Of a stretch of 64,000 nucleotides of DNA, positions 1 to 64,000 are shown piece after piece (the stretch's first letter is position 1; each line of letters begins with the position of its first letter). This DNA comes from Flavobacterium kingsejongi (lineage in GTDB: Bacteria; Bacteroidota; Bacteroidia; Flavobacteriales; Flavobacteriaceae): positions 930,001 to 994,000 of the forward strand of contig NZ_CP020919.1 in the NCBI RefSeq assembly GCF_003076475.1. The letters run 5' to 3'. The position numbers and the translations under genes are program-made. The notes below the pieces were generated by a model that worked only from the letters and a program-made list of their open reading frames with translations, ran no database searches and was not told the DNA's origin.

Positions 1-3000
1 TTTAATTGGGAAATTCGTAGCTGGTATTGCCTGGTTGTTAAAGCTATACGGACAGCTTCCAGCCTGATTCGCAGGATAGTTCGCATTGAATGAGATTACC
101 CCATTAGATCCAACCTGAGCTGAAGTATAGGATTCTCCAAAGAAACAGAAGTCAAATGGCAAGTTAATCACCGGAGACCATGCATCATCAATAGTGGAGT
201 TCATTTCGGTTCCTCCAACAAAAGGGAAAGGAGGATTATATGGGATAGAACTTACTTCATATGATGTAGTAGCTCCAATTCCGAAATAAGACGCGTTTAA
301 GTTAACACATTGCTCTGCTTCACCTTCACAAAGTATAATTTGTGAGTCAACAATATCTACTCCTACACCTACGATATCCACTGCGGCACATCCAGGAGGA
401 GAATAAATAGAGAATGCAAAAGGACCTGACCAGAAACTGCTCTCTGTATCACTACAGATGGCTCTTACATAATACTCATAGAAAACACCTGCATTAGCAG
501 CATAACTATACGCTGGTGTACCGTTTACTATAACACCTGAAACCGGAGTTCCAGTACCTGCTACCTGAACTACAACTTCCCATTGGGTTTCTGTACCTGT
601 AGGTGTCCATGATAAGTTAATTGTAGAACTATTCGTTTCTGCTGTAGAAGCTAAGTTTACAGGAGAAGGACACGTTAATGCCGACAGGTTGATATTATCA
701 ACTGCTGCTGGTGGCTGTGTTCCTCCACTGCCATCATTTCTCCATTCGAATACTAATCGTACAATCTGCCCCGCATATGGTGCAGCCTGAATGATGTAAT
801 TTTGGGTTGTAAAAGCTGCTGAAGCATTAAAATTAGCGCCCAACTGAATACCACCACTATTAGCTGCTGTAATTTGTGTACCAGGAGTTGGGACAAAGGT
901 TACCGGAACTAACCATACTCTTAAATAGTCATAAATAGATTCTCCATTCGCTCTCCAGTCGAAAGATAAACTTACCTCTCCGATTACTGCTGGCATCTGG
1001 ATATCTCTATAGGCCTGTGCCGTTGTTGTTGCACTTAAGGTATAAGCATTTGAATTCCCGTTATCATTAGTGATATACAAAGAATTTTCACCGCCATTAT
1101 TTACTGCATTTCCGATGATCCATTTATTGGTTTGTGTACCATTATTCAATGTCCATGATGCTGTACCTTCAAAATCATCTGCAAAGTTCATTTGTGCAGG
1201 AATCTGAGGTGTTGTAAAACTGAATGGTCCAGTCCAAAGACTCGTACCATCTGTACCACAATTACTTCTTACCCAGAAATAATATGCTGTAGAAGGTGTC
1301 AGACCTGATAAAGCAACGGTTGCAGGAACAACGTTTCCAGTAGGAACCGTAGTTGCCGTTGGTACCGTATTTACCGTTTGAAGGTAATAATCATAAGAAG
1401 CAGCACCGTTAGCTGGCGGCGTCCATGACATATTTGTTGCATTTTCAGTAAGGCCTGCCATTGTTATAGCAGAAGGTGAAGAACAAGTTACGAGACCAAT
1501 ATTGATATTATCAACTGCTGCTGGCGGCTGAACACCACCACTACTATCATTTTTCCATTCAAAAACCAATCGCATTAATTGACCCGCATAAGCTGAAGCT
1601 GGTGCAATATACGTTTGTGTAACAAAAGACGTAGAAGCGTTTAAATTCTGGCTTAACTGTACACGGCCAGCTGCTGCTGTAATTTGTGTCCCTGGTGTAG
1701 GTGTGAAAGAAGCAGGCACTAACCATACTCTTAAGTAGTCATACGTCGACTCTCCTACAGTTCTCCAGTCAAAAACCACACTGATCTCACCAACAGTAGC
1801 TGGCATTTGAATATCCCTGTAAGCTTGTACTGTTGAAGCAGAAGATAAATTGTAGGTATTTGTCGTACCTCCATTATCTGTTATATAAAGAGAGTGTGTA
1901 CCTCCATTGTTCACAGCAGTACCTACAATCCATTTATTTACTTGTGTTCCGTTGTTCATAATCCATTGTGGATTTGCCCCTTCGAAACCATCGGTATAAT
2001 TTAATGTAGCCGGAACCTGAGGTGTTGTGAAAACAACTGGCCCTGTCCAGATACTTGTTCCATTTGTAGCACCACAATTGCTCCGTACCCAAACATAATA
2101 GGTAGTCGCAGAGTTAAGTCCAGTTAATGGTAAAGTAGTTCCTGCTACGTTCCCTGTAGGAACAGTAGTTCCATTAGGAGCCGTATTACTGGTTGCTGAA
2201 TAGTAATCATAAGAAGCAGCGCCAGATGCTGGAGCTGTCCAGTTTACGTTGGCAGTAGTTGTAGTTACTCCGGCAGTAGCCAATGCGGTTGGAGCCTCAC
2301 AGGTTACAACAGAAATATTTACATTATCGATAGCTGCTGGTGGTTGAGTACCGCCGCCGCCATCATTTCTCCACTCAAAGATGATTCTTACTACCTGACC
2401 TGCATAAGCTGCAGCAGGAAAAACATAAGAAGCCGTTGTAAAGTTTGCAGAGTTGTTAAGGCTTACCCCGATTTGCTGTCCGCCACTATTTGCAGCAGTA
2501 ATTTGAGTTCCTGCAACTGGTGTAAATGTTGCCGGTACTACCCATACTCTAAAATAATCCGTGAATGTTCCCGTAAAACCTTCACCAACAGCTCTCCAGT
2601 CAAAAACTGTACTTACCTGGCTTACTGTAGCAGGCATTTGGATATCTCTATACGCATGTACAACAGATGTTGACGTTAAAGTATAGGCATTTGCCGTTCC
2701 GTTGTTCGAAATATATAATGATTTCGTTCCACCGTTATTCACAGCAGATCCTACAATCCATTTATTCGTTTGTGTTCCATTGCTCAACATCCATTGATGT
2801 GCGCCTTCAAAACCTTCTGTATAATTTAATGCAGCCGGTACTTGTGTCGTTGAAAAAGTAAAAGGACCTGTCCATAAACTTCCACCATTAGCACCGCAAT
2901 TTGTTCTTACCCAAAAATAATAGGTTGTAGAAGGGGTCAAACCACTTAATGGCGCTGAAGCAGTGGCAACAGTTCCAGTTGGAGTCGTTGCAGCAGTCGG

Positions 3001-4512
3001 AGCCGTATTGGTTGTCGCTAAATAATATTCATAACTTGGAGTTACCGATGTTATCGGGTTCCAGGATAAAGTAGCCGCATTTTCAGTAAGGCCCGCAATA
3101 GTAATATTAGCAGGTGCCGGACATGTTACCGGAACAATTGAAATATTATCAATTGCCGCTGGTGGTTGTGTTCCTGCACTGCCATCATTTCTCCATTCAA
3201 AAACCAATCGAACGACCTGTCCGGCATAAGCCGATACGGGTACAATAAAGTTTGGTGATAAGAAAGTAGTAGAGTTATTAAAGTGTGCTCCAATTTGAGT
3301 TCCGTTAGCCGCCGTGATTTGAGTTCCCGGTGTCGGTACAAAAGAAGCTGGCACTAACCACACTCTGAAGTAATCATAGAATGTTCCTGAGAACCCTTCA
3401 CCAACACCTTTCCAATCGAAAGAAAGATTAACTTCGTCGATGTTCGTAGGCATTTGTATATCTCTATATGCATGAACTACAGAAGTAGAGGCTACATTGT
3501 AAATGTTCAGTGCACCATCAGTGCTGCTTGATATATATAAGGAGTGGGTTCCACCATTATTGGTAGCCGTCCCGATAAACCATTTATTCAGTTGCGTTCC
3601 ATTACCAATTGTCCATAATGGAGTTCCTTCAAAACCTTCCGTGTAATTGAGTGTCGCCGGTACCTGAGTTGTTGTAAAGGTAAAAGGACCTACCCAGTTT
3701 CCGGTTGTTGCACCACAATTGGCACGAACAAAATAAGTATATGTCGTACTTGGCGTTAAACCAGTTACAGGAAACGGGTTGTTCGTTCCTGTATGCGTTA
3801 TTGTACCTGTGCCTACTGTTGGAGTTCCCTGAACGAGTTCTACGTCCCAGGAAGCTGCTGTACCCACCCATGTTAAATTAGCGGTATTCCCAGTAATATT
3901 TTGTGCTGCAGCTGTAGCTGCTGTAGGATCAAGACATTGCGTCACAAGATTAACGTCATCAATAAACCAACGTTCTCCCTGTATTCCAGTAACTTGCGTA
4001 TGCAGTTTCACAAAAGCAATATAAACCTGTTGGCCTTGGTAAGCAGCAGGAATATTAAATACCTTTTCTTCATAGGTATTGTAATTTGTGTTCATTTCCA
4101 ATTCCGTCCATTGTTTGACTACTGTATAAGCAGTTTCCAATGTTTGGGAAGTAGTAGAAATACGCAATTGAAAAATAGTCCCCTGATCTCCAGATGCCGC
4201 TTGCTTAGCAAAAAAGCGCAACTGCCCATTAATAGGTATCGAAACTTGATTACTAATTAACCAGTCTGTGTTAACCGTTCCGGCAACATCAACAGGAGGT
4301 CTATTTATTAATGCAGCCTGTGTACCAGAATGTACTGCACCAGTTGTTCCGGAATTAACCATACCCCAAGTAGGGGAATTGGCTGGCCCGGTGTGAATTG
4401 TCGTCCAACCCGTGGGCGGAAAAGACGCGCCCTCGAAGCCTTCTGTAAACTGGCCGTAGCCACTCACAAACGACAACAAGAGCATAAAAATTAATAGTGT
4501 AATTTTTTTCAT
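1..4512 (-). CDS. Large modular secreted adhesin, likely T9SS-exported (N-terminal part)
   Basis: The frame is open from an ATG at 4512 to the window edge (1504 codons, no stop), so the C-terminus lies outside. The product starts with a signal peptide (MKKITLLIFMLLLSF, cleavage near GYGQ). A cleaved-adhesin or choice-of-anchor-J-like domain (FTEGFEG start) and a fibronectin-III domain follow. Then come four modules of about 272 residues, each a MAM/adhesin-like beta-sandwich (WxxGNGTQxNKW, RDIQMP, RLVFEWRNDGS) plus an FN3 domain ending YYFWVRSNCG. Near the edge the domain type changes to one with CNLNASY-like and PFDFCFFG-like stretches, as found before C-terminal sorting domains of gliding-motility-associated proteins. 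The role is probably cell-surface adhesion or polymer binding, with export by the type IX system. The sorting domain itself is not visible, so export by T9SS is inferred from the architecture. Confidence 0.85.
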   Translation of the reverse strand, partial: MKKITLLIFMLLLSFVSGYGQFTEGFEGASFPPTGWTTIHTGPANSPTWGMVNSGTTGAVHSGTQAALINRPPVDVAGTVNTDWLISNQVSIPINGQLRFFAKQAASGDQGTIFQLRISTTSQTLETAYTVVKQWTELEMNTNYNTYEEKVFNIPAAYQGQQVYIAFVKLHTQVTGIQGERWFIDDVNLVTQCLDPTAATAAAQNITGNTANLTWVGTAASWDVELVQGTPTVGTGTITHTGTNNPFPVTGLTPSTTYTYFVRANCGATTGNWVGPFTFTTTQVPATLNYTEGFEGTPLWTIGNGTQLNKWFIGTATNNGGTHSLYISSSTDGALNIYNVASTSVVHAYRDIQMPTNIDEVNLSFDWKGVGEGFSGTFYDYFRVWLVPASFVPTPGTQITAANGTQIGAHFNNSTTFLSPNFIVPVSAYAGQVVRLVFEWRNDGSAGTQPPAAIDNISIVPVTCPAPANITIAGLTENAATLSWNPITSVTPSYEYYLATTNTAPTAATTPTGTVATASAPLSGLTPSTTYYFWVRTNCGANGGSLWTGPFTFSTTQVPAALNYTEGFEGAHQWMLSNGTQTNKWIVGSAVNNGGTKSLYISNNGTANAYTLTSTSVVHAYRDIQMPATVSQVSTVFDWRAVGEGFTGTFTDYFRVWVVPATFTPVAGTQITAANSGGQQIGVSLNNSANFTTASYVFPAAAYAGQVVRIIFEWRNDGGGGTQPPAAIDNVNISVVTCEAPTALATAGVTTTTANVNWTAPASGAASYDYYSATSNTAPNGTTVPTGNVAGTTLPLTGLNSATTYYVWVRSNCGATNGTSIWTGPVVFTTPQVPATLNYTDGFEGANPQWIMNNGTQVNKWIVGTAVNNGGTHSLYITDNGGTTNTYNLSSASTVQAYRDIQMPATVGEISVVFDWRTVGESTYDYLRVWLVPASFTPTPGTQITAAAGRVQLSQNLNASTSFVTQTYIAPASAYAGQLMRLVFEWKNDSSGGVQPPAAVDNINIGLVTCSSPSAITMAGLTENATNMSWTPPANGAASYDYYLQTVNTVPTATTVPTGNVVPATVALSGLTPSTAYYFWVRSNCGTDGTSLWTGPFSFTTPQIPAQMNFADDFEGTASWTLNNGTQTNKWIIGNAVNNGGENSLYITNDNGNSNAYTLSATTTAQAYRDIQMPAVIGEVSLSFDWRANGESIYDYLRVWLVPVTFVPTPGTQITAANSGGIQLGANFNASAAFTTQNYIIQAAPYAGQIVRLVFEWRNDGSGGTQPPAAVDNINLSALTCPSPVNLASTAETNSSTINLSWTPTGTETQWEVVVQVAGTGTPVSGVIVNGTPAYSYAANAGVFYEYYVRAICSDTESSFWSGPFAFSIYSPPGCAAVDIVGVGVDIVDSQIILCEGEAEQCVNLNASYFGIGATTSYEVSSIPYNPPFPFVGGTEMNSTIDDAWSPVINLPFDFCFFGESYTSAQVGSNGVISFNANYPANQAGSCPYSFNNQAIPATNFPIK
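691..3955 (-). repeat. Four tandem ~815-bp modules inside the adhesin gene
   Basis: The sequence GATATTATCAACTGCTGCTGG and its variants recur at about 691, 1504, 2321 and 3140, which gives steps of 813, 817 and 819 bp. An equivalent, more diverged boundary lies near 3955. Each period encodes one MAM/adhesin-like domain plus one FN3 domain. Divergence between modules is clear at the DNA level, so this is an older expansion than the repeats at 20040-24683. Confidence 0.85.
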
Positions 4513-4661
4513 AGTTTGTTTGTATGAATTTAATAGAATTTTGATTTTCAAATTTAACTCTTTTTAAGAATAATTTAAACTAAAATTAATATTTAACAAT
4601 CATTTCTTTCAAACGGGCTTTTTTCAAATACAAATTCGATAATTAATCCTATTGAATTCAC

Positions 4662-4669
4662 TAGCTTTG
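4662..4669 (+). promoter_or_regulatory. Predicted -7 box of hflX
   Basis: TAGCTTTG matches the Bacteroidota -7 consensus TAnnTTTG exactly and lies 16 bp before the hflX ATG. I see no convincing TTTG -33 box about 20 bp upstream (only TTCG near 4635), so this rests on the -7 match and its position. Confidence 0.5.
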
Positions 4670-4685
4670 TAGTATAATAAGTTAT

Positions 4686-5924
4686 ATGCTGGAAAAAGAA
4701 AAAAATACGTTCGAAAAAACTGTTATTGTTGGAATTGTAACTCAGAATCAATCAGAAGATAAGCTGAAAGAATATTTGGATGAGTTGGAATTTTTAACTT
4801 TTACAGCCGGTGGTGAAGTAGTGAAACGATTTTCGCAGAAAATGGAGCGTCCAAATCCCAAAACCTTCTTAGGAACAGGAAAAATGGATGAGATTAACCT
4901 GTATGTTAAGGAGCACAATATCTCCACCATTATCTTTGATGATGAATTATCACCTTCCCAACAAAAAAATATTACCAAAATAGTAGATTGTAAGGTTTTA
5001 GACCGTACCAATCTTATTTTGGACATTTTCGCGCAAAGGGCTGAAACCTCCTATGCGAGAACACAGGTAGAATTGGCGCAGTGCATCTACCTGCTGCCAA
5101 GACTCTCTGGTATGTGGACGCACTTAGAACGTCAAAAAGGGGGAATTGGAATGCGTGGTCCGGGTGAAACCGAGATCGAAACTGACCGCCGTATTGTACG
5201 TGACAGGATTGCATTGCTCAAAGAAAAAATAAAAACCATCGACAAACAAATGTCTGTACAACGTGGAAACCGCGGCACTATGGTACGTGTGGCATTAGTT
5301 GGATATACCAATGTAGGTAAATCCACCCTGATGAATGCGATTGGAAAAAGCGATGTGTTTGTTGAAAATAAATTGTTTGCTACGCTGGACACTACCGTTC
5401 GTAAAGTAGTCATCCGCAACCTCCCATTCCTTTTATCGGATACGGTAGGTTTTATACGCAAACTGCCAACTCAATTGGTCGATTCTTTCAAAAGTACGCT
5501 GGATGAAGTTCGGGAAGCCGATTTACTGCTGCATGTCGTGGATATTTCACATCCAGATTTTGAGGATCATATTGCTTCCGTAAACCAGATCCTACAGGAT
5601 ATCAAAAGTGCGGACAAACCTACTATTATGGTATTCAATAAAATCGATGCCTACAAATACCTGACTATTGATGCTGATGATCTGGTAACCGAAAAAACCA
5701 ATCGCCATAATACGCTGGAAGACTGGAAAGCTACCTGGATGTCCTCAGTAGGTCCCGATAATGCATTATTCATTTCTGCGGTTAATAAAGAAAATTTCGA
5801 AGAATTCAGAGAGAAGGTTTATGAAGCTGTAAGAGAAATCCACATTGCACGATTCCCTTACAATAAGTTTTTATATCCGGAGTTCAAAGAAGCTCCTGAA
5901 AAAGAGGAAGAAGAAGAAGAATAA
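4686..5924 (+). CDS. hflX: Ribosome-associated GTPase HflX
   Basis: A 412-residue GTPase of the Obg-HflX superfamily. HflX binds the large ribosomal subunit and can split stalled or stressed ribosomes. The N-terminal HflX domain (about residues 1-190) contains the glycine-rich RQKGGIGMRGPGE segment ahead of the G domain. The G motifs are clear: G1 GYTNVGKST, G3 DTVGF and G4 NKID. The length is normal for the family. The last ten residues are almost all glutamate (KEEEEEE tail), an acidic extension. The gene stands alone. It has its own promoter and converges on the next gene, with a hairpin between them. Confidence 0.96.
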   Translation: MLEKEKNTFEKTVIVGIVTQNQSEDKLKEYLDELEFLTFTAGGEVVKRFSQKMERPNPKTFLGTGKMDEINLYVKEHNISTIIFDDELSPSQQKNITKIVDCKVLDRTNLILDIFAQRAETSYARTQVELAQCIYLLPRLSGMWTHLERQKGGIGMRGPGETEIETDRRIVRDRIALLKEKIKTIDKQMSVQRGNRGTMVRVALVGYTNVGKSTLMNAIGKSDVFVENKLFATLDTTVRKVVIRNLPFLLSDTVGFIRKLPTQLVDSFKSTLDEVREADLLLHVVDISHPDFEDHIASVNQILQDIKSADKPTIMVFNKIDAYKYLTIDADDLVTEKTNRHNTLEDWKATWMSSVGPDNALFISAVNKENFEEFREKVYEAVREIHIARFPYNKFLYPEFKEAPEKEEEEEE

Positions 5925-6019
5925 CATTCCCATAACGTGAAATCATAACATAATATAGGCGACGAATTCCTATCTGCACTGTTATTGTGTTTTAGTATCA
6001 CTACTATACTACCCATTTG

Positions 6020-6053
6020 TTCCACAAGGCTTTATCACTAAGGCCTTGTGGAA
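6020..6053. terminator. Hairpin between convergent genes
   Basis: TTCCACAAGGC pairs with GCCTTGTGGAA (6020-6030 with 6043-6053) around a 12-nt loop. It sits between hflX (+) and the DUF5723 gene (-) and can serve both. T-runs are short on either side. Confidence 0.6.
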
Positions 6054-6099
6054 TTTTAAATTATATCATCATCAGGTTATCCGTTGAGGAATAGTAAGC

Positions 6100-7503
6100 C
6101 TATTTACTGAAATAACACGGCCTGCAGGTCTCTTTCAATTCTTTTTGATAAACCGGTATTTTTATTCCAATATAAAAATCAGCGGCTTTCGATTGTTTTG
6201 AAAGTAAATTGGTAAGTACAGAACCCGATCCAATAAAGAAAGCCCCCACCCTCAAACCCGAACCAACTTGCATTCCACTGTATTCCATCCAGGACACAGG
6301 CACATAAAAGCTAAACCAGCGACTTTCATACCGGGGCGTCAGGCTTAACCGGTTAGCAATACTATTTCCATTTAATTTATTATCAGCAACCATGCTAATA
6401 TCCCCATTTAAATTCAGGTAGTATTTGTTCGCAATATTCCAGTCTACCTCCGCATGAAGCGCAGTAGGCAGGTTGGCTCTCACGCCTTTAGTCGTTGTAA
6501 TCCTATTGTAATTCGCATTGAGGAAATCATAGATATCATCTACATTATCGATCATATCCACTGTAACTACACCATTCAGATTATAGGTATCTTGTCTGGA
6601 TTTCCTATAATGGATGCCCCCAATATCGGTTACGGATAATCCAAAACGCAATTTATACTTATTAAATTCCCTAAAACCATTATCAAGTGGGCGGGCATAC
6701 CGCAAATCATAATCTTCGTAATCCGGCCGCCATTCGTATACCAACCCGAAATCAAAACCTACTCCGGCCGAATTGATATCAAACTCTAAATCCTGGCTTG
6801 CTTCAAAGTCGTGACTGCCTCCAATAGTAACTTCTCCGTTTGAAGTCACACTGCCAAGTTTGGGATCTATAGTATTTCGAACCAATGTCAGTCCAATATC
6901 ACCGCCTTGTACATAAGCATTAGCCCCTCCCTGCAAATATTTGACTGTAAGCCCCCCTTTCAGGAAATGCTCTCGCTGTTGCACTAATACCGTTGCATAA
7001 GAAAGCCCCACTTCTCCCCAGGCATGTCCTACACCATTGGGACTGTTTCCGTTAAATTTAAAACTTTGTGCAACATCCAATCCATCTTTTACATCATCGA
7101 CAAGATTGCCATTTACCCGGCCAACATTTATTATAGAGCGTGCTCTTGTAAATAATGCCACAGTATGTTTGGGCGCAATATTAAACATAAATGAAGTCCC
7201 CATAACATCAACATTACCAATCGCATTATTAGTAGCACGAGTGGTCACTTTAGCTTCTTTATCAAAATCATACCCTTTCTTATATACATCAAAAAGCCGA
7301 ACTCCATACAAATCATTCCCTGCAAAAGCGCTCACAGAAAACAAATTAATATCAGTCTTAAAACGGGAATCTGCAATCATTGCCGGATTAAAAAGTACAC
7401 TTTGCACTCCGGCATAATTATCATGAAAATACCCCATATAGGATTGTGCCGTAGCCGTTACAGCAATATTGATAAAAAATAGGGCAAGCAAATGTTTTTT
7501 CAC
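6100..7503 (-). CDS. DUF5723-family outer-membrane protein
   Basis: A predicted secreted beta-barrel-like protein of 467 residues. After a signal peptide (VKKHLLALFF...ATAQ) come the family hallmarks YMGYFHDNYAGVQSVLFNPA and IADSRFKTDINLFSVS, then many amphipathic beta-strands. The frame extends to an ATG at 7611, but that adds 36 residues with three cysteines before the signal peptide. I therefore prefer the GTG at 7503; the promoter at 7689-7716 allows either start. Function is unknown. The family is common in Bacteroidota and resembles PorV/FadL-type barrels in general character only. Confidence 0.8.
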   Translation of the reverse strand: MKKHLLALFFINIAVTATAQSYMGYFHDNYAGVQSVLFNPAMIADSRFKTDINLFSVSAFAGNDLYGVRLFDVYKKGYDFDKEAKVTTRATNNAIGNVDVMGTSFMFNIAPKHTVALFTRARSIINVGRVNGNLVDDVKDGLDVAQSFKFNGNSPNGVGHAWGEVGLSYATVLVQQREHFLKGGLTVKYLQGGANAYVQGGDIGLTLVRNTIDPKLGSVTSNGEVTIGGSHDFEASQDLEFDINSAGVGFDFGLVYEWRPDYEDYDLRYARPLDNGFREFNKYKLRFGLSVTDIGGIHYRKSRQDTYNLNGVVTVDMIDNVDDIYDFLNANYNRITTTKGVRANLPTALHAEVDWNIANKYYLNLNGDISMVADNKLNGNSIANRLSLTPRYESRWFSFYVPVSWMEYSGMQVGSGLRVGAFFIGSGSVLTNLLSKQSKAADFYIGIKIPVYQKELKETCRPCYFSK

Positions 7504-7688
7504 TGGGTAAGGAATAGGATGTTTAATTCGTTGCAGAAAACTCCAAAATAAGAATTGACACATGCAGTCTCCGGGAGCATAACAGTCGAGCAGCGATTTT
7601 ACGCTTATCAAACAGAAACAATTGTTTCCTTATCGCTAAAAAGCAGTATAGGTTACTATAGTTACAATCCCTTTAGATATAAAAAATG

Positions 7689-7716
7689 CAAAGGTAATCC
7701 TGGCACATGGCATCAA
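7689..7716 (-). promoter_or_regulatory. Predicted promoter of the DUF5723 gene
   Basis: On the minus strand TTG (7716-7714) is followed after 17 bp by TACCTTTG (7696-7689), fitting the flavobacterial TTG-N17-23-TAnnTTTG form. The rest of 7504-8075 holds only this, the terminator of the next gene, and AT-rich DNA with no feature I can support. Confidence 0.55.
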
Positions 7717-7981
7717 TAGCTACAATAAGCCAAAAGAATGTTAGAATAGGCTATTTATTACCTGCTTCAATTACAAAATCAATCAAAGCCAATCAGGATT
7801 GACAAATCATTCAAACCCATCAACTTTTAAACCATAGTACATTCAAAATAAACAAGATACGAACATAGCCCTACCCAATAGAAACGAAAGTTGCCCCCTG
7901 ATTATTATTACCCGAAACAAAGGATGTAGGAACCTATTATAACTATAGGTAGTGCACAATTGGAATTTCAGGTACAGGCAT

Positions 7982-8012
7982 AAAAAAACCAGTGATATAG
8001 CTATCACTGGTT
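7982..8012 (-). terminator. Terminator of the sufS-DUF3078 operon
   Basis: AACCAGTGATA pairs perfectly with TATCACTGGTT (11 bp, 4-nt loop). Read on the minus strand it is followed by a run of seven T, 60 bp after the DUF3078 stop. A strong rho-independent terminator. Confidence 0.85.
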
Positions 8013-8075
8013 TTGCTTATAGTTGATTCATCTGTCATCACATATAGGCTCTGACAGTAGCGTAATCTTTTAGTA

Positions 8076-8969
8076 TTAGAATCCGTAGTTGGCCCCTACA
8101 CCGAATACCTGACGTATCTGGAATCCACGGAAAGCATTGTCATCATAAATCGTTTGAAAAGACAGATTCGTCGACAAATAACGGTTAATCTTAAGCACAA
8201 TATTAAGTTGGTAATCCAAATCGACATTCTGTGGATCTTCCAGGTAATTGGAATACAGATTCAGAATATTCTCAAAGGTTACATTAGCCATAACATCCAG
8301 CTTATAGTAGGCTGAAGCATTAAAACCTAATTCATAACGCAATGATTTCCCTTCGGCTACCCCAAAATATTTCTCATCGGGCAAGGTAAAGTTTTTATCT
8401 ACAATAGTAATTTTAGAAGTTGCCGGTGCAAAATTGAATTTCAGGTTATCATTTTTCTTCCAAAGGATACCCGGACCAAAGGAAAGATATCCCGGAGAGA
8501 GAATATTGGTATATTCACTACGTATTTCTACCCCATTTACATCTTTACTATAAGAATATCCTTTGGTAAACTGTGTTTTAAAGTTTAAAAATGCAGAATA
8601 GTACCAAAGGCTCTGTGGATCAAATTTTTTCCCTAAAAGCGAATTGAATTCAAAACGGTCATCGGTCTTTTTGGCAAACGAACTATTTTGGGTCTTTACG
8701 ATACCATAAGAGGCAATCACTTTATTATCCCAGCTCCATTCCTTCTTTTTATAATTGAAATCATAATTCAGACCGAGGTTTCCAGCAACGTTATTTTCTC
8801 CCCCGGCAAGCCAGTTACTAAAAGTAGACTGATTAAACAGTAAGGAAGCATTTCCCTTTGTCGTCCAGTGCTTGGTCGTATCTGCAACAGCCTGCGCATC
8901 ATTCTGATCCTGGGCATAAGCATTTACCATTCCGAAAACACTTAGCAATGTAATGGCGATTTTTCTCAT
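8076..8969 (-). CDS. DUF3078 domain-containing protein
   Basis: A 297-residue secreted protein of the DUF3078 family, typical of Bacteroidota. The start at 8969 (MRKIAITLLSVFGMVNAYAQ) places a standard signal peptide first; an ATG at 8993 would add eight residues before it. The family signature is TKGNASLLFNQSTFSNWLAGGE followed by NYKKKEWSWDNKV. The rest is strand-rich and ends in an aromatic-terminated strand (GVGANYGF), as expected of an outer-membrane barrel. It is the last gene of the sufS operon. No biochemical function is known to me. Confidence 0.85.
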   Translation of the reverse strand: MRKIAITLLSVFGMVNAYAQDQNDAQAVADTTKHWTTKGNASLLFNQSTFSNWLAGGENNVAGNLGLNYDFNYKKKEWSWDNKVIASYGIVKTQNSSFAKKTDDRFEFNSLLGKKFDPQSLWYYSAFLNFKTQFTKGYSYSKDVNGVEIRSEYTNILSPGYLSFGPGILWKKNDNLKFNFAPATSKITIVDKNFTLPDEKYFGVAEGKSLRYELGFNASAYYKLDVMANVTFENILNLYSNYLEDPQNVDLDYQLNIVLKINRYLSTNLSFQTIYDDNAFRGFQIRQVFGVGANYGF

Positions 8970-9037
8970 AGTTTTAGATTTGGGTTTTAACAAAAATAAA
9001 AAAGAACTGACAAATCACCCGGAAATTTTTAAAAAAC

Positions 9038-9544
9038 TTACTTCTTTTTAAATAATGGAACCGCCGAGCAGGCTTCACCATACATAATACTTCGCGCAAA
9101 AGGCTGAAGGTATTGGGCTGCGAGCACATACGCACTCATGGGTACCGGTTTTGAAGAACAGCCTTTTATAATTAGGGGCTTACCTTCATAACTACTGTAA
9201 TCCAGTGTGGGCAAAATATCCTGGTAGAGTGCGGTATCCAGGTCTTCCAGAGTTCCCACAACTACTTTTTTGGCAAAAGGCGCCAGGTGTAATGTGACCA
9301 AAATAGACGACCATGCTGGGACAATAGCATCGGTACTGCAATGTATCGCTACATACTGATCCTGATATTGTGTCCAGTCATGATTTTTCAATTGCTCCCG
9401 GAAGTCCTTTTCTTTGAGCAGAAAACCTTCATAGAGCCATTGCGATATATCCAGTTGGGTTCGTTTTCCTTTCGGATAATAATCCTCCAGGTCAAAAATC
9501 TGCAGGGCACTGTTGGCAACTTTATTTATAATCTCCCCTTCCAT
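9038..9544 (-). CDS. DUF2480 family protein
   Basis: A 168-residue cytoplasmic protein without signal peptide. It matches the DUF2480 family that sits next to SUF genes in Bacteroidota, with segments such as LDLEDYYP-like IFDLEDYYPKG, YVAIHCSTDAIVPAWS and KGCSSKPVPMSAYV. Cysteines at CSTDAI, GCSS and EACS are candidates for a metal or cluster role, but that is speculation. The start follows sufT by 22 bp, so co-transcription is likely. Its function is unknown; the neighbourhood suggests an accessory part in iron-sulfur assembly. Confidence 0.85.
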   Translation of the reverse strand: MEGEIINKVANSALQIFDLEDYYPKGKRTQLDISQWLYEGFLLKEKDFREQLKNHDWTQYQDQYVAIHCSTDAIVPAWSSILVTLHLAPFAKKVVVGTLEDLDTALYQDILPTLDYSSYEGKPLIIKGCSSKPVPMSAYVLAAQYLQPFARSIMYGEACSAVPLFKKK

Positions 9545-9566
9545 AGTCCGTTCCTTTTGCGTTTCA

Positions 9567-9896
9567 TTATAGCATTCCTAATTCCAGTTTGGCCTCTTCA
9601 CTCATTAGATCTTTAGTCCATGGCGGGTCGAATGTAATCTCTACTTCAGCTGCTTTGACACTGTCAAGAGCCTTTACTTTTTGTTCCACTTCCTGTGGCA
9701 GGCTTTCTGCAACCGGGCAGTTTGGAGAGGTCAGTGTCATTAAGATTTTTACCTCGTAATCCGTATTTACCATCACATCATAAATGAGACCTAATTCATA
9801 AATATCCACAGGTATCTCCGGGTCATAAATGGTTTTCAGCACTTTTACAATATCCTCACCTAATTGATTGGTATCTATTACTATATCTTGTTCCAT
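9567..9896 (-). CDS. sufT: SufT-like iron-sulfur assembly factor (MIP18/DUF59)
   Basis: A 109-residue protein made up of one MIP18/DUF59 domain. The family motifs are YDPEIPVDIYELGLIYDV and MTLTSPNCPVAESLP, the latter with the conserved cysteine. DUF59 proteins of this type (SufT) act in maturation or transfer of iron-sulfur clusters. The position between sufE and the DUF2480 gene in a SUF operon supports this. The length is that of a stand-alone DUF59 protein, with no Mrp ATPase domain attached. Confidence 0.92.
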   Translation of the reverse strand: MEQDIVIDTNQLGEDIVKVLKTIYDPEIPVDIYELGLIYDVMVNTDYEVKILMTLTSPNCPVAESLPQEVEQKVKALDSVKAAEVEITFDPPWTKDLMSEEAKLELGML

Positions 9897-9958
9897 GGGT
9901 CTGTTACGTATTAATTTACTTTGAATTTAAAATCCGGCGATGCTAATGGCTGCCGTTT

Positions 9959-10381
9959 TTAATTATTTTTAGATTCGAATGCCAGGGCATATATTTTAAT
10001 TTGTTTGATCATCGAAACCAGGCCATTCGCACGGGTTGGCGACAAATGGTCCTTTAATCCGATTTCCTCAATAAATCCCATATCTGCTTCCAGTATTTCT
10101 TTGGCTTTATGGTTCGAGAACGTACGGATTAGTATCGCAATTATACCTTTGGTGATGATCGCATCACTATCGGCTGTAAAAACAATCACGCCATCCTGTT
10201 CTTCTGCATGGAGCCATACCTTCGACTGGCAGCCTTTAATTGTATTTTCATCTTTCTTAAAGGCTTCGTCAATAAGCGGCAGGCTTTTGCCTAAGTCAAT
10301 GATATATTGAAAACGCTCGTCCCAGTCATCAAACATGGAAAATTCGTCTATGATCTCTTCTTGTATGGCTTTAATCGTCAT
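9959..10381 (-). CDS. sufE: Cysteine desulfurase sulfur acceptor SufE
   Basis: A 140-residue SufE. It takes persulfide sulfur from SufS onto its own conserved cysteine and stimulates the desulfurase. That cysteine lies in NTIKGCQSKVWL. The RANGLVSMI helix near the C-terminus is also typical. The ATG overlaps the stop of the upstream lipoprotein gene by one base (TAATG), so translation is probably coupled. Normal full length. Confidence 0.96.
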   Translation of the reverse strand: MTIKAIQEEIIDEFSMFDDWDERFQYIIDLGKSLPLIDEAFKKDENTIKGCQSKVWLHAEEQDGVIVFTADSDAIITKGIIAILIRTFSNHKAKEILEADMGFIEEIGLKDHLSPTRANGLVSMIKQIKIYALAFESKNN

Positions 10382-10818
10382 TATTTATTTAAATCTGAGG
10401 TCGCAATTATTTTTTCGACCAGTTTTTCAATTTCTTTAGGGGGGTGCCCGTGGTCAAATGTCGTCGATTTATAGATTTTATCTCTATAGATTACTGTAAT
10501 ATTTGCCATCATGGCACCGTCGTGGAAACGTTCTTTTGTAGGCGCTTTCAAGTCAGCTACAGTCTCCAGATTTATTTCACTCATGAGTTTCAGAATGGTA
10601 TTCCAGTCGTTGGTAGACAGTGTACGCTGTATCGGGTTTTTCATCTCCCGATCCTTGATCGTAATTACGGTATCACGTTTCGTAATTATTTTATTATACG
10701 TCCCACGGGTCAGCGCCTCATATTCTATCGAGATAGTGTCGCCTTCCTTTTTTAATCCGGTGCTACCGCATCCTTTCGCTAAAAATAATGTCAGTACTAA
10801 CAAGGTTATTGTTTTCAT
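10381..10818 (-). CDS. Small putative lipoprotein in the suf operon
   Basis: A 145-residue protein with an N-terminal hydrophobic segment and a possible lipobox (TLFLAKGCGS; the lysine at -2 is unusual). The remainder contains TRGTYNKIITKRDTVITIKD and a KSTTFDHGHPPKEIEKLV segment. It resembles small flavobacterial lipoproteins of unknown function found with SUF genes. It lies 46 bp after sufS and overlaps the sufE start by one base, so it is within the operon. I do not recognise a defined domain. A membrane lipoprotein in a cytosolic assembly operon is odd. Confidence 0.75.
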   Translation of the reverse strand: MKTITLLVLTLFLAKGCGSTGLKKEGDTISIEYEALTRGTYNKIITKRDTVITIKDREMKNPIQRTLSTNDWNTILKLMSEINLETVADLKAPTKERFHDGAMMANITVIYRDKIYKSTTFDHGHPPKEIEKLVEKIIATSDLNK

Positions 10819-10863
10819 AGTGCGTATACTTTAAAGTTCATTATTATTCCGGCGATTCCCGGT

Positions 10864-12087
10864 TTACACCAACATGGTTCGGGCTTTTTTAATCGCTGCC
10901 ACCATAAGGTCAATTTCTTCCTTAGTGTTGTAAAAAGCAAAAGAAGCCCTGATGGTACCGGGTATTTCAAAAAAGCTCATTATCGGTTGTGCGCAGTGAT
11001 GGCCTGTGCGTACTGCAATTCCCTGGCGGTCGATAATCGTACCGATATCATAGGGGTGGATCCCATCGATATTGAACGAAATTACAGCGGTTTTATTTCC
11101 ACTGTCCACATTGGGGCCATAAATCTTTAGCCCTTCAATTTCGAGTAAACGTTCTGTTCCATAAACCAACAACTCGTGTTCATAGGCTGCAATGTTCTCA
11201 AAACCAATAGCATTCAGATAATCGATGGAAGTTCCCAGCACAATACCACCTTCAATATTTGGCGTTCCCGCTTCAAATTTATGCGGAAGGCCTGCATAGG
11301 TTGTTTTCTCGAATGTCACTTCTTTGATCATTTCACCGCCACCCTGATACGGTGGCAGTTTTTCAAGCCATACTTCTTTTCCATATAAAACACCGGTCCC
11401 CGTAGGGCCACAGATTTTATGGCCGGAAAAGACATAAAAATCACAATCCAGTGCCTGCACATCTGGTCTCAGGTGTGGTGTTGCCTGTGCGCCATCAATT
11501 AAAACAGCAGCACCCACTTCATGGGCTTTTGCAATCATCCGTTGAATCGGGTTGATCGTTCCTAACGCATTGGAGATATGGTTTACAGCAACAATTTTCG
11601 TTTTTTCAGATAATAAGGCATCATAGGCGTCCTGAATCAGTTCCCCATTTTGATCCATTGGGATTACTTTCAGTACGGCACCTGTTTTTTCACATAACAT
11701 TTGCCACGGCACAATATTGGAATGGTGTTCCAATGCCGAAACCAATACTTCATCGCCCGATTTTAAAATAGCGCCAAATCCACTGGCCACAAGGTTGATT
11801 CCGTGTGTAGTTCCCGAAGTAAATAAAACTTCATGCGCTTTTTCCGCATTGATATGCGCCTGTATTTTTTTGCGCGACACTTCATAGGCATCCGTAGCAA
11901 TCTGGCTTAACGTATGTACGCCTCTGTGAATATTCGCATTTATTTCTTTATAATATCCTGAGATGGCGTCAATCACCACCGTTGGTTTTTGTGAGGTGGC
12001 AGCGTTATCAAAATAAACGAGCGGCTTGCCATTTACCTTCTGGGAAAGTATCGGAAAATCAGCTCTAATCTTCTCTATATCTAACAT
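10864..12087 (-). CDS. sufS: SufS group II cysteine desulfurase
   Basis: A 407-residue PLP-dependent desulfurase that removes sulfur from cysteine and passes it to SufE. The PLP lysine is in FYVFSGHKICGPTGTG. The catalytic cysteine lies in VRTGHHCAQPIM, a form typical of group II enzymes, and the first helix region YFDNAATSQKP is standard. The length is normal. It is now the first gene of its operon: sufD, its usual upstream neighbour, is about 39.7 kb away, and a separate promoter box lies at 12158-12165. Confidence 0.97.
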   Translation of the reverse strand: MLDIEKIRADFPILSQKVNGKPLVYFDNAATSQKPTVVIDAISGYYKEINANIHRGVHTLSQIATDAYEVSRKKIQAHINAEKAHEVLFTSGTTHGINLVASGFGAILKSGDEVLVSALEHHSNIVPWQMLCEKTGAVLKVIPMDQNGELIQDAYDALLSEKTKIVAVNHISNALGTINPIQRMIAKAHEVGAAVLIDGAQATPHLRPDVQALDCDFYVFSGHKICGPTGTGVLYGKEVWLEKLPPYQGGGEMIKEVTFEKTTYAGLPHKFEAGTPNIEGGIVLGTSIDYLNAIGFENIAAYEHELLVYGTERLLEIEGLKIYGPNVDSGNKTAVISFNIDGIHPYDIGTIIDRQGIAVRTGHHCAQPIMSFFEIPGTIRASFAFYNTKEEIDLMVAAIKKARTMLV

Positions 12088-12157
12088 ATTATGAATCCTT
12101 TTATTAAGTGTTGCCCCTTTAAATCTGGCAACGGGCTTTCGTAATTTAAAACCGTTA

Positions 12158-12165
12158 CAAATTTA
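12158..12165 (-). promoter_or_regulatory. Predicted -7 box of the sufS operon
   Basis: On the minus strand TAAATTTG matches TAnnTTTG exactly, 70 bp before the sufS ATG. A -33 box is not clear. The following bases lack the ATTTAGA-type box found at the sufA, hmuT and TonB-receptor promoters. The rest of 12088-12301 shows nothing I can name. Confidence 0.5.
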
Positions 12166-12308
12166 CTGTATGTTATTTAATTAAAAGAATAATATGGGAT
12201 TATTTAGAGAGATTTAATATTTGCTGCAGCCTTGGCGAATAATCGGCAAAGTATTTGTTAACCAAAAAATGCTATGATTTTGTGCTCATTTGTACCGTTA
12301 TTGGAAAA

Positions 12309-12400
12309 ACCGGTCAATTTGACCACCTAATTCCGGAGTAAATTGACCACCCGTTCCGGAGCAAACTGACCACCTAATTCCGGAGCAAATTGACCACCAA
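12309..12400 (+). repeat. Left-end transposase binding repeats of the IS21 element
   Basis: Four tandem copies of a roughly 23-bp motif built on TTGACCACC followed by an ATTCCGG-type segment. Multiple subterminal repeats of this kind are usual for IS21 ends. Confidence 0.85.
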
Positions 12401-12481
12401 GTTTTGTGGTGAATTAAGTATTAAAAACTATTGATTTTTTCATGTTGTTAGAACCATACATTCGTTAAAAATTTACGGATT

Positions 12482-14029
12482 ATGGCAAACAAAATAACAG
12501 ACATGAGTAAAATTAGAAAAGTAATTAAATTCTATTGTAATGGAAAGAGTAAGTTATTTATAAGTAGCTACTTATCCCTTTCAAGAAATACGGTAAAGAA
12601 ATATATTTCTTTATTTGAAGTTCTCGAATTAAGCTTTGAATTAATCGACCAAAAAACCGATGCAGAGCTGGAACTTTTATTCTCCCAGACTAGTGTAGAG
12701 GCCATTAGCCCGAGATTACAGACACTTTATGATTTTTTTCCTAAAATGGAACGTGAACTAAAAAAAGTTGGCGTTACCGTACAGCATATGTGGGAACAAT
12801 ATATTGCTGTAAATCCTGATGGTTATCGAACTTCACAATTTCATTATCATTACAATATATGGGGCAAACGAGTTAATCCGGTCATGCATATGAACCATAA
12901 GGCTGGTGATAAAATGTATGTTGATTATGCCGGAAAGACACTCTCAATTATTGATATAGATACTGGAGAAGTCAAAGAAGTACAATTTTTTGTAGCAATA
13001 TTGGGCGCTAGCCAATACACGTATGCTGAAGCTTCCATGAGCCAGCAAAAGGAAAACTTTGTTGACTCGGTAGAAAATGCCATGCGCTTTTTTGAAGGCA
13101 CTCCTGCCGCCATTGTTCCAGATAATTTAAAATCTGCCGTAATAAAAAGCAGTCGTTTTGAACCGACAATCAATGAAACCCTGGCTGATTTAGCAGAACA
13201 TTACGAAACCACAATTTTACCTGCCAGAGCTTACAGGCCCAGAGACAAGTCACTAGTTGAAGGAGCTGTTAAGATATTATATCGAAGGATTTATGTAACC
13301 ATAAAAGAAACTAAGTTCTTTTCTCTGGAAGAATTAAACCAGCAGATCTGGGATTTACTTGACTCTCACAATAACAGAAAACTGACAGGACGCCCTTATT
13401 CCCGCTTTGAATTATTTTTAGAAGACGAGAAAGAAAAACTGCGTCCACTCCCACAAGATCGTTTTGAAATTAAATACCAGTCTTTTGCAACAGTAATGCA
13501 AAACGGTCATGTTCAATTAAGCCAGGACAAAAACTATTACAGCGTTCCGTATCAATATGTAAAGAAGAAAGCCAAGCTGTTATATACCAAATCAACAGTA
13601 GAGATTTATTATAAATACAATCGAATAGCTGTACATCCAAGAAACTACAAACCTTATGTCTATACAACAACTCCTGAGCATTTAGCCAGTACACATCAAT
13701 TTGTAGCCCAATGGAGTGCTGCCCGCTTCATTGAATGGGCTAATAATATTGATGAGTCAGTAGGAGAATATATAATGCAGATAATCGAAAGCAGAAATCA
13801 TCCAGAACAGGCTTATAAAAGCTGTTTAGGAATACTGAATTTTGAAAAAAAGGTAGGCAGACAGCGATTAATAAATGCCTGCAGGCGGGCACTTGATTTT
13901 AAAATTTACAATTTTAAGACCATACAAAACATTTTAGAAAACAACTTGGATCATATTGATTTTGATCAAGAACCTGAGCAGGAACTTCCCGATCACAGTA
14001 ACATAAGAGGAAAACACTATTATAACTAA
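12482..14029 (+). CDS. istA: IS21 transposase IstA
   Basis: A 515-residue DDE transposase. The N-terminal helix-turn-helix region includes SLSRNTVKKYIS. The rve-type catalytic core follows, with acidic residues in KMYVDYAGKT, AIVPDNLKSAV and DKSLVEGAVKILYRR, which fit the D, D and E positions. A C-terminal Mu-like beta-barrel region follows (YYSVPYQYVKKKAKLLY). It is followed at 16 bp by istB, as in all IS21 elements, and appears intact. Confidence 0.95.
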   Translation: MANKITDMSKIRKVIKFYCNGKSKLFISSYLSLSRNTVKKYISLFEVLELSFELIDQKTDAELELLFSQTSVEAISPRLQTLYDFFPKMERELKKVGVTVQHMWEQYIAVNPDGYRTSQFHYHYNIWGKRVNPVMHMNHKAGDKMYVDYAGKTLSIIDIDTGEVKEVQFFVAILGASQYTYAEASMSQQKENFVDSVENAMRFFEGTPAAIVPDNLKSAVIKSSRFEPTINETLADLAEHYETTILPARAYRPRDKSLVEGAVKILYRRIYVTIKETKFFSLEELNQQIWDLLDSHNNRKLTGRPYSRFELFLEDEKEKLRPLPQDRFEIKYQSFATVMQNGHVQLSQDKNYYSVPYQYVKKKAKLLYTKSTVEIYYKYNRIAVHPRNYKPYVYTTTPEHLASTHQFVAQWSAARFIEWANNIDESVGEYIMQIIESRNHPEQAYKSCLGILNFEKKVGRQRLINACRRALDFKIYNFKTIQNILENNLDHIDFDQEPEQELPDHSNIRGKHYYN

Positions 14030-14045
14030 ATTAAATCTTGAAAAA

Positions 14046-14783
14046 ATGAATGAATCCACAGTAACCAAAATGAAACAAATGAAGCTTTATGGCATGTTTA
14101 ATGCTTTTAAAACAGCCATTGAAAGCGGGAAAACAGATCATTATACCCTTGACCAGTTTGTATCGATGATTATTGATGCAGAATGGGATGAAAGGTACAA
14201 TCGTCGTATTGAACGAAGTATCACTAATGCCAAATTCCATTACAAATCAAATATTGAAAGTATCAATTTTGATGTATCACGTAACCTGGACCGAAACATG
14301 GTACTGCGTCTGGCAGAATGCGAATTTATAGAGAAAAACGAAAACATTTTAATCACTGGAAGCACCGGTGTCGGTAAAAGTTATTTAGGTACTGCATTAG
14401 GTTATCAAGCCTGTATACAGGGTTTTAAGGTAAGTTATTTTAATACCTCAAAATTGTTCGCTAGACTAAAAATGGCTAAAGCAGATGGTACTTATCTACG
14501 GGAACTTACCAAAATACAAAGACAGGATGTTATAATACTTGATGATTTTGGACTCCAGGCACTTGACAGCCATAACCGAATTACTCTTTTAGAGATCATA
14601 GAGGACAGGCATAATAACGGCTCTATAATCGTGACATCACAAATACCAGTTCAAGGCTGGTATGATATAATTGGAGAAAAAACGATAGCCGATGCAATAT
14701 TAGACAGACTTATACACCAATCTCATAGGCTTGAATTACATGGAGAATCCATGAGAAAGAAAAGAGGAATAAACAAAGAGTGA
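14046..14783 (+). CDS. istB: IS21 helper ATPase IstB
   Basis: A 245-residue AAA+ ATPase of the DnaC/IstB type that directs IstA to target DNA. Walker A is ITGSTGVGKSYLGTALG and Walker B is DVIILDDFG. A sensor-type segment IIVTSQIPV and the C-terminal IHQSHRLELHGESMRK stretch are typical of IstB. Full length and undamaged. Confidence 0.95.
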   Translation: MNESTVTKMKQMKLYGMFNAFKTAIESGKTDHYTLDQFVSMIIDAEWDERYNRRIERSITNAKFHYKSNIESINFDVSRNLDRNMVLRLAECEFIEKNENILITGSTGVGKSYLGTALGYQACIQGFKVSYFNTSKLFARLKMAKADGTYLRELTKIQRQDVIILDDFGLQALDSHNRITLLEIIEDRHNNGSIIVTSQIPVQGWYDIIGEKTIADAILDRLIHQSHRLELHGESMRKKRGINKE

Positions 14784-14839
14784 TATTTTATTATATTTGA
14801 ATACTAATTAACAGATGAAAAAATATAGTTTTTAATCAA

Positions 14840-14943
14840 AACGGAGGTGCTCACTTTGCACCGGAATTAGGTGGTCATTTTGAACTGGAATCAGGTGCTC
14901 ACTTTAAAACGGAATGGGGTGATCAATATAACCGGAATTTGCA
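14840..14943 (-). repeat. Right-end transposase binding repeats of the IS21 element
   Basis: Four inverted copies of the same motif as at the left end (GGTGGTCA, GGTGCTCA and GGTGATCA variants separated by CCGGAAT-like spacers), ending in the TTTGCA terminus at 14943. Confidence 0.82.
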
Positions 14944-14990
14944 CCGTTATAACATTCCCCTCAAAAATACTATATCCCACACATTTTACA

Positions 14991-15024
14991 TTTGTGTAAC
15001 ATCTTGTTTTTTTTAGTAGTTTTG
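14991..15024 (+). promoter_or_regulatory. Predicted promoter of the araC-type gene pair
   Basis: TTTG (14991-14994), 22-bp spacer, TAGTTTTG (15017-15024): an exact Bacteroidota -33/-7 pair. It starts 48 bp outside the IS21 right end, so the insertion left this promoter intact. Confidence 0.65.
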
Positions 15025-15089
15025 TTATCCTCCCCGAATCTCATTTAAAAAAAACCTTTTTTAGTACATACTAATTAATACTTACTTAT

Positions 15090-16070
15090 ATGAAAAAGAT
15101 TGTCCACCATTATGGAGTCGAACTGGATTGGGCTGCGCATTTTGCCACACAACTTGATGGCACTGTAGACGGGAATTTCATCAGGATTCCCGAAACAATA
15201 CATACGGGCCACCGCTATATCCTCGAGTGCGATCCCGGAATTTCGGTGATGTATGTTGATGTGGTTTACCATAAGGAACTGCACTTGCGCCAGGAAAACA
15301 ACAATGATGATTTTGTGGGTTTGTATTACAATCTTACCGAAGGGGAAGCGGTATTGGTATCCGATACGGCGGCGAATCCTGTCGGGCGCTGGGATTATAA
15401 CCTGGCCATTGTCGACAGCTCGCTGAGTTCCGATTATATCGTAAAACCCGGAAGCCATACTTTTGCCCTCTGCATCTTTATTAAAAAGGAAGCGGTAAAG
15501 TACTATTTTAAGAAAAACCCTACCTTAAGTGAACATACCGATCGGTTGCTGGATCCCAAAACCAATACCGTCATAAAGTTTACGCGAATGAGCAATGACA
15601 GCCACAACCTGATCAGTGACCTGAGAAGCAAAACACCCGGTGGCCCTGCCTTTGACTTTTACCTTAGGGGAACTGTCATGGCACTTATTGCTGATTATAT
15701 CGAAAAAATGGATTTTAAGGACCTGGTCATCGAAACCCTGAATGAGGATGACCTGACCAGTATTATAAAATCCCAATCCTATCTGATTGATAACCTGGAC
15801 AGTGCTTTCCCGGGAATTGAATTTTTAGCACAACAGGCCAATATGTCGGAATCGAAATACAAAGGGCTGTTCAAGAAAATTACTGGAATCACGCCCAATG
15901 CTTTTTTCTTAAACAACAAGCTCATCAAGGCAAAAACCCTATTAGAGACCGGGGAATTATCTATTACGCAGATTTCTGACCTGCTGAGTTTTACCAATAA
16001 TTCATATTTTACCGTGAAATTTAAAGACTATTTCGGAATGTCCCCTAAGAAATTCATTAAACAGTTATAA
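15090..16070 (+). CDS. AraC-family transcriptional regulator (first of two)
   Basis: A 326-residue regulator. The C-terminal 100 residues hold two helix-turn-helix motifs of the AraC/XylS type (FLAQQANMSESKYKGLFKKI and ITQISDLLSFTNNSYFTVKFK), ending in the conserved FGMSPKKFIKQL. The N-terminal two-thirds is a strand-rich sensing region without a domain I can name. Its ATG lies 66 bp after the predicted promoter. The next gene, a paralogue, starts three bases after this stop, so the two form one transcription unit. The ligand and targets are unknown. Confidence 0.85.
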   Translation: MKKIVHHYGVELDWAAHFATQLDGTVDGNFIRIPETIHTGHRYILECDPGISVMYVDVVYHKELHLRQENNNDDFVGLYYNLTEGEAVLVSDTAANPVGRWDYNLAIVDSSLSSDYIVKPGSHTFALCIFIKKEAVKYYFKKNPTLSEHTDRLLDPKTNTVIKFTRMSNDSHNLISDLRSKTPGGPAFDFYLRGTVMALIADYIEKMDFKDLVIETLNEDDLTSIIKSQSYLIDNLDSAFPGIEFLAQQANMSESKYKGLFKKITGITPNAFFLNNKLIKAKTLLETGELSITQISDLLSFTNNSYFTVKFKDYFGMSPKKFIKQL

Positions 16071-16073
16071 TAT

Positions 16074-17030
16074 ATGATTGAAGTTCATCATGTCTATTCT
16101 CTTACCCCTGAATGGCAGGAGGGAATTATTAAACAGACCGGCGGAGAACTGATCGGACTCAAAAGAATGGTTTTCCCCCGGGAAATTGCGGATGGGGAAT
16201 GTTTTTTCACACAGGTTGTTCCCGGACTTTCGGTAGTATTGCTGGATCTAAATTTCAATCAGCCCATCCGGATCCGGCGACAGAGTTCGGACGAAAGCCT
16301 GTACATCATACATTATGATTTCAGCGACGAGATCAATTTGATCCACATCAACGGCAAGAAGCACAAAATCGGTTACAAAGCCAATCTTGGCCTTGGCGTG
16401 ATTGACAACAATATCGAGAACATTTTTGAACCCGCGGTAGGAGAGCGTATTTTTGCCCTTCGGCTCCTGGTTTCAAAAGAACTGCTGCGTCCGGCAATTA
16501 CATCCGGTATGCGCAATGCAACCTTATTTTTCCACGACCATATTGACAGCAGGAGTAAAATCATATTGCATGCCATTAAAAACAGGTCTCTTTCCGATCC
16601 TACTTTTGAAATACACCTCAAAAGCACTGCCCTCAAATTATTAGCCAAATTCATCGAGCGCTATACCAATCTTATGCCTTTGCTGCACCATGTCTCAGAG
16701 CCGGAAACCAAAGCACTGAACATGACCAAGGACTACTTGATGCACAACCTGTTTAGCGAATTCCCAGGATTGCCTTTTTTGGCAGAGAAAGCCGGAATGT
16801 CAATTTCCAAATACAAAGGGCTGTTTAAAAAAATGTATATCGATACCCCCAATAATTTTTTCATCCGTGAAAAAATGCTACTGGCACGCGTCATGCTGAA
16901 AAGCCAGAAGTACAAAAGCTTGACCGACGTCATCCATCAGCTCGGCTATAGTAAATTGAGTTATTTCTCTTCCAGTTATTACAAACATTTCAAAAGAAGG
17001 GCCATAGACGATTTCGAACGTTTGGAATAA
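16074..17030 (+). CDS. AraC-family transcriptional regulator (second of two)
   Basis: A 318-residue paralogue of the preceding regulator. It shares the same layout and the same YKGLFKKM-type recognition helix (MSISKYKGLFKKMYIDTPN), preceded by FPGLPFLAEKAGM. The second helix-turn-helix is more diverged (SLTDVIHQLGYSKLSYFSSS), and the typical FGxSPxxF ending is replaced by HFKRRAIDDFERLE. DNA binding may therefore differ. Translational coupling with the first gene and a similar length suggest an old tandem duplication and possibly a heterodimer. Function unknown. Confidence 0.82.
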   Translation: MIEVHHVYSLTPEWQEGIIKQTGGELIGLKRMVFPREIADGECFFTQVVPGLSVVLLDLNFNQPIRIRRQSSDESLYIIHYDFSDEINLIHINGKKHKIGYKANLGLGVIDNNIENIFEPAVGERIFALRLLVSKELLRPAITSGMRNATLFFHDHIDSRSKIILHAIKNRSLSDPTFEIHLKSTALKLLAKFIERYTNLMPLLHHVSEPETKALNMTKDYLMHNLFSEFPGLPFLAEKAGMSISKYKGLFKKMYIDTPNNFFIREKMLLARVMLKSQKYKSLTDVIHQLGYSKLSYFSSSYYKHFKRRAIDDFERLE

Positions 17031-17234
17031 AAACAGCCATTCCCAGCACAAATTAGCATCATTTTATCGCATTGACTATCAGGGTCTTTTCTGCCTAAAG
17101 CAGATGAGCCGATCACTCTTACACTATATTTTCCACCAAAATACCCGAAAAAATAACGGTTTTGTCTTATTCTACAATTAAAAAGACGTTTAGGGGTACT
17201 TTAAAAAAACTAAATGCCTCAATTTTGCAGTATC

Positions 17235-17750
17235 AATCAGCACATTAGAAATAATGACTGTATTGATCACTGTTTGTTGCTACTGTAAATCAGTAGTATA
17301 ATCAGTACAGCCCGATTGAGCACTTGGTGCTTTACAGCAAAACAGCTCAATCGATTCACCACGAGTAGTAGGTGCTGATGGTACTGGCAGCGCGACTTTA
17401 ATGATTAGGATTCAGGGGGAGCAAGCAATTGCAGAATTCAAAATTATGCGCTGCCGGACCTCAGTTACAACCATGCCACCCTTACCTTCTGGAAGGACAG
17501 GCAAAAATATAGTAGGCTGAAGGAACAACAGTGCGGTTACGTTATGATCCACGGGGAAGCAAGCAATTGCCGGATTTAATGTTACAAAAACTGCACCGTT
17601 GCCCCTCAGTGATATAGCATAGCGCTATACTACACCACATAGTAGACGGACGGACAGTACAGTAGGTTCCTATTTTCTGGGGAGACAAGCAATTGTCAAA
17701 TAGGCACCATGAATCACACACACGCTGTACTGTCAGCCATCAGTAACATC
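17235..17750 (+). ncRNA. Candidate large structured RNA with three repeated hairpin units
   Basis: This 0.5-kb stretch has no plausible ORF but many helices. Three units share one plan: an AGTAG-type lead, a long outer stem, an inner stem, a 5' bulge containing GGGGA, and a short stem capped by a GCAA (GNRA) loop. A CAGTNAYA-like tail follows. Outer stems are 17386-17393/17448-17455 (perfect), 17526-17538/17589-17601 (wobble pairs) and 17653-17662/17725-17734 (perfect). GCAA loops lie at 17425-17428, about 17565-17568 and 17689-17692. Inner stems differ in sequence but still pair (CCTATTT with AAATAGG in unit 3). Upstream hairpins lie at 17280-17296 and 17314-17352. The GNRA loop exists only on the plus strand. 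CAATTTTG at 17220-17227 is a 7/8 match to a -7 box. No known family is recognised. Confidence 0.5.
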
Positions 17751-17890
17751 TCTTCCTCTTTTAACAATCTCTTTCTTCCTTAAATGCTCCTTTGGAGCCA
17801 GTACTTCATACCATCAATTTTACATCTTCCCGTAAACGTTTTCGTTTGTCCATTGCTTCCAAAAAAAGGATCAAACGCAAAGCTTGGGGA

Positions 17891-18709
17891 TTACCCAAAA
17901 AGATTAGATAATCTAAATAAGAAGAAATCTACTTTACGCACTCCTCTAAATTGACTTCTAAATGCTTTTACTTTAGCATTAAAAGATTCTGCTGAAGCAT
18001 TTGTACTTCTATTGTCAAAATAGTTTAAGATTGACTGGTAATTAACCGTTATAGTATTTATAAGGATATTAAAATTTTTAAACCCTGACTCCTCTACATT
18101 CCTGTACCAATGTGCCAATTTTGTCATCGCAACGTGTTTATTGTTATGATTGTTGTAAATACCTCGTAGTTGTTGGGTTAAACTGTATGCCTTTTTAATA
18201 TCGGGATATAAGCCAAATAACAATTGGGCTCGTTCATTTTGTCTTTCGGTCCATTTATCGCGGGATTTATAAAGAACATATCTACTTCTGGCGAGCAACT
18301 GTTTTACAGAGTCTCCATTAGATAAAAGATCTGGGAGATAAGTTTTTTTTTCTTTTTCCGCTTGTAATATGAATCGATTCTCAGTATCCATCGCTTCCCA
18401 ACGATATTTTATTCTAATCTCCTGTAATGCTTCTAGAGCTAATTTTTGAACATGAAATCTATCGGTAACCTGTACCGCTTTTGGAAAACATTTTTTGGAA
18501 ATCAACTTCATGGAATTAGCCATGTCAAGTGTTATTTCTTGAACCCAACTTCTTTTTTTGTAATCAATTTTACAGATATGTTCAATGACCTGATCTGCCT
18601 TTGTCCCTGCAATAATAGCAACTAGGCAACCTTTTTTACCTTTAGCTTCCTTATTGGTTACAATAGTAAAAAGCTCACCCTGAGACAAGGCTACTTCATC
18701 AATTGACAA
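17891..18709 (-). CDS. ISL3/ISAon1-type transposase, catalytic part
   Basis: A DDE_Tnp_ISL3-type catalytic domain: SIDEVALSQGELFTIVTN with the first acidic residue, VQVTDRFHVQKLALEAL, and NASAESFNAKVKAFRSQFRG. The coordinates use a TTG at 18709. Conserved sequence in the same frame (CHTIGGFFGVNGKKLQRQYKK and onwards) continues upstream to about 18870 without any ATG. Full activity therefore probably needs fusion to, or coupling with, the 109-residue ORF upstream, which lies in another frame. It ends at FRLSNLFG, near the inverted repeat, so the 3' end is complete. Confidence 0.82.
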   Translation of the reverse strand: MSIDEVALSQGELFTIVTNKEAKGKKGCLVAIIAGTKADQVIEHICKIDYKKRSWVQEITLDMANSMKLISKKCFPKAVQVTDRFHVQKLALEALQEIRIKYRWEAMDTENRFILQAEKEKKTYLPDLLSNGDSVKQLLARSRYVLYKSRDKWTERQNERAQLLFGLYPDIKKAYSLTQQLRGIYNNHNNKHVAMTKLAHWYRNVEESGFKNFNILINTITVNYQSILNYFDNRSTNASAESFNAKVKAFRSQFRGVRKVDFFLFRLSNLFG

Positions 18710-18866
18710 GTGGGTACCTATATTTTCAGGATAAATAATCCACTCATGTGCATGTTCACGTTGAGCCCACGTACTAAAGGAGCTTAAATGTTTTTTGTAT
18801 TGTCTTTGTAACTTTTTCCCATTGACTCCAAAGAAACCTCCAATGGTATGACAGTCAATAGCAGTT

Positions 18867-19196
18867 TTATCTATTAATTTCTTTTAAAAAAGCCGCAAAC
18901 TCCTGAGTCATGCGGGTTCCCTTGGCAACTAGATTCCAATCTCTTTTAACGATCTCACTTGTGTCTTTATTGGTCCAGCGACGTCTTTTGATGTGTAGAT
19001 ACACGAACTTCCCTCTCAAAGGAAAGTCCTGAATAGTGATCTCATCCTGGAAACCCTTTGAGATTAACTGAAGTCCATTAAATTCTGACGGAGGTTTGGC
19101 ATTCTCTTCAAAGTATAGGTGTAATATTTCTTCTGTATTAGTAGAAGAAACCACTTCAAAATGGTCAACTAAAAAATCAGGAAGCATAAACTTCAA
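18867..19196 (-). CDS. ISAon1-type transposase N-terminal region protein
   Basis: A 109-residue first ORF of the element (MLPDFLVDHFEVV, DFPLRGKFVYLHIKRRRW, GTRMTQEFAAFLKEI). It resembles the separate N-terminal region protein annotated with ISAon1-type transposases and probably binds DNA. It ends in a TTTTTTAAAAG tract, after which the catalytic frame lies in +1 (or -2). A classical -1 slip at this tract would run into a stop within four codons, so I infer either +1 frameshifting, reinitiation, or separate subunits. Confidence 0.75.
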   Translation of the reverse strand: MKFMLPDFLVDHFEVVSSTNTEEILHLYFEENAKPPSEFNGLQLISKGFQDEITIQDFPLRGKFVYLHIKRRRWTNKDTSEIVKRDWNLVAKGTRMTQEFAAFLKEINR

Positions 19197-19403
19197 AAGC
19201 TCTATAGGGTCATATCAAATTCTTAGATTGCAAATTTCTGATTTTATTTTGACATTCCTCCCCAAGTTTTGTTCTTGATCCCAAAAAAACCCTAATCTGT
19301 TATAAAAAAAACGTATTAGGGTAATTCAAAAAAAAAAATAAGCCGTTACTTTGCAGTCTAAAACATTGTTATTCAACATCTTTTAATTACAAAACACAGA
19401 CGC

Positions 19404-22400
19404 ATGCTCCAACTTTACTTTAAAGACTACAACAAACTCAGTCTATCAATTTGTTTATTGCTCTTTACAACTCTCACTTACAGCCAGGTAGGAATTGGGA
19501 CCCTTACGCCCGATCCTTCTGCTGAGCTTGACATCACAACTGTTGACAAAGGGCTTCTTATTCCCCGGGTGCAGCTGGCGCAATCAGTGAATCCTTTTCC
19601 TATTGTCGGAACGCCAGCGAACAGTCTCCTGGTCTATAATACCACCACCATTAATGATGTTTCCCAGGGATTTTATTTTTGGAATAATAACAAATGGAAC
19701 CGACTGCTCGACCAAACCAATATCGATGAGTTCAACCAGGATATCACCAGTATGGTCGATAATGGCAATGGTACCTATACATTTACGAATGAAGAAGGGA
19801 CACAAACCCTTATCGATGTCGCCGGAATTATACTGGACCGCCAGACTTTAACTTCATTAGTTTACAACGCCACCGATCATAAGCTGACCTATACCGATGA
19901 GGCCAATGCCACACACGATTTCCTGCTACAGGATTTGGTAGGCGATGCCGAAACGGTGACCGAACTAACCTATGATGCACTTAGCAATGAACTCCGTTAC
20001 AAAGATGAAGACGGGATTACCCATACCATCAATTTAAGAGATTTAGTATCCGGTGCAGAAACATTAACGGCACTAACCTATGATGCCACTGCAAATGAGT
20101 TACAGTATAAAGACGAAGAAGGAACAATCCACAACATCGACCTTACCGACTTAGTATCCGGTGCAGAAACATTAACGGCACTAACCTATGATGCGACTGC
20201 AAATGAGTTACAATACAAAGATGAAGAAGGAACAACACACAATATCGATCTTACCGATTTAGTATCCGGTGCTGAAACGTTGACCGCACTAACTTATGAT
20301 GCGACTGCAAATGAGTTACAGTATAAAGACGAAGAAGGAACAACCCACAACATCGACCTTACCGACTTAGTATCCGGTGCAGAAACGCTTACCGCTTTAA
20401 CCTATGATACCACTGCAAACCAGTTGATCTACAAAGATGAAGAAGGAAACACACACAATATCGATCTTACCGATTTAGTATCCGGTGCAGAAACATTAAC
20501 CGCACTAACCTATGATGCGACTGCAAATGAGTTACAGTATAAAGACGAAGAAGGAACAACCCACAACATCGACCTTACCGACTTAGTATCCGGTGCAGAA
20601 ACATTAACCGCTTTGACGTACGACGCTACGGCGAATGAGTTACAGTATAAAGATGAAGAAGGAAATATTCATAACATTGATCTTACCGATTTAGTATCCG
20701 GTGCAGAAACATTAACCGCACTAACTTATGATGCGACTGCAAATGAGTTACAGTATAAAGACGAAGAAGGAACAACCCACAACATCGACCTTACCGACTT
20801 AGTATCCGGTGCAGAAACACTAACGGCTTTGACCTATGATGCGACTGCAAATGAGTTACAATACAAAGACGAAGAAGGGACAACACACAACATTGACCTT
20901 ACTGATTTAGTATCCGGTGCAGAAACGTTGACAGCTTTGACCTATGATGCGACTGCTAATGAATTACAATACAAAGACGAAGAAGGTAACACACACAACA
21001 TCGACCTTACGGATTTAGTATCCGGTGCAGAGACATTAACGGCTTTGACGTATGATGCGAGTGCAAATGAGTTACAATACAAAGACGAAGAAGGAACAAC
21101 CCATAACATTGATCTTACCGACTTAGTATCCGGTGCAGAAACATTAACGGCTTTGACCTATGATGCGACTGCTAATGAATTACAATACAAAGACGAAGAA
21201 GGTAACACACATAATATTGACCTTACTGATTTAGTATCCGGTGCAGAAACATTAACGGCTTTGACGTATGATGCGACTGCTAATGAATTACAATACAAAG
21301 ACGAAGAAGGTAACACACACAACATCGACCTTACGGATTTAGTATCCGGTGCAGAGACATTAACGGCTTTGACGTATGATGCGACTGCAAATGAGTTACA
21401 ATACAAAGACGAAGAAGGAACAACCCATAACATTGATCTTACCGACTTAGTATCCGGTGCAGAAACGTTGACAGCTTTAGCGTATGACGCTACGGCAAAT
21501 GAGTTACAATACAAAGACGAAGAAGGTAACACACACAACATTGACCTTACTGATTTAGTATCCGGAGCGGAGACATTGACGGCTTTGACCTATGATGCGA
21601 CTGCTAATGAGTTACAATACAAAGACGAAGAAGGTAATACACACAACATCGACCTAACGGATTTAGTATCCGGTGCAGAAACACTTACTGCGCTAACGTA
21701 TGATACCACTGCAAACCAGTTGATCTACAAAGATGAAGAAGGAATCAATCACCCGATTGACTTAAAAGATGTAGTAGCCGGTGCCGAAACATTGACGGCA
21801 CTAACCTACGATGCCACTGCAAATGAGTTACAATACAAAGACGAAGAAGGAAATACACACAACATCGATCTTACCGACTTAGTATCCGGTGCAGAAACAT
21901 TAACGGCTTTGACGTATGATGCGACTGCAAATGAGTTACAATACAAAGACGAAGAAGGGACAACACACAACATTGACCTTACTGATTTAGTATCAGGAGC
22001 AGAAACGTTGACAGCTTTGACCTATGATGCGACTGCTAATGAATTACAATACAAAGACGAAGAAGGAACAACCCATAACATTGATCTTACCGACTTAGTA
22101 TCGGGTGCAGAAACGTTGACAGCTTTAGCGTATGACGCTACGGCAAATGAGTTACAATACAAAGACGAAGAAGGGACAACACACAACATTGACCTTACTG
22201 ATTTAGTATCCGGTGCAGAAACATTAACGGCTTTGACGTATGATGCGACTGCTAATGAATTACAATACAAAGACGAAGAAGGTACCGATCATACAATTGA
22301 TCTTAAAGACTTAGTATCGGGTGCAGAAACATTAACTGCCCTGACGTACGACGCGACGGCAAATGAGTTACAATACAAAGACGAAGAAGGTAACACACAT

Positions 22401-25400
22401 AATATTGACCTTACTGATTTAGTATCCGGTGCAGAAACACTAACGGCTTTGACCTATGATGCGACGGCTAATGAATTACAATACAAAGACGAAGAAGGAA
22501 CAACACATAACATTGACCTTACTGATTTAGTATCCGGAGCGGAAACATTGACGGCGCTAACGTATGATACCACTGCAAACCAGTTGATCTACAAAGATGA
22601 AGAAGGAATCAATCACCCGATTGACTTAAAAGATGTAGTAGCCGGTGCCGAAACATTGACGGCACTAACCTACGATGCTACGGCGAATGAATTACAGTAC
22701 AAAGACGAAGAAGGAACAACACACAACATTGACCTTACTGATTTAGTATCCGGTGCAGAAACACTAACGGCTTTGACCTATGATGCGACGGCTAATGAAT
22801 TACAATACAAAGACGAAGAAGGAACAACACATAACATTGACCTTACTGATTTAGTATCCGGTGCAGAAACACTTACTGCGCTAACGTATGATACCACTGC
22901 AAACCAGTTGATCTACAAAGATGAAGAAGGAATCAATCACCCGATTGACTTAAAAGATGTAGTAGCCGGTGCCGAAACATTGACGGCACTAACCTACGAT
23001 GCCACTGCAAATGAGTTACAATACAAAGACGAAGAAGGAAATACACACAACATCGATCTTACCGACTTAGTATCCGGTGCAGAAACATTAACGGCTTTGA
23101 CGTATGATGCGACTGCAAATGAGTTACAATACAAAGACGAAGAAGGGACAACACACAACATTGACCTTACTGATTTAGTATCAGGAGCAGAAACGTTGAC
23201 AGCTTTGACCTATGATGCGACTGCTAATGAATTACAATACAAAGACGAAGAAGGAACAACCCATAACATTGATCTTACCGACTTAGTATCGGGTGCAGAA
23301 ACGTTGACAGCTTTAGCGTATGACGCTACGGCAAATGAGTTACAATACAAAGACGAAGAAGGGACAACACACAACATTGACCTTACTGATTTAGTATCCG
23401 GTGCAGAAACATTAACGGCTTTGACGTATGATGCGACTGCTAATGAATTACAATACAAAGACGAAGAAGGTACCGATCATACAATTGATCTTAAAGACTT
23501 AGTATCGGGTGCAGAAACATTAACTGCCCTGACGTACGACGCGACGGCAAATGAGTTACAATACAAAGACGAAGAAGGTAACACACATAATATTGACCTT
23601 ACTGATTTAGTATCCGGTGCAGAAACACTAACGGCTTTGACCTATGATGCGACGGCTAATGAATTACAATACAAAGACGAAGAAGGAACAACACATAACA
23701 TTGACCTTACTGATTTAGTATCCGGAGCGGAAACATTGACGGCGCTAACGTATGATACCACTGCAAACCAGTTGATCTACAAAGATGAAGAAGGAATCAG
23801 TCACCCAATTGACTTAAAAGATGTCGTAGCAGGTGCAGAAACATTGACGGCGCTAACGTATGATACCATTGCAAACCAGTTGATCTACAAAGATGAAGAA
23901 GGAATCAATCACCCGATTGACTTAAAAGACTTAGTATCCAATGCCGAGACATTGACCAAAATGATTTATGATACTACCGATAAGAAATTGACCTATACCG
24001 ATGAAGCTAATGTAACTCATGATTTCCTATTACAGGATTTAGTAGCCGGTTCGGAAACACTTACGGTGCTAACGTATGACGCTACGGCAAATGAGTTACA
24101 ATATAAAGACGAAGAAGGAAACACACACAATATCGATCTTACGGATTTAGTATCCGGTGCTGAAACATTGACGGCGCTAACGTATGATACCACCGCAAAC
24201 CAGTTGATCTACAAAGATGAAGAAGGAATTAGTCACCCGATTGACTTAAAAGATGTCGTAGCCGGTGCCGAAACACTTACCGCTTTGACTTACGATGCGA
24301 CTGCAAATGAATTAACCTATAAAGATGAAGAAGGAACAACCCACAACATTGACTTAAAAGATGTAGTAGCCGGTGCTGAAACACTTACGGCGCTAACGTA
24401 TGACACCACCGCAAACCAGTTGATCTACAAAGATGAAGAAGGAACAACCCACAACATTGACTTAAAAGATGTAGTAGCCGGTGCCGAAACATTGACGGCT
24501 TTGACTTACGATGCGACTGCAAATGAATTAACCTATAAAGATGAAGAAGGAACAACCCACAACATTGACTTAAAAGATGTAGTATCCGGAGCAGAAACAT
24601 TAACGGCGCTAACGTATGATAATGTAGCAAATGAATTAACGTATAAAGACGAAGCCGGTGACGATCATACGATTGACTTAAAAGACGTCGTTACGGGTGC
24701 GGAAACACTGACCAAAATTACACAAGGTTCAGGAACGATTACCTATACCGATGAGGAGGGTGCTGATACTGTATTGGATATTAATACAGTCATTTCCAAA
24801 GGAAATTTAACTTCTGGAGACCTGATTGAAATAACCGATGGTACCGATGCCCTGCTTAAAAACGCCGATGTGTCTTTAATACCGGGAACAGTAAACCAGT
24901 TATTAGTGACCAAACTTGATGGCTCGGGTAATTTAATCCCTTCCTGGGAAGATGCTTCAACAACTAAAGCCTGGGGATTACGTGGAAATACTATTGCCCC
25001 TATCGATTTTATCGGGACACTGAATGACTATCCGCTGAAATTTATGATTGGTGGAACGGCTTCCGGAATGCTTTCCGATTATACTACGGCATTTGGATAC
25101 CGATCCTTATTTAATAATACTACAGGAACCAACAATACCGCTTTCGGTCTTGCAGCTTCCCTGGCGAACAAATCAGGAAGCAGTAATGTCGCAATTGGAA
25201 GTTTTGCACTCTCCACCTATACAAGTGGTGATCGCAATATTGGTATTGGTTCTTATGCGGGAAGAAATAATATTTCCGGAGATGGTAATATTTTCTTAGG
25301 CAACAGTGGCGTAAGACCTGCACGTAATGCCTCAAACGAACTGAATATTGGAGATGCCATCTATGGTATCAATGTCAATTTAGAAAGAGAAGCAGGGCAA

Positions 25401-27599
25401 GCCGGATACATCGAGCCTAAAATTGGTATTGGTGTCCTCGCTCCTACTGCAACCCTTGAGGTGGGCGGAACTGCAAAAGTAAATGTATTGCCAGCCGGTG
25501 CAGCTGCAGATGCCATTGTGACTACAGATGCCAATGGTAACCTGAGAAAAAGAACGATTGCTGATATCATCCCGCCACCGGTACCCACGACCAATACGCT
25601 GAACAGTGCGGTAAACACCCTGACTTCTGAAGTTAATGGAGTGAGTGCCGATGCTACGATCATCAATAGCAATGCGATAACCAGTAGCGGAAATACCTTG
25701 ATGACTGCTGTAAATGGGGTGAATGCTCCCACAGGTGCCACCATCATCAACAGCAATATCACAACATTAACGGGAAATCAACTCGTTACTTCTGTAAATG
25801 GAGTATCGAGTACACCATTGGATTTATCCCCTTTGGTTCCACCAACCACCAATTCCATAACCAGCACAGGCAATATTTTAACGTCTGAAGTGAACGGAAT
25901 TAGTGACGATACTGCTATTATCAATAGTAATGTCACGACATTAACCGGTAATATCCTGACCACTACTATAAATGGTGTGCCAGGTAGCGCAGTAGATTTA
26001 TCAACAGTAACACTACCAACGACCAATACGCTGACCCTAACCGGCACTACTTTAAAAAGTACCGTAAACGGAACCGATAGTAATACCATTGATATCGATA
26101 CTGCCATTACCAAAGGCAACCTAACCGGTGGCAGCCTGATTGCAGTAACCGATGGTACCGATGCTCTGCTTAAAGCTGCAAGTGTGGCTTTAACACCGGG
26201 AACAGCCGGACAAACTTTAGTAACCAAAGATGACGGTTCCGGAACACTGGTGCCTTCATGGGAAGATGCAGATGCTATAACCACGAACACATTAACCAGT
26301 ACGGTAAACCTACTAAACTCTAACGTGAACGGAGTTCCTGCAACGGCAAACATCATCAATAGTAACACTGTCACATTAGCAGGTACTACCCTGACGACGA
26401 CGGTTAACGGCGTCGCAAGTACTCCTGTAAATTTATCTTCATTGGTTCCGGCAACTACGAATGCATTAACCAGTGCCGTAAACGTAATGACTTCTGATGT
26501 AAATGGGGTCTCAAGAGATGCCAATATCATCAATAGCAATACCATTACCAGTACTGGAAACCAATTGACGACTACCGTAAATGGTATCGTGACAGCAACT
26601 GCTGCTCCTATTATTAATAGTAACGTTACCACATTAACCGGAAATAACCTGACGACTACCATCAACGGGGTGTCGAGTACACCATTGGATTTATCTACTT
26701 TGGTTACACCAACGACACACACCGTGACGAGCGCAGCCAATACCTTAACGTCTGACGTAAATGGAGTGATCGATAGCGCCGATATCATCAACACCAATAT
26801 ACTGACACTAACCGGGAACGACCTGACCAGTACCGTCAATGGAAAAGTGAGTACGGTGGCTAATTTATCTGCATTGGCCGGATGGGGATTAACTGGAAAT
26901 GCAGGTACAGCAGCTGCCAATTTCTTAGGAACTACAGACAACCAGCCCTTACGCATTCGTACCAATAATACCGAGAAAGTGACGATTACCGCAGCGGGTA
27001 ATGTGGGAATTGGGAACACCGCCCCTACCTACACTTTAGATGTAGTAAGTGCTGCCAACGATGAATTATTGGCCAGTTTTCAACCTGCAAACAAAACCCA
27101 GGGGGTGGCCATTGGATTTAGTGGTATTAGCAAGATTGCTTCTACTGCCAATAGTGACTTTAAAATTTCACCAAAAGGAACCGGAAAAGTCAACCTCGAT
27201 GGTAGTGTATTGATTAAAACACTACCTGCCGGTGCCGCTGCAGATGCTATCGTTACGGCTGATGCCAACGGTAACCTTAGAAAAATAGCCGCAGCCCCTA
27301 CCGATGTGATGAAGATCCGAAGGGTGACAGCAAACACTACAGTTGCTGTAACCGACCAGGTTATTCTTGTGAATGCTGCTGCCGGAGCTACTGTAACCAT
27401 TACCCTACCGGTGAGTGTAGCTGGGAAAGTATATACGGTAAAAAGAGTAGACAACACAACGGCTACCGTAAAAATTGCTTTTGCAGGCACAGCTGCAGCA
27501 GTCGATGAAACAGATACCGAAGTGGTCGTTGGTGGTAAAGTCACCTACCAACTGATTCATGAAACAAACAATAAATGGCAAACCATTAGTAGATTTTAA
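19404..27599 (+). CDS. Giant repetitive secreted fibre-like protein (2731 aa)
   Basis: The product begins with a signal peptide (SICLLLFTTLTYSQ) and a fibre head segment VGIGTLTPDPSAELDITTVD...GLLIPRVQL, common in large Bacteroidota surface proteins and reminiscent of phage tail fibres. Residues of about 140-1760 are 36-residue repeats (consensus pieces AETLTALTYDATANELQYKD and EEGTTHNIDLTDLVSG), strongly acidic and probably all-beta. A second repeat zone follows with TLTSxVNGVxxxA motifs. Then come a fibre-type part (NFLGTTDNQPLRIRTNNTEK, VGIGNTAPTYTLDV) and a C-terminal beta domain ending TNNKWQTISRF. I see no T9SS sorting domain at the end. It is the first gene of a three-gene operon (20- and 18-bp gaps). 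A surface fibre or adhesin is likely; the export route is unknown. Confidence 0.85.
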   Translation: MLQLYFKDYNKLSLSICLLLFTTLTYSQVGIGTLTPDPSAELDITTVDKGLLIPRVQLAQSVNPFPIVGTPANSLLVYNTTTINDVSQGFYFWNNNKWNRLLDQTNIDEFNQDITSMVDNGNGTYTFTNEEGTQTLIDVAGIILDRQTLTSLVYNATDHKLTYTDEANATHDFLLQDLVGDAETVTELTYDALSNELRYKDEDGITHTINLRDLVSGAETLTALTYDATANELQYKDEEGTIHNIDLTDLVSGAETLTALTYDATANELQYKDEEGTTHNIDLTDLVSGAETLTALTYDATANELQYKDEEGTTHNIDLTDLVSGAETLTALTYDTTANQLIYKDEEGNTHNIDLTDLVSGAETLTALTYDATANELQYKDEEGTTHNIDLTDLVSGAETLTALTYDATANELQYKDEEGNIHNIDLTDLVSGAETLTALTYDATANELQYKDEEGTTHNIDLTDLVSGAETLTALTYDATANELQYKDEEGTTHNIDLTDLVSGAETLTALTYDATANELQYKDEEGNTHNIDLTDLVSGAETLTALTYDASANELQYKDEEGTTHNIDLTDLVSGAETLTALTYDATANELQYKDEEGNTHNIDLTDLVSGAETLTALTYDATANELQYKDEEGNTHNIDLTDLVSGAETLTALTYDATANELQYKDEEGTTHNIDLTDLVSGAETLTALAYDATANELQYKDEEGNTHNIDLTDLVSGAETLTALTYDATANELQYKDEEGNTHNIDLTDLVSGAETLTALTYDTTANQLIYKDEEGINHPIDLKDVVAGAETLTALTYDATANELQYKDEEGNTHNIDLTDLVSGAETLTALTYDATANELQYKDEEGTTHNIDLTDLVSGAETLTALTYDATANELQYKDEEGTTHNIDLTDLVSGAETLTALAYDATANELQYKDEEGTTHNIDLTDLVSGAETLTALTYDATANELQYKDEEGTDHTIDLKDLVSGAETLTALTYDATANELQYKDEEGNTHNIDLTDLVSGAETLTALTYDATANELQYKDEEGTTHNIDLTDLVSGAETLTALTYDTTANQLIYKDEEGINHPIDLKDVVAGAETLTALTYDATANELQYKDEEGTTHNIDLTDLVSGAETLTALTYDATANELQYKDEEGTTHNIDLTDLVSGAETLTALTYDTTANQLIYKDEEGINHPIDLKDVVAGAETLTALTYDATANELQYKDEEGNTHNIDLTDLVSGAETLTALTYDATANELQYKDEEGTTHNIDLTDLVSGAETLTALTYDATANELQYKDEEGTTHNIDLTDLVSGAETLTALAYDATANELQYKDEEGTTHNIDLTDLVSGAETLTALTYDATANELQYKDEEGTDHTIDLKDLVSGAETLTALTYDATANELQYKDEEGNTHNIDLTDLVSGAETLTALTYDATANELQYKDEEGTTHNIDLTDLVSGAETLTALTYDTTANQLIYKDEEGISHPIDLKDVVAGAETLTALTYDTIANQLIYKDEEGINHPIDLKDLVSNAETLTKMIYDTTDKKLTYTDEANVTHDFLLQDLVAGSETLTVLTYDATANELQYKDEEGNTHNIDLTDLVSGAETLTALTYDTTANQLIYKDEEGISHPIDLKDVVAGAETLTALTYDATANELTYKDEEGTTHNIDLKDVVAGAETLTALTYDTTANQLIYKDEEGTTHNIDLKDVVAGAETLTALTYDATANELTYKDEEGTTHNIDLKDVVSGAETLTALTYDNVANELTYKDEAGDDHTIDLKDVVTGAETLTKITQGSGTITYTDEEGADTVLDINTVISKGNLTSGDLIEITDGTDALLKNADVSLIPGTVNQLLVTKLDGSGNLIPSWEDASTTKAWGLRGNTIAPIDFIGTLNDYPLKFMIGGTASGMLSDYTTAFGYRSLFNNTTGTNNTAFGLAASLANKSGSSNVAIGSFALSTYTSGDRNIGIGSYAGRNNISGDGNIFLGNSGVRPARNASNELNIGDAIYGINVNLEREAGQAGYIEPKIGIGVLAPTATLEVGGTAKVNVLPAGAAADAIVTTDANGNLRKRTIADIIPPPVPTTNTLNSAVNTLTSEVNGVSADATIINSNAITSSGNTLMTAVNGVNAPTGATIINSNITTLTGNQLVTSVNGVSSTPLDLSPLVPPTTNSITSTGNILTSEVNGISDDTAIINSNVTTLTGNILTTTINGVPGSAVDLSTVTLPTTNTLTLTGTTLKSTVNGTDSNTIDIDTAITKGNLTGGSLIAVTDGTDALLKAASVALTPGTAGQTLVTKDDGSGTLVPSWEDADAITTNTLTSTVNLLNSNVNGVPATANIINSNTVTLAGTTLTTTVNGVASTPVNLSSLVPATTNALTSAVNVMTSDVNGVSRDANIINSNTITSTGNQLTTTVNGIVTATAAPIINSNVTTLTGNNLTTTINGVSSTPLDLSTLVTPTTHTVTSAANTLTSDVNGVIDSADIINTNILTLTGNDLTSTVNGKVSTVANLSALAGWGLTGNAGTAAANFLGTTDNQPLRIRTNNTEKVTITAAGNVGIGNTAPTYTLDVVSAANDELLASFQPANKTQGVAIGFSGISKIASTANSDFKISPKGTGKVNLDGSVLIKTLPAGAAADAIVTADANGNLRKIAAAPTDVMKIRRVTANTTVAVTDQVILVNAAAGATVTITLPVSVAGKVYTVKRVDNTTATVKIAFAGTAAAVDETDTEVVVGGKVTYQLIHETNNKWQTISRF
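20040..24683 (+). repeat. 43 tandem 108-bp repeats in the giant gene
   Basis: The GAT of the DLVSGAETL segment recurs from 20040 to 24684, and 4644 bp divided by 108 is exactly 43, so there are no net indels. Two further diverged units precede (19824 and 19932). One internal unit (about 23928-24035) is diverged and resembles the first unit of the whole array. A block of eleven units (1188 bp) is duplicated: 21662-22611 reads the same as 22850-23799 wherever I compared them. Confidence 0.95.
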
Positions 27600-27619
27600 A
27601 TACTTATACTCCTTACACA

Positions 27620-30600
27620 ATGAGATTATATTATATTCCGGTACTATTTGTCCTAATCGCGACGAGCACGCTAAAGAGCCATGCCCAAATTAGTAACAGT
27701 AACAACCCGCACCCCTCAGCAGCAGTAGATATTACTGCTACCAACAAAGGCCTTTTGCTCCCAAGAGTAGCCCTCACCGGAACGGCAGATGTAACCACTA
27801 TTCCCGCTCCAGCCACAAGCCTCGTGGTCTATCATACTACCACTGTGGCCGGCATGCCCGAAGGATTTTATTACTGGAATGGCACCCGCTGGGAATCCCT
27901 GTCTAACGAAGCCGTGACCCATGCCTTCGCCAGTGCCGTGAATACACTAACCAGCACGGTTAACGGCGTACAAAAAACCGCACCAATCATCAATACTAAT
28001 GCACTGAACCTAACAGGAACGAACCTCACCAGTACCGTAAACGGAAAAGCCAGTGCAGCACTCAACCTGGCATCTATTGTCCCTGCTACCACTAACCTAT
28101 TGACCAGTACGGGAAATGTGTTAACGTCTAACGTTAATAATGTTCCCAAAACGGCACCTATCATTAATAGCAATGCGCTTACCTTATCAGGAACCAACCT
28201 GACCAGTACCGTAAATGGGGTAACCAGTCCAGCATTGAGTCTTGCCGGACTGGCAGGATGGAGCCTCGCAGGAAATGCAGGTACCGCTGCGGCCAACTTC
28301 TTAGGGACTACAGACAACCAACCCTTACGCTTCCGAACCAATAATACAGAGAAAATGACAATTACTGCAGCCGGTAATGTGGGTATCGGTAACACGGCGC
28401 CAACAGCACCATTACACTTTAGTACTGGAGTAGCCAACCGCAAAATAGTCTTGTTTGACAATAAAAATAACGACCATGAATTCTATGGTTTTGGAATCAG
28501 TTCCGGAATGCTCCGTTCTCATATCAATGCATCTACTGCCGCTTTTGGCTGGTTTTCAGGTGTAAATGATACTACATCGAATGAAATCATGAAATTGGGG
28601 GGCAATGGTGCCCTAAGCCTTGGTACAGCTGCCGGAACAGCCACAATGACCGGTGCACGACTGGATGTGGCCAAAGGGGAAGTACGTTTCCGGGACCTGC
28701 TGTCCAATGGAGTTGCTACCGATAGCCTCGTAACCATAACCAGTAGCGGTTACCTGAAGAAAAGAGCAATAGGCAGTATGGCATGGGGCCTCACTGGAAA
28801 TACGGCGACAGCAACCGATTATATTGGAACTAAAGCAACGGTTAATCCCTTTATTATTAAAACCAGTAGTGCTGCGACCGGAGCCGGGGCTACTCCTACT
28901 GAACGGATGCGCATCGATAAAGATGGAGTAGTGACCATTGGTAATGTAGCCGGATCACGCCTGGCTTTCAATACAGAGCCTGATGCTACTACTGATATCA
29001 ACAGCCGTAGAGTGGTACTGCATCTTGGTGCCAATGACCACCAATACCGCGGTTTTGGGATTTATAGTAATCTGCTGGTTTCACAGGTCGATGCCACTGG
29101 CGCCGATTTCCTCTGGCGCGCTGGTGCCAACGCCACGACCTCCAATGAACTCATGAAATTGAGGGGCAATGGTGCCCTAAGCCTTGGTACAGCTGCCGGA
29201 ACAGCCACATTGACCGGTGCACGACTGGATGTGGCCAAAGGGCAAGTACGTTTCCAGGACCTGCTGTCCGATGGAGTTGCTACCGATAACCTCGTAACCA
29301 TAACCAGTAGCGGTTACCTGAAGAAAAGAGCAATAGGCAGTATGGCATGGGGCCTCACTGGAAATACGGCGACAGCAACCGATTATATTGGAACTAAAGC
29401 AACGGTTAATCCCTTTATTATTAAAACCAGTAGTGCTGCGACCGGAGCCGGGGCTACTCCTACTGAACGGATGCGCATCGATAAAGATGGAGTAGTGACC
29501 ATTGGTAATGTAGCCGGATCACGCCTGGCTTTCAATACAGCGCCTGCTACTACTGATATCAACAGCCGTAGAGTGGTACTGCATCTTGGTGCCAATGACC
29601 ACCAATACCGCGGTTTTGGGATTTATAGTAATATGCTGGTTTCACAGGTCGATGCCACTGCCGCCAATTTCCTCTGGCGCGCTGGTGCCAACGACACGAC
29701 CTCCAATGAACTCATGCGCCTTACAGGAACCGGTAACCTGGGTCTCGGCATTGCAGCCCCTACCCAAAAATTACATGTAGTTGGAAAAGCCATTATTACC
29801 GCAATGGATACCGGTGCCGCTGCCGACCAGGTTGTTACTGTAGATGCTGCAGGGCTTCTGAAAAAAAGAACCCTGGCTTCGGTCGTGCCACCTACCACCA
29901 ATGCCCTGGCACTCAACGGAACCAACCTTACCAGTACGGTAAATGGGGTAACCAGTAATACATTGAGCCTTGCCGGACTGGCAGGATGGAGCCTCGCAGG
30001 AAATGCAGGTACCGCTGCGGCCAACTTCTTAGGGACTACAGACAACCAACCCTTACGCTTCCGTACTAATAATACAGAGAAAATGACCATCCTTGGAAAT
30101 GGAAACGTAGGAATAGGTACCACTGCACCAGCCTATGGATTGCACGTACAATCAACGGCAGCGGCAGGGTATGTGGCGCAATTTTCTAATAGTACTAATG
30201 TTCATGGTGCTGTATATGTAAGGGATACTAATGACGGTAACACTGGAATTGCCGGATCTTATTTTGGCACACGCACGAACCATGGAACTAATATTATGAC
30301 AAATGCAATCTCCCGCATTGCCATAACCAATGCAGGACGTGTAGGGATTGGACATAATGCACCCACCTACACCTTAGATGTAGTAAGTACTACCAACGAC
30401 GAATTATTAGCTAGTTTTCTACCCCAAAATAAAACAGAAGGTATTGCTATCGGATTTTCCGGAATCAGTAAAATTGCTTCTACTGCTAACAGTGACCTAA
30501 AGATTTCACCTAAAGGAACCGGAAAAGTTAATATTGATGGCCCTGCATTAATTAAAACCTTACCTGCCGGAACTGTAGGAGAACAGGTCGTAGTCGTAGA

Positions 30601-31291
30601 CGGCTCCAATAACCTGAAAAAAATAGCCGCTGCTTCGGTAGGAAAAACCTATGTAACGCGAGCAACAACAACAGCTGCCGTAACTTCGGCTACTTCTGGC
30701 ATTACGACTACAGCAACAGTACAAAACACAGGAGCCTACTGGAATGCAAACCAATTACAGGGTAGAACAGTGGCTGCTACAACTCCAGCAGCGGGACAAA
30801 TATTGCGATATGACGGCAGCCAATGGCAGCCTTACACCACCGCAACCTATTCCCCTACTCTCGTAGGTAACCTGGGCACTGGTCAGACCCTGCCAGCAAA
30901 CAATGCACATGTCTGGACCCGGGCTCAAATCACATTACCAGCTAATTCTAAATATATCATTACGGTAAACATGCTGGCCACCTCACACCCCAACCGGGCA
31001 CCGAACAACTCCTATGTATGGATACGTTCTTGGTTTTCAAATTCCAGTACCAATTCTACTCCAACGGGGGATAAGATAGGGGGAGGACTGGTGAGTGGTA
31101 ATATAACCGCCAACTCCCTATACACTATGGTTAACGGTACAGTGATCCTGCACAATAGCAGCAATGCTGCCAAAACCTATTATTACTGGGCCCATACCGA
31201 TGACCGTTTTGGTAATCCCAATGTTTTCAATAGTTTTGGCCGTATTACCGATGGGGAAAACCAAATGTTTGCAGTACCTATTGATAATTAA
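27620..31291 (+). CDS. Secreted fibre-like protein paralogous to the giant protein
   Basis: A 1223-residue protein with a signal peptide (FVLIATSTLKSHAQ) and the same head type as its upstream neighbour (HPSAAVDITATNKGLLLPRV, GFYYWNGTRWESL). The middle has TLTSTVNGV-type repeats and several NFLGTTDNQPLRFRTNNTEK units. A 188-residue block (WGLTGNTATATDYIGTKATV to SGYLKKRAI) is tandemly duplicated. A late segment (THxLDVV, NDELLASF, IGFSGISKIASTANSD) is closely shared with the giant protein. The C-terminus is different: a jelly-roll-like domain (LPANSKYIITVNMLATSHPN) ending EDRFGNPNVF-like, GENQMFAVPID. There is no visible sorting domain. It starts 20 bp after the giant gene, so co-transcription and a shared surface structure are likely. 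Confidence 0.82.
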   Translation: MRLYYIPVLFVLIATSTLKSHAQISNSNNPHPSAAVDITATNKGLLLPRVALTGTADVTTIPAPATSLVVYHTTTVAGMPEGFYYWNGTRWESLSNEAVTHAFASAVNTLTSTVNGVQKTAPIINTNALNLTGTNLTSTVNGKASAALNLASIVPATTNLLTSTGNVLTSNVNNVPKTAPIINSNALTLSGTNLTSTVNGVTSPALSLAGLAGWSLAGNAGTAAANFLGTTDNQPLRFRTNNTEKMTITAAGNVGIGNTAPTAPLHFSTGVANRKIVLFDNKNNDHEFYGFGISSGMLRSHINASTAAFGWFSGVNDTTSNEIMKLGGNGALSLGTAAGTATMTGARLDVAKGEVRFRDLLSNGVATDSLVTITSSGYLKKRAIGSMAWGLTGNTATATDYIGTKATVNPFIIKTSSAATGAGATPTERMRIDKDGVVTIGNVAGSRLAFNTEPDATTDINSRRVVLHLGANDHQYRGFGIYSNLLVSQVDATGADFLWRAGANATTSNELMKLRGNGALSLGTAAGTATLTGARLDVAKGQVRFQDLLSDGVATDNLVTITSSGYLKKRAIGSMAWGLTGNTATATDYIGTKATVNPFIIKTSSAATGAGATPTERMRIDKDGVVTIGNVAGSRLAFNTAPATTDINSRRVVLHLGANDHQYRGFGIYSNMLVSQVDATAANFLWRAGANDTTSNELMRLTGTGNLGLGIAAPTQKLHVVGKAIITAMDTGAAADQVVTVDAAGLLKKRTLASVVPPTTNALALNGTNLTSTVNGVTSNTLSLAGLAGWSLAGNAGTAAANFLGTTDNQPLRFRTNNTEKMTILGNGNVGIGTTAPAYGLHVQSTAAAGYVAQFSNSTNVHGAVYVRDTNDGNTGIAGSYFGTRTNHGTNIMTNAISRIAITNAGRVGIGHNAPTYTLDVVSTTNDELLASFLPQNKTEGIAIGFSGISKIASTANSDLKISPKGTGKVNIDGPALIKTLPAGTVGEQVVVVDGSNNLKKIAAASVGKTYVTRATTTAAVTSATSGITTTATVQNTGAYWNANQLQGRTVAATTPAAGQILRYDGSQWQPYTTATYSPTLVGNLGTGQTLPANNAHVWTRAQITLPANSKYIITVNMLATSHPNRAPNNSYVWIRSWFSNSSTNSTPTGDKIGGGLVSGNITANSLYTMVNGTVILHNSSNAAKTYYYWAHTDDRFGNPNVFNSFGRITDGENQMFAVPIDN
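28772..29896 (+). repeat. Tandem 564-bp duplication in the second fibre gene
   Basis: The GGCAGTATGGCATGGGGCC block recurs at 28772 and 29336 (offset 564 bp, 188 codons). The second copy lost three bases (EPDATT against APATT), preserving the frame, and diverges from about 29716. Confidence 0.88.
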
Positions 31292-31309
31292 CCTGCCTAT
31301 CCTGTTACT

Positions 31310-32548
31310 ATGAAAAATATACGAACTTCCTGTTTCAGCTTTTTAGCCCTCCTAAGCTATAGTGCCGTCCAGGGCCAATTTTACAATACCGCCCAGGTGG
31401 TAGTGCAGCCCGGGAGCCTGCTTTCCATCCATTCCGATTTTGAGAATGCCGCAACAGGGACATTCCGGAATGATGGTGAAGTCCACATTTTGCAGCATTA
31501 TAATAATGATGGCCAGGTCACCTTTCATCCTGCACACCAGGGAATTACGGTATTTTCAGGAAACAGTGTCCAAACACTGATGAGTATTGCACCTGGTGCC
31601 AAGACCGACTTCAAACATTTAGAACTGAATAATCCTACACCGGTCATGGCGATTGACCTGTGGTCGCCCATCCAGATTTTTGGTACGGCCAGCTTTATGC
31701 GGGGAATTGTCGATGCGCGCACCAATGCCGGGTTAGTTACCTTTGGCGAAGATGCCGCAGTAACCAATGCCGACGAAGACAGCTTTATCGATGGCCCCAC
31801 GGTAAAAGTAGGATCCAATGACTGGACCTCTCCTATTGGGCACCAGGGCCATTACCGCCCTGCCGGCCATACCCAATTGGCCGGGAGCGAACAGTACCGA
31901 AAGCAGTATTTTATGGAAAATCCCGGAACCCTCTATCCGCTATCGCAAAAAGCATCCGACGTCTATGTGATCAACCAGAACGAATATTGGGAAATGCATC
32001 GGGAAGTGGGGAACACGATGGCTGTAATTACGCTATCCCTTAATCCGGCAACCACACCCTCCTATCTCTTTGAAGAGACACCCGGCACTACTTTACAGAT
32101 CGTACGCTGGAATGAAGACACCCAGCAATGGATCTCCCAGGGTGGTATTGGCGATAGTGGACTGACCGAAGTATCAGCATTGGTAACCGGTTATGGTGTG
32201 TTCACGATAGCACTGGTATTTGAGGATGATCATGAAAGTTTTGATGGCATGGTCTTTTACAATGGGGTATCGCCAAATGGTGATGGCAAAAATGACTTTT
32301 TCCACATTAGTGGTATCGAGCGTTATCCCGACAATACCCTCGAGATTTACAACCGGTATTCACAGTTGGTATACCGTGTCGATAGTTATAATGAAACGGA
32401 AAGGGTCTTTAAAGGAATTTCCAATACAAGCCTCAATGTCAATAAACCAGCGGGACTACCTGTGGGAACGTATTTCTATGTACTGAAATACAATAACGGC
32501 CACAGGACCAAATCCAAAACTGGATACCTCTACATCAGTAACAAATAA
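31310..32548 (+). CDS. Secreted protein with gliding-motility-type T9SS type B sorting domain
   Basis: A 412-residue protein. After the signal peptide (SFLALLSYSAVQGQ) comes a strand-rich region (about residues 24-310) with no named domain (SDFENAATGTFRNDGEV, GIVDARTNAGLVTFGED). The C-terminal 90 residues are a type B sorting domain: GVSPNGDGKNDFFHISGI, LEIYNRYSQLVYRV and GTYFYVLKYNNG...KTGYLYI. Such domains direct export and surface attachment through the type IX system with a PorP/SprF partner, and one is encoded nearby at 38286-39203. It is the last gene of the fibre operon, 18 bp after the second fibre gene, and could anchor or cap the fibres. Confidence 0.88.
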   Translation: MKNIRTSCFSFLALLSYSAVQGQFYNTAQVVVQPGSLLSIHSDFENAATGTFRNDGEVHILQHYNNDGQVTFHPAHQGITVFSGNSVQTLMSIAPGAKTDFKHLELNNPTPVMAIDLWSPIQIFGTASFMRGIVDARTNAGLVTFGEDAAVTNADEDSFIDGPTVKVGSNDWTSPIGHQGHYRPAGHTQLAGSEQYRKQYFMENPGTLYPLSQKASDVYVINQNEYWEMHREVGNTMAVITLSLNPATTPSYLFEETPGTTLQIVRWNEDTQQWISQGGIGDSGLTEVSALVTGYGVFTIALVFEDDHESFDGMVFYNGVSPNGDGKNDFFHISGIERYPDNTLEIYNRYSQLVYRVDSYNETERVFKGISNTSLNVNKPAGLPVGTYFYVLKYNNGHRTKSKTGYLYISNK

Positions 32549-32573
32549 TAGACTGTTGGACGATTGGTGAAAG

Positions 32574-32708
32574 GGAAAAAGTGAGAGGTCAGATAGAGGA
32601 AGTAAGAAGTAAAACTGATGTTGTCGAAGTGGTTTGAGGCCACAGGCAAGATGCCCGCGGGAGCGAAAATTACGAAACATAGTTTCTTTACAACTAAATA
32701 CCACATAG
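32574..32708 (+). repeat. Dispersed hairpin repeat, copy A left half (split by IS256)
   Basis: A purine-rich leader (AGTGAGAGG, GAAGTAAGAAGTAAAA) precedes TTGTCGAAGTGG and a GCCACAGGCAAGATGCCCGCGGG hairpin core. Its right half resumes at 34079 beyond the IS256 element. Copy B at 34972-35128 shows the uninterrupted form. Confidence 0.8.
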
Positions 32709-32730
32709 GTAGCATCTCATTAAGTGTGTA

Positions 32731-32802
32731 AGTTAAAAAGTTATTCTGAAAATTTTGAGCTAATTCAAAAAGCTCAAAAATTTTCGGAAATAACTTTTTA
32801 AC
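32731..32802 (+). other. Long inverted repeat in the IS256 leader
   Basis: About 30 bp from GTTAAAAAGTTATT through TTTTGAGCT pair nearly perfectly with AGCTCAAAA through AATAACTTTTTAAC, with a 9-nt loop. The structure ends 18 bp before the transposase ATG. It could block read-through transcription or hide the start site, as leader hairpins do in other insertion sequences. That role is inferred. Confidence 0.7.
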
Positions 32803-32820
32803 ATTTTATATTTACATCTT

Positions 32821-34023
32821 ATGATTGACAAAGAAGACTTATTGAACAACAAGGATTTCTATAAATCCTTTAAAACGGGGGAAGATTTGACATCTTTCTT
32901 CAAACAAATGCATAAAAGAGCAGTAGAACATATGCTCGAAGCTGAACTTGATGCGCATCTTGATAATGGGAAACATGAGAAAACGACTGATGGGAACTAT
33001 CGTAATGGACATCAAATCAAAAAGATAAAATCGTCCTTTGGTGAGAGTGAAATCAAAGTTCCACGCGATCGGGAAAGCAATTTTGAACCAGCATTAGTGC
33101 CTAAGCGGCATAATATTATAGATGGTTTAGAAAATATTATCATCTCTTTCTACGCCAAAGGAATGAGCGTTAGCGACATTGAAGAACAGATTAGAGAAAT
33201 GTATGATTTTGATGTATCTACTTCTACTATCTCACGTATTACCAGTAAAATATCGAATGAAATAGTTGCGTGGCAGCACCGTCCATTAGAAGATTTATAT
33301 CTTATTGTTTGGATGGATGGAATCGTATTTAAAGTTCGTGATAACTCAAAAGTAATTAATAAAACCATTTATCTGGCTGTTGGGTTGCGGCGGGATGGCA
33401 AAAAGGAAATTCTTGGAATGTGGCTTGGAAAGAACGAAAGTTCAAGTTTTTGGATGAGTGTTCTGACTGACTTAAAAGCTCGTGGTGTGGAAGATATTTT
33501 GATCACTGCCACGGATAACTTAAATGGCTTTACTCAAACAATACGCTCGGTTTTTCCACAATCCCAAACTCAAATCTGCGTGGTTCATCAAATACGAAAT
33601 GCCTGTAAATATGTGGTCTGGAAAGACAGGAAGGCCTTTACTGCTGATATGAAACACATTTATAACGCGCCAAATAAACAAGCAGCAGAACACGCGTTAA
33701 ACGATTTTGCTGAGAAATGGGAGTCGAAATATTCGTATGCCATCAAGTCCTGGCGAGACAATTGGGATGAGTTGACTGTCTTTTTTGACTTCCCAGTGGA
33801 AATCCGTAAAATTATTTATACCACTAATCTGATTGAAAATCTTAACGGAAAAATCCGGAAATACACCAGAAATAAAATGTCTTTCCCAACCGATGATGCG
33901 GTCTTGAAATCGGTTTTCCTAGCCTTAAGAGAAGCTACAAAAAAATGGACAATGCCTATAAGAGATTGGGGGATTGTATTAAATCAATTTGTGCTTATAT
34001 TTGAAAAAAGGCTCAGATTATAA
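32821..34023 (+). CDS. IS256-family transposase
   Basis: A 400-residue Transposase_mut protein. The DDE residues fit [23 protein letters not shown] and [20 protein letters not shown]. The N-terminal part ([42 protein letters not shown]) is characteristic. The C-terminus is complete (FEKRLRL). Intact and probably functional. Confidence 0.96.
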
Positions 34024-34078
34024 ATCCAAGCCTAAACTTTTTAACTTACACACTTTGCGGGATAGTGTCACCACATAG

Positions 34079-34127
34079 GCTACCGCGAAATTCCAGCTAG
34101 TGGCGACAATCTGAATCCATAACAATT
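34079..34127 (+). repeat. Dispersed hairpin repeat, copy A right half
   Basis: GCTACCGCGAAATTCCAGCTAGTGGCG followed by ACAATCTGAATCCATAAC matches the right half of copy B (35090-35128). The CCGCGA and CTAGTGG arms are a degenerate version of the CCGCGAG/CTCGTGG hairpin there. Confidence 0.78.
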
Positions 34128-34340
34128 GTAAAAGAAGTGAGACGTGAAATGGAAGAGGTAAAAGTAAACCGGACGTTGTCGATGTAGTTTGCGGCCACGG
34201 GCAGGATGCATCTCTCATTTTACCTCAACCATCTTACCTTTTCCCTTTTACTTCTCCACATCTTACCTTTTCACCTCTTACTTCCTCACCTCTTACTTTT
34301 CACTTCTTCACCTCTCACCCGCTGCTCTTTACTTTTCACA
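34128..34340. repeat. Partial repeat copy (left half) and polypyrimidine tract
   Basis: 34131-34210 repeats the left half of the dispersed element (GAAGTGAGACGTGAAATGG leader, TTGTCGATGTAGTTTGCGGC, then CACGGGCAGGATGC), where it stops. 34208-34340 is almost pure C/T on the plus strand, built from TTACCTTTT, CACCTCTTA and CTTCTTCAC-like heptads. It is the complement of the purine leaders of the neighbouring repeat copies. No gene is present here. Confidence 0.7.
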
Positions 34341-34370
34341 GATTTATCTCACAGACTTCGTTAAAAAGTG

Positions 34371-34378
34371 TATTTTTG
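34371..34378 (+). promoter_or_regulatory. Predicted -7 box of the XRE gene
   Basis: TATTTTTG matches TAnnTTTG exactly, 87 bp before the ATG at 34466. A clear -33 box is not seen. Confidence 0.45.
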
Positions 34379-34465
34379 TAATTCCCCTGCAAGTAAATAG
34401 TATTTTCTTGTGTAAACTACAAAACCAAAGTACTTTACGCAGCCCAAATTTTTAAAACCTTTATT

Positions 34466-34882
34466 ATGACGAATCCCGTAACACCACCACATTACATTGT
34501 CCGTAAAATCAGTCGTATCCGCGAACTGAGAGGAATAAATCAGGACACGCTGGCTATCAAATTGGGAACAAGCCAACAAACCGTGAGCAGAATGGAACAA
34601 AGTGAAACTATTGACGACGAAAAGCTGGTGGAGATTGCAAAAATATTAGGCGTTACTACAGAAGCCATCAAAAACTTCTCGGAAGAAGCAGCCATTAATA
34701 ACTACAATACATTTAATGACCATAGTGGAGATAACTTCTTAGGCAGTAATTGTAGTTTTACCATTAATCCTCTGGAAAAACTTATTGAAGTTGTGGACGA
34801 AAACAAAAAGTTATACGAACGCCTGTTACAATCGGAACAGGATAAGATTGCTTACCTGGAACAGATGCTAAAGAATAAGTAA
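34466..34882 (+). CDS. XRE-family helix-turn-helix protein
   Basis: A 138-residue protein with an N-terminal HTH_3 domain (about residues 12-68: IRELRGINQDTLAIKLGTSQQTVSRMEQ-like run, then LVEIAKILGVTTEAI). A short linker and a C-terminal heptad-rich helix follow (LEKLIEVVDENKKLYERLLQ, YLEQMLKNK), probably a coiled coil for dimers. Proteins of this build are common next to repeats and mobile DNA in Bacteroidota. It stands between hairpin-repeat copies and 440 bp before the 22-bp array, whose ordered sites it might bind; that is only a suggestion. Confidence 0.85.
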   Translation: MTNPVTPPHYIVRKISRIRELRGINQDTLAIKLGTSQQTVSRMEQSETIDDEKLVEIAKILGVTTEAIKNFSEEAAINNYNTFNDHSGDNFLGSNCSFTINPLEKLIEVVDENKKLYERLLQSEQDKIAYLEQMLKNK

Positions 34883-34916
34883 TACATATCATATATATAC
34901 TGACTGTATGAGTCCA

Positions 34917-34950
34917 AAAAATAGTGGGGTTTAGTACCCCACTATTTTTT
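34917..34950 (+). terminator. Terminator after the XRE gene
   Basis: ATAGTGGGGT (34921-34930) pairs perfectly with ACCCCACTAT (34936-34945), followed by a run of T. 39 bp after the stop. Confidence 0.88.
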
Positions 34951-34971
34951 TGTACCTATTTTAAAGATGGA

Positions 34972-35128
34972 CAGTGAGAAGTAAAACCGGACGATACCGA
35001 ACGTAGTTTTCGGCCACGGGCAGGATGCCCACGGGAACAAGAACTACGGAACCTATTTACTTTACTACTAACTAACGCAAAGGCTACCGCGAGGTTCAAG
35101 CTCGTGGCGACAATCAGAATCCATAACT
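34972..35128 (+). repeat. Dispersed hairpin repeat, copy B (complete)
   Basis: An uninterrupted copy of about 157 bp. It has a short purine leader, GGCCACGGGCAGGATGCCC with a CGGGCA/TGCCCG hairpin, an AACTACGGAACC spacer, then CTACCGCGAGGTTCAAGCTC with a CCGCGAG/CTCGTGG hairpin and CAGAATCCATAAC. It shows what copy A looked like before IS256 entered. Confidence 0.8.
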
Positions 35129-35135
35129 ATTATAA

Positions 35136-35228
35136 AGAAGTAAGAGGTAAAAAGTGAGAGGTAAAAAGTAAAAACCGATGTTGTCGCTGTAGTTTGCGGC
35201 CACGGGCAGGATGCCCGCGGGAACGAAG
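35136..35228 (+). repeat. Dispersed hairpin repeat, copy C (left half)
   Basis: Starts with a long purine microsatellite (AAGTAAGAGGTAAAAAGTGA and onwards), then CCGATGTTGTCGCTGTAGTT, GCGGCCACGGGCAGGATGCC and GCGGGAACGAAG. The right half is absent. 35229-35324 after it is unremarkable. Confidence 0.78.
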
Positions 35229-35324
35229 AAAAGTGGGACGTACAGCTAAGGTATGTCGACGTAGTTTACATCTATCTAATACCGAGCTCCACTTCTCACT
35301 TCTTCCCTTCTAACACTCAAAAAA

Positions 35325-35871
35325 TACGTCGAGGGACGTATTCCGATACGTCGAGGGACGCCAAATTATACGTCGAGGGACGTGTCGCGACCACACCTTT
35401 GACGTGTCGCGACACGTCCGGGGACGCCAAATTATACGTCGGGGGACGTGTCGCGACCACACCTTTGACGTATCGCGACCACACTTGGGACGTAAAATGA
35501 CCACACCTCCGACGTATCGCGACACGTCCGGGGACGTATCGCGACCACACTTTGGACGTATAAAATGCACACTTTGGTGTGGTCGCGACCTCGACTTACC
35601 GTATAGTTTTTCACACTTTAGTGTCAACGTGACCTCGACACACCGTATAACGATGCACACTTTGGTGTGGTCGCGACCTCGATTTCACGTATCAGATGCA
35701 CACTTTGGTGTGCACGCGACCTCGACCCACCGTATAACGATGCACACTTAAGTGTGGTCATAAATTCGATCCTATGTATCGGATGCACACTTTGGTGTGC
35801 ACGCGACCTCGACTTACCGTATAACGATGCACACTTAAGTGTGGTCATAAATTCGATCCTATGTATCGCCC
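35325..35871 (+). repeat. Phased 22-bp tandem array, 25 units, GC-rich and non-coding
   Basis: From 35325 to 35676 the sequence divides into 16 consecutive units of exactly 22 bp. Nine more follow to 35871, three of them 21 bp. In units 1-11 each unit is a left 11-mer (TACGTCGAGGG, CCACACCTTTG, CACGTCCGGGG and relatives) joined to a right 11-mer (ACGTGTCGCGA, ACGTATCGCGA, ACGCCAAATTA, ACGTATTCCGA, ACGTAAAATGA). The pairings are mixed freely. From 35567 units alternate between GCACACTTTGG-type palindromes and CCTCGACTTACCG-type units, giving a 43-44-bp dimer repeat. 35696-35782 and 35783-35869 are nearly the same. Period 22 is not a multiple of three, so the ORFs here are artefacts. There are no unique spacers, so it is not a CRISPR. 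Confidence 0.9.
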
Positions 35872-35994
35872 TCCCAATGGCACGGCTGTTTTTGGGTATT
35901 TATTCTCCTGTTACTTTCATTTAAATATATTTAGTCCTTATACACTATTAATGAACGCATTGCCTATCGTTGTCAATGCGACAATTATACATAA

Positions 35995-36018
35995 AAAAAG
36001 CCTCCCGAAGGAGGCTTA
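35995..36018 (-). terminator. Terminator of the porP-ompA operon
   Basis: AAGCCTCC and GGAGGCTT pair around a CGAA loop. On the minus strand a run of seven T follows. It lies about 48 bp after the OmpA stop. Confidence 0.88.
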
Positions 36019-36065
36019 TAACAAAACAAACTAAATAAATGGCGACTGGTACGATCGCCCATCTG

Positions 36066-38270
36066 TTATTTTTTATGGCCGATAAAGATAAATTCGGATC
36101 GGCGGTTCAGGGCATGCTCCGATTCGGCACAAGGCACATCATCGGTACATTGGTTAACGGTATGCTGTTCTCCATAACCGCGGCCACTCACCCGGTCATA
36201 ATCAATGCCGTGTTCCAGTATGTAATTCATCACACTGCTGGTACGCCTTTCGGAGAGGGCATCATTATAGGAAGAACGTCCCCTACTATCGGTATAAGAA
36301 CGGATATCAAGGCTTAATCTTGGATTATTCTTCAGGATCCGGATGACATTATCAAGCTGAACTACAGCCTCTTTGGTAATACGGGACTTATCGAATTCGA
36401 AATACACCGGATCGACATCAAATTCGCTATCGGTAAGGGTTCCTTCATACTCATTTGGATTATCGGAATTGGTTGCATTGGCTTGGTTATCCTTACTGCT
36501 ATTATTTCGGTCACTTCCGTTACTTTCCCCCTCTTCATTGAGGCCTCCGGCAGTATCTTCCGGGACATTCTCTCCCGCCAAAGCGAGGTCATGCCCATTT
36601 TCATCTGTAATAATTCCGGTTACATTTTTTTCCCGGTGTATGAACCCCTTGACAAAAGGATGGTTTCCGTCACTGTCCTTAACTTCATTTTTAGTTATGG
36701 CTTTGAGGTTGTTTTGATAATCGGGGTCGGGTTCCAGTTCTACATTGAGCCGGACCATTTGGTTGTCATCGGCAGCCGTATTGCCTACTACCAATTTTGA
36801 AATGAGGAATCCCGGGTTTTCATAACGGAGCATATAGCGCCCGCGGGGTAATTTGACTAAATATTCGCCATTGGCATCGGTAAAAAATTCGTCTACCAAA
36901 TTCCCCTCTTCATCATAGGCGGTGATTTTGGTAATTCCTGTTATCAGTTTCTGGTCATGATCCTGTAAGGTTCCAAAGAGAATCATCTCGTTGGTACTGA
37001 TGGCTTCCTGGTCTACCGGAAAAACAGTAAACACGGCATCATTCCCAAAACGGTTACTGGCCACATAGCCCTGGTTATTTTCGGGATCCATGACAAATGT
37101 AAAATCATCCTGGGTAGAATTGATGGGTTTTCCCATATTCAGTATGGCAAAAACACCGTCGCTATCGACACGTGCTTCATAGACATCAAGCCCTCCCAAC
37201 CCGGCATGGCCGTCGGAAGAGAAATAGAGTGTCCCGTCCGGTCCTACATACGGGAAGGATTCGCGTCCGGGGGTATTAATTTCATTGCCCAGGGATACGA
37301 CTTCGCCAAAAGTGCCGTCATCGTTTATCGCTACACGATAGAGATCGGTAAGCCCTAGGGAACCGGGACGGTCGGAGGCAAAGATGAGTGTTTTTTCATC
37401 CTTGCTGAGTGTGGGATGGGCATTCGAAAATGACGCGCTATTAAATGGCAATTCCTGTAGGGAATCCCACAGGCCTTCGGCATTGATCGTTGCCCGGTAA
37501 ATTTTGAGCTGATTTGTTTTCTCGGTATCCCTCCGCTTTTTGTTATAGCGCCTGCCACTTCGGGTAAAGTACATGGTTTTGCCATCCCGCGTAAAAGCAG
37601 GGGTTGACTCATGGTATTTGGACTGTTCGGTTTTCTCGAGTATTTTGGAAGCGATCAGGTCGCCATTATCGGCTATGGTCGCATTGAAAAGTTTAAAAAA
37701 GGGCTTATTGCTCCAGCGGTCGATCTGGGCAGTAGCATCTACAGCACGTGCGGAGGTATAGATCACGGCCCGGTCTTTATAAAAGGCGACACCATAATCT
37801 GAACTTCCGGAATTAAGGCTCACGGGGCGCAGCGTATAACGTCCCGAAAGCTTTTCGATGGCTTCGAGGTTGGTCATGGTATTGAGGCTATCGCAGGCAG
37901 CACCGGTACAGTGCTTATTAACGGATTCCAAAACACCTGCAGCGGCATCATAATCTCCTGCGGCCCGCAGGCATTGCCCATACCGGAAGAGGTGAACCGG
38001 ATCGATGGCCGTTTCATTTTGCATGCCATGCATGAGAGTGTACCATTTCAGGGCTTCGGGCATATTGCCGTTCAGGTAGTAAATATCGCCCAGCCGGGTA
38101 TAGGCTAAGGCAGACCGGTAGCCTTTATCCACAAATTTCGTATACAATTCTCCCGCTTCGACATAGGCAAACTGGTCATATTTTTTGTTGGCCTTATGGA
38201 GGTCCTTTTGCTGGGAGTAGGTGTGAAAGGACAAAACGGCAAAAGTTAAAAGCGTAAAGTATACCTTCAT
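36066..38270 (-). CDS. OmpA-family protein with TPR and beta-propeller repeats
   Basis: A 734-residue protein with a signal peptide (YFTLLTFAVLSFHTYSQ). An N-terminal TPR-like region comes first (about 22-140). PD40/WD40-like propeller repeats follow (ESTPAFTRDGKTMYFTRSG, HPTLSKDEKTLIFASDRPG, SFPYVGPDGTLYFSSDGH), then a carboxypeptidase-regulatory-like beta domain (AYDEEGNLVDEFFTDANGEY). A low-complexity acidic Asn/Asp/Ser linker leads to a C-terminal OmpA peptidoglycan-binding domain (VYFEFDKSRIT, YNDALSERRTSSVMNYI, NRRSEFIFI). It follows porP by 15 bp. Such OmpA/PorP pairs serve T9SS surface proteins with type B sorting domains, here most likely the 31310-32548 product. Confidence 0.92.
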   Translation of the reverse strand: MKVYFTLLTFAVLSFHTYSQQKDLHKANKKYDQFAYVEAGELYTKFVDKGYRSALAYTRLGDIYYLNGNMPEALKWYTLMHGMQNETAIDPVHLFRYGQCLRAAGDYDAAAGVLESVNKHCTGAACDSLNTMTNLEAIEKLSGRYTLRPVSLNSGSSDYGVAFYKDRAVIYTSARAVDATAQIDRWSNKPFFKLFNATIADNGDLIASKILEKTEQSKYHESTPAFTRDGKTMYFTRSGRRYNKKRRDTEKTNQLKIYRATINAEGLWDSLQELPFNSASFSNAHPTLSKDEKTLIFASDRPGSLGLTDLYRVAINDDGTFGEVVSLGNEINTPGRESFPYVGPDGTLYFSSDGHAGLGGLDVYEARVDSDGVFAILNMGKPINSTQDDFTFVMDPENNQGYVASNRFGNDAVFTVFPVDQEAISTNEMILFGTLQDHDQKLITGITKITAYDEEGNLVDEFFTDANGEYLVKLPRGRYMLRYENPGFLISKLVVGNTAADDNQMVRLNVELEPDPDYQNNLKAITKNEVKDSDGNHPFVKGFIHREKNVTGIITDENGHDLALAGENVPEDTAGGLNEEGESNGSDRNNSSKDNQANATNSDNPNEYEGTLTDSEFDVDPVYFEFDKSRITKEAVVQLDNVIRILKNNPRLSLDIRSYTDSRGRSSYNDALSERRTSSVMNYILEHGIDYDRVSGRGYGEQHTVNQCTDDVPCAESEHALNRRSEFIFIGHKK

Positions 38271-38285
38271 AGATTGTTTTTTAAG

Positions 38286-39203
38286 TTAGAAGAATCGGGG
38301 ATTAACGTATCGATTTGTGTTTTTGGAGAAGAGGTCAAATCGAATGAATATTTCATGGGAACCGGAGTTGTAATTCCCCAGCTTGTTTGTATCAAAATCA
38401 TAACTGTAGCCAATTTGCAGGTCTTCGCTAATCTGGAAACCCGCCAGGGCGCTAATAGCGGCATCCCAACGGTAGGAGGCACCCAGGGTAACCATGTCGC
38501 TGATCAGGAAATTGGCCGACACATCGATGGACAAAGGTGCTCCCGATATGGCGCGGATCATGGTAGCCGGCTTGAATTTCAACTCGGGGTTGATTTCAAA
38601 CACATAACCGGCAACACCATAAAACTGGGGTTTGCTGGCCGTAAAACTGCTGGCCACGTCATCATAAAATTTGGTATTCAGGATATATGGTACCGATAGC
38701 CCCACATACCATTCTTCGGTATGTACAAATAGGCCTACCCCAACATTGGGAGAAAAGCGGTTCAGTGAGCCTGTTAAGGAGGTATCCCCACCGTGCTCTA
38801 TATTTAATTTATTAAAATCAACCTGAAGTTGCCTTCCCCCGGCAGAAACACCAAAGGAGTACTTTACATCATTATCATAATCGACGATCGTATAACTGGC
38901 ATTGATCATTGCGGTAGTTTCTTTGGACGGCCCAATCTGGTCATTAAAGATATTGACACCAAGACCGCCGTACTCGCCTAAGGGGCTTTGCCCTGAAAAG
39001 GATATGGTTTGTGGTGCGCCATCCAGCCCTACCCATTGGGTACGATAGGAAGCCAAAGCGCTCATCACGCCTCCTGTTCCGGCATATCCGGGGTTGAATG
39101 CCATAGGGTTGTACATGTATTGTGAAAATTGGGGTTGGTTTTGCGCCTGGGCACTGTTTAATCCCAGGACTGCTACAATAAAACCGATTGCTATCTTCTT
39201 CAT
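38286..39203 (-). CDS. PorP/SprF-family T9SS outer-membrane protein
   Basis: A 305-residue beta-barrel. I place the start at 39203 (MKKIAIGFIVAVLGLNSAQA); the longer frame to 39236 adds 11 residues before the signal peptide. Family signatures are QPQFSQYMYNPMAFNPGYAG, SYRTQWVGLDGAPQT, GVNIFNDQIGP and a C-terminal GSHEIFIRFDLF. PorP/SprF-type proteins support secretion and attachment of cargo with type B sorting domains. It forms an operon with the downstream OmpA gene and is convergent with the fibre operon. Confidence 0.93.
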   Translation of the reverse strand: MKKIAIGFIVAVLGLNSAQAQNQPQFSQYMYNPMAFNPGYAGTGGVMSALASYRTQWVGLDGAPQTISFSGQSPLGEYGGLGVNIFNDQIGPSKETTAMINASYTIVDYDNDVKYSFGVSAGGRQLQVDFNKLNIEHGGDTSLTGSLNRFSPNVGVGLFVHTEEWYVGLSVPYILNTKFYDDVASSFTASKPQFYGVAGYVFEINPELKFKPATMIRAISGAPLSIDVSANFLISDMVTLGASYRWDAAISALAGFQISEDLQIGYSYDFDTNKLGNYNSGSHEIFIRFDLFSKNTNRYVNPRFF

Positions 39204-39802
39204 TTCGTTTAGTTTCCGGAATACGGATGTCCGCATTCGCTAATTGTCATTAATTCATTTAAATAGTCAGTAATTCCAACTACCAGAGGCGGTATGATCT
39301 TTTTGATTACTGTAAAATAGGAGGCGATATTCTATACTATGCAGCACTGCGATGCTTGCCCCCCTACAGAAAAGGGTATAAAAATCAAACACTACCCAAC
39401 CCAATTAGGGCTGTTACTGGTAATATTGGGGCAAAATTACTCCTTGGAGAACGTACCGATTACCCCAATACGTCATTATAATATCAGAATAGGACAATTC
39501 GTACCCATAATCGGTTGATTATAAACAATCCCATCCCTTTTATTGCAGGAATAGATTGCATAAGGGCCACTAAGCAACTGTAAATGTGTAGTCTAATTAC
39601 ACAGGATCCTGAAACAACCGGAACGTACTCCAATTTTTAAAATCGCAAAATGGCACGAATGAATCCGGTGTTTAGCAGCAAGACGCTATTTTTTACAAGT
39701 CCGGTACGGCTCCCGTTCTCATAGGCCGGATGGAATGTTTAAAATAGTCTTAATGGAACCATTTTTTAATAACTTTTCTTTTTTTAATAGGGATAAAAAA
39801 GA
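39204..39802. other. Long divergent intergenic region
   Basis: About 600 bp between divergent porP and hmuT. On the minus strand TAATTTTG (39439-39432) matches a -7 box for porP without a convincing -33 partner. I see no RNA gene, repeat or ORF that I can support in the rest. Confidence 0.4.
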
Positions 39803-39831
39803 TAGATTTGCACTTATTTAGATTGAATAAA
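39803..39831 (+). promoter_or_regulatory. hmuT promoter with candidate iron-responsive operator
   Basis: TAGATTTG (39803-39810) is an exact -7 match. Five bases later comes ATTTAGATTGAATAAA (39816-39831), which resembles the boxes after the -7 elements of sufA and the TonB receptor. It would overlap the transcription start. A TTG at 39808 therefore cannot be the hmuT start, which favours the ATG at 39850. Confidence 0.5.
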
Positions 39832-39849
39832 AACAATTACCGACTACTT

Positions 39850-40731
39850 ATGAAAAAAATAACCCGCATTATTGCCGTGACGCTCCTGATAACGGCCTTT
39901 ACAGCTTGTAAAAAAGAGGACGCTAAACCTGTTGAAACACCGGTAACGGAAGTTGCTGCTCCGGCTCATAAAATTGTATCGCTTAACGGTGCTATTACAG
40001 AAATTGTAAGTGCCCTGGGCCATGAAAAAGAATTAGTAGGTGTGGATGTAACGTCGACTTACCCGGAATCGGTAAAACAAACTGCAAAAGATTTAGGGCA
40101 TGTGAGTTCTATCTCAATCGAATCGGTAATTGCCTTACAGCCTACCATGATATTGGCTACTGCCAAAGACCTTACACCGGATTTGATTGCAAAAATTAAA
40201 AGTGCGGGAATCGAAGCTCACATCTTCGAACAAACCGTTTCGGAAACCGGAACAAAAGAACTGATCAAAGAAGTAGCAGCTGTATTACACAACACAGAAT
40301 ACAAAGCGCTACAAGATAAAATAGACACTGACCTTAAAGGGGTACAGGCGTTAAAAACAAAACCTAAAGTATTATTCATCTACGCTCGTGGCGCTGGTAC
40401 CCTAATGGTAGCTGGAAAAAATACACCGGTAGAAAAAATGATCGCTTTGGCGGGTGGTGAAAATGCAACCCTTTCATTTGAAGACTACAAGCCTTTAACT
40501 CCGGAAGCGGTAATCCAAGGAAATCCTGATGCGATCCTAATGTTTACTTCTGGTTTAGGAAGCCTTGGCGGACCTGCGGGTGTGCTGAAAATCCCTGGAA
40601 TTGACAAAACTAAAGCAGGAAAAAACAAAAGAATTATTGCAATGGACGGTGGATTACTTTCTGGTTTCGGACCACGTTTGGGAGAAGCTGCAAAAGAATT
40701 GAATACACTGTTACTTGAAAATGCAAAATAA
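39850..40731 (+). CDS. hmuT: Haem ABC transporter substrate-binding lipoprotein HmuT
   Basis: A 293-residue lipoprotein (lipobox TAFTAC) of the periplasmic-binding type III fold used for haem and siderophores. Motifs are KIVSLNGAITEIVSALG, LVGVDVTSTYPESV and VLFIYARGAGTLMVAGKNTP. It would carry haem from the outer membrane to HmuU. The frame extends to a TTG at 39808, inside the predicted promoter, so I start at 39850. The stop overlaps the hmuU start. First gene of hmuTUVS. Confidence 0.92.
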   Translation: MKKITRIIAVTLLITAFTACKKEDAKPVETPVTEVAAPAHKIVSLNGAITEIVSALGHEKELVGVDVTSTYPESVKQTAKDLGHVSSISIESVIALQPTMILATAKDLTPDLIAKIKSAGIEAHIFEQTVSETGTKELIKEVAAVLHNTEYKALQDKIDTDLKGVQALKTKPKVLFIYARGAGTLMVAGKNTPVEKMIALAGGENATLSFEDYKPLTPEAVIQGNPDAILMFTSGLGSLGGPAGVLKIPGIDKTKAGKNKRIIAMDGGLLSGFGPRLGEAAKELNTLLLENAK

Positions 40732-41755
40732 ATTACCATTATATCTTATTCTGAGCTTATTACTGCTGGTTGTACTGGCAGTAATTTCCTTATATATGGG
40801 GGTTTATGAATTTGAAAAACACAGCGTTGCCGAAATTATTGCTACCGTTTTCAATCCCAACACCGCGATTCCCGAAAGTGATCGGTTTGTGTTGCTGGAA
40901 TTGCGATTGCCAAGAATTGTTATGGCCATCCTAATCGGTAGCGCCCTGGCCGTTTCCGGAACCTGCCTTCAGGGTATGTTCAAGAATCCACTGGCCACCC
41001 CCGATTTGATTGGGATCACGGCAGGGTCTACCCTGTTTGCTGCCATCACAATCGTATTGGGAAGTTCGTTTAAAAAATACATTCCGGAAGTGCTGCACTA
41101 CTCTATCCTGAGTATTGCGGCCTTTATCGGGGCATTAATCGCCATGACGTTCATTTACCGGATTTCCACCTCAAAAGGGAAAACCAATGTCATCATTATG
41201 TTGCTTTCCGGAGTTGCCATTACGGCACTCACCCGTGCAGTAACGGGATTCCTGACCTATTTATCTACCGATGAAGAGCTTAGGGACCTTACTTTTTGGG
41301 AAATGGGTAGCTTGGGTGCTGCTTCCTGGACGAAAAACGGTATTTTAGCCGTCGTTATAGCCGTAGCCTACAGCTTCCTGATCACCAAAGGGAAAGCCCT
41401 GAATGCCATGATGCTGGGAGAACGGGATGCACAACACCTGGGGATTCCAGTCGAGAAGGTAAAGAAGAGAATTGTAATCCTGACCGCCTTAATGGTGGGA
41501 ACCTCGGTAGCCTTTGCAGGAACCATTGGTTTTGTAGGACTTATTATTCCGTACATATTGCGTTTGATTTTTAAATCGAACTATCATATTATATTGCCGC
41601 TTTCTGCGGTACTGGGTAGTATTTTACTGCTCACGGCAGATACAATAAGCCGTACACTGGTAGCTCCATCGGAGATTCCAATAGGGATATTGACTGCTTT
41701 TATGGGGGCTCCAATTTTTATAGCCATCCTAATACATTATAAAAAATCCATGTAG
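40721..41755 (+). CDS. hmuU: Haem ABC transporter permease HmuU
   Basis: A 344-residue FecCD-family permease with about ten membrane segments. Family motifs are LRLPRIVMAILIGSALAVSG, FKNPLATPDLIGITAGS, LGAASWTKN and AGTIGFVGLIIPYILRLIF. The ATG at 40721 overlaps the end of hmuT by 11 bp; a TTG at 40715 is possible but less likely. It is followed two bases later by hmuV, a tightly packed operon. Confidence 0.94.
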   Translation: MQNKLPLYLILSLLLLVVLAVISLYMGVYEFEKHSVAEIIATVFNPNTAIPESDRFVLLELRLPRIVMAILIGSALAVSGTCLQGMFKNPLATPDLIGITAGSTLFAAITIVLGSSFKKYIPEVLHYSILSIAAFIGALIAMTFIYRISTSKGKTNVIIMLLSGVAITALTRAVTGFLTYLSTDEELRDLTFWEMGSLGAASWTKNGILAVVIAVAYSFLITKGKALNAMMLGERDAQHLGIPVEKVKKRIVILTALMVGTSVAFAGTIGFVGLIIPYILRLIFKSNYHIILPLSAVLGSILLLTADTISRTLVAPSEIPIGILTAFMGAPIFIAILIHYKKSM

Positions 41756-41757
41756 CT

Positions 41758-42534
41758 ATGTTACAAGCGCACAAAATATCGTATGCCCACAAAAAAGTCC
41801 CTATACTCGACAGTATTGATGTTACCATCAATTACGGCGAATTATTGGTCATCGTTGGGCCTAATGGTGCAGGAAAATCTACGTTGCTCAGCTTTTTGGC
41901 CAACGAGATTAAGGGAGAGAAAGATGCGATCCATTTTAAGAAAAAAACTTTTACCAACTGGAATCCGAAAGACCTTTCCAAACATAAGGCTAAGTTTTCC
42001 CAACAAAACAGCAATGATATCCCACTCAGCGTGAAAGATGTCGTGATGATGGGACGTTACCCTTATTTTAATTCCAATCCGCATCCCGAAGATATCACGG
42101 CTACCGAGCATGCCATGCAGGAAACTGATATCCTTAACATGCAGCACCGGGATTACAATTCGCTTTCGGGAGGTGAGAAACAACGGGTACACCTTGCCCG
42201 GGTGCTTACGCAGCTGGACAATGATGTGATGCACAAGTTGGTTTTTCTCGATGAGCCGCTGAATAACTTAGACGTCTCGCACCAGCATAAAATACTGAAT
42301 ACGCTTAAAAAATTTACAGAAAGGGGCAATACAGCCGTCGTCGTATTACATGACCTGAATCTGGCAGCACAATTTGCCGATTCTGTACTGCTCATGCAAA
42401 AAGGAAAAATTGTCGCACACGATATCCCCGATCAGGTATTTACCCGGGAAATCATCAGTAAAGTCTATAATTTTCCCTGCACGATCTGTGCCAACCCAGT
42501 TAATAACAATCCAATAATAATATTCGGAACTTAA
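41758..42534 (+). CDS. hmuV: Haem ABC transporter ATP-binding protein HmuV
   Basis: A 258-residue ABC ATPase. Walker A is VGPNGAGKSTLLSFL, the signature is LSGGEKQRVHLARVL, Walker B is KLVFLDEPLNNLD and the H-loop is VVVLHDLNLAAQ. The position directly after hmuU and the overall family fit to HmuV leave little doubt. It powers haem import with HmuU. Confidence 0.95.
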   Translation: MLQAHKISYAHKKVPILDSIDVTINYGELLVIVGPNGAGKSTLLSFLANEIKGEKDAIHFKKKTFTNWNPKDLSKHKAKFSQQNSNDIPLSVKDVVMMGRYPYFNSNPHPEDITATEHAMQETDILNMQHRDYNSLSGGEKQRVHLARVLTQLDNDVMHKLVFLDEPLNNLDVSHQHKILNTLKKFTERGNTAVVVLHDLNLAAQFADSVLLMQKGKIVAHDIPDQVFTREIISKVYNFPCTICANPVNNNPIIIFGT

Positions 42535-42544
42535 TTTCAATACT

Positions 42545-43582
42545 ATGAGTACACTAACAAATGATCTAAAAGGACAGTGGGAATCACTAAAAGCTGAGAA
42601 TCCACATTTGAGAATCCGTAATGCTGCAGAAAAACTGGGCGTTAGCGAGGCTGAACTTCTGGCTACACAAACAGGAGAAAATGTTATCAGGCTGAAAAAT
42701 GAATTTCCACAAATACTTTTACAGGTAGAGAAGTTAGGAAAAGTAATGGGCCTTACCCGCAATGACGAGTGTGTACACGAACGTAAAGGTGTATATACCA
42801 ATGGTGAATTCAACTCGCCTCATGTTGGTTTATTTGTAAACGAAGACATCGACATGCGTGTGTTCATCGGACACTGGGCAAAAGGATATGCTGTATCGGA
42901 GAAATCAGAACACGGAGACCGCAAAAGCCTTCAATTCTTCGGAAAAGACGGTCTTGCAATCCACAAAATATACCTGACCAAAGATAGCGACGAAGCTGCT
43001 TTTGATGCTTTGGTAGCAGAATTCAAATCAGACAACCAGGAGCCAACAGAAACGGTAGTAGCTGTTCCTTTAAACTTAGACGAGAAACCGGATTCAGAAA
43101 TTGACTTAGAAGGATTCCAGGCTGCCTGGACCGGACTAAAAGATACACATGAATTCTTCGCTATGCTAAAGAAATTTGGCGTAACCAGAACACAGGCTTT
43201 ACGTCTTGCTCCTAACGAAGAAATGGCACGTAAAGTAGACAACCTTACAGTAGTTAAAATCCTGGAAGGTGCTGCAGCAGAAAAATTCCCAATTATGGTT
43301 TTCGTAGGAAACCGCGGCAATATCCAGATCCACACCGGACTGGTACGTAAAACAATGTGGCATAATGAGTGGTTCAATGTAATGGATCCCGATTTTAACC
43401 TGCACTTGGATACGACCAAAATCGCACAAACCTGGATCGTAAGAAAACCAACGGAAGATGGTGTGGTTACTGCTATTGAAGTATTCAACGAAATGGGTGA
43501 AATCATCGTACAACTATTCGGAAAAAGAAAACCAGGAATTCCAGAATTGGAAGAATGGAGAACACTTGTGGCTTCTATCTAA
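42545..43582 (+). CDS. hmuS: Cytoplasmic haem-handling protein HmuS/HemS
   Basis: A 345-residue protein of two HemS/ChuX-like halves, about residues 1-170 and 180-345. This is visible from the paired segments HVGLFVNEDIDMRVFIGHW and NIQIHTGLVRKTMWHNEW, and KSLQFFGKDGLAIHKIYL against TAIEVFNEMGEIIVQLFG. Family members bind imported haem and transfer or degrade it to release iron. It lies 10 bp after hmuV and closes the operon. The hairpin that follows at 43621 belongs to the end of an IS1182 element. Confidence 0.93.
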   Translation: MSTLTNDLKGQWESLKAENPHLRIRNAAEKLGVSEAELLATQTGENVIRLKNEFPQILLQVEKLGKVMGLTRNDECVHERKGVYTNGEFNSPHVGLFVNEDIDMRVFIGHWAKGYAVSEKSEHGDRKSLQFFGKDGLAIHKIYLTKDSDEAAFDALVAEFKSDNQEPTETVVAVPLNLDEKPDSEIDLEGFQAAWTGLKDTHEFFAMLKKFGVTRTQALRLAPNEEMARKVDNLTVVKILEGAAAEKFPIMVFVGNRGNIQIHTGLVRKTMWHNEWFNVMDPDFNLHLDTTKIAQTWIVRKPTEDGVVTAIEVFNEMGEIIVQLFGKRKPGIPELEEWRTLVASI

Positions 43583-43620
43583 TCAGAATCCCCTGAAATA
43601 GTTTATCAAAACGAGAGGAA

Positions 43621-43653
43621 GCCGTCTCAAAACAAATTTTGAGACGGTTTTTT
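43621..43653 (+). terminator. Hairpin terminator at the left IS1182 end, downstream of hmuS
   Basis: CCGTCTCAAAA pairs with TTTTGAGACGG around a short loop, followed by TTTTTTT. It is 39 bp after the hmuS stop and would end the haem operon. Because it coincides with the IS end, the terminator is probably supplied by the element. Confidence 0.8.
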
Positions 43654-43712
43654 TATTTGATACAATTTTGGATTTTAACTATCTAGATTTTAACGGGAGT
43701 AAAAAATTGCCT

Positions 43713-45251
43713 TTATGCTGCAATTTTCTTTCTTAAGTTGTGACCTAAAGCCATTAATCCGAATTCTAATTCTACTTTTTGAAGTCCTTTTAAAGAAAAC
43801 CGTCTAAAACCGTTATTATGCTTGAGTTGAGCGAATACAGGCTCTACATCGGCAGAGCGTTGCTTTCTTCTTTGTATTCCTATTTCACTTAGTAGTAATT
43901 CCCTTGCTTGTTGTTTATGTCTTTCAAGGTTGTGGTTTCGCTCGATGCTTCTGTTTCCCTGAGCTTTAAAACATTGACCTCGAAGTGAACAGCCTTCACA
44001 GTTTTTGGCCTGATAATGCGATAAGGTTTGGGTGTATCCTGTAGTTGTTGTTTTCTGGTTTTGATATGTTTTATGCATTTTTTGTCCCATTGGACATACA
44101 TAATAGTCTTCTTCTGGATTGTAATAGAGATTTTCCTTGCTAAAAGCCTTGTGTTTCTTTTGGTAGTTTTGATCTTGTTCTTTTTCAAAAGTATTATACT
44201 TCACAAAAGCTTTGAGTTTCTTCTGTTTCAGATAATCGTAGTTTTCTTCACTTCCATAACCTGCGTCAGTAGTTATTTCTTTTATCTTTTTAAATACTTT
44301 TTTACCAAAGGTTTGTTCCAAATTTTCTAAATGAGGCTGGAGTGTTTTAGTATCGGTCGGATTTTGGTGGATGGTATAATGAACAATGATCTGATTTTGT
44401 GTAGATATTTGAGTATTATAAGCTGGTTTGAGCTGTCCGTTTAACATATGGTCTTCTTTCATGCGCATAAAAGTAGCCTGGGTGTCAGTTTTGCTGTAAC
44501 TGTTTCTTTCTCCCAGAATAGCTTCTTGCTTTTCATACTTTTCAAGATTGGAAGTAAAATTATTTTTTATGTAGCGTAATTTAGCTTTTGCTTTAGAACT
44601 GGTCTTTTCATTACCAGAGAGTTTGGCATCTATTTTAGCTACAGTTTTCTCAATTACCTCTTTGCTGATTTCTTTGAACTCTGTTGGTTCCGGGTTGGGG
44701 TCATCTTCATTGTCGATACTTTGGGCATAGTTCCATAATTCTTCCAACTGGGTGAGCATTTTTGCTTTATTGGTTTTTATGCTCTTACCCCACACAAAAG
44801 TGTACCTGCCGGCCTGAGCTTCTATTTTTGTTCCGTCGGTATAAATTTGTTTTAGATTCACCAGTCCTTCTGAGGCCAACATCAAAACTACCTGCTTGAA
44901 GATTTCTTTAAAACTCTCTTTTAGTTTATCACTTCTAAATCTATTAATTGTATTATGATCAACAATAGTCATAGAAGTAAGCCACATAAAATTGATATTC
45001 TCACGAAGTGCAAGTTCTATCTTTCTCGAAGAATAGATATTAGTCATATAAGCATACAACATCACTTTGAGTAACATCTTTGGATGATATCCAGGATTAC
45101 CTTCTTTACTGTACGCTTTTAAAAGAGGCTGGATATTAAGGGATTCCACAACTTGGTCAACTATTCGAACCGCATGTGTATGTGGAATTAAATCATCAAA
45201 CGAATAAGGTAGAAGCATCGTTTGTTGTTGGTTATAATGTTTGAATCTCAT
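43713..45251 (-). CDS. IS1182-family transposase
   Basis: A 512-residue IS4/IS1182-type DDE transposase. The N-terminal DUF772-like domain reads YSFDDLIPHTHAVRIVDQVV and GYHPKMLLKVMLYAYMTNIY. The core has LKQIYTDGTKIEAQAGRYTF, EITTDAGYGSEENYDYL and a cysteine-containing insert (NCEGCSLRGQCF). The C-terminal QRRKQRSADVEPVFAQLKHN supplies the glutamate. Full length and intact. Confidence 0.95.
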   Translation of the reverse strand: MRFKHYNQQQTMLLPYSFDDLIPHTHAVRIVDQVVESLNIQPLLKAYSKEGNPGYHPKMLLKVMLYAYMTNIYSSRKIELALRENINFMWLTSMTIVDHNTINRFRSDKLKESFKEIFKQVVLMLASEGLVNLKQIYTDGTKIEAQAGRYTFVWGKSIKTNKAKMLTQLEELWNYAQSIDNEDDPNPEPTEFKEISKEVIEKTVAKIDAKLSGNEKTSSKAKAKLRYIKNNFTSNLEKYEKQEAILGERNSYSKTDTQATFMRMKEDHMLNGQLKPAYNTQISTQNQIIVHYTIHQNPTDTKTLQPHLENLEQTFGKKVFKKIKEITTDAGYGSEENYDYLKQKKLKAFVKYNTFEKEQDQNYQKKHKAFSKENLYYNPEEDYYVCPMGQKMHKTYQNQKTTTTGYTQTLSHYQAKNCEGCSLRGQCFKAQGNRSIERNHNLERHKQQARELLLSEIGIQRRKQRSADVEPVFAQLKHNNGFRRFSLKGLQKVELEFGLMALGHNLRKKIAA

Positions 45252-45318
45252 ATATAATCAGCTGTTTATCACTGATTAAATTTACAAAATTGCATATAAA
45301 AATACAAACTAAAAAAAA

Positions 45319-45352
45319 AGAAGCTGACTCAGTTTTGAGACAGCTTCTTTTT
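45319..45352 (-). terminator. Hairpin at the right IS1182 end
   Basis: GAAGCTG and CTCA pair with TGAG and CAGCTTC (one A-A mismatch), flanked by A and T runs on both sides, so it can act in either direction. 45353-45550 beyond it holds no gene that I can support. Confidence 0.65.
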
Positions 45353-45550
45353 TATGCGGTACTGGCTCCTGCAAATTTGAAAACACTCCGTATATTTTCT
45401 TCTACCCTGATAACGTAAAATAAGGCTTTATAAAGGCCGGAAACCTACCGCCGTCGCCTCTTGCTCATTTTTAACATCCTCTTTGTGCTATGGGCTTATT
45501 TTGACCAAATAAAAGATCTTAGTATTCTATTCCCTGAGGCATTAATGCAA

Positions 45551-45578
45551 AAAACTCCAGAATGCTATTCCGGAGTTT
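45551..45578 (-). terminator. Terminator of the 155-residue membrane protein gene
   Basis: ACTCCAGAAT pairs with ATTCCGGAGT (one mismatch, 3-nt loop); on the minus strand a T-run follows, 23 bp after the stop. Confidence 0.72.
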
Positions 45579-45600
45579 CTAAAAATGTAATCTGATGTAA

Positions 45601-46068
45601 TTACAGCAGGAAGATCATAATGGCCGCAACCATAAAATAGGCTACAAAAGCCAATATGGAGATGCCCACAACCTTCAGGTAACGCGAAGCCGTAGATTCC
45701 GGCAGCCGGAATACTGTATAATTCCCTATTGTTGCCGCAGCACCAATTGCCCCGCCTATTACACCTCCTATTAAAAGCAATACTATCGGGAAAGCACCAA
45801 CGATATATTCGATTGTTTTTAGCTTGTCTACCACTCTGTTTTTCCTGCCATTGATCACTAATACCGGAGCAAAATCCGGGAATGATCCTTTTGGATATGC
45901 TTTGATGAGCTGTCCGTCATCACCGGAAATCAGGAAGGGTTTTCCTTTTTCTGTACTCTGTGTGACTGCCATGCCATTTTGGAATAGTTTGGACTTACCA
46001 GTCCAGACCGACGTTTCCATTTCAAATTCATTCAGCGGAAAGTCCGCCAGTTTAAAATCATATTTCAT
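45601..46068 (-). CDS. Small predicted membrane protein of unknown function
   Basis: A 155-residue protein if started at the ATG of 46068 (MKYDFKLADFPLNEF). The open frame begins at 46113, but there a strong terminator of the preceding gene overlaps, so the internal start is better. The N-terminal 85 residues are soluble and strand-rich (GKSKLFQNGMAV, VINGRKNRVVDKLK). Two hydrophobic segments follow (YIVGAFPIVLLLIGGVIGGA and VVGISILAFVAYFMVAAIMI). No domain recognised. It lies downstream of the T9SS cargo gene but behind a terminator. Confidence 0.65.
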   Translation of the reverse strand: MKYDFKLADFPLNEFEMETSVWTGKSKLFQNGMAVTQSTEKGKPFLISGDDGQLIKAYPKGSFPDFAPVLVINGRKNRVVDKLKTIEYIVGAFPIVLLLIGGVIGGAIGAAATIGNYTVFRLPESTASRYLKVVGISILAFVAYFMVAAIMIFLL

Positions 46069-46113
46069 AGGGTATTCTTTGGGGTTATTATATTCCTGTG
46101 TAGGTGATCTCAT

Positions 46114-46143
46114 AAAAAACCCGGGATCAGATCCCGGGTTTTA
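46114..46143. terminator. Strong hairpin terminator after the T9SS cargo gene
   Basis: ACCCGGGATC and GATCCCGGGT pair perfectly around a 2-nt gap. On the minus strand a run of six T follows, 25 bp after the stop at 46168. Confidence 0.9.
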
Positions 46144-46167
46144 CGTAAAAATAATACAACTTTGGGA

Positions 46168-48003
46168 TTATCGCAACAATAGTTTGCCTGTTGTTACATC
46201 ATTCCCACACACAATTTTGTAAAAATAAAGGCCTCTGGCACATTGAGCCGGAACATTCCAGGTCACTATTTGCCCCGGAGCCAGGTTTCCGTTATACACC
46301 GGAAGCTCTTGTCCTGAGAAATCAGAATATACACTGATTACCGTATTTTTCTGGATTTCATTGCCTAAAGCAAAATGCACCACTTCCGCTACCGGATTTG
46401 GATATACACTGATCGCGGTTGCTTTGGATGCTTCAGTAGCAATAGCCGCTTTTGCAGCGGGCCTGCCGGCTGTAGCATATACCAGCGCATTACTTTGGCT
46501 TGTTTTACCGCCAGATCGTACCGTCCTAATGATTATAGATCCCGGATATCCATTCCTGTAAGCAATCGTTGCCGGATTCAGCGAGAGGCTTTGGCCTGTA
46601 TCCGGAAAATTATAAGGATCATCAGCACCTAATAAAATCCAGCTATAGGTGTATGTCCCGGAGCCACCAGTAGGTAAACTTCCGATAATTTGCGTTCCAC
46701 TTTTAGAAATGGTATTGTTCTGGATAGCTGCATAAGCCGAAACTACAATAAAGTTACTACTGATCGTTTGGCGGCCCGAAGTGATATTCCTTACAATCGA
46801 AAGATTGGGATAGGAATTCAAATATTCAAATACTGATTCTGATAAGGTAAGGTTTTGTGTATTTTCAGGAAAAACATAAGGATCATCACCCCCTAATAAT
46901 ATCCATGTATAGGTATAGATCCCAGTACCACCAACAGGTAAACTTCCTGAAATAATATTTCCTGAAATAGAAATCGAATTGTTAAGCAATGTAGGAGCCG
47001 GTATAACTGTTATGGCTACCTCATTACTAATTGCATCTGATGCATTTCCAGATCGGATAACCCTCCTGTATTTAGCCGTTACGAAAGGGGATCCCGGAGC
47101 ATAATTTACTTCAGTAGCACCCGCTATTGCAGTCCACGCACCTGTTCCTTCCTGTTTTTGCCATTCATAGCGATACGTTGCCGCTCCATTGCCTCCAGAA
47201 GGTAATGTACCTGATAATGCAGCAGCAGGATTCCCTTCATTGATTGTTTGATTCGCCGATATGGTATTGTTAGTAATCGGCGCAGAATTATTAACTGTCA
47301 CCGTAACTGTATTACTTACATTCCCTTTGGTTGCTGATATTACATGTCGTCGGTATTGTGTTGTTTCTAACAATACACCTGGAGCCAAACTCTGTGAAGT
47401 AACTGTAAGTCGTACCCATTCGCTAGTTGCCGTTTTTTTATCCCATAAAAAAGTAAAAGTTCCTGTTCCTCCGCCAGGAGTACTGCCTCCAATTGCAGCT
47501 GCAGCCTGACCGTAAAATATTGACTGGTTACCAACGATTACGTTGTTGGTAATATCAGGCACATTTTGCTTGGTGACACTCCAGTTGCCACTCTTGTAAA
47601 TCAAGCCAGAAAAACTTTTAAATTCCGCATATACCACACCACCCGTCGGGTCAAAATTAGAACTATAAAGATCAACTACAATAGGTCTTGTCGTTTGGTT
47701 CCCGTTAAATACAACACCGCCTTGTGTTATGATGCTAACCGGAAAAGCAGAAGCATTTTTTTTATACCACAACGTTATCTCACCCGGTTGTGAAGATGAC
47801 GGTGGATTATTCGTGCTGATATCAACATCAAATTTTACAGAAACGGAATTATTTGTTCCAATACTGATGGGACTGCCCTGTGCTACTGGTTGGCCATTTA
47901 CATAGACAATACTGCCAAAAGTGACAGTAAATTGCCCATAAGCAACTACACCCATCAGTGTAAAAAAGACCATTAAAAATTTAGAAAAGTAGGTATGTTT
48001 CAT
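46168..48003 (-). CDS. Secreted Ig/SprB-repeat-like protein with T9SS type A sorting domain
   Basis: A 611-residue protein with a signal peptide (FLMVFFTLMGVVAYGQ). The first domain (about 22-140) is followed by four Ig/SprB-like repeats, each opening with an NNTISxxQxI or NNSISISGNI segment and containing GGTGTYTYSW-type cores. A C-terminal type A sorting domain (ISVYPNPVAEVVHFALG, GLYFYKIVCGNDVTTGKLLL) closes the protein. It lies 84 bp after the HmuY-family gene on the same strand. A link to haem capture is possible only by position. Confidence 0.85.
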   Translation of the reverse strand: MKHTYFSKFLMVFFTLMGVVAYGQFTVTFGSIVYVNGQPVAQGSPISIGTNNSVSVKFDVDISTNNPPSSSQPGEITLWYKKNASAFPVSIITQGGVVFNGNQTTRPIVVDLYSSNFDPTGGVVYAEFKSFSGLIYKSGNWSVTKQNVPDITNNVIVGNQSIFYGQAAAAIGGSTPGGGTGTFTFLWDKKTATSEWVRLTVTSQSLAPGVLLETTQYRRHVISATKGNVSNTVTVTVNNSAPITNNTISANQTINEGNPAAALSGTLPSGGNGAATYRYEWQKQEGTGAWTAIAGATEVNYAPGSPFVTAKYRRVIRSGNASDAISNEVAITVIPAPTLLNNSISISGNIISGSLPVGGTGIYTYTWILLGGDDPYVFPENTQNLTLSESVFEYLNSYPNLSIVRNITSGRQTISSNFIVVSAYAAIQNNTISKSGTQIIGSLPTGGSGTYTYSWILLGADDPYNFPDTGQSLSLNPATIAYRNGYPGSIIIRTVRSGGKTSQSNALVYATAGRPAAKAAIATEASKATAISVYPNPVAEVVHFALGNEIQKNTVISVYSDFSGQELPVYNGNLAPGQIVTWNVPAQCARGLYFYKIVCGNDVTTGKLLLR

Positions 48004-48087
48004 ATTAAAAAAATTGGGTTAAAAAAATCCTGGCAGTAATGAAACTACCAGGACCTATTAAATTAAAAACTAACAAAAAAACTATCG

Positions 48088-49503
48088 TTATAGCAGGCTA
48101 TAAAGGAAAGTAGGGAATCCTCTTTCACCAGTATTGCTTGCACCACCAGTCAATTTCACTTTGTAGATGTTTCCAGCAGGATCTTTTACAACAAAGAAAC
48201 GATCTGTTCTCAATACGAATTGAGAAACTGGAATACCATCAGAACCTGTAACACTAGTGCTTCTCCAGTTGGAACCGATACCTCTTTGGTCTTCTGTAAA
48301 GTTAGCATCTACGACATTAGCAAGTGTAAAGTTGTCATACGTTACAGTTTGAGAAACGGCTACCATGTAAGCTTTAGCACCACCTTTAAGGTTATTTACG
48401 ATAAAGTCTGGGTAGTAGTATGGAGTTGTTGGGCCTACAAGGTTTGTGAACGTTGTGAAATTTAAATCCCATTTGTCTTTTTGTGGCTCAACATTTACAG
48501 TTCCGTTTGTTGTGAAGCTGAAGAATGAGAAGTTATATCCTGAATTTTTAGAAATTACAACTTCTGTATGTGTTGTAGCACCAATTTCAGCATATTGTAA
48601 TTTGTAATCATTACCGCTTTTTAGTACTCTGATTTTTTTCCATCCTCTTAAAGATCCTGAAGCTGATCCTTCAGTTCCTGAAGCTGGTGTGTTTGTTGCT
48701 GGATTACTTCCTAAGTTTACTAAATATACTTTATTGTCAGCATCATTTTCAGAAACGGGAGCAATTGCAGTACCTGTGATCAATCCAACTGGATTATCAA
48801 TTTGGGTAGCACTACCGGCACCCTGGCTGATGATCATAGATTCGTCAGCGACCTGTACTTCATCAATATTTGTTGTAGTCAGTTGTTTTGCAGACATTTT
48901 CAAAGATCCGTTAATTGCAATTCTGAAATCAGTACCTGCATGGAATCCTAAATCCCATGATACTCTTGGCACTACTGTCATTGTTCCACTGCTCAAGTCA
49001 ACATAAACCTGGTTTGGCTGATTTGCACCACCTACAGCAGCACTAAGTGATTGTCCTAAAGATGCAGTTTCATTAAAGTTTACCTGAAGTGATTTTGCCG
49101 CTTCTGTTACTACAACAGCAGATGTAGACACAGCAGTAATTGTAAATTTTACATTCTTAACTTCTCCTTCAATGGCATTGATTAATTTTTCGAAAGAAAA
49201 AGTAGCGCTTGAAGCTCCAGCAGTAAAAGGTACTACTAAAGTATTGTTTGCTACAGCGGGTACTGTTTTGAAATCTGTTCCGTATACTACATTTTCAGTA
49301 GCTACAGATAATGTTATTGTTCCTGCAGTAGCAGTAGCTCCAGAAAACACTAAATTTAATGTTGTTGTATTCTCTGTCAGATTTACTGACGGGCTTGCAA
49401 ATGCAACATTTACACTGTTCGCTGTTGCCGTATCATCGTCATTGTTACAGCCAACTACAGCTATAAGCAAAAAGGTAAGAATGAAAATAAAATTTTTTTT
49501 CAT
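48088..49503 (-). CDS. hmuY: HmuY-family haem-binding lipoprotein
   Basis: A 471-residue lipoprotein (lipobox AVVGC, acidic DDD after it, typical of surface-exposed Bacteroidota lipoproteins). The N-terminal 110 residues form a Calx-beta-like domain (SVNLTENTTTLNLVFSGATA). The rest is an HmuY domain: VPRVSWDLGFHAGTDFRIAI, KDKWDLNFTTFTN and YYYPDFIVNNLKGG. HmuY proteins bind haem at the cell surface and hand it to their TonB receptor. It lies 12 bp after the receptor gene. The extra N-terminal domain makes it about twice as long as Porphyromonas HmuY. Confidence 0.9.
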   Translation of the reverse strand: MKKNFIFILTFLLIAVVGCNNDDDTATANSVNVAFASPSVNLTENTTTLNLVFSGATATAGTITLSVATENVVYGTDFKTVPAVANNTLVVPFTAGASSATFSFEKLINAIEGEVKNVKFTITAVSTSAVVVTEAAKSLQVNFNETASLGQSLSAAVGGANQPNQVYVDLSSGTMTVVPRVSWDLGFHAGTDFRIAINGSLKMSAKQLTTTNIDEVQVADESMIISQGAGSATQIDNPVGLITGTAIAPVSENDADNKVYLVNLGSNPATNTPASGTEGSASGSLRGWKKIRVLKSGNDYKLQYAEIGATTHTEVVISKNSGYNFSFFSFTTNGTVNVEPQKDKWDLNFTTFTNLVGPTTPYYYPDFIVNNLKGGAKAYMVAVSQTVTYDNFTLANVVDANFTEDQRGIGSNWRSTSVTGSDGIPVSQFVLRTDRFFVVKDPAGNIYKVKLTGGASNTGERGFPTFLYSLL

Positions 49504-49515
49504 GATTATTATATA

Positions 49516-51672
49516 TTAATTAAAATTGAGGTTATACGTGAATTTAAGAAAATAAGAACGGCCATATCCTAACTGCAATGCCGAAGATGCCGCCGCATGT
49601 GCGCTGTTTCCACCGCCGGAAATGGACGACTGAACATCGGTTACATTAAGGATATTGCGGGCTCCTGCTGTGACTTCAAACTTATTTTTAAAAAATGTTT
49701 TTCGAACAGAAGCATCCATCCATCCATAAGAATCTACTTCAGACAGTTCAAATGAAGCTACAGTATTTACTGTGCTCTGAACATATTGTTGGTATTTTCC
49801 ATTGTATTTGTAATAAATAGAAAACATCGTATTCCATTTTGGTATGTTGTAAGTTGCGCTGGAATTTAATTGTAATGAATACAGGAAAGCATCATCTGAA
49901 ACCGCATTGAGAGAGGCTAAATCTATTTTTTGAGAAATCCCTACTAAAGACGCTCCCAACTTCAGGCTGAAGTTTTTATACGCCAGTTGATGTGTGGTAG
50001 AAATATTCCACATCTTGTACTTGTCAATGTTCATATATTTATATTCCATTGTAGGCACAATCTGCGTCATAATCAGGCTGATCCGGTCATTCACTTCCTG
50101 ATAGCTCGCCGATACATTATTGGAAAGGCTTAGACCAGAATCAAAATGGGATGTTTTCTTTGCACTTACCTCATAAGAAAAACTTTCCTCAGGTGTTAAT
50201 GCTGCATTCCCCTGCAGATTATGATTGGAATCTACGAAATACGTATATAGTTCATCAAAATTGGGTGTTCTATAGGATTTACCAATGGAGGCACGCAGTT
50301 CGATATTTTTCTTAAGAAGGTAACGAAATCCAAGAGAGGTTGCATACTGATCCTCAAATTGTGATTGCATGGAATAACGAAATCCGGGACGTATCGATAG
50401 CTTATCATTCAGGTTGATTTCTGCTGAAGTAAAAATATCATAATTTTCCAATCGCTTGCTGATATCCACCAGTTGTAGATTCTCATCCCTAAATGTCCCT
50501 GATGCAGCAGAGGCAAATCCTTTCTCATTTACCAATTCGTAGCCTAATTGCACATCAAACATCTTGTTGGTGAAAAAATTACTTACTGTACCGGTAGAGT
50601 AAATAACTTCTTTGGATTGGAAATTATTTTTTTCGTAGTTGCGTTCTTCATCGCTTAATATATAATAATTGAAGCGTTCGATATCACGTTGTTGCTTTTG
50701 GAAAGACAATGATACATTGTAAAGGAGCTTTGTAAAAAGATGCCCGTTTGAATTCAGGTGATGATAGAAACGATTGGTAACGTATCTCCTGTCACTTGAA
50801 AAATAAGTAGATTCAAATGGATAATTAGGAACTGGTACAACAATCGGATTGTAATAGTCTACGTTTTCATTAAAATAATCGAATTTATAGAATATGCTAA
50901 ACCGGTCTTTGGTATACCCTAACATAGCATTGGTTACGAACTGTTGTTTTGGGAGCCAACGGTATCCTCGTTTGTCATCATTCTCTGTATAGTCTTTTCC
51001 TTTTTTATCATCAAAAAAACCTGCGAAGTCGTTTCTATTGGCACCCACAGAGACAAACCAGTTTTCAGAGATGGAATGTGAAACTTTAAAGGATTGGATG
51101 TGACGCCCTTTATCAAAAAAAGCAAATTCCTTACCTACTGTTTCCTCCTGCACATTTGCAGCAATCTCCCATTTTGTATGGGTGAATTTTTTAGTAATGA
51201 TATTCAATATTCCGCTTACAGCATTGGCACCATGAGTCACCCCCATTGAACCTTCAATAATTTCGATGCGTTCAATATCATCGAGGTTTACCTGAGTAAG
51301 GTCAATATTATTTCCTAATCCGGTATCACTAACCAAAGGAATATTATCCACTAAGATTTTGAAATATTGTGAATCCAAACCAAACATAGACACTTTTGAC
51401 CTACCATCACTACCACTATTCTGAACTGTGATATTCAGGTATTGGTTTAATACATCCGAAAGGTTATTGGCTGCCAGGTTTTTGATATCCTGTTTTGTAA
51501 TAACACGAACATTAGAAACAGATTTTTTGATTGATTGTGGTTCAAACTGACCAGTTACCACGACTTCTTCCAATTTGTTATTCTTAAGAGAATCTTTGTG
51601 TGTCTCCTGGGATAGAGCCGAAACTCCTACCAGTAGGGAAAAGGAAAGAAACGCTTTGGTATAAATTTGCAT
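49516..51672 (-). CDS. TonB-dependent outer-membrane receptor, probably for haem
   Basis: A 718-residue receptor with signal peptide (SFSLLVGVSALSQ). A TonB box region (EEVVVTGQ) and plug domain (VITKQDIKNLAANNLSDVLN, GRSKVSMFGLDSQYFKILVD, RIEIIEGSMGVTHGANAVSG) precede a 22-stranded type barrel ending in FLKFTYNLNF. The conserved FRAP/NPNL-type haem residues are not evident by eye. The gene pair with an HmuY-family lipoprotein supports haem as ligand (HmuR role). It is transcribed from its own promoter, which carries the putative iron box. Confidence 0.92.
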   Translation of the reverse strand: MQIYTKAFLSFSLLVGVSALSQETHKDSLKNNKLEEVVVTGQFEPQSIKKSVSNVRVITKQDIKNLAANNLSDVLNQYLNITVQNSGSDGRSKVSMFGLDSQYFKILVDNIPLVSDTGLGNNIDLTQVNLDDIERIEIIEGSMGVTHGANAVSGILNIITKKFTHTKWEIAANVQEETVGKEFAFFDKGRHIQSFKVSHSISENWFVSVGANRNDFAGFFDDKKGKDYTENDDKRGYRWLPKQQFVTNAMLGYTKDRFSIFYKFDYFNENVDYYNPIVVPVPNYPFESTYFSSDRRYVTNRFYHHLNSNGHLFTKLLYNVSLSFQKQQRDIERFNYYILSDEERNYEKNNFQSKEVIYSTGTVSNFFTNKMFDVQLGYELVNEKGFASAASGTFRDENLQLVDISKRLENYDIFTSAEINLNDKLSIRPGFRYSMQSQFEDQYATSLGFRYLLKKNIELRASIGKSYRTPNFDELYTYFVDSNHNLQGNAALTPEESFSYEVSAKKTSHFDSGLSLSNNVSASYQEVNDRISLIMTQIVPTMEYKYMNIDKYKMWNISTTHQLAYKNFSLKLGASLVGISQKIDLASLNAVSDDAFLYSLQLNSSATYNIPKWNTMFSIYYKYNGKYQQYVQSTVNTVASFELSEVDSYGWMDASVRKTFFKNKFEVTAGARNILNVTDVQSSISGGGNSAHAAASSALQLGYGRSYFLKFTYNLNFN

Positions 51673-51684
51673 TGCTATATTAAC

Positions 51685-51735
51685 TTAGATTAATTCTAAA
51701 TTGCAAATCTAACAAGGGATTTCGGTTTATGCAAA
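51685..51735 (-). promoter_or_regulatory. TonB-receptor/hmuY promoter with palindromic operator
   Basis: On the minus strand TTTG (51735-51732), a 20-bp spacer and TAGATTTG (51711-51704) form an ideal promoter. Two bases later comes ATTTAGAATTAATCTAA (51701-51685), an inverted repeat (TTAGA/TCTAA) placed over the expected transcription start. The layout suits a repressor operator. A further half-site ATTAATTCTAAAT lies at 51744-51756. Confidence 0.68.
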
Positions 51736-51756
51736 TTATTTTTATTAATTCTAAAT

Positions 51757-51790
51757 AAAAAAGGCAATGTTCTCACATTGCCTTTTTTAT
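51757..51790 (-). terminator. Terminator after sufD
   Basis: AAAAGGCAATGT pairs with ACATTGCCTTTT around TCTC; on the minus strand a T-run follows. It lies 22 bp after the sufD stop and would close the sufABCD half-operon. Confidence 0.88.
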
Positions 51791-51811
51791 TCTATGGTAT
51801 TTCGCTTCTTT

Positions 51812-53128
51812 TTACAGATCAAAACCGATGTTAACACCCAGTTTCATAGCGATAATCTTAGTAATACGGCTTTTCAGTTCCGGTATCTTGATACTTTCAA
51901 TTACTTCATTGGAAAAGGCATACATCAGTAACGCCTTTGCCTCTTTTTGAGGGATTCCACGCGATTGCATGTAAAACATCGCTTTATCATCCAGCTGTCC
52001 AATCGTACACCCATGAGAACACTTCACATCATCTGCAAAGATTTCAAGCTGTGGTTTCGCATTAATGGATGCTTTATCACTCAATAAGATATTGTTATTC
52101 TGCTGGAAGGCATCCGTTTTTTGCGCTTCTTTTTCTACATAAATCTTCCCGTTGAATACCCCGGTTGATTTATCATCAAAGATTCCTTTATAATTTTGAT
52201 GACTTTCACAATTTGGAGTGGCATGTTGCACTAATGTATAGTGATCGACATGCTGTTTTCCTTCTATAATGGTAATCCCTTTCAGGGTACTTTCAATTCT
52301 TTCACCCTGATGGTAGAAATTCAGGTTGTTTCGGGTAATATTACCTCCGAAGGAGAACGTATGCACAGCCGCATTACTATGCTCTTTCTGGGCGATAAAA
52401 GTGTTATCGATCAATGAGGCTTCAAGATTGTCATTCTGGATTTTATAATAATCCATAAAGGCACGCTTCTCTACAAAAATCTCCGTCACTACATTGGTCA
52501 ATACCGGATTGTCATTCAGGCTCTGATGTCTTTCGATAATCTGAACATGGGAATTCTCTCCAGCAATAACCAGGTTGCGGGGCTGGATCAATAAAGCGGC
52601 CTCCGTACCAGTAGAAAAGTTGATAATTTCAATCGGTTTGTCGACTACTTTATTTTTTGGGATATTTATAAAAGCGCCTTCATAAGCAAAAGCCGTATTC
52701 AACGACGTCAGGCTTTCATTTTTATCCGCGATCTTATTAAAATAAGCATCGATCACCGATTTGTATTTCGGTTTGGTCAGCGCAGATGACATCAGGCAAA
52801 CATCCAGTCCATCATGTGTCGTAGACGAGAGAAAAGAGCTGAATACGCCATCCACAAAGATAACTTTGTAGGTATCGATCTCATGCAGGAAATATTTCTT
52901 AACTGCCGAAAATTCGATGGTATTCTCTGTTTTTGGGAATACACTGAAATCATTCTTGAGAATAGCATTCAGTGAGGTATATTTCCAGGATTCTTCCTTT
53001 TTGGTTGGAAATCCTTTATTTTCAAAGTTCTTAAATGCCTCTGTACGAATATCATGCAGGTCAGACGTGACATCCACATTTTCTTCAAAAGCCATAAAAG
53101 ATGATATTAATTTTTCTTTCAATTCCAT
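51812..53128 (-). CDS. sufD: Fe-S cluster assembly protein SufD
   Basis: A 438-residue SufD. I choose the ATG at 53128 (MELKEKLISSFMAFEENVDV) rather than 53164, which adds 12 residues. Family segments are YTSLNAILKNDFSVFP, the beta-helix core with GENSHVQIIERH, KGITIIEGKQHVDHYTLVQH, and the C-terminal DDVKCSHGCTIGQLDDKAMFYMQSRGI. SufD pairs with SufB in the SufBC2D scaffold. It is the last gene of this half-operon, with a terminator right behind it. Confidence 0.96.
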   Translation of the reverse strand: MELKEKLISSFMAFEENVDVTSDLHDIRTEAFKNFENKGFPTKKEESWKYTSLNAILKNDFSVFPKTENTIEFSAVKKYFLHEIDTYKVIFVDGVFSSFLSSTTHDGLDVCLMSSALTKPKYKSVIDAYFNKIADKNESLTSLNTAFAYEGAFINIPKNKVVDKPIEIINFSTGTEAALLIQPRNLVIAGENSHVQIIERHQSLNDNPVLTNVVTEIFVEKRAFMDYYKIQNDNLEASLIDNTFIAQKEHSNAAVHTFSFGGNITRNNLNFYHQGERIESTLKGITIIEGKQHVDHYTLVQHATPNCESHQNYKGIFDDKSTGVFNGKIYVEKEAQKTDAFQQNNNILLSDKASINAKPQLEIFADDVKCSHGCTIGQLDDKAMFYMQSRGIPQKEAKALLMYAFSNEVIESIKIPELKSRITKIIAMKLGVNIGFDL

Positions 53129-53248
53129 TTTAAAATGTCTAAAAGTCGTAACGTAAAAAGCCAAAATACAATTGTATAGTGCTACCGTTTACCCGTTAAA
53201 ACTTATTCTGTATCCAATCGTTAGTAAAGCTACTCTGTTAGAAGCGAT

Positions 53249-53995
53249 TTAATTTTCTGCTTTAATCCAGTCGTATCCTTTTTCTTCCAGCTCATACGCC
53301 AGTTCCTTACCACCCGATTTTACAATTTTACCGTTGTACAATACATGTACAAAGTCCGGAACGATATAATCCAGCAAACGTTGGTAATGCGTAATCACGA
53401 TAATGGCATTATTTTCACTTTTCAGTTTATTGACGCCATTGGCAACGATACGCAGGGCATCGATATCCAAACCAGAATCTGTTTCATCCAGAATCGCTAA
53501 TTTAGGTTCCAGCATCGCCATTTGGAAAATCTCGTTACGTTTCTTTTCACCACCCGAAAAACCTTCGTTTAGGGAACGGGATAAAAACTTCCGGTCGATT
53601 TCCAGCAATTCTGATTTTTCACGAATCAATTTCAGCATTTCATTCGCAGGCATTTCTTCCTGTCCTTTAGCTTTGCGGGATTCGTTAATAGCCGTTTTCA
53701 TGAAATTGGTTACTGATACTCCGGGAATTTCCACAGGATATTGGAACGAAAGAAAAACCCCTTTGTGGGCACGCTCTTCCGGAGCCAAATCTGCTAAATC
53801 TTCACCATCAAGAAGTACCTGGCCTTCTGTAACTTCATAGTTTTCATTTCCGGCAATAACGGCAGAAAGGGTACTTTTCCCAGAACCGTTAGGTCCCATA
53901 ATTGCGTGAACTTCACCAGCTTTAACTTCAAGATTAATTCCTTTCAGGATATCTTTATCTTCAATTCCGGCGTGTAGATTTTTTATACTTAACAT
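53249..53995 (-). CDS. sufC: Fe-S cluster assembly ATPase SufC
   Basis: A 248-residue ABC-type ATPase. Walker A is MGPNGSGKSTLSAVI, the signature SLNEGFSGGEKKRNEIFQMA is the SufC form, Walker B is LAILDETDSGLDIDALR and the H-loop is VITHYQRLLDYI. It drives the SufB-SufD scaffold. There are 208 bp between it and sufB, an unusually long gap in which I see no gene or terminator. Confidence 0.97.
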   Translation of the reverse strand: MLSIKNLHAGIEDKDILKGINLEVKAGEVHAIMGPNGSGKSTLSAVIAGNENYEVTEGQVLLDGEDLADLAPEERAHKGVFLSFQYPVEIPGVSVTNFMKTAINESRKAKGQEEMPANEMLKLIREKSELLEIDRKFLSRSLNEGFSGGEKKRNEIFQMAMLEPKLAILDETDSGLDIDALRIVANGVNKLKSENNAIIVITHYQRLLDYIVPDFVHVLYNGKIVKSGGKELAYELEEKGYDWIKAEN

Positions 53996-54203
53996 TCTCT
54001 TATTAGTTTAAGGATTTCAAAGCCTAAAATCTCAAAGCTGCTGCTTAACGAAACTTATTCTTTACTCCTTCTTATTTAAATACGTTATACAATTAGTTGT
54101 TTTTCAGAAGCTACATTCAGAGATGTGGCTTCGGCCGTTGATTCCATTTGGTATTCCGGGACACTTTACGTTACCTTACATCCGAAACGACACGGCACTC
54201 TAT

Positions 54204-55652
54204 TTATCCTACTGATCCTTCTAATGAAATTTCAAGTAATTTTTGTGCTTCAACTGCAAATTCCATAGGAAGCTTATTCAATACTTCTTTACTGAAACCA
54301 TTTACAATTAAGGCAATCGCCTTTTCTGTAGGGATTCCCCTTTGGTTGCAATAAAAAACCTGGTCTTCCCCAATTTTACTGGTTGTTGCTTCGTGTTCTA
54401 TCTTAGCTGAAGGATTCTTAGATTCGATATATGGAAAGGTGTGTGCACCACATTCATTACCCATCAATAGGGAGTCACATTGCGAAAAGTTTCTCGCATT
54501 GTCTGCTCTCGAACTGATTTGTACCAATCCCCTGTAACTGTTTTGTGATTTACCCGCAGAAATTCCTTTTGAAATAATGGTCGACTTGGTGTTTTTCCCT
54601 AAGTGGATCATTTTAGTTCCGGTATCCGCTTGCTGGTAGTTGTTGGTTACCGCAATAGAATAGAATTCCCCTACAGAATTATCCCCTTTTAAAATACAGG
54701 AAGGATATTTCCAGGTAACTGCAGATCCAGTTTCTACTTGTGTCCAGGAGATTTTTGCGTTTTTCTCGCAAAGCCCTCTTTTTGTCACAAAATTATAGAC
54801 TCCACCTTTACCTTCTTTGTTTCCAGGAAACCAGTTTTGTACGGTAGAATATTTGATTTCAGCATCATCCAGCGCGATCAGTTCCACAACCGCAGCGTGC
54901 AACTGGTTTTCGTCCCGTGATGGTGCGGTACAGCCTTCCAGGTAACTTACATAACTTCCTTCGTCGGCAATGACCAAAGTACGCTCAAACTGACCGGTTC
55001 CGGCCTGATTGATACGGAAATAAGTAGAAAGTTCCATTGGGCAGCGAACGCCTTTTGGAATATAACAGAAAGAACCGTCAGAGAAAACAGCCGAATTCAG
55101 GGCTGCATAAAAATTATCCTTCTGTGGTACGATCGTCCCCAGGTATTTCTGAACCAATTCCGAATGCTCTTTGATCGCTTCTGAAATCGAACAGAAAATA
55201 ATTCCTTTTTCGGCTAATGTTTTTTTGAATGTGGTCGCTACAGACACGGAGTCCATCACGATATCTACTGCTACACCGGAGAGCATTTTTTGCTCATCGA
55301 TTGAAATTCCCAGTTTTTTAAAGGTCTCCAGCAATTCCGGATCTACTTCATCCAGGCTTTCATACTTGGCTTTTTTCAAAGGAGCAGAATAGTAGGAGAT
55401 GTCCTGGAATTTTGGTTTTTCATAATGTACATTCGCCCATTCCGGCTCAATCATTAATTCCCAGGCACGAAAAGCTTCGATTCTCCAGTCAGTCATCCAT
55501 TTCGGCTCTTCTTTTTTCAGGGAAATAGCGCGAACGATGTCTTCATTTAATCCAACAGGAAAAGTCTCGGATTCAATATCGGTATAAAATCCGTATTCGT
55601 ATTCTTTATTCTCGAGTTCGATCTTCAGATCGTCTTCTGTATATTTGCTCAT
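54204..55652 (-). CDS. sufB: Fe-S cluster scaffold protein SufB
   Basis: A 482-residue SufB. Typical stretches are [75 protein letters not shown] and [20 protein letters not shown]. It is the main scaffold on which the cluster is built with SufC and SufD. Normal length, 88 bp after the A-type gene. Confidence 0.97.
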
Positions 55653-55740
55653 TTTTTTATTTAATTTTTTTTCATTATCGTCTTTTTCGTACTGCCAAAG
55701 CCCAAATTATTTTCAATTTTACTTTAGCCTTTCCGTCAGA

Positions 55741-56070
55741 CTATAATGAGAAACTCTCTCCGCAACCGCAGGTTCGGCTTGCATTTGGGTTATTAAACAC
55801 GAATCCTTTTCCGTTTAAACCACCTGAAAATTCTAATATAGTGCCCGCCAAATACAGAAAACTTTTCTTTTCGACTGCAATTTTTATATCGTTATCTTCA
55901 AAAACTTTATCGGTATCACTCAGTGCTTTGTCAAATTTCAATTCATAAGATAACCCGGAACAACCACCGCTCTTTACTCCTACTCTTACATAGTCGGCCG
56001 CTGCATCAAAACCATCATCTTTCATCATGTCGATGATTTTCTTTTTGGCAATATCAGATACTTTTATCAT
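55741..56070 (-). CDS. sufA: A-type Fe-S carrier (SufA/IscA family)
   Basis: A 109-residue HesB/IscA-type carrier with the three conserved cysteines in KSGGCSGLSYEL and RTCGCGESFSL. It receives clusters from SufBCD or supplies iron and passes clusters to target proteins. First gene of the SUF transcription unit. Whether it is formally SufA or IscA cannot be told from sequence; context favours SufA. Confidence 0.93.
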   Translation of the reverse strand: MIKVSDIAKKKIIDMMKDDGFDAAADYVRVGVKSGGCSGLSYELKFDKALSDTDKVFEDNDIKIAVEKKSFLYLAGTILEFSGGLNGKGFVFNNPNASRTCGCGESFSL

Positions 56071-56084
56071 AATAGTATGTTTTG

Positions 56085-56112
56085 ATTTATTCTAAATTAA
56101 TATGCAAAGATA
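56085..56112 (-). promoter_or_regulatory. sufA promoter with candidate iron-responsive operator
   Basis: On the minus strand TATCTTTG (56112-56105) is an exact -7 box. Seven bases on comes ATTTAGAATAAAT (56097-56085), an inverted repeat with a 3-bp centre. It resembles the boxes at hmuT and the TonB receptor. A -33 box is not clear. The remaining 56113-56332 shows nothing else. Confidence 0.55.
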
Positions 56113-56332
56113 TTACATTTATAAGTTTTTCCCATAGCAGGAAAAAATTATTAACTTATTGCCGCATAAAAATCCTCTATGACAACAGAACTAGTGTACA
56201 ATCCCTATTTTCAGTGGGCTAACTTCACTAGTGCCTGATTCTTACCGCGAACCTCTTTCCTCCTTTCCTGTTAAACTATTGTGAGTTCCTCCAATAATCA
56301 GTAATTTGCCCTGTTTTTAAACGACTTCAAAA

Positions 56333-57193
56333 ATGAAATTATATCCTATAGAAAGTGGCAATTTTAAACTGGATGGTGGTGCGATGTTCGGTGTAGTACC
56401 GAAGTCCATCTGGCAAAAAACCAACCCTTCCGACGACAATAACATGATCGATCTTGCCGCACGATGCCTCCTGATCGAAGAGGGGAACCGGCTCATCCTG
56501 ATCGATACCGGAATGGGTAATAAGCAATCCGAAAAGTTTTTTGGGCATTATTCCATGTGGGGCAATCATTCCCTGGACGGCTCTCTGGCCAAGCACGGTT
56601 TTCACCGCGACGCTATCACCGATGTATTCCTCACACACCTCCACTTTGACCATTGTGGTGGTGGCATTCAATGGAATGCGGACAGGACAGGCTATGAGCC
56701 AGCATTTAAAAATGCTAAATTCTGGAGCAATGAAAATCACTGGGCGTGGGCGACACAACCCAATGCACGCGAGAAAGCTTCTTTTTTAACCGAGAACATC
56801 CTTCCCATGCAGGAAAGTGGGCAATTGCATTTTATCAAAAGAGATGATACCGATTTCATGGCAACATCGGAACTGGGATTTGGTATTTTCTTCGCCGATG
56901 GACACACCGAAAAGCAAATGATCCCTCATATTACTTATAAAGACAAAACGATTGTTTTTGCTGCAGATTTGCTTCCTACAGCAGGCCATATTCCATTGCC
57001 TTACGTGATGGGTTATGACACGCGCCCCCTACTTACGCTTCCGGAAAAATCGAAATTCCTTTCCGCTGCAGCGACTAACGAATACTACATTTTCTTGGAG
57101 CATGATGCCCATAATGAGATCATAACGGTAGAGCACACGGAGAAAGGCGTCCGGCTTAAGGATAAATTTTCGTGCAGTGATATCTTAAGTTAG
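56333..57193 (+). CDS. MBL-fold metallo-hydrolase
   Basis: A 286-residue cytoplasmic metallo-beta-lactamase-fold protein. The metal motif is FLTHLHFDHCGG, with further likely ligands in FFADGHTEKQM and FLEHDAHNE. It resembles the AiiA/YtnP-like lactonase group (LIDTGMGNKQSEKFFGHY), but the substrate cannot be fixed from sequence. It stands alone, divergent from the SUF genes. Confidence 0.85.
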   Translation: MKLYPIESGNFKLDGGAMFGVVPKSIWQKTNPSDDNNMIDLAARCLLIEEGNRLILIDTGMGNKQSEKFFGHYSMWGNHSLDGSLAKHGFHRDAITDVFLTHLHFDHCGGGIQWNADRTGYEPAFKNAKFWSNENHWAWATQPNAREKASFLTENILPMQESGQLHFIKRDDTDFMATSELGFGIFFADGHTEKQMIPHITYKDKTIVFAADLLPTAGHIPLPYVMGYDTRPLLTLPEKSKFLSAAATNEYYIFLEHDAHNEIITVEHTEKGVRLKDKFSCSDILS

Positions 57194-57206
57194 TGTTAAT
57201 CATGCC

Positions 57207-57214
57207 TATATTTG
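57207..57214 (+). promoter_or_regulatory. Predicted -7 box of the S8 peptidase gene
   Basis: TATATTTG matches TAnnTTTG, 57 bp before the ATG. Confidence 0.45.
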
Positions 57215-57271
57215 TAACAATAAAAAATATTTTTACACCTATCTACTTTAGAAATTAAATATAACTACGTA

Positions 57272-58870
57272 ATGAGATTAATCAGGCCCCTTTATGTTTC
57301 GGCTGTTTTGGCACTTGCACTGGCAAGCTGTGGAACTACAAAAAAAGTTACTGCTCCGGCAATCACCAATATTGACATGGCTGTCGCCAAAAAAGCACCA
57401 ATCGCGGATGCGCAATTAAAACGCTGGAGCCATCTGGACCTGCTGAAAGATTCCATTCCCGGAATGAGTGTAGACAGAGCCTATGCAGAAATCTTAAAAG
57501 ACCGCAAAAGCGAAAAAGTAATCGTGGGAATTGTAGATTCCGGTGTGGATATTGAACATGAAGATTTGGTGGATGTTATTTGGACAAACACTAAAGAGAT
57601 CCCAGGAAACGGAATTGATGATGACAATAACGGTTACATCGATGACGTACACGGTTGGAACTTTTTGGGTGATGCCATCCATGAAAATATGGAATTGGTA
57701 CGTATCCTGAAAAAAGGAGATACTAAAAACCCGGACTACGCAAGAGCTAAGGCAGAATATGATAAAGAATATGCTGAAGCAATGGCCGGAAAACAACAAA
57801 TCGATTTTATCCTCAATGCTGACAAAGCTATTAAAACTGAGTTGAAAAAATCAAACTATACTATTGAGGACCTGAAAACCCTGACTACTACCAATTCATT
57901 GGTGAACCAGGTAAAACCAAGATTCATCCAGATCTTAAGCGAGATCTCCAAAGATGAATTTGACAAAGAAATCCAAGGGGCAAAAGACCACTATTACAGC
58001 CAGTTGAATTATTCCCTGAATATGGAATTTAACGGCCGAAAAATCGTTGGTGACAACGTAGATGACCTTAGTGATAATAAATACGGAAACAATAACGTGA
58101 TGGGTCCTGATAAAACAGAAGCCAAACACGGAACCCACGTAGCCGGAATTGTTGCCGCTTCCCGAAATAATGGTAAAGGTGGTGATGGTATTGCTAATAA
58201 TGTAGCTATTATGGCTGTTCGTGCCGTGCCGGATGGTGACGAATACGATAAAGACATTGCATTAGGGATTCGCTATGCAGTAGACAATGGTGCTAAAGTA
58301 ATCAACGGAAGTTTTGGAAAATACTATTCCACACATCCACAATGGGTACTGGATGCATTGAAATATGCAGCGGATAAAGATGTATTGGTAGTAATTGCTG
58401 CCGGTAATGATTCGTACGACCTTGATGTTACCAACAAATACCCTAACGATTCCTACAATAATGACCCGGAATTTTCCAACAATGTGATTATCATTGGTGC
58501 GCTTAACACACCATACAACATCAATTTGTTAGCTGATTTCTCTAATTATGGTAAGAAAAATGTAGATGTATTTTCGCCAGGAATGAAAATCTACTCTACT
58601 ACACCAAACAATACCTATGAGTACCTACAGGGTACTTCAATGGCTTCTCCAAACGTAGCTGGTGTTGCTGCTTTAATCCGTTCCTACTATCCGAAATTAT
58701 CTGCAGTACAGGTAAAACAGATTTTAATGGAATCCGGGCTTCAGCCAAAACTTGATGTGATTGTTGGTGGTGATAAAGATGATGTAAAACCATTCTCTGA
58801 AGTTTCCAAATCAGGCCGAATGGTGAATGCTTATAACGCACTTATTATGGCGGATAAGCTTTCTAAATAA
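57272..58870 (+). CDS. Subtilisin-like S8 serine peptidase lipoprotein
   Basis: A 532-residue lipoprotein (LASC lipobox, Cys20). The catalytic triad is visible: Asp89 in GIVDSGVDIEHEDL, His286 in KHGTHVAGIVAA and Ser456 in QGTSMASPNVAG, with the oxyanion Asn379 in VIAAGND. The Asp-His distance is 197 residues, far more than the 30-60 of classical subtilisins. The insert is helical and charged (about residues 140-260). No T9SS sorting domain is present, so it probably stays as a membrane-anchored envelope protease. Confidence 0.93.
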   Translation: MRLIRPLYVSAVLALALASCGTTKKVTAPAITNIDMAVAKKAPIADAQLKRWSHLDLLKDSIPGMSVDRAYAEILKDRKSEKVIVGIVDSGVDIEHEDLVDVIWTNTKEIPGNGIDDDNNGYIDDVHGWNFLGDAIHENMELVRILKKGDTKNPDYARAKAEYDKEYAEAMAGKQQIDFILNADKAIKTELKKSNYTIEDLKTLTTTNSLVNQVKPRFIQILSEISKDEFDKEIQGAKDHYYSQLNYSLNMEFNGRKIVGDNVDDLSDNKYGNNNVMGPDKTEAKHGTHVAGIVAASRNNGKGGDGIANNVAIMAVRAVPDGDEYDKDIALGIRYAVDNGAKVINGSFGKYYSTHPQWVLDALKYAADKDVLVVIAAGNDSYDLDVTNKYPNDSYNNDPEFSNNVIIIGALNTPYNINLLADFSNYGKKNVDVFSPGMKIYSTTPNNTYEYLQGTSMASPNVAGVAALIRSYYPKLSAVQVKQILMESGLQPKLDVIVGGDKDDVKPFSEVSKSGRMVNAYNALIMADKLSK

Positions 58871-58887
58871 TATTTTTAGAGGATTTT

Positions 58888-58921
58888 AAAAAGGGAAGGA
58901 TGAAAATCCTTCCCTTTTTTT
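58888..58921 (+). terminator. Terminator after the S8 peptidase gene
   Basis: AAAAAGGGAAGGAT pairs perfectly with ATCCTTCCCTTTTT around GAAA, followed by more T. Confidence 0.92.
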
Positions 58922-59045
58922 ATACTTTTGACACCTAACAATCGTTCCCCTAATCCGAAAATAAAGGCTTCTCTATTTCCTTTACAGATTTGCTGATTAG
59001 AATTAAAAAGAATTACGCTTACAATTTGTTTTATATACTATCCTT

Positions 59046-60920
59046 ATGAAAAAAATCCTATTTTTCTCTTTGCTCCTCACCGGAAGCTTTACAGCACAGA
59101 GCCAGGAAAGGCCTTATTACTGGCAACAGCATGTCGATTATAAAATGGACGTTACAATGAACGCCAAGAATTACAATTACCAGGGAACACAGGAACTGGT
59201 GTATACCAACAATTCGCCCGATACCCTGAAAAAAGTATTTTACCATCTTTATCCCAACGCATTCCAACCGGGAAGCGAAATGGATTTACGCCTGCAAAAC
59301 ATCAAAGATCCGGATGGCAGAATGGTAAAAACATTTAAAACGGCTGATAAAACTGTCAAGGAAAGCCGAATCAAAACCCTGAAGCCTGATGAAATCGGAT
59401 TCCTTAAAATTACCAATTTCATGCAGGATGGCAGTGTGGCACAAACCAAAACGGTAGGTACTGTACTGGAAGTGACTCTTGCGCATCCCCTTTTGCCAAA
59501 ACAGAAAACGACTTTCACATTAAATTTTGATGGCCAGGTACCGGTACAAATCCGTCGTTCCGGCCGTAACAATAGTGAGGGTATTGAACTTTCCATGACG
59601 CAATGGTATCCAAAACTGGCAGAGTATGATTTTGAAGGCTGGCATGCAGATCCTTATATCGGAAGGGAATTCCATGGTGTTTGGGGTAACTTTGATGTCA
59701 AAATAACGTTAGACAAAGCCTTTACCATTGGTGGATCCGGCTACCTGCAAAACAAAAACGAAATTGGTCACGGTTACGAGGACAAAGGCACAATCGTAAA
59801 AATGGACAAAAAGGCTAAAACACTGACCTGGCATTTTATTGCTCCCAATGTGCATGATTTTGCATGGGCAGCCGATAAAAATTACGTCCATGATACGGCA
59901 CAGGTACCAAATGGTGCTACGCTTCATTTCTTTTACAAAAATGATCCTAAAATCATGGAGAACTGGAAAAAAATGGAACCTAAAGCTGTTGAGCTTATGG
60001 AATTCTACAACCAGATCGTTGGTAAATATCCTTATGAGCAATACTCTGTCATCCAGGGTGGTGATGGCGGTATGGAATATGCCATGTGTACGCTTATTGT
60101 AGGTAGTGGCAGTTTTGAAGGGCTTGTGGGTGTTACCGCACACGAGATGGGCCATTCCTGGTTCCAGCATGTTCTTGCCACCAATGAATCCAAACACAGC
60201 TGGATGGATGAAGGATTTACCACTTTCATTGAAGATCTGGGTGTCGATAAAGTCCTGAACAAAAAATCAGACAATCCGTTTAAAGATTCGTACAAAGGCT
60301 ATATCAATATGGCGAATTCCGGCAAAGAACAACCCCAGGGAACCCATGCCGACCGTTATGATGAAAACCGCCTGTATAGCATTTCTTCCTATTCCAAAGG
60401 AAGTGTTTTCCTTTCGCAATTGGGGTATCTTATCGGTTATGATAAACTGATGGAAACTTTAAAACGCTACTATTCCGAATTCAAATTTACGCACCCTACT
60501 CCTAATGATTTCAAAAGAGTGGCTGAAAAAGTTTCCGGTGCCGAACTGGACTGGTACCTGATGGACTGGACCGAAACGACTAATACCATCGATTATGGGA
60601 TCAAAGAAGTCAAAGAAAACGAAGGAAAAACAACCATTGCTTTAGAGCGTATCGGTAGAATGCCTATGCCACAGGAGGTGTATGTAAAATACAAAGACGG
60701 TAGTGAAGAATCTTTCTATATTCCACTTCGCATGATGAATTTTGTAAAGGAGAACCCTTTCCCGCAGCTTCACAGAACCGTATTGGGAGATTGGTTCTGG
60801 GGAAATCCAAATTATGAATTTACCATTAACCGTCCAAAATCAGATATTGAAGTGATCGTATTGGATCCTACTGAGATGACCGCTGATGTAAAAAGAGAAA
60901 ACAATATCATCAAGCTGTAA
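59046..60920 (+). CDS. M1-family zinc metallopeptidase
   Basis: A 624-residue secreted aminopeptidase-like enzyme with signal peptide (ILFFSLLLTGSFTAQSQ). The M1 N-terminal beta domain has YQGTQELVYTNNSPDTLKKV. The zinc site is HEMGH (366-370) with Glu389 in WMDEGFTTF, the normal 18-residue spacing. The upstream GGDGGMEYAMC occupies the place of the GAMEN exopeptidase motif in altered form. It stands between two terminators and is probably transcribed alone. Confidence 0.93.
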   Translation: MKKILFFSLLLTGSFTAQSQERPYYWQQHVDYKMDVTMNAKNYNYQGTQELVYTNNSPDTLKKVFYHLYPNAFQPGSEMDLRLQNIKDPDGRMVKTFKTADKTVKESRIKTLKPDEIGFLKITNFMQDGSVAQTKTVGTVLEVTLAHPLLPKQKTTFTLNFDGQVPVQIRRSGRNNSEGIELSMTQWYPKLAEYDFEGWHADPYIGREFHGVWGNFDVKITLDKAFTIGGSGYLQNKNEIGHGYEDKGTIVKMDKKAKTLTWHFIAPNVHDFAWAADKNYVHDTAQVPNGATLHFFYKNDPKIMENWKKMEPKAVELMEFYNQIVGKYPYEQYSVIQGGDGGMEYAMCTLIVGSGSFEGLVGVTAHEMGHSWFQHVLATNESKHSWMDEGFTTFIEDLGVDKVLNKKSDNPFKDSYKGYINMANSGKEQPQGTHADRYDENRLYSISSYSKGSVFLSQLGYLIGYDKLMETLKRYYSEFKFTHPTPNDFKRVAEKVSGAELDWYLMDWTETTNTIDYGIKEVKENEGKTTIALERIGRMPMPQEVYVKYKDGSEESFYIPLRMMNFVKENPFPQLHRTVLGDWFWGNPNYEFTINRPKSDIEVIVLDPTEMTADVKRENNIIKL

Positions 60921-60946
60921 TTTGATGTGATCTTACCGCTATACAT

Positions 60947-60980
60947 AAAAAGACCTCCCAGAATATAGGAGGTCTTTTTA
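60947..60980. terminator. Bidirectional terminator between M1 gene and small protein gene
   Basis: AAAAAGACCTCC pairs with GGAGGTCTTTTT around a 9-nt loop, with A and T runs for both strands. Confidence 0.92.
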
Positions 60981-60995
60981 TTGGGGTGATGCTAA

Positions 60996-61238
60996 TTAGT
61001 CTTTTTTTGCCGTTTTTGTAGCGGCGGCTTTTGCTTTTTTATCTGCTTCAACGGCTGCTTTTGCTTCTTTTTTAGTAGTCTCAGTAGTTGTTGTTGCAGT
61101 AGCTTGTGCTTTTTGCGGTGCTGGAGCTGGAACTTCAGTTGCTGGAGCAGCTTGTTGTGGTTGTTCTGTTGCTGGGGCTTCTTGTGCAAAAACACTTACT
61201 CCTGTCAGCATTAATGCGCTTAAAATTAACTTTTTCAT
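60996..61238 (-). CDS. Small Ala/Thr/Lys-rich secreted protein
   Basis: An 80-residue protein from the ATG at 61238 (MKKLILSALMLTGVSVFAQ signal peptide). The open frame to 61304 adds 22 residues before it and is unlikely. The mature part is low complexity: a Pro/Ala/Glu section (EAPATEQPQQAAPATEVPAP) followed by a basic Lys/Ala tail (KKAKAAATKTAKKD). No domain recognised. It resembles short disordered envelope proteins of flavobacteria. Confidence 0.7.
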   Translation of the reverse strand: MKKLILSALMLTGVSVFAQEAPATEQPQQAAPATEVPAPAPQKAQATATTTTETTKKEAKAAVEADKKAKAAATKTAKKD

Positions 61239-61619
61239 AATATTGGTTTTTAATAGTTCATAATAGTATAGGCAATACAAGTGCCACGAATCCGGAATGC
61301 CCACCTGACGTTACGCCAACATCATATCAATACTGCTCAAAATACCCCACGTTTAAAGGGATTCACATTCATCGATATAGAAATAGTGTATTTGTATTAT
61401 CGCTTTTAAGCTCTTTTTTGCTGTTCTGTGGGGCCTTTAGATTATGTAGAAACTGTAGAAAAAATCTGTTAAAAATGGGGAGTTTACCTCATTTGTCCCT
61501 GAAAACCTGTAAGGTACGGATCCGCAACAGTAACGATAATTCCTAAATAAACCGGGGAGGTAGTTTACAGTATGGACGAGAACTATAGTACGGAATAACT
61601 GGTGTCTTGATAATCTTGC
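61239..61619. other. Intergenic region without recognised features
   Basis: About 380 bp between the divergent small-protein gene and rnpA. I found no RNA gene, repeat or convincing minus-strand promoter. Confidence 0.4.
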
Positions 61620-61627
61620 TATCTTTG
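61620..61627 (+). promoter_or_regulatory. Predicted -7 box of rnpA
   Basis: TATCTTTG matches TAnnTTTG, 22 bp before the ATG. Confidence 0.5.
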
Positions 61628-61649
61628 CCCCAATAAACCCGAATACCCA

Positions 61650-62039
61650 ATGAATTTCACGTACCCGAAAGCGGAGAAACTAAAAAGCCGTACTACCATA
61701 GACCTCTTATTTAAAGATGGAAAATCGGTTTCCAAATATCCGTTACGCCTGGTGTATAAAAGTGGTGCCCTGCCAGAAGGCGAACTCATGAAATTCGGTG
61801 TTTCCGTTTCCAAAAAATATTTTAAAAAAGCAGTAGACCGGAATTACTTCAAAAGAGTATTGCGTGAATGTTACAGACTCAACAAACACCTGCTTCCTGA
61901 TACTGCACGATCCGGGTCGTATGCTATGATGTTCTTTTACCAAACAAAAGAGCGCCTTACCTATGAGGAAATCAACACCAAAACCATTCAGCTTTTTGAA
62001 AAATTCACGCAACAGCTGAATAATGATACCCCAACCTAA
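61650..62039 (+). CDS. rnpA: Ribonuclease P protein component
   Basis: A 129-residue RnpA that assists the RNase P RNA in tRNA 5' maturation. The RNR signature is in VSKKYFKKAVDRNYFKRVLR, with the preceding FGVSVSKK strand and N-terminal LKSRTTIDLLFKDGKSVSKY. It is not next to rpmH here. A separate promoter and a 103-bp gap to the next gene suggest it is transcribed together with, or just ahead of, the S41 gene. Confidence 0.93.
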   Translation: MNFTYPKAEKLKSRTTIDLLFKDGKSVSKYPLRLVYKSGALPEGELMKFGVSVSKKYFKKAVDRNYFKRVLRECYRLNKHLLPDTARSGSYAMMFFYQTKERLTYEEINTKTIQLFEKFTQQLNNDTPT

Positions 62040-62142
62040 GGGTTTTATAGCGAGATAAATGGATTGCTGCGTATATTTAATCTTTTATTTTTTACTTTAG
62101 TAGTCTCAATCACTGCTTCAAAACAACTTAAACAGTACAGCT

Positions 62143-63780
62143 ATGTATACTTTACTTAAAAAAAGATATATCCTCCCGGCGCTGGCGAGTGGTTTCCTAT
62201 TTGTAGGTGTCAGCTTCAAAGATGATTTTTTTGAAATTGCAAAACAGGTGGAAATCTTTACAACCCTGTTCAAAACCGTCAATATGAATTATGTGGACGA
62301 AACCAATCCCGGGGAGCTGATGGACAAAGCCATCAAAAGCATGCTGGCCGACCTGGATCCCTATACTGTTTATTTTAATGAGCAGGATGTCCTTAAATTC
62401 AAAATCAACAATACCGGAGAGTACACCGGCATTGGTGCTATTGTGAACCGCAAAGACGGAAGGCTCATCATCAAGGAACCATATAAAGGCTATCCTGCCG
62501 ATAAAGCTGGATTAAAAGCCGGAGATGAAATAATCCAGATTGGCGATGTAAGCCTGATTGACTTTAAGGAAGATGCGTCCCAATTGATGAATGGTGCCAA
62601 AAACACCAAAATAAATATCAAATATAAACGCCAGGGAAAAACATACGATGCCCAGATCGTATTGGATGAAGTGGATGTAAAAGCAGTGCCTTTCTTTGCT
62701 ATGGTAGATGATAAAACCGGTTATATTGTACTTACCCAGTTTACTACCAAAGCCTCCCAACAGACAAAAGAAGCCCTCGAAAAATTAAAATCCCAGGGCG
62801 CAGAGCGTATCATTCTTGATCTTCGTGGCAATCCCGGAGGGCTATTGGGTGAAGCGGTGGAGATCTGCAACCTTTTTGTTCCGAAAAATGAAACAATTGT
62901 GACCACAAAATCGCATATTGAAAAAAACAACAATACCTACAAGACGTTAAAAAATCCAGTGGATTTAGATATTCCATTAGCGATTTTAGTGGATGGCCGG
63001 AGTGCCTCTGCTTCTGAAATTGTCGCCGGTGCTTTACAGGATCTGGACAGGGCCGTAATTATCGGGAGCCGCAGTTATGGAAAAGGGCTGGTACAACGCC
63101 CGATTGACCTTACCTATGGCACACAGCTAAAAGTAACCATTTCCCGTTATTATACCCCATCGGGAAGATGCATCCAGGCTTTGGATTATGCCCACAAAGA
63201 TAAAGATGGAAAAGCCATCCGTACCGATGCCAAAAATTACAATGCCTTCAAGACCCGTAAAGGAAGAAGTGTATTTGATGGTGGAGGCATCCAGCCGGAT
63301 ATTGAACTGGCCGGATCTAAATTCAGCCCGATTACAGAAGCTTTAGTAAAAAACGATGGCATCTTTAACTACGCTACTGTATATTACTTTAAACACGCGG
63401 ATATGGGCGAAAAACTCCCTGTACTTACCGATGCCGACTACGAAGATTTCAGAAAATACCTGAAAACCGAAAATTTCTCCTATGATACGGAAACCGAAAA
63501 GGCATTAAAAACCACACTGGAGGCGGCTAAAAAGGAAAAAATAGACCAATCGATTACAATACAATACGAACAGCTACTAACCGCTTTAAAGAAAACCGAA
63601 GATGCGGAACTGACGAAGAACAAAGCGGAAATTAAAGAATTGCTGCTGGATGAAATCATCAAAAGGTACCAATACAAAGAAGGGCTTTACCACTATTACA
63701 CTCAAAATAACGCCGAAATCAAGGAAGCACTCAACGTGCTGAAAAATCCAACACAGTACAACACCATACTTAAAAAATAA
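62143..63780 (+). CDS. S41-family C-terminal processing peptidase
   Basis: A 545-residue CtpA/Tsp-like protease with an N-terminal hydrophobic anchor (ILPALASGFLFVGVSF). A PDZ domain (about 85-170, GYPADKAGLKAGDEIIQIGD) is followed by the S41 core: VLTQFTTKASQQTKEAL, DLRGNPGGLLGEAVEI, the nucleophile region DGRSASASEIVAGALQDLDR, and the catalytic lysine in GSRSYGKGLVQ. A helical C-terminal extension follows. The last base of its stop is the first of the next ATG, so the two genes are coupled. Confidence 0.93.
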   Translation: MYTLLKKRYILPALASGFLFVGVSFKDDFFEIAKQVEIFTTLFKTVNMNYVDETNPGELMDKAIKSMLADLDPYTVYFNEQDVLKFKINNTGEYTGIGAIVNRKDGRLIIKEPYKGYPADKAGLKAGDEIIQIGDVSLIDFKEDASQLMNGAKNTKINIKYKRQGKTYDAQIVLDEVDVKAVPFFAMVDDKTGYIVLTQFTTKASQQTKEALEKLKSQGAERIILDLRGNPGGLLGEAVEICNLFVPKNETIVTTKSHIEKNNNTYKTLKNPVDLDIPLAILVDGRSASASEIVAGALQDLDRAVIIGSRSYGKGLVQRPIDLTYGTQLKVTISRYYTPSGRCIQALDYAHKDKDGKAIRTDAKNYNAFKTRKGRSVFDGGGIQPDIELAGSKFSPITEALVKNDGIFNYATVYYFKHADMGEKLPVLTDADYEDFRKYLKTENFSYDTETEKALKTTLEAAKKEKIDQSITIQYEQLLTALKKTEDAELTKNKAEIKELLLDEIIKRYQYKEGLYHYYTQNNAEIKEALNVLKNPTQYNTILKK

Positions 63781-64000
63781 TGATACGCTTTTTTACTTTC
63801 CTTTTCTTACTTTCTTTTGGCTGTTTGCACGCCCAGGAGCAGGTAGTACATTCCGTATATTTCGAATTTGACAAATTCAACCTGGATGCCAAACAGGCTG
63901 AAAGTGTTGTGGGTTTTATCAAAGCCACAGATTCGACCCGTATCGAATCCATCAGTATTTACGGCTATTGCGATGATCGTGGAAAGGATGCTTACAATTT
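63780..64000 (+). CDS. OmpA-domain protein (N-terminal part, truncated by window edge)
   Basis: The ATG at 63780 overlaps the stop of the S41 gene (TAATG). 73 codons are visible: a signal peptide (FFTFLFLLSFGCLHAQ) directly followed by an OmpA C-type peptidoglycan-binding domain start (VYFEFDKFNLDAKQAESV, SIYGYCDDRGKDAYN). The domain comes very early, so this is probably a short or OmpA-first protein; the rest lies outside the window. Confidence 0.82.
   Translation, partial: MIRFFTFLFLLSFGCLHAQEQVVHSVYFEFDKFNLDAKQAESVVGFIKATDSTRIESISIYGYCDDRGKDAYN

Follow-up and report, generated by a model that had tools for sequence, protein, structure and literature searches.

A three-unit structured noncoding RNA, probably regulatory, beside adhesin-like genes of Flavobacterium kingsejongi

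Closest described RNAs

Only a small number of structured RNAs are understood in Bacteroidota, a phylum that often lacks the classic RNA chaperones. CsrB and RsmZ are protein-capturing RNAs with several GGA-bearing structured sites, and CsrA is their classic partner. In Flavobacterium kingsejongi, a noncoding stretch bounded by a pair of AraC-type regulator genes (15090-17030) and by an ISL3-type element contains a single module in three diverged copies, and the RNA predicted from this stretch is comparable to CsrB and RsmZ in having several GGA-bearing structured sites within one molecule. It differs in consisting of three large covarying modules with the G-run placed in a bulge, and CsrA was not found in the F. 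kingsejongi genome (0 of 1), with 3 of 14 control genomes being positive. The FopS small RNAs of Bacteroides, bound by RbpB, are likewise Bacteroidota RNAs occurring as several paralogous copies; compared by description, FopS is presented in the cited account as a 14-member family repressing SusC-like transporters (PMC11697453), whereas here three copies share one locus near adhesin-like genes. The ornate RNAs ROOL, GOLLD and OLE (PMC12286853) are large, free-standing and heavily folded, a likeness in general form, but the present RNA matches no Rfam covariance model. Finally, Rfp18 is a structured small RNA of Flavobacterium with a predicted adhesin target, reported as widely conserved in the genus (PMC9723704), whereas this RNA, again compared by description, was found in a single genome.

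Scanning the window, by which we mean the whole 64,000-nucleotide stretch analysed, with Rfam 15 at gathering cut-offs yielded no match, and relaxing the limit to E <= 10 across 17030-17900 gave three matches, all far under their own cut-offs. This agrees with the first-pass annotation, made from the sequence, which could not assign the fold to a known riboswitch, 6S RNA, tmRNA, RNase P or intron. As far as our Rfam and literature searches of limited depth go, the RNA is new as a family; a new mechanism is not claimed. Type III toxin-antitoxin RNA, expected to have a toxin gene next to it and short repeats that are nearly identical, was considered and set aside, since the neighbours are AraC regulators and an insertion sequence and the units are long and diverged.

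Table 1. Features of the locus; positions refer to the window.
Feature	Position	Strand	Remarks
AraC-type regulator 1 (AraC1), 326 aa	15090-16070	+	HTH_18 and HTH_AraC
AraC-type regulator 2, 318 aa	16074-17030	+	HTH_18
P1 operator-like site, upstream of the RNA	17166-17199	+	identities 25/34 with P3, 23/34 with P2; next-best in window 21
P1 -7 box CAATTTTG	17220-17227	+	one base off TAnnTTTG; start predicted near 17232
Predicted structured noncoding RNA	17232-17752	+	about 520 nt, 3' end uncertain; z -5.5; without long ORF
5' domain, hairpins CTGTATTGAT/ATCAGTACAG and CGATTGAGC/GCTCAATCG	17235-17363	+	z -4.8 alone
Unit 1	17366-17469	+	95.1 bits with model R1 (built from the units)
Unit 2	17510-17614	+	103.6 bits with R1 (built from the units)
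Unit 3	17640-17748	+	57.9 bits with R1; 26.5 bits when the model excludes unit 3
Core motif GGGGA and CAAGCAATTG	unit 1 17416-17431; unit 2 17553-17569; unit 3 17679-17695	+	
ISL3-type insertion sequence	17868-19281	-	DDE_Tnp_ISL3; between RNA and adhesin promoter
P2 operator-like site, upstream of the adhesin-like gene	19291-19324	+	27/34 identities with P3; box TACTTTGC at 19347-19354
Giant repetitive protein, 2731 aa	19404-27599	+	adhesin-like by its repeats; ORF and repeats
1223-aa protein	27620-31291	+	no Pfam match
Protein with CHU_C type IX secretion signal	31310-32548	+	
OmpA-family protein	36066-38270	-	
PorP/SprF (type IX secretion)	38286-39236	-	PF11751, E 3.6e-81
P3 operator-like site, upstream of the PorP/SprF-OmpA operon	39460-39493	-	-7 box TAATTTTG at 39432-39439

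Architecture, fold and distribution of the units

Fold and covariation were computed directly from the locus (Table 1). The three units share the element order that had been read from the letters in the first-pass annotation, all of its listed elements being present: a TAGTAG lead that forms the 5' mark of every unit, a long outer stem, an inner stem, a 5' bulge with GGGGA, a CAAGCAATTG hairpin closed by a GCAA loop, and a TCAGTNAYA tail as the 3' mark. The outer stems stand in register (GGCAGCGC, AACAGTGCGG and GACAGTACAG, one per unit), and the inner stems read GATTC/GAATT, GATCC/GGATT and CCTATTT/AAATAGG. Pairing is thus kept by differing sequences, and the covariation proposed within the locus was borne out by compensation in 10 of 27 pairs as against 0-4 with slid partners. 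The unit alignment has 72 of its 77 cells paired (93.5%), compared with 29-36% when partners are slid by 1-3 columns; these counts lean towards structure because the alignment was fitted by hand, with loop bases deleted and N placeholders added. A partly independent check comes from leaving unit 3 out: a model built from the other two units recovers it, unedited, with 26.5 bits (E 9e-6), and at E <= 1 it is the sole additional match in the window. Invariant columns amount to 6 of 6 in the lead, 4 of 4 in the tetraloop, 4 of 7 in the bulge, 3 of 5 in the tail, 5 of 19 at other unpaired positions and 24 of 50 at paired ones; therefore the lead and loop are kept while the stems change with compensation.

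The whole structured region folds at -168.8 kcal/mol (z -5.5; 0 of 100 shuffles equal), with single-unit stretches reaching z -3.5, -3.0 and -3.3 against shuffles. The extra hairpins noted upstream lie in noncoding DNA as proposed and make up a predicted 5' domain (z -4.8 alone); in the predicted fold this domain and the spacer hairpins fold together with the units, and R1 detects no fourth unit within 17235-17363 at E <= 1. The minus strand is also well folded (z -4.6 versus -5.6 for plus), so the strand assignment rests on the promoter and the GNRA loop. The latter occurs on the plus strand only, as had been stated: GGGGAN{1,2}CAAGCAATTG is found three times in the F. kingsejongi genome, each time in this locus and in this orientation. 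The longest open frames of the structured part are 39 aa (plus) and 59 aa (minus). The locus probably encodes one plus-strand RNA of roughly the 500 nt first suggested, although a search 3' of unit 3 gave no clear plus-strand terminator. Altogether, an unclassified, structured, three-unit RNA gene is well supported.

The predicted ensemble leaves GGGGA mostly unpaired in units 1 and 3 (0.6-0.9) and gives a mixed picture for unit 2 (0.1-0.8). The lead is unpaired or mostly unpaired in unit 2 and partly so in unit 1, and that of unit 3 is mostly paired. A long-range helix between 17375-17381 and 17737-17743, suggested on first inspection, is absent from the minimum-energy folds, where these bases instead pair with 17236-17240 or with the interior of unit 1, or with 17811-17816 when a longer stretch is folded; it is nonetheless possible, since forcing it costs only 2.2 kcal/mol (-166.6 versus -168.8).

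Relatives of the RNA were sought in several ways. Blastn of the region returned nothing from 99 other related genomes or from plasmids and phages, and R1 identified no unit beyond the three in the F. kingsejongi genome. R1 was further applied to four overlapping draws, each including F. kingsejongi itself, from the genus (398 genomes), the family (397), the phylum (395) and near-complete genomes of the genus (386); sensitivity is limited, such large draws using stricter filters. Outside F. kingsejongi these yielded, in the same order, 4 (E limit 0.05), 4 (0.01), 0 (0.003) and 2 (0.003) weak matches of 21.9-26.1 bits. The ten are taken as chance: there is one per genome, GGGGA is present in L239 and AAGCAAUU in L192 and L238, and none has both. 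Two of them, L194 and L244, look alike by eye. The core motif occurs once among 198 other genus genomes, in G010, inside a 283-aa open frame, and was not accepted as a relative. A wider scan for it listed at least 118 genome-contig and 66 viral-contig stretches; within this listing, L068, L126, L160, L169 and L174, which lie outside the present locus and combine an inner stem of at least 5 pairs with GTAG upstream, were judged by eye to be chance. Beside the AraC pairs of relatives, R1 detected nothing in 12 regions and nothing in 9 further loci, the F. kingsejongi locus apart. Nine intergenic stretches next to such pairs were also folded: four of the five long ones fold no better than usual (z -1.1 to 0.95) and the fifth has z -2.8, with the four short ones at z -2.1 to -5.9. 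Thus homologues with covarying stems, the lack of which had been named at the outset as refuting the reading, did not convincingly emerge from the genus, family and phylum model searches, and the covariation accordingly comes from three paralogous units only. Distant relatives may have escaped detection, as even unit 3 reaches no more than 26.5 bits with the two-unit model.

Promoter-like sites and the AraC-type pair

Promoter similarity and gene order were likewise computed directly. The sequence upstream of the RNA, at 17166-17227, resembles sites before the giant adhesin-like gene and the PorP/SprF-OmpA operon, and in all three (P1, P2 and P3), whose operator-like halves are of the CTTATTCTG and ACGTATT type, a TAnnTTTG-like box follows after 27-28 bases. 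P3 was found by scanning with the RNA and adhesin promoter regions. With 34-base boundaries picked after the alignments had been seen, the ungapped comparison over both strands of the window places P3 and P2 as the best two matches of P1 (next 21), and P2 (27) and P1 (25) as the best two of P3 (next 23); P2 is best matched by P3 (27), and a site at 15034 (24) stands just above P1 (23), so that the three rank within each other's top three. Across the 190-base stretch around P1 the adhesin promoter scores 60, versus 58 for the best of about 1000 random windows. The RNA and adhesin-like promoters moreover share TTAGGG and TTTGCAG separated by 28 bases, a combination present genome-wide at these two promoters and one other place (control 1), and two matches in the window arose in 1 of 100 shuffles. 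The operator pattern by itself is not significant genome-wide (6 matches versus 4 for the reversed control); a possible fourth operator at 15034, upstream of AraC1 itself, is weak (17.4 versus 43-46), and a promoter-like 41-mer reaches at best 29/41 in relatives, the background level of the window.

TAnnTTTG and TAnnTTGY are reported -7 boxes of Flavobacterium psychrophilum, at -12 to -5, and the latter is also predicted before the sprB adhesin operon of that species (PMC9723704). P3 fits the former fully, P2 the latter, and P1 is one base off either. The start predicted from P1, near 17232, lies at the edge of the structured part, where transcription would begin. As the promoter of the RNA resembles those of the adhesin genes, it is therefore probably a regulatory RNA made together with them.

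The AraC-type pair, which the region had been noted to follow, is likely tied to it through the shared operator-like site. Homologues of the two genes are also paired in other genomes of the genus. Among 120 listed AraC1 homologues, those named belong to Flavobacterium except one named only as compost metagenome, and a near relative among them (P0001, source tag lgn) is 96% identical; PorP/SprF and OmpA genes lie near the AraC pair in 5 of 12 fetched relative regions. A matrix of the three sites, scanned over these 12 regions (100,812 bases), gave as its four best matches L233 (17.2), L235 (16.9) and two sites in L225 of genome G004 (14.7 and 13.9). The first is located upstream of a minus-strand open frame starting at 370 and the second upstream of a 149-aa frame; of the G004 sites one directly precedes the called sprF start and one lies about 200 bases upstream of AraC1, both then followed by TTTTGCA. 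The G004 sprF box precedes an internal ATG, which would suit better as the start. The relatives contain 3 matches of at least 13.9, compared with a mean of 0.47 for 300 column-permuted matrices (0.7% of which reach four), with the caveat that the top score of 17.2 falls within the permuted range (best 19.7) and that the reversed matrix has one match at 16.6. These matches are suggestive of an AraC-pair regulon. Within the window, a shared upstream operator-like sequence, as members of such a regulon would carry, was found, to be read subject to the permuted, reversed and random-window controls, and membership of the RNA in the adhesin regulon is fairly supported by these comparisons. The tie of the RNA to adhesin and type IX secretion genes is unexpected and likely regulatory. 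Apart from the RNA, P3 (39460-39493, minus) and the L225 sites at 4278-4311 and 6607-6640 (minus) may define an AraC-pair regulon of adhesin/SprF clusters in Flavobacterium. Similar 149-aa proteins of unknown kind occur near AraC pairs of two relatives, at L253 2023-2472 (minus) and L235 4229-4678 (minus).

The ISL3-type element has an 8-bp duplication, CAAAAAAA, and ends that are alike at 19 of 24 positions. Elsewhere in the genome there are nine long copies (97-100% identity) and five partial ones, all without the RNA and matching only from about the start of the element itself. Judged from sequence, the element came later and separates the RNA from the adhesin promoter, the earlier order being AraC pair, RNA and adhesin-like operon, all on the same strand; its removal places the RNA directly upstream of P2 and the adhesin-like gene, about 120 nt from P2. 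The transposase is split in two frames, 17891-18709 and 18867-19196, and some copies elsewhere look head to tail or nested (G000 2943664-2946515 and 2288566-2291310). The giant protein contains many repeats of about 36 residues, an adhesin domain search of it was without match, and the RNA has only 12-base matches with its repeats.

Proposed role and competing readings

Our leading reading, put forward tentatively and at somewhat below even confidence, is a free-standing RNA gene regulated by the AraC pair together with the adhesin-like and PorP/SprF-OmpA operons, whose three copies of a recognition module would act multivalently. It draws on the compensation among the copies, the invariant lead and tetraloop, the mutual similarity of P1, P2 and P3 with their boxes at nearly equal spacing, the operator matches and the PorP/SprF and OmpA genes near AraC pairs in relatives, and the gene order prior to the insertion. 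Counting against it are the mostly paired unit-3 lead and the mixed GGGGA of unit 2, the lack of a clear terminator after unit 3, the searches that gave no homologue outside F. kingsejongi, the missing CsrA, the promoter and operator controls given above, and the message-pairing ranks with accessibility given below. The pair would switch on all three transcription units through promoters with one shared operator, binding that we infer from the sites. The resulting RNA of about 520 nt would hold three diverged copies of a hairpin module of about 105 nt, in which stem sequences would drift with compensation because they only hold the fold, whereas the lead, the run of GGGG and the hairpin ending in GCAA would be kept. 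That one motif set occurs three times suggests a single partner bound three-fold; the recognition sites might capture or scaffold an RNA-binding protein, or pair with messages, and adhesin expression would be tuned in this manner. A bolder version appears doubtful to us, namely a new class of multi-module scaffold RNA with three GNRA-tipped modules in one transcript, made with the adhesin and the type IX secretion system and aiding their production or assembly via three-fold binding of one partner. If true, an RNA specific to this lineage would nonetheless have been built into an AraC regulon older than itself. With three copies inside it, the RNA brings its own covariation evidence, and the likely link to the AraC pair, beside adhesin and type IX secretion genes, offers a direct experimental handle.

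The units could alternatively be aptamers or folding domains, three in tandem, within a long 5' UTR that ran from P1 into the adhesin-like gene and has since been cut by the insertion sequence. Tandem riboswitches do exist (PMC9481103), and prior to the insertion the RNA was positioned upstream of the adhesin-like gene on the same strand, at the short distance from P2 given above and with no plus-strand terminator-like site found by the search. A second promoter-like site, P2, is however located between them, providing the adhesin-like gene with its own copy after the RNA. No Rfam riboswitch, and hence no known aptamer class, was matched, and the copies have drifted far apart, whereas riboswitch ligand pockets are usually kept. 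We regard such a leader as unlikely.

Equally unlikely in our estimate is a base-pairing small RNA, acting whole or cut into three RNAs of about 105 nt in the manner of a paralogous family, for which FopS of Bacteroides provides a described case (PMC11697453). Congruent with this, each unit bears the same 5' and 3' marks, and the invariant lead is mostly unpaired in unit 2. On raw duplex energies for the 26 start regions of the window, 31310 ranks 1st, AraC1 2nd, the adhesin-like gene 13th and sprF 24th. A shuffled-RNA control moves three start regions of this locus to the front, namely 31310, AraC1 and the adhesin-like gene (0 of 20 shuffles equal each), but it ignores accessibility and comprises one set of 20 shuffles. 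Counting accessibility puts the adhesin-like start region 6th, 31310 16th and sprF last; the two leading targets (12087 and 59046) lie outside the regulon, and no regulon message stands out. The candidate contact is the unit-1 GGGGAGCA bulge, as 17416-17427 is predicted to pair with the adhesin-like start-codon region at 19401-19410, yet 2 of 20 shuffled targets equal it. The folding of the 5' domain and spacer hairpins with the units also speaks against this reading, and message pairing is counted as a lead only.

Template switching can copy one hairpin arm into the other, and quasi-palindrome repair might in this way keep the hairpins matched, so that the covariation would be mutational and free of RNA function. 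The well-folded minus strand and the lack of relatives found elsewhere would fit such an artefact. Against it, the copies agree in their unpaired motifs, and the structure is bordered on its 5' side by a promoter-like sequence that genes of regulated type also have; we consider it very improbable. Weakest of all, to the point that we scarcely credit it, is a DNA element acting as a single-strand hairpin for a transposase or recombinase (REP/RAYT, an IS200/605 end or an integron attC): REP elements have GTAG-like feet ahead of their hairpins, which the units resemble, but the three copies are confined to one locus rather than dispersed, the ISL3 element has its own ends, and no reverse transcriptase, Y1 transposase, tyrosine recombinase or integrase was seen among the 12 ORFs scanned across 12482-39236, which likewise argues against a retron.

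Two further repeat types were observed by eye in the window. At 35320-35870 noncoding DNA is densely packed with palindromic repeats of the GACGT and CACACTTTGGTGTG types, and a hairpin-like GGCCACGGGCAGGATGCCCGCGGG-type sequence recurs, more or less complete, at 32620-32660, 34170-34220, 35000-35040 and 35190-35220.
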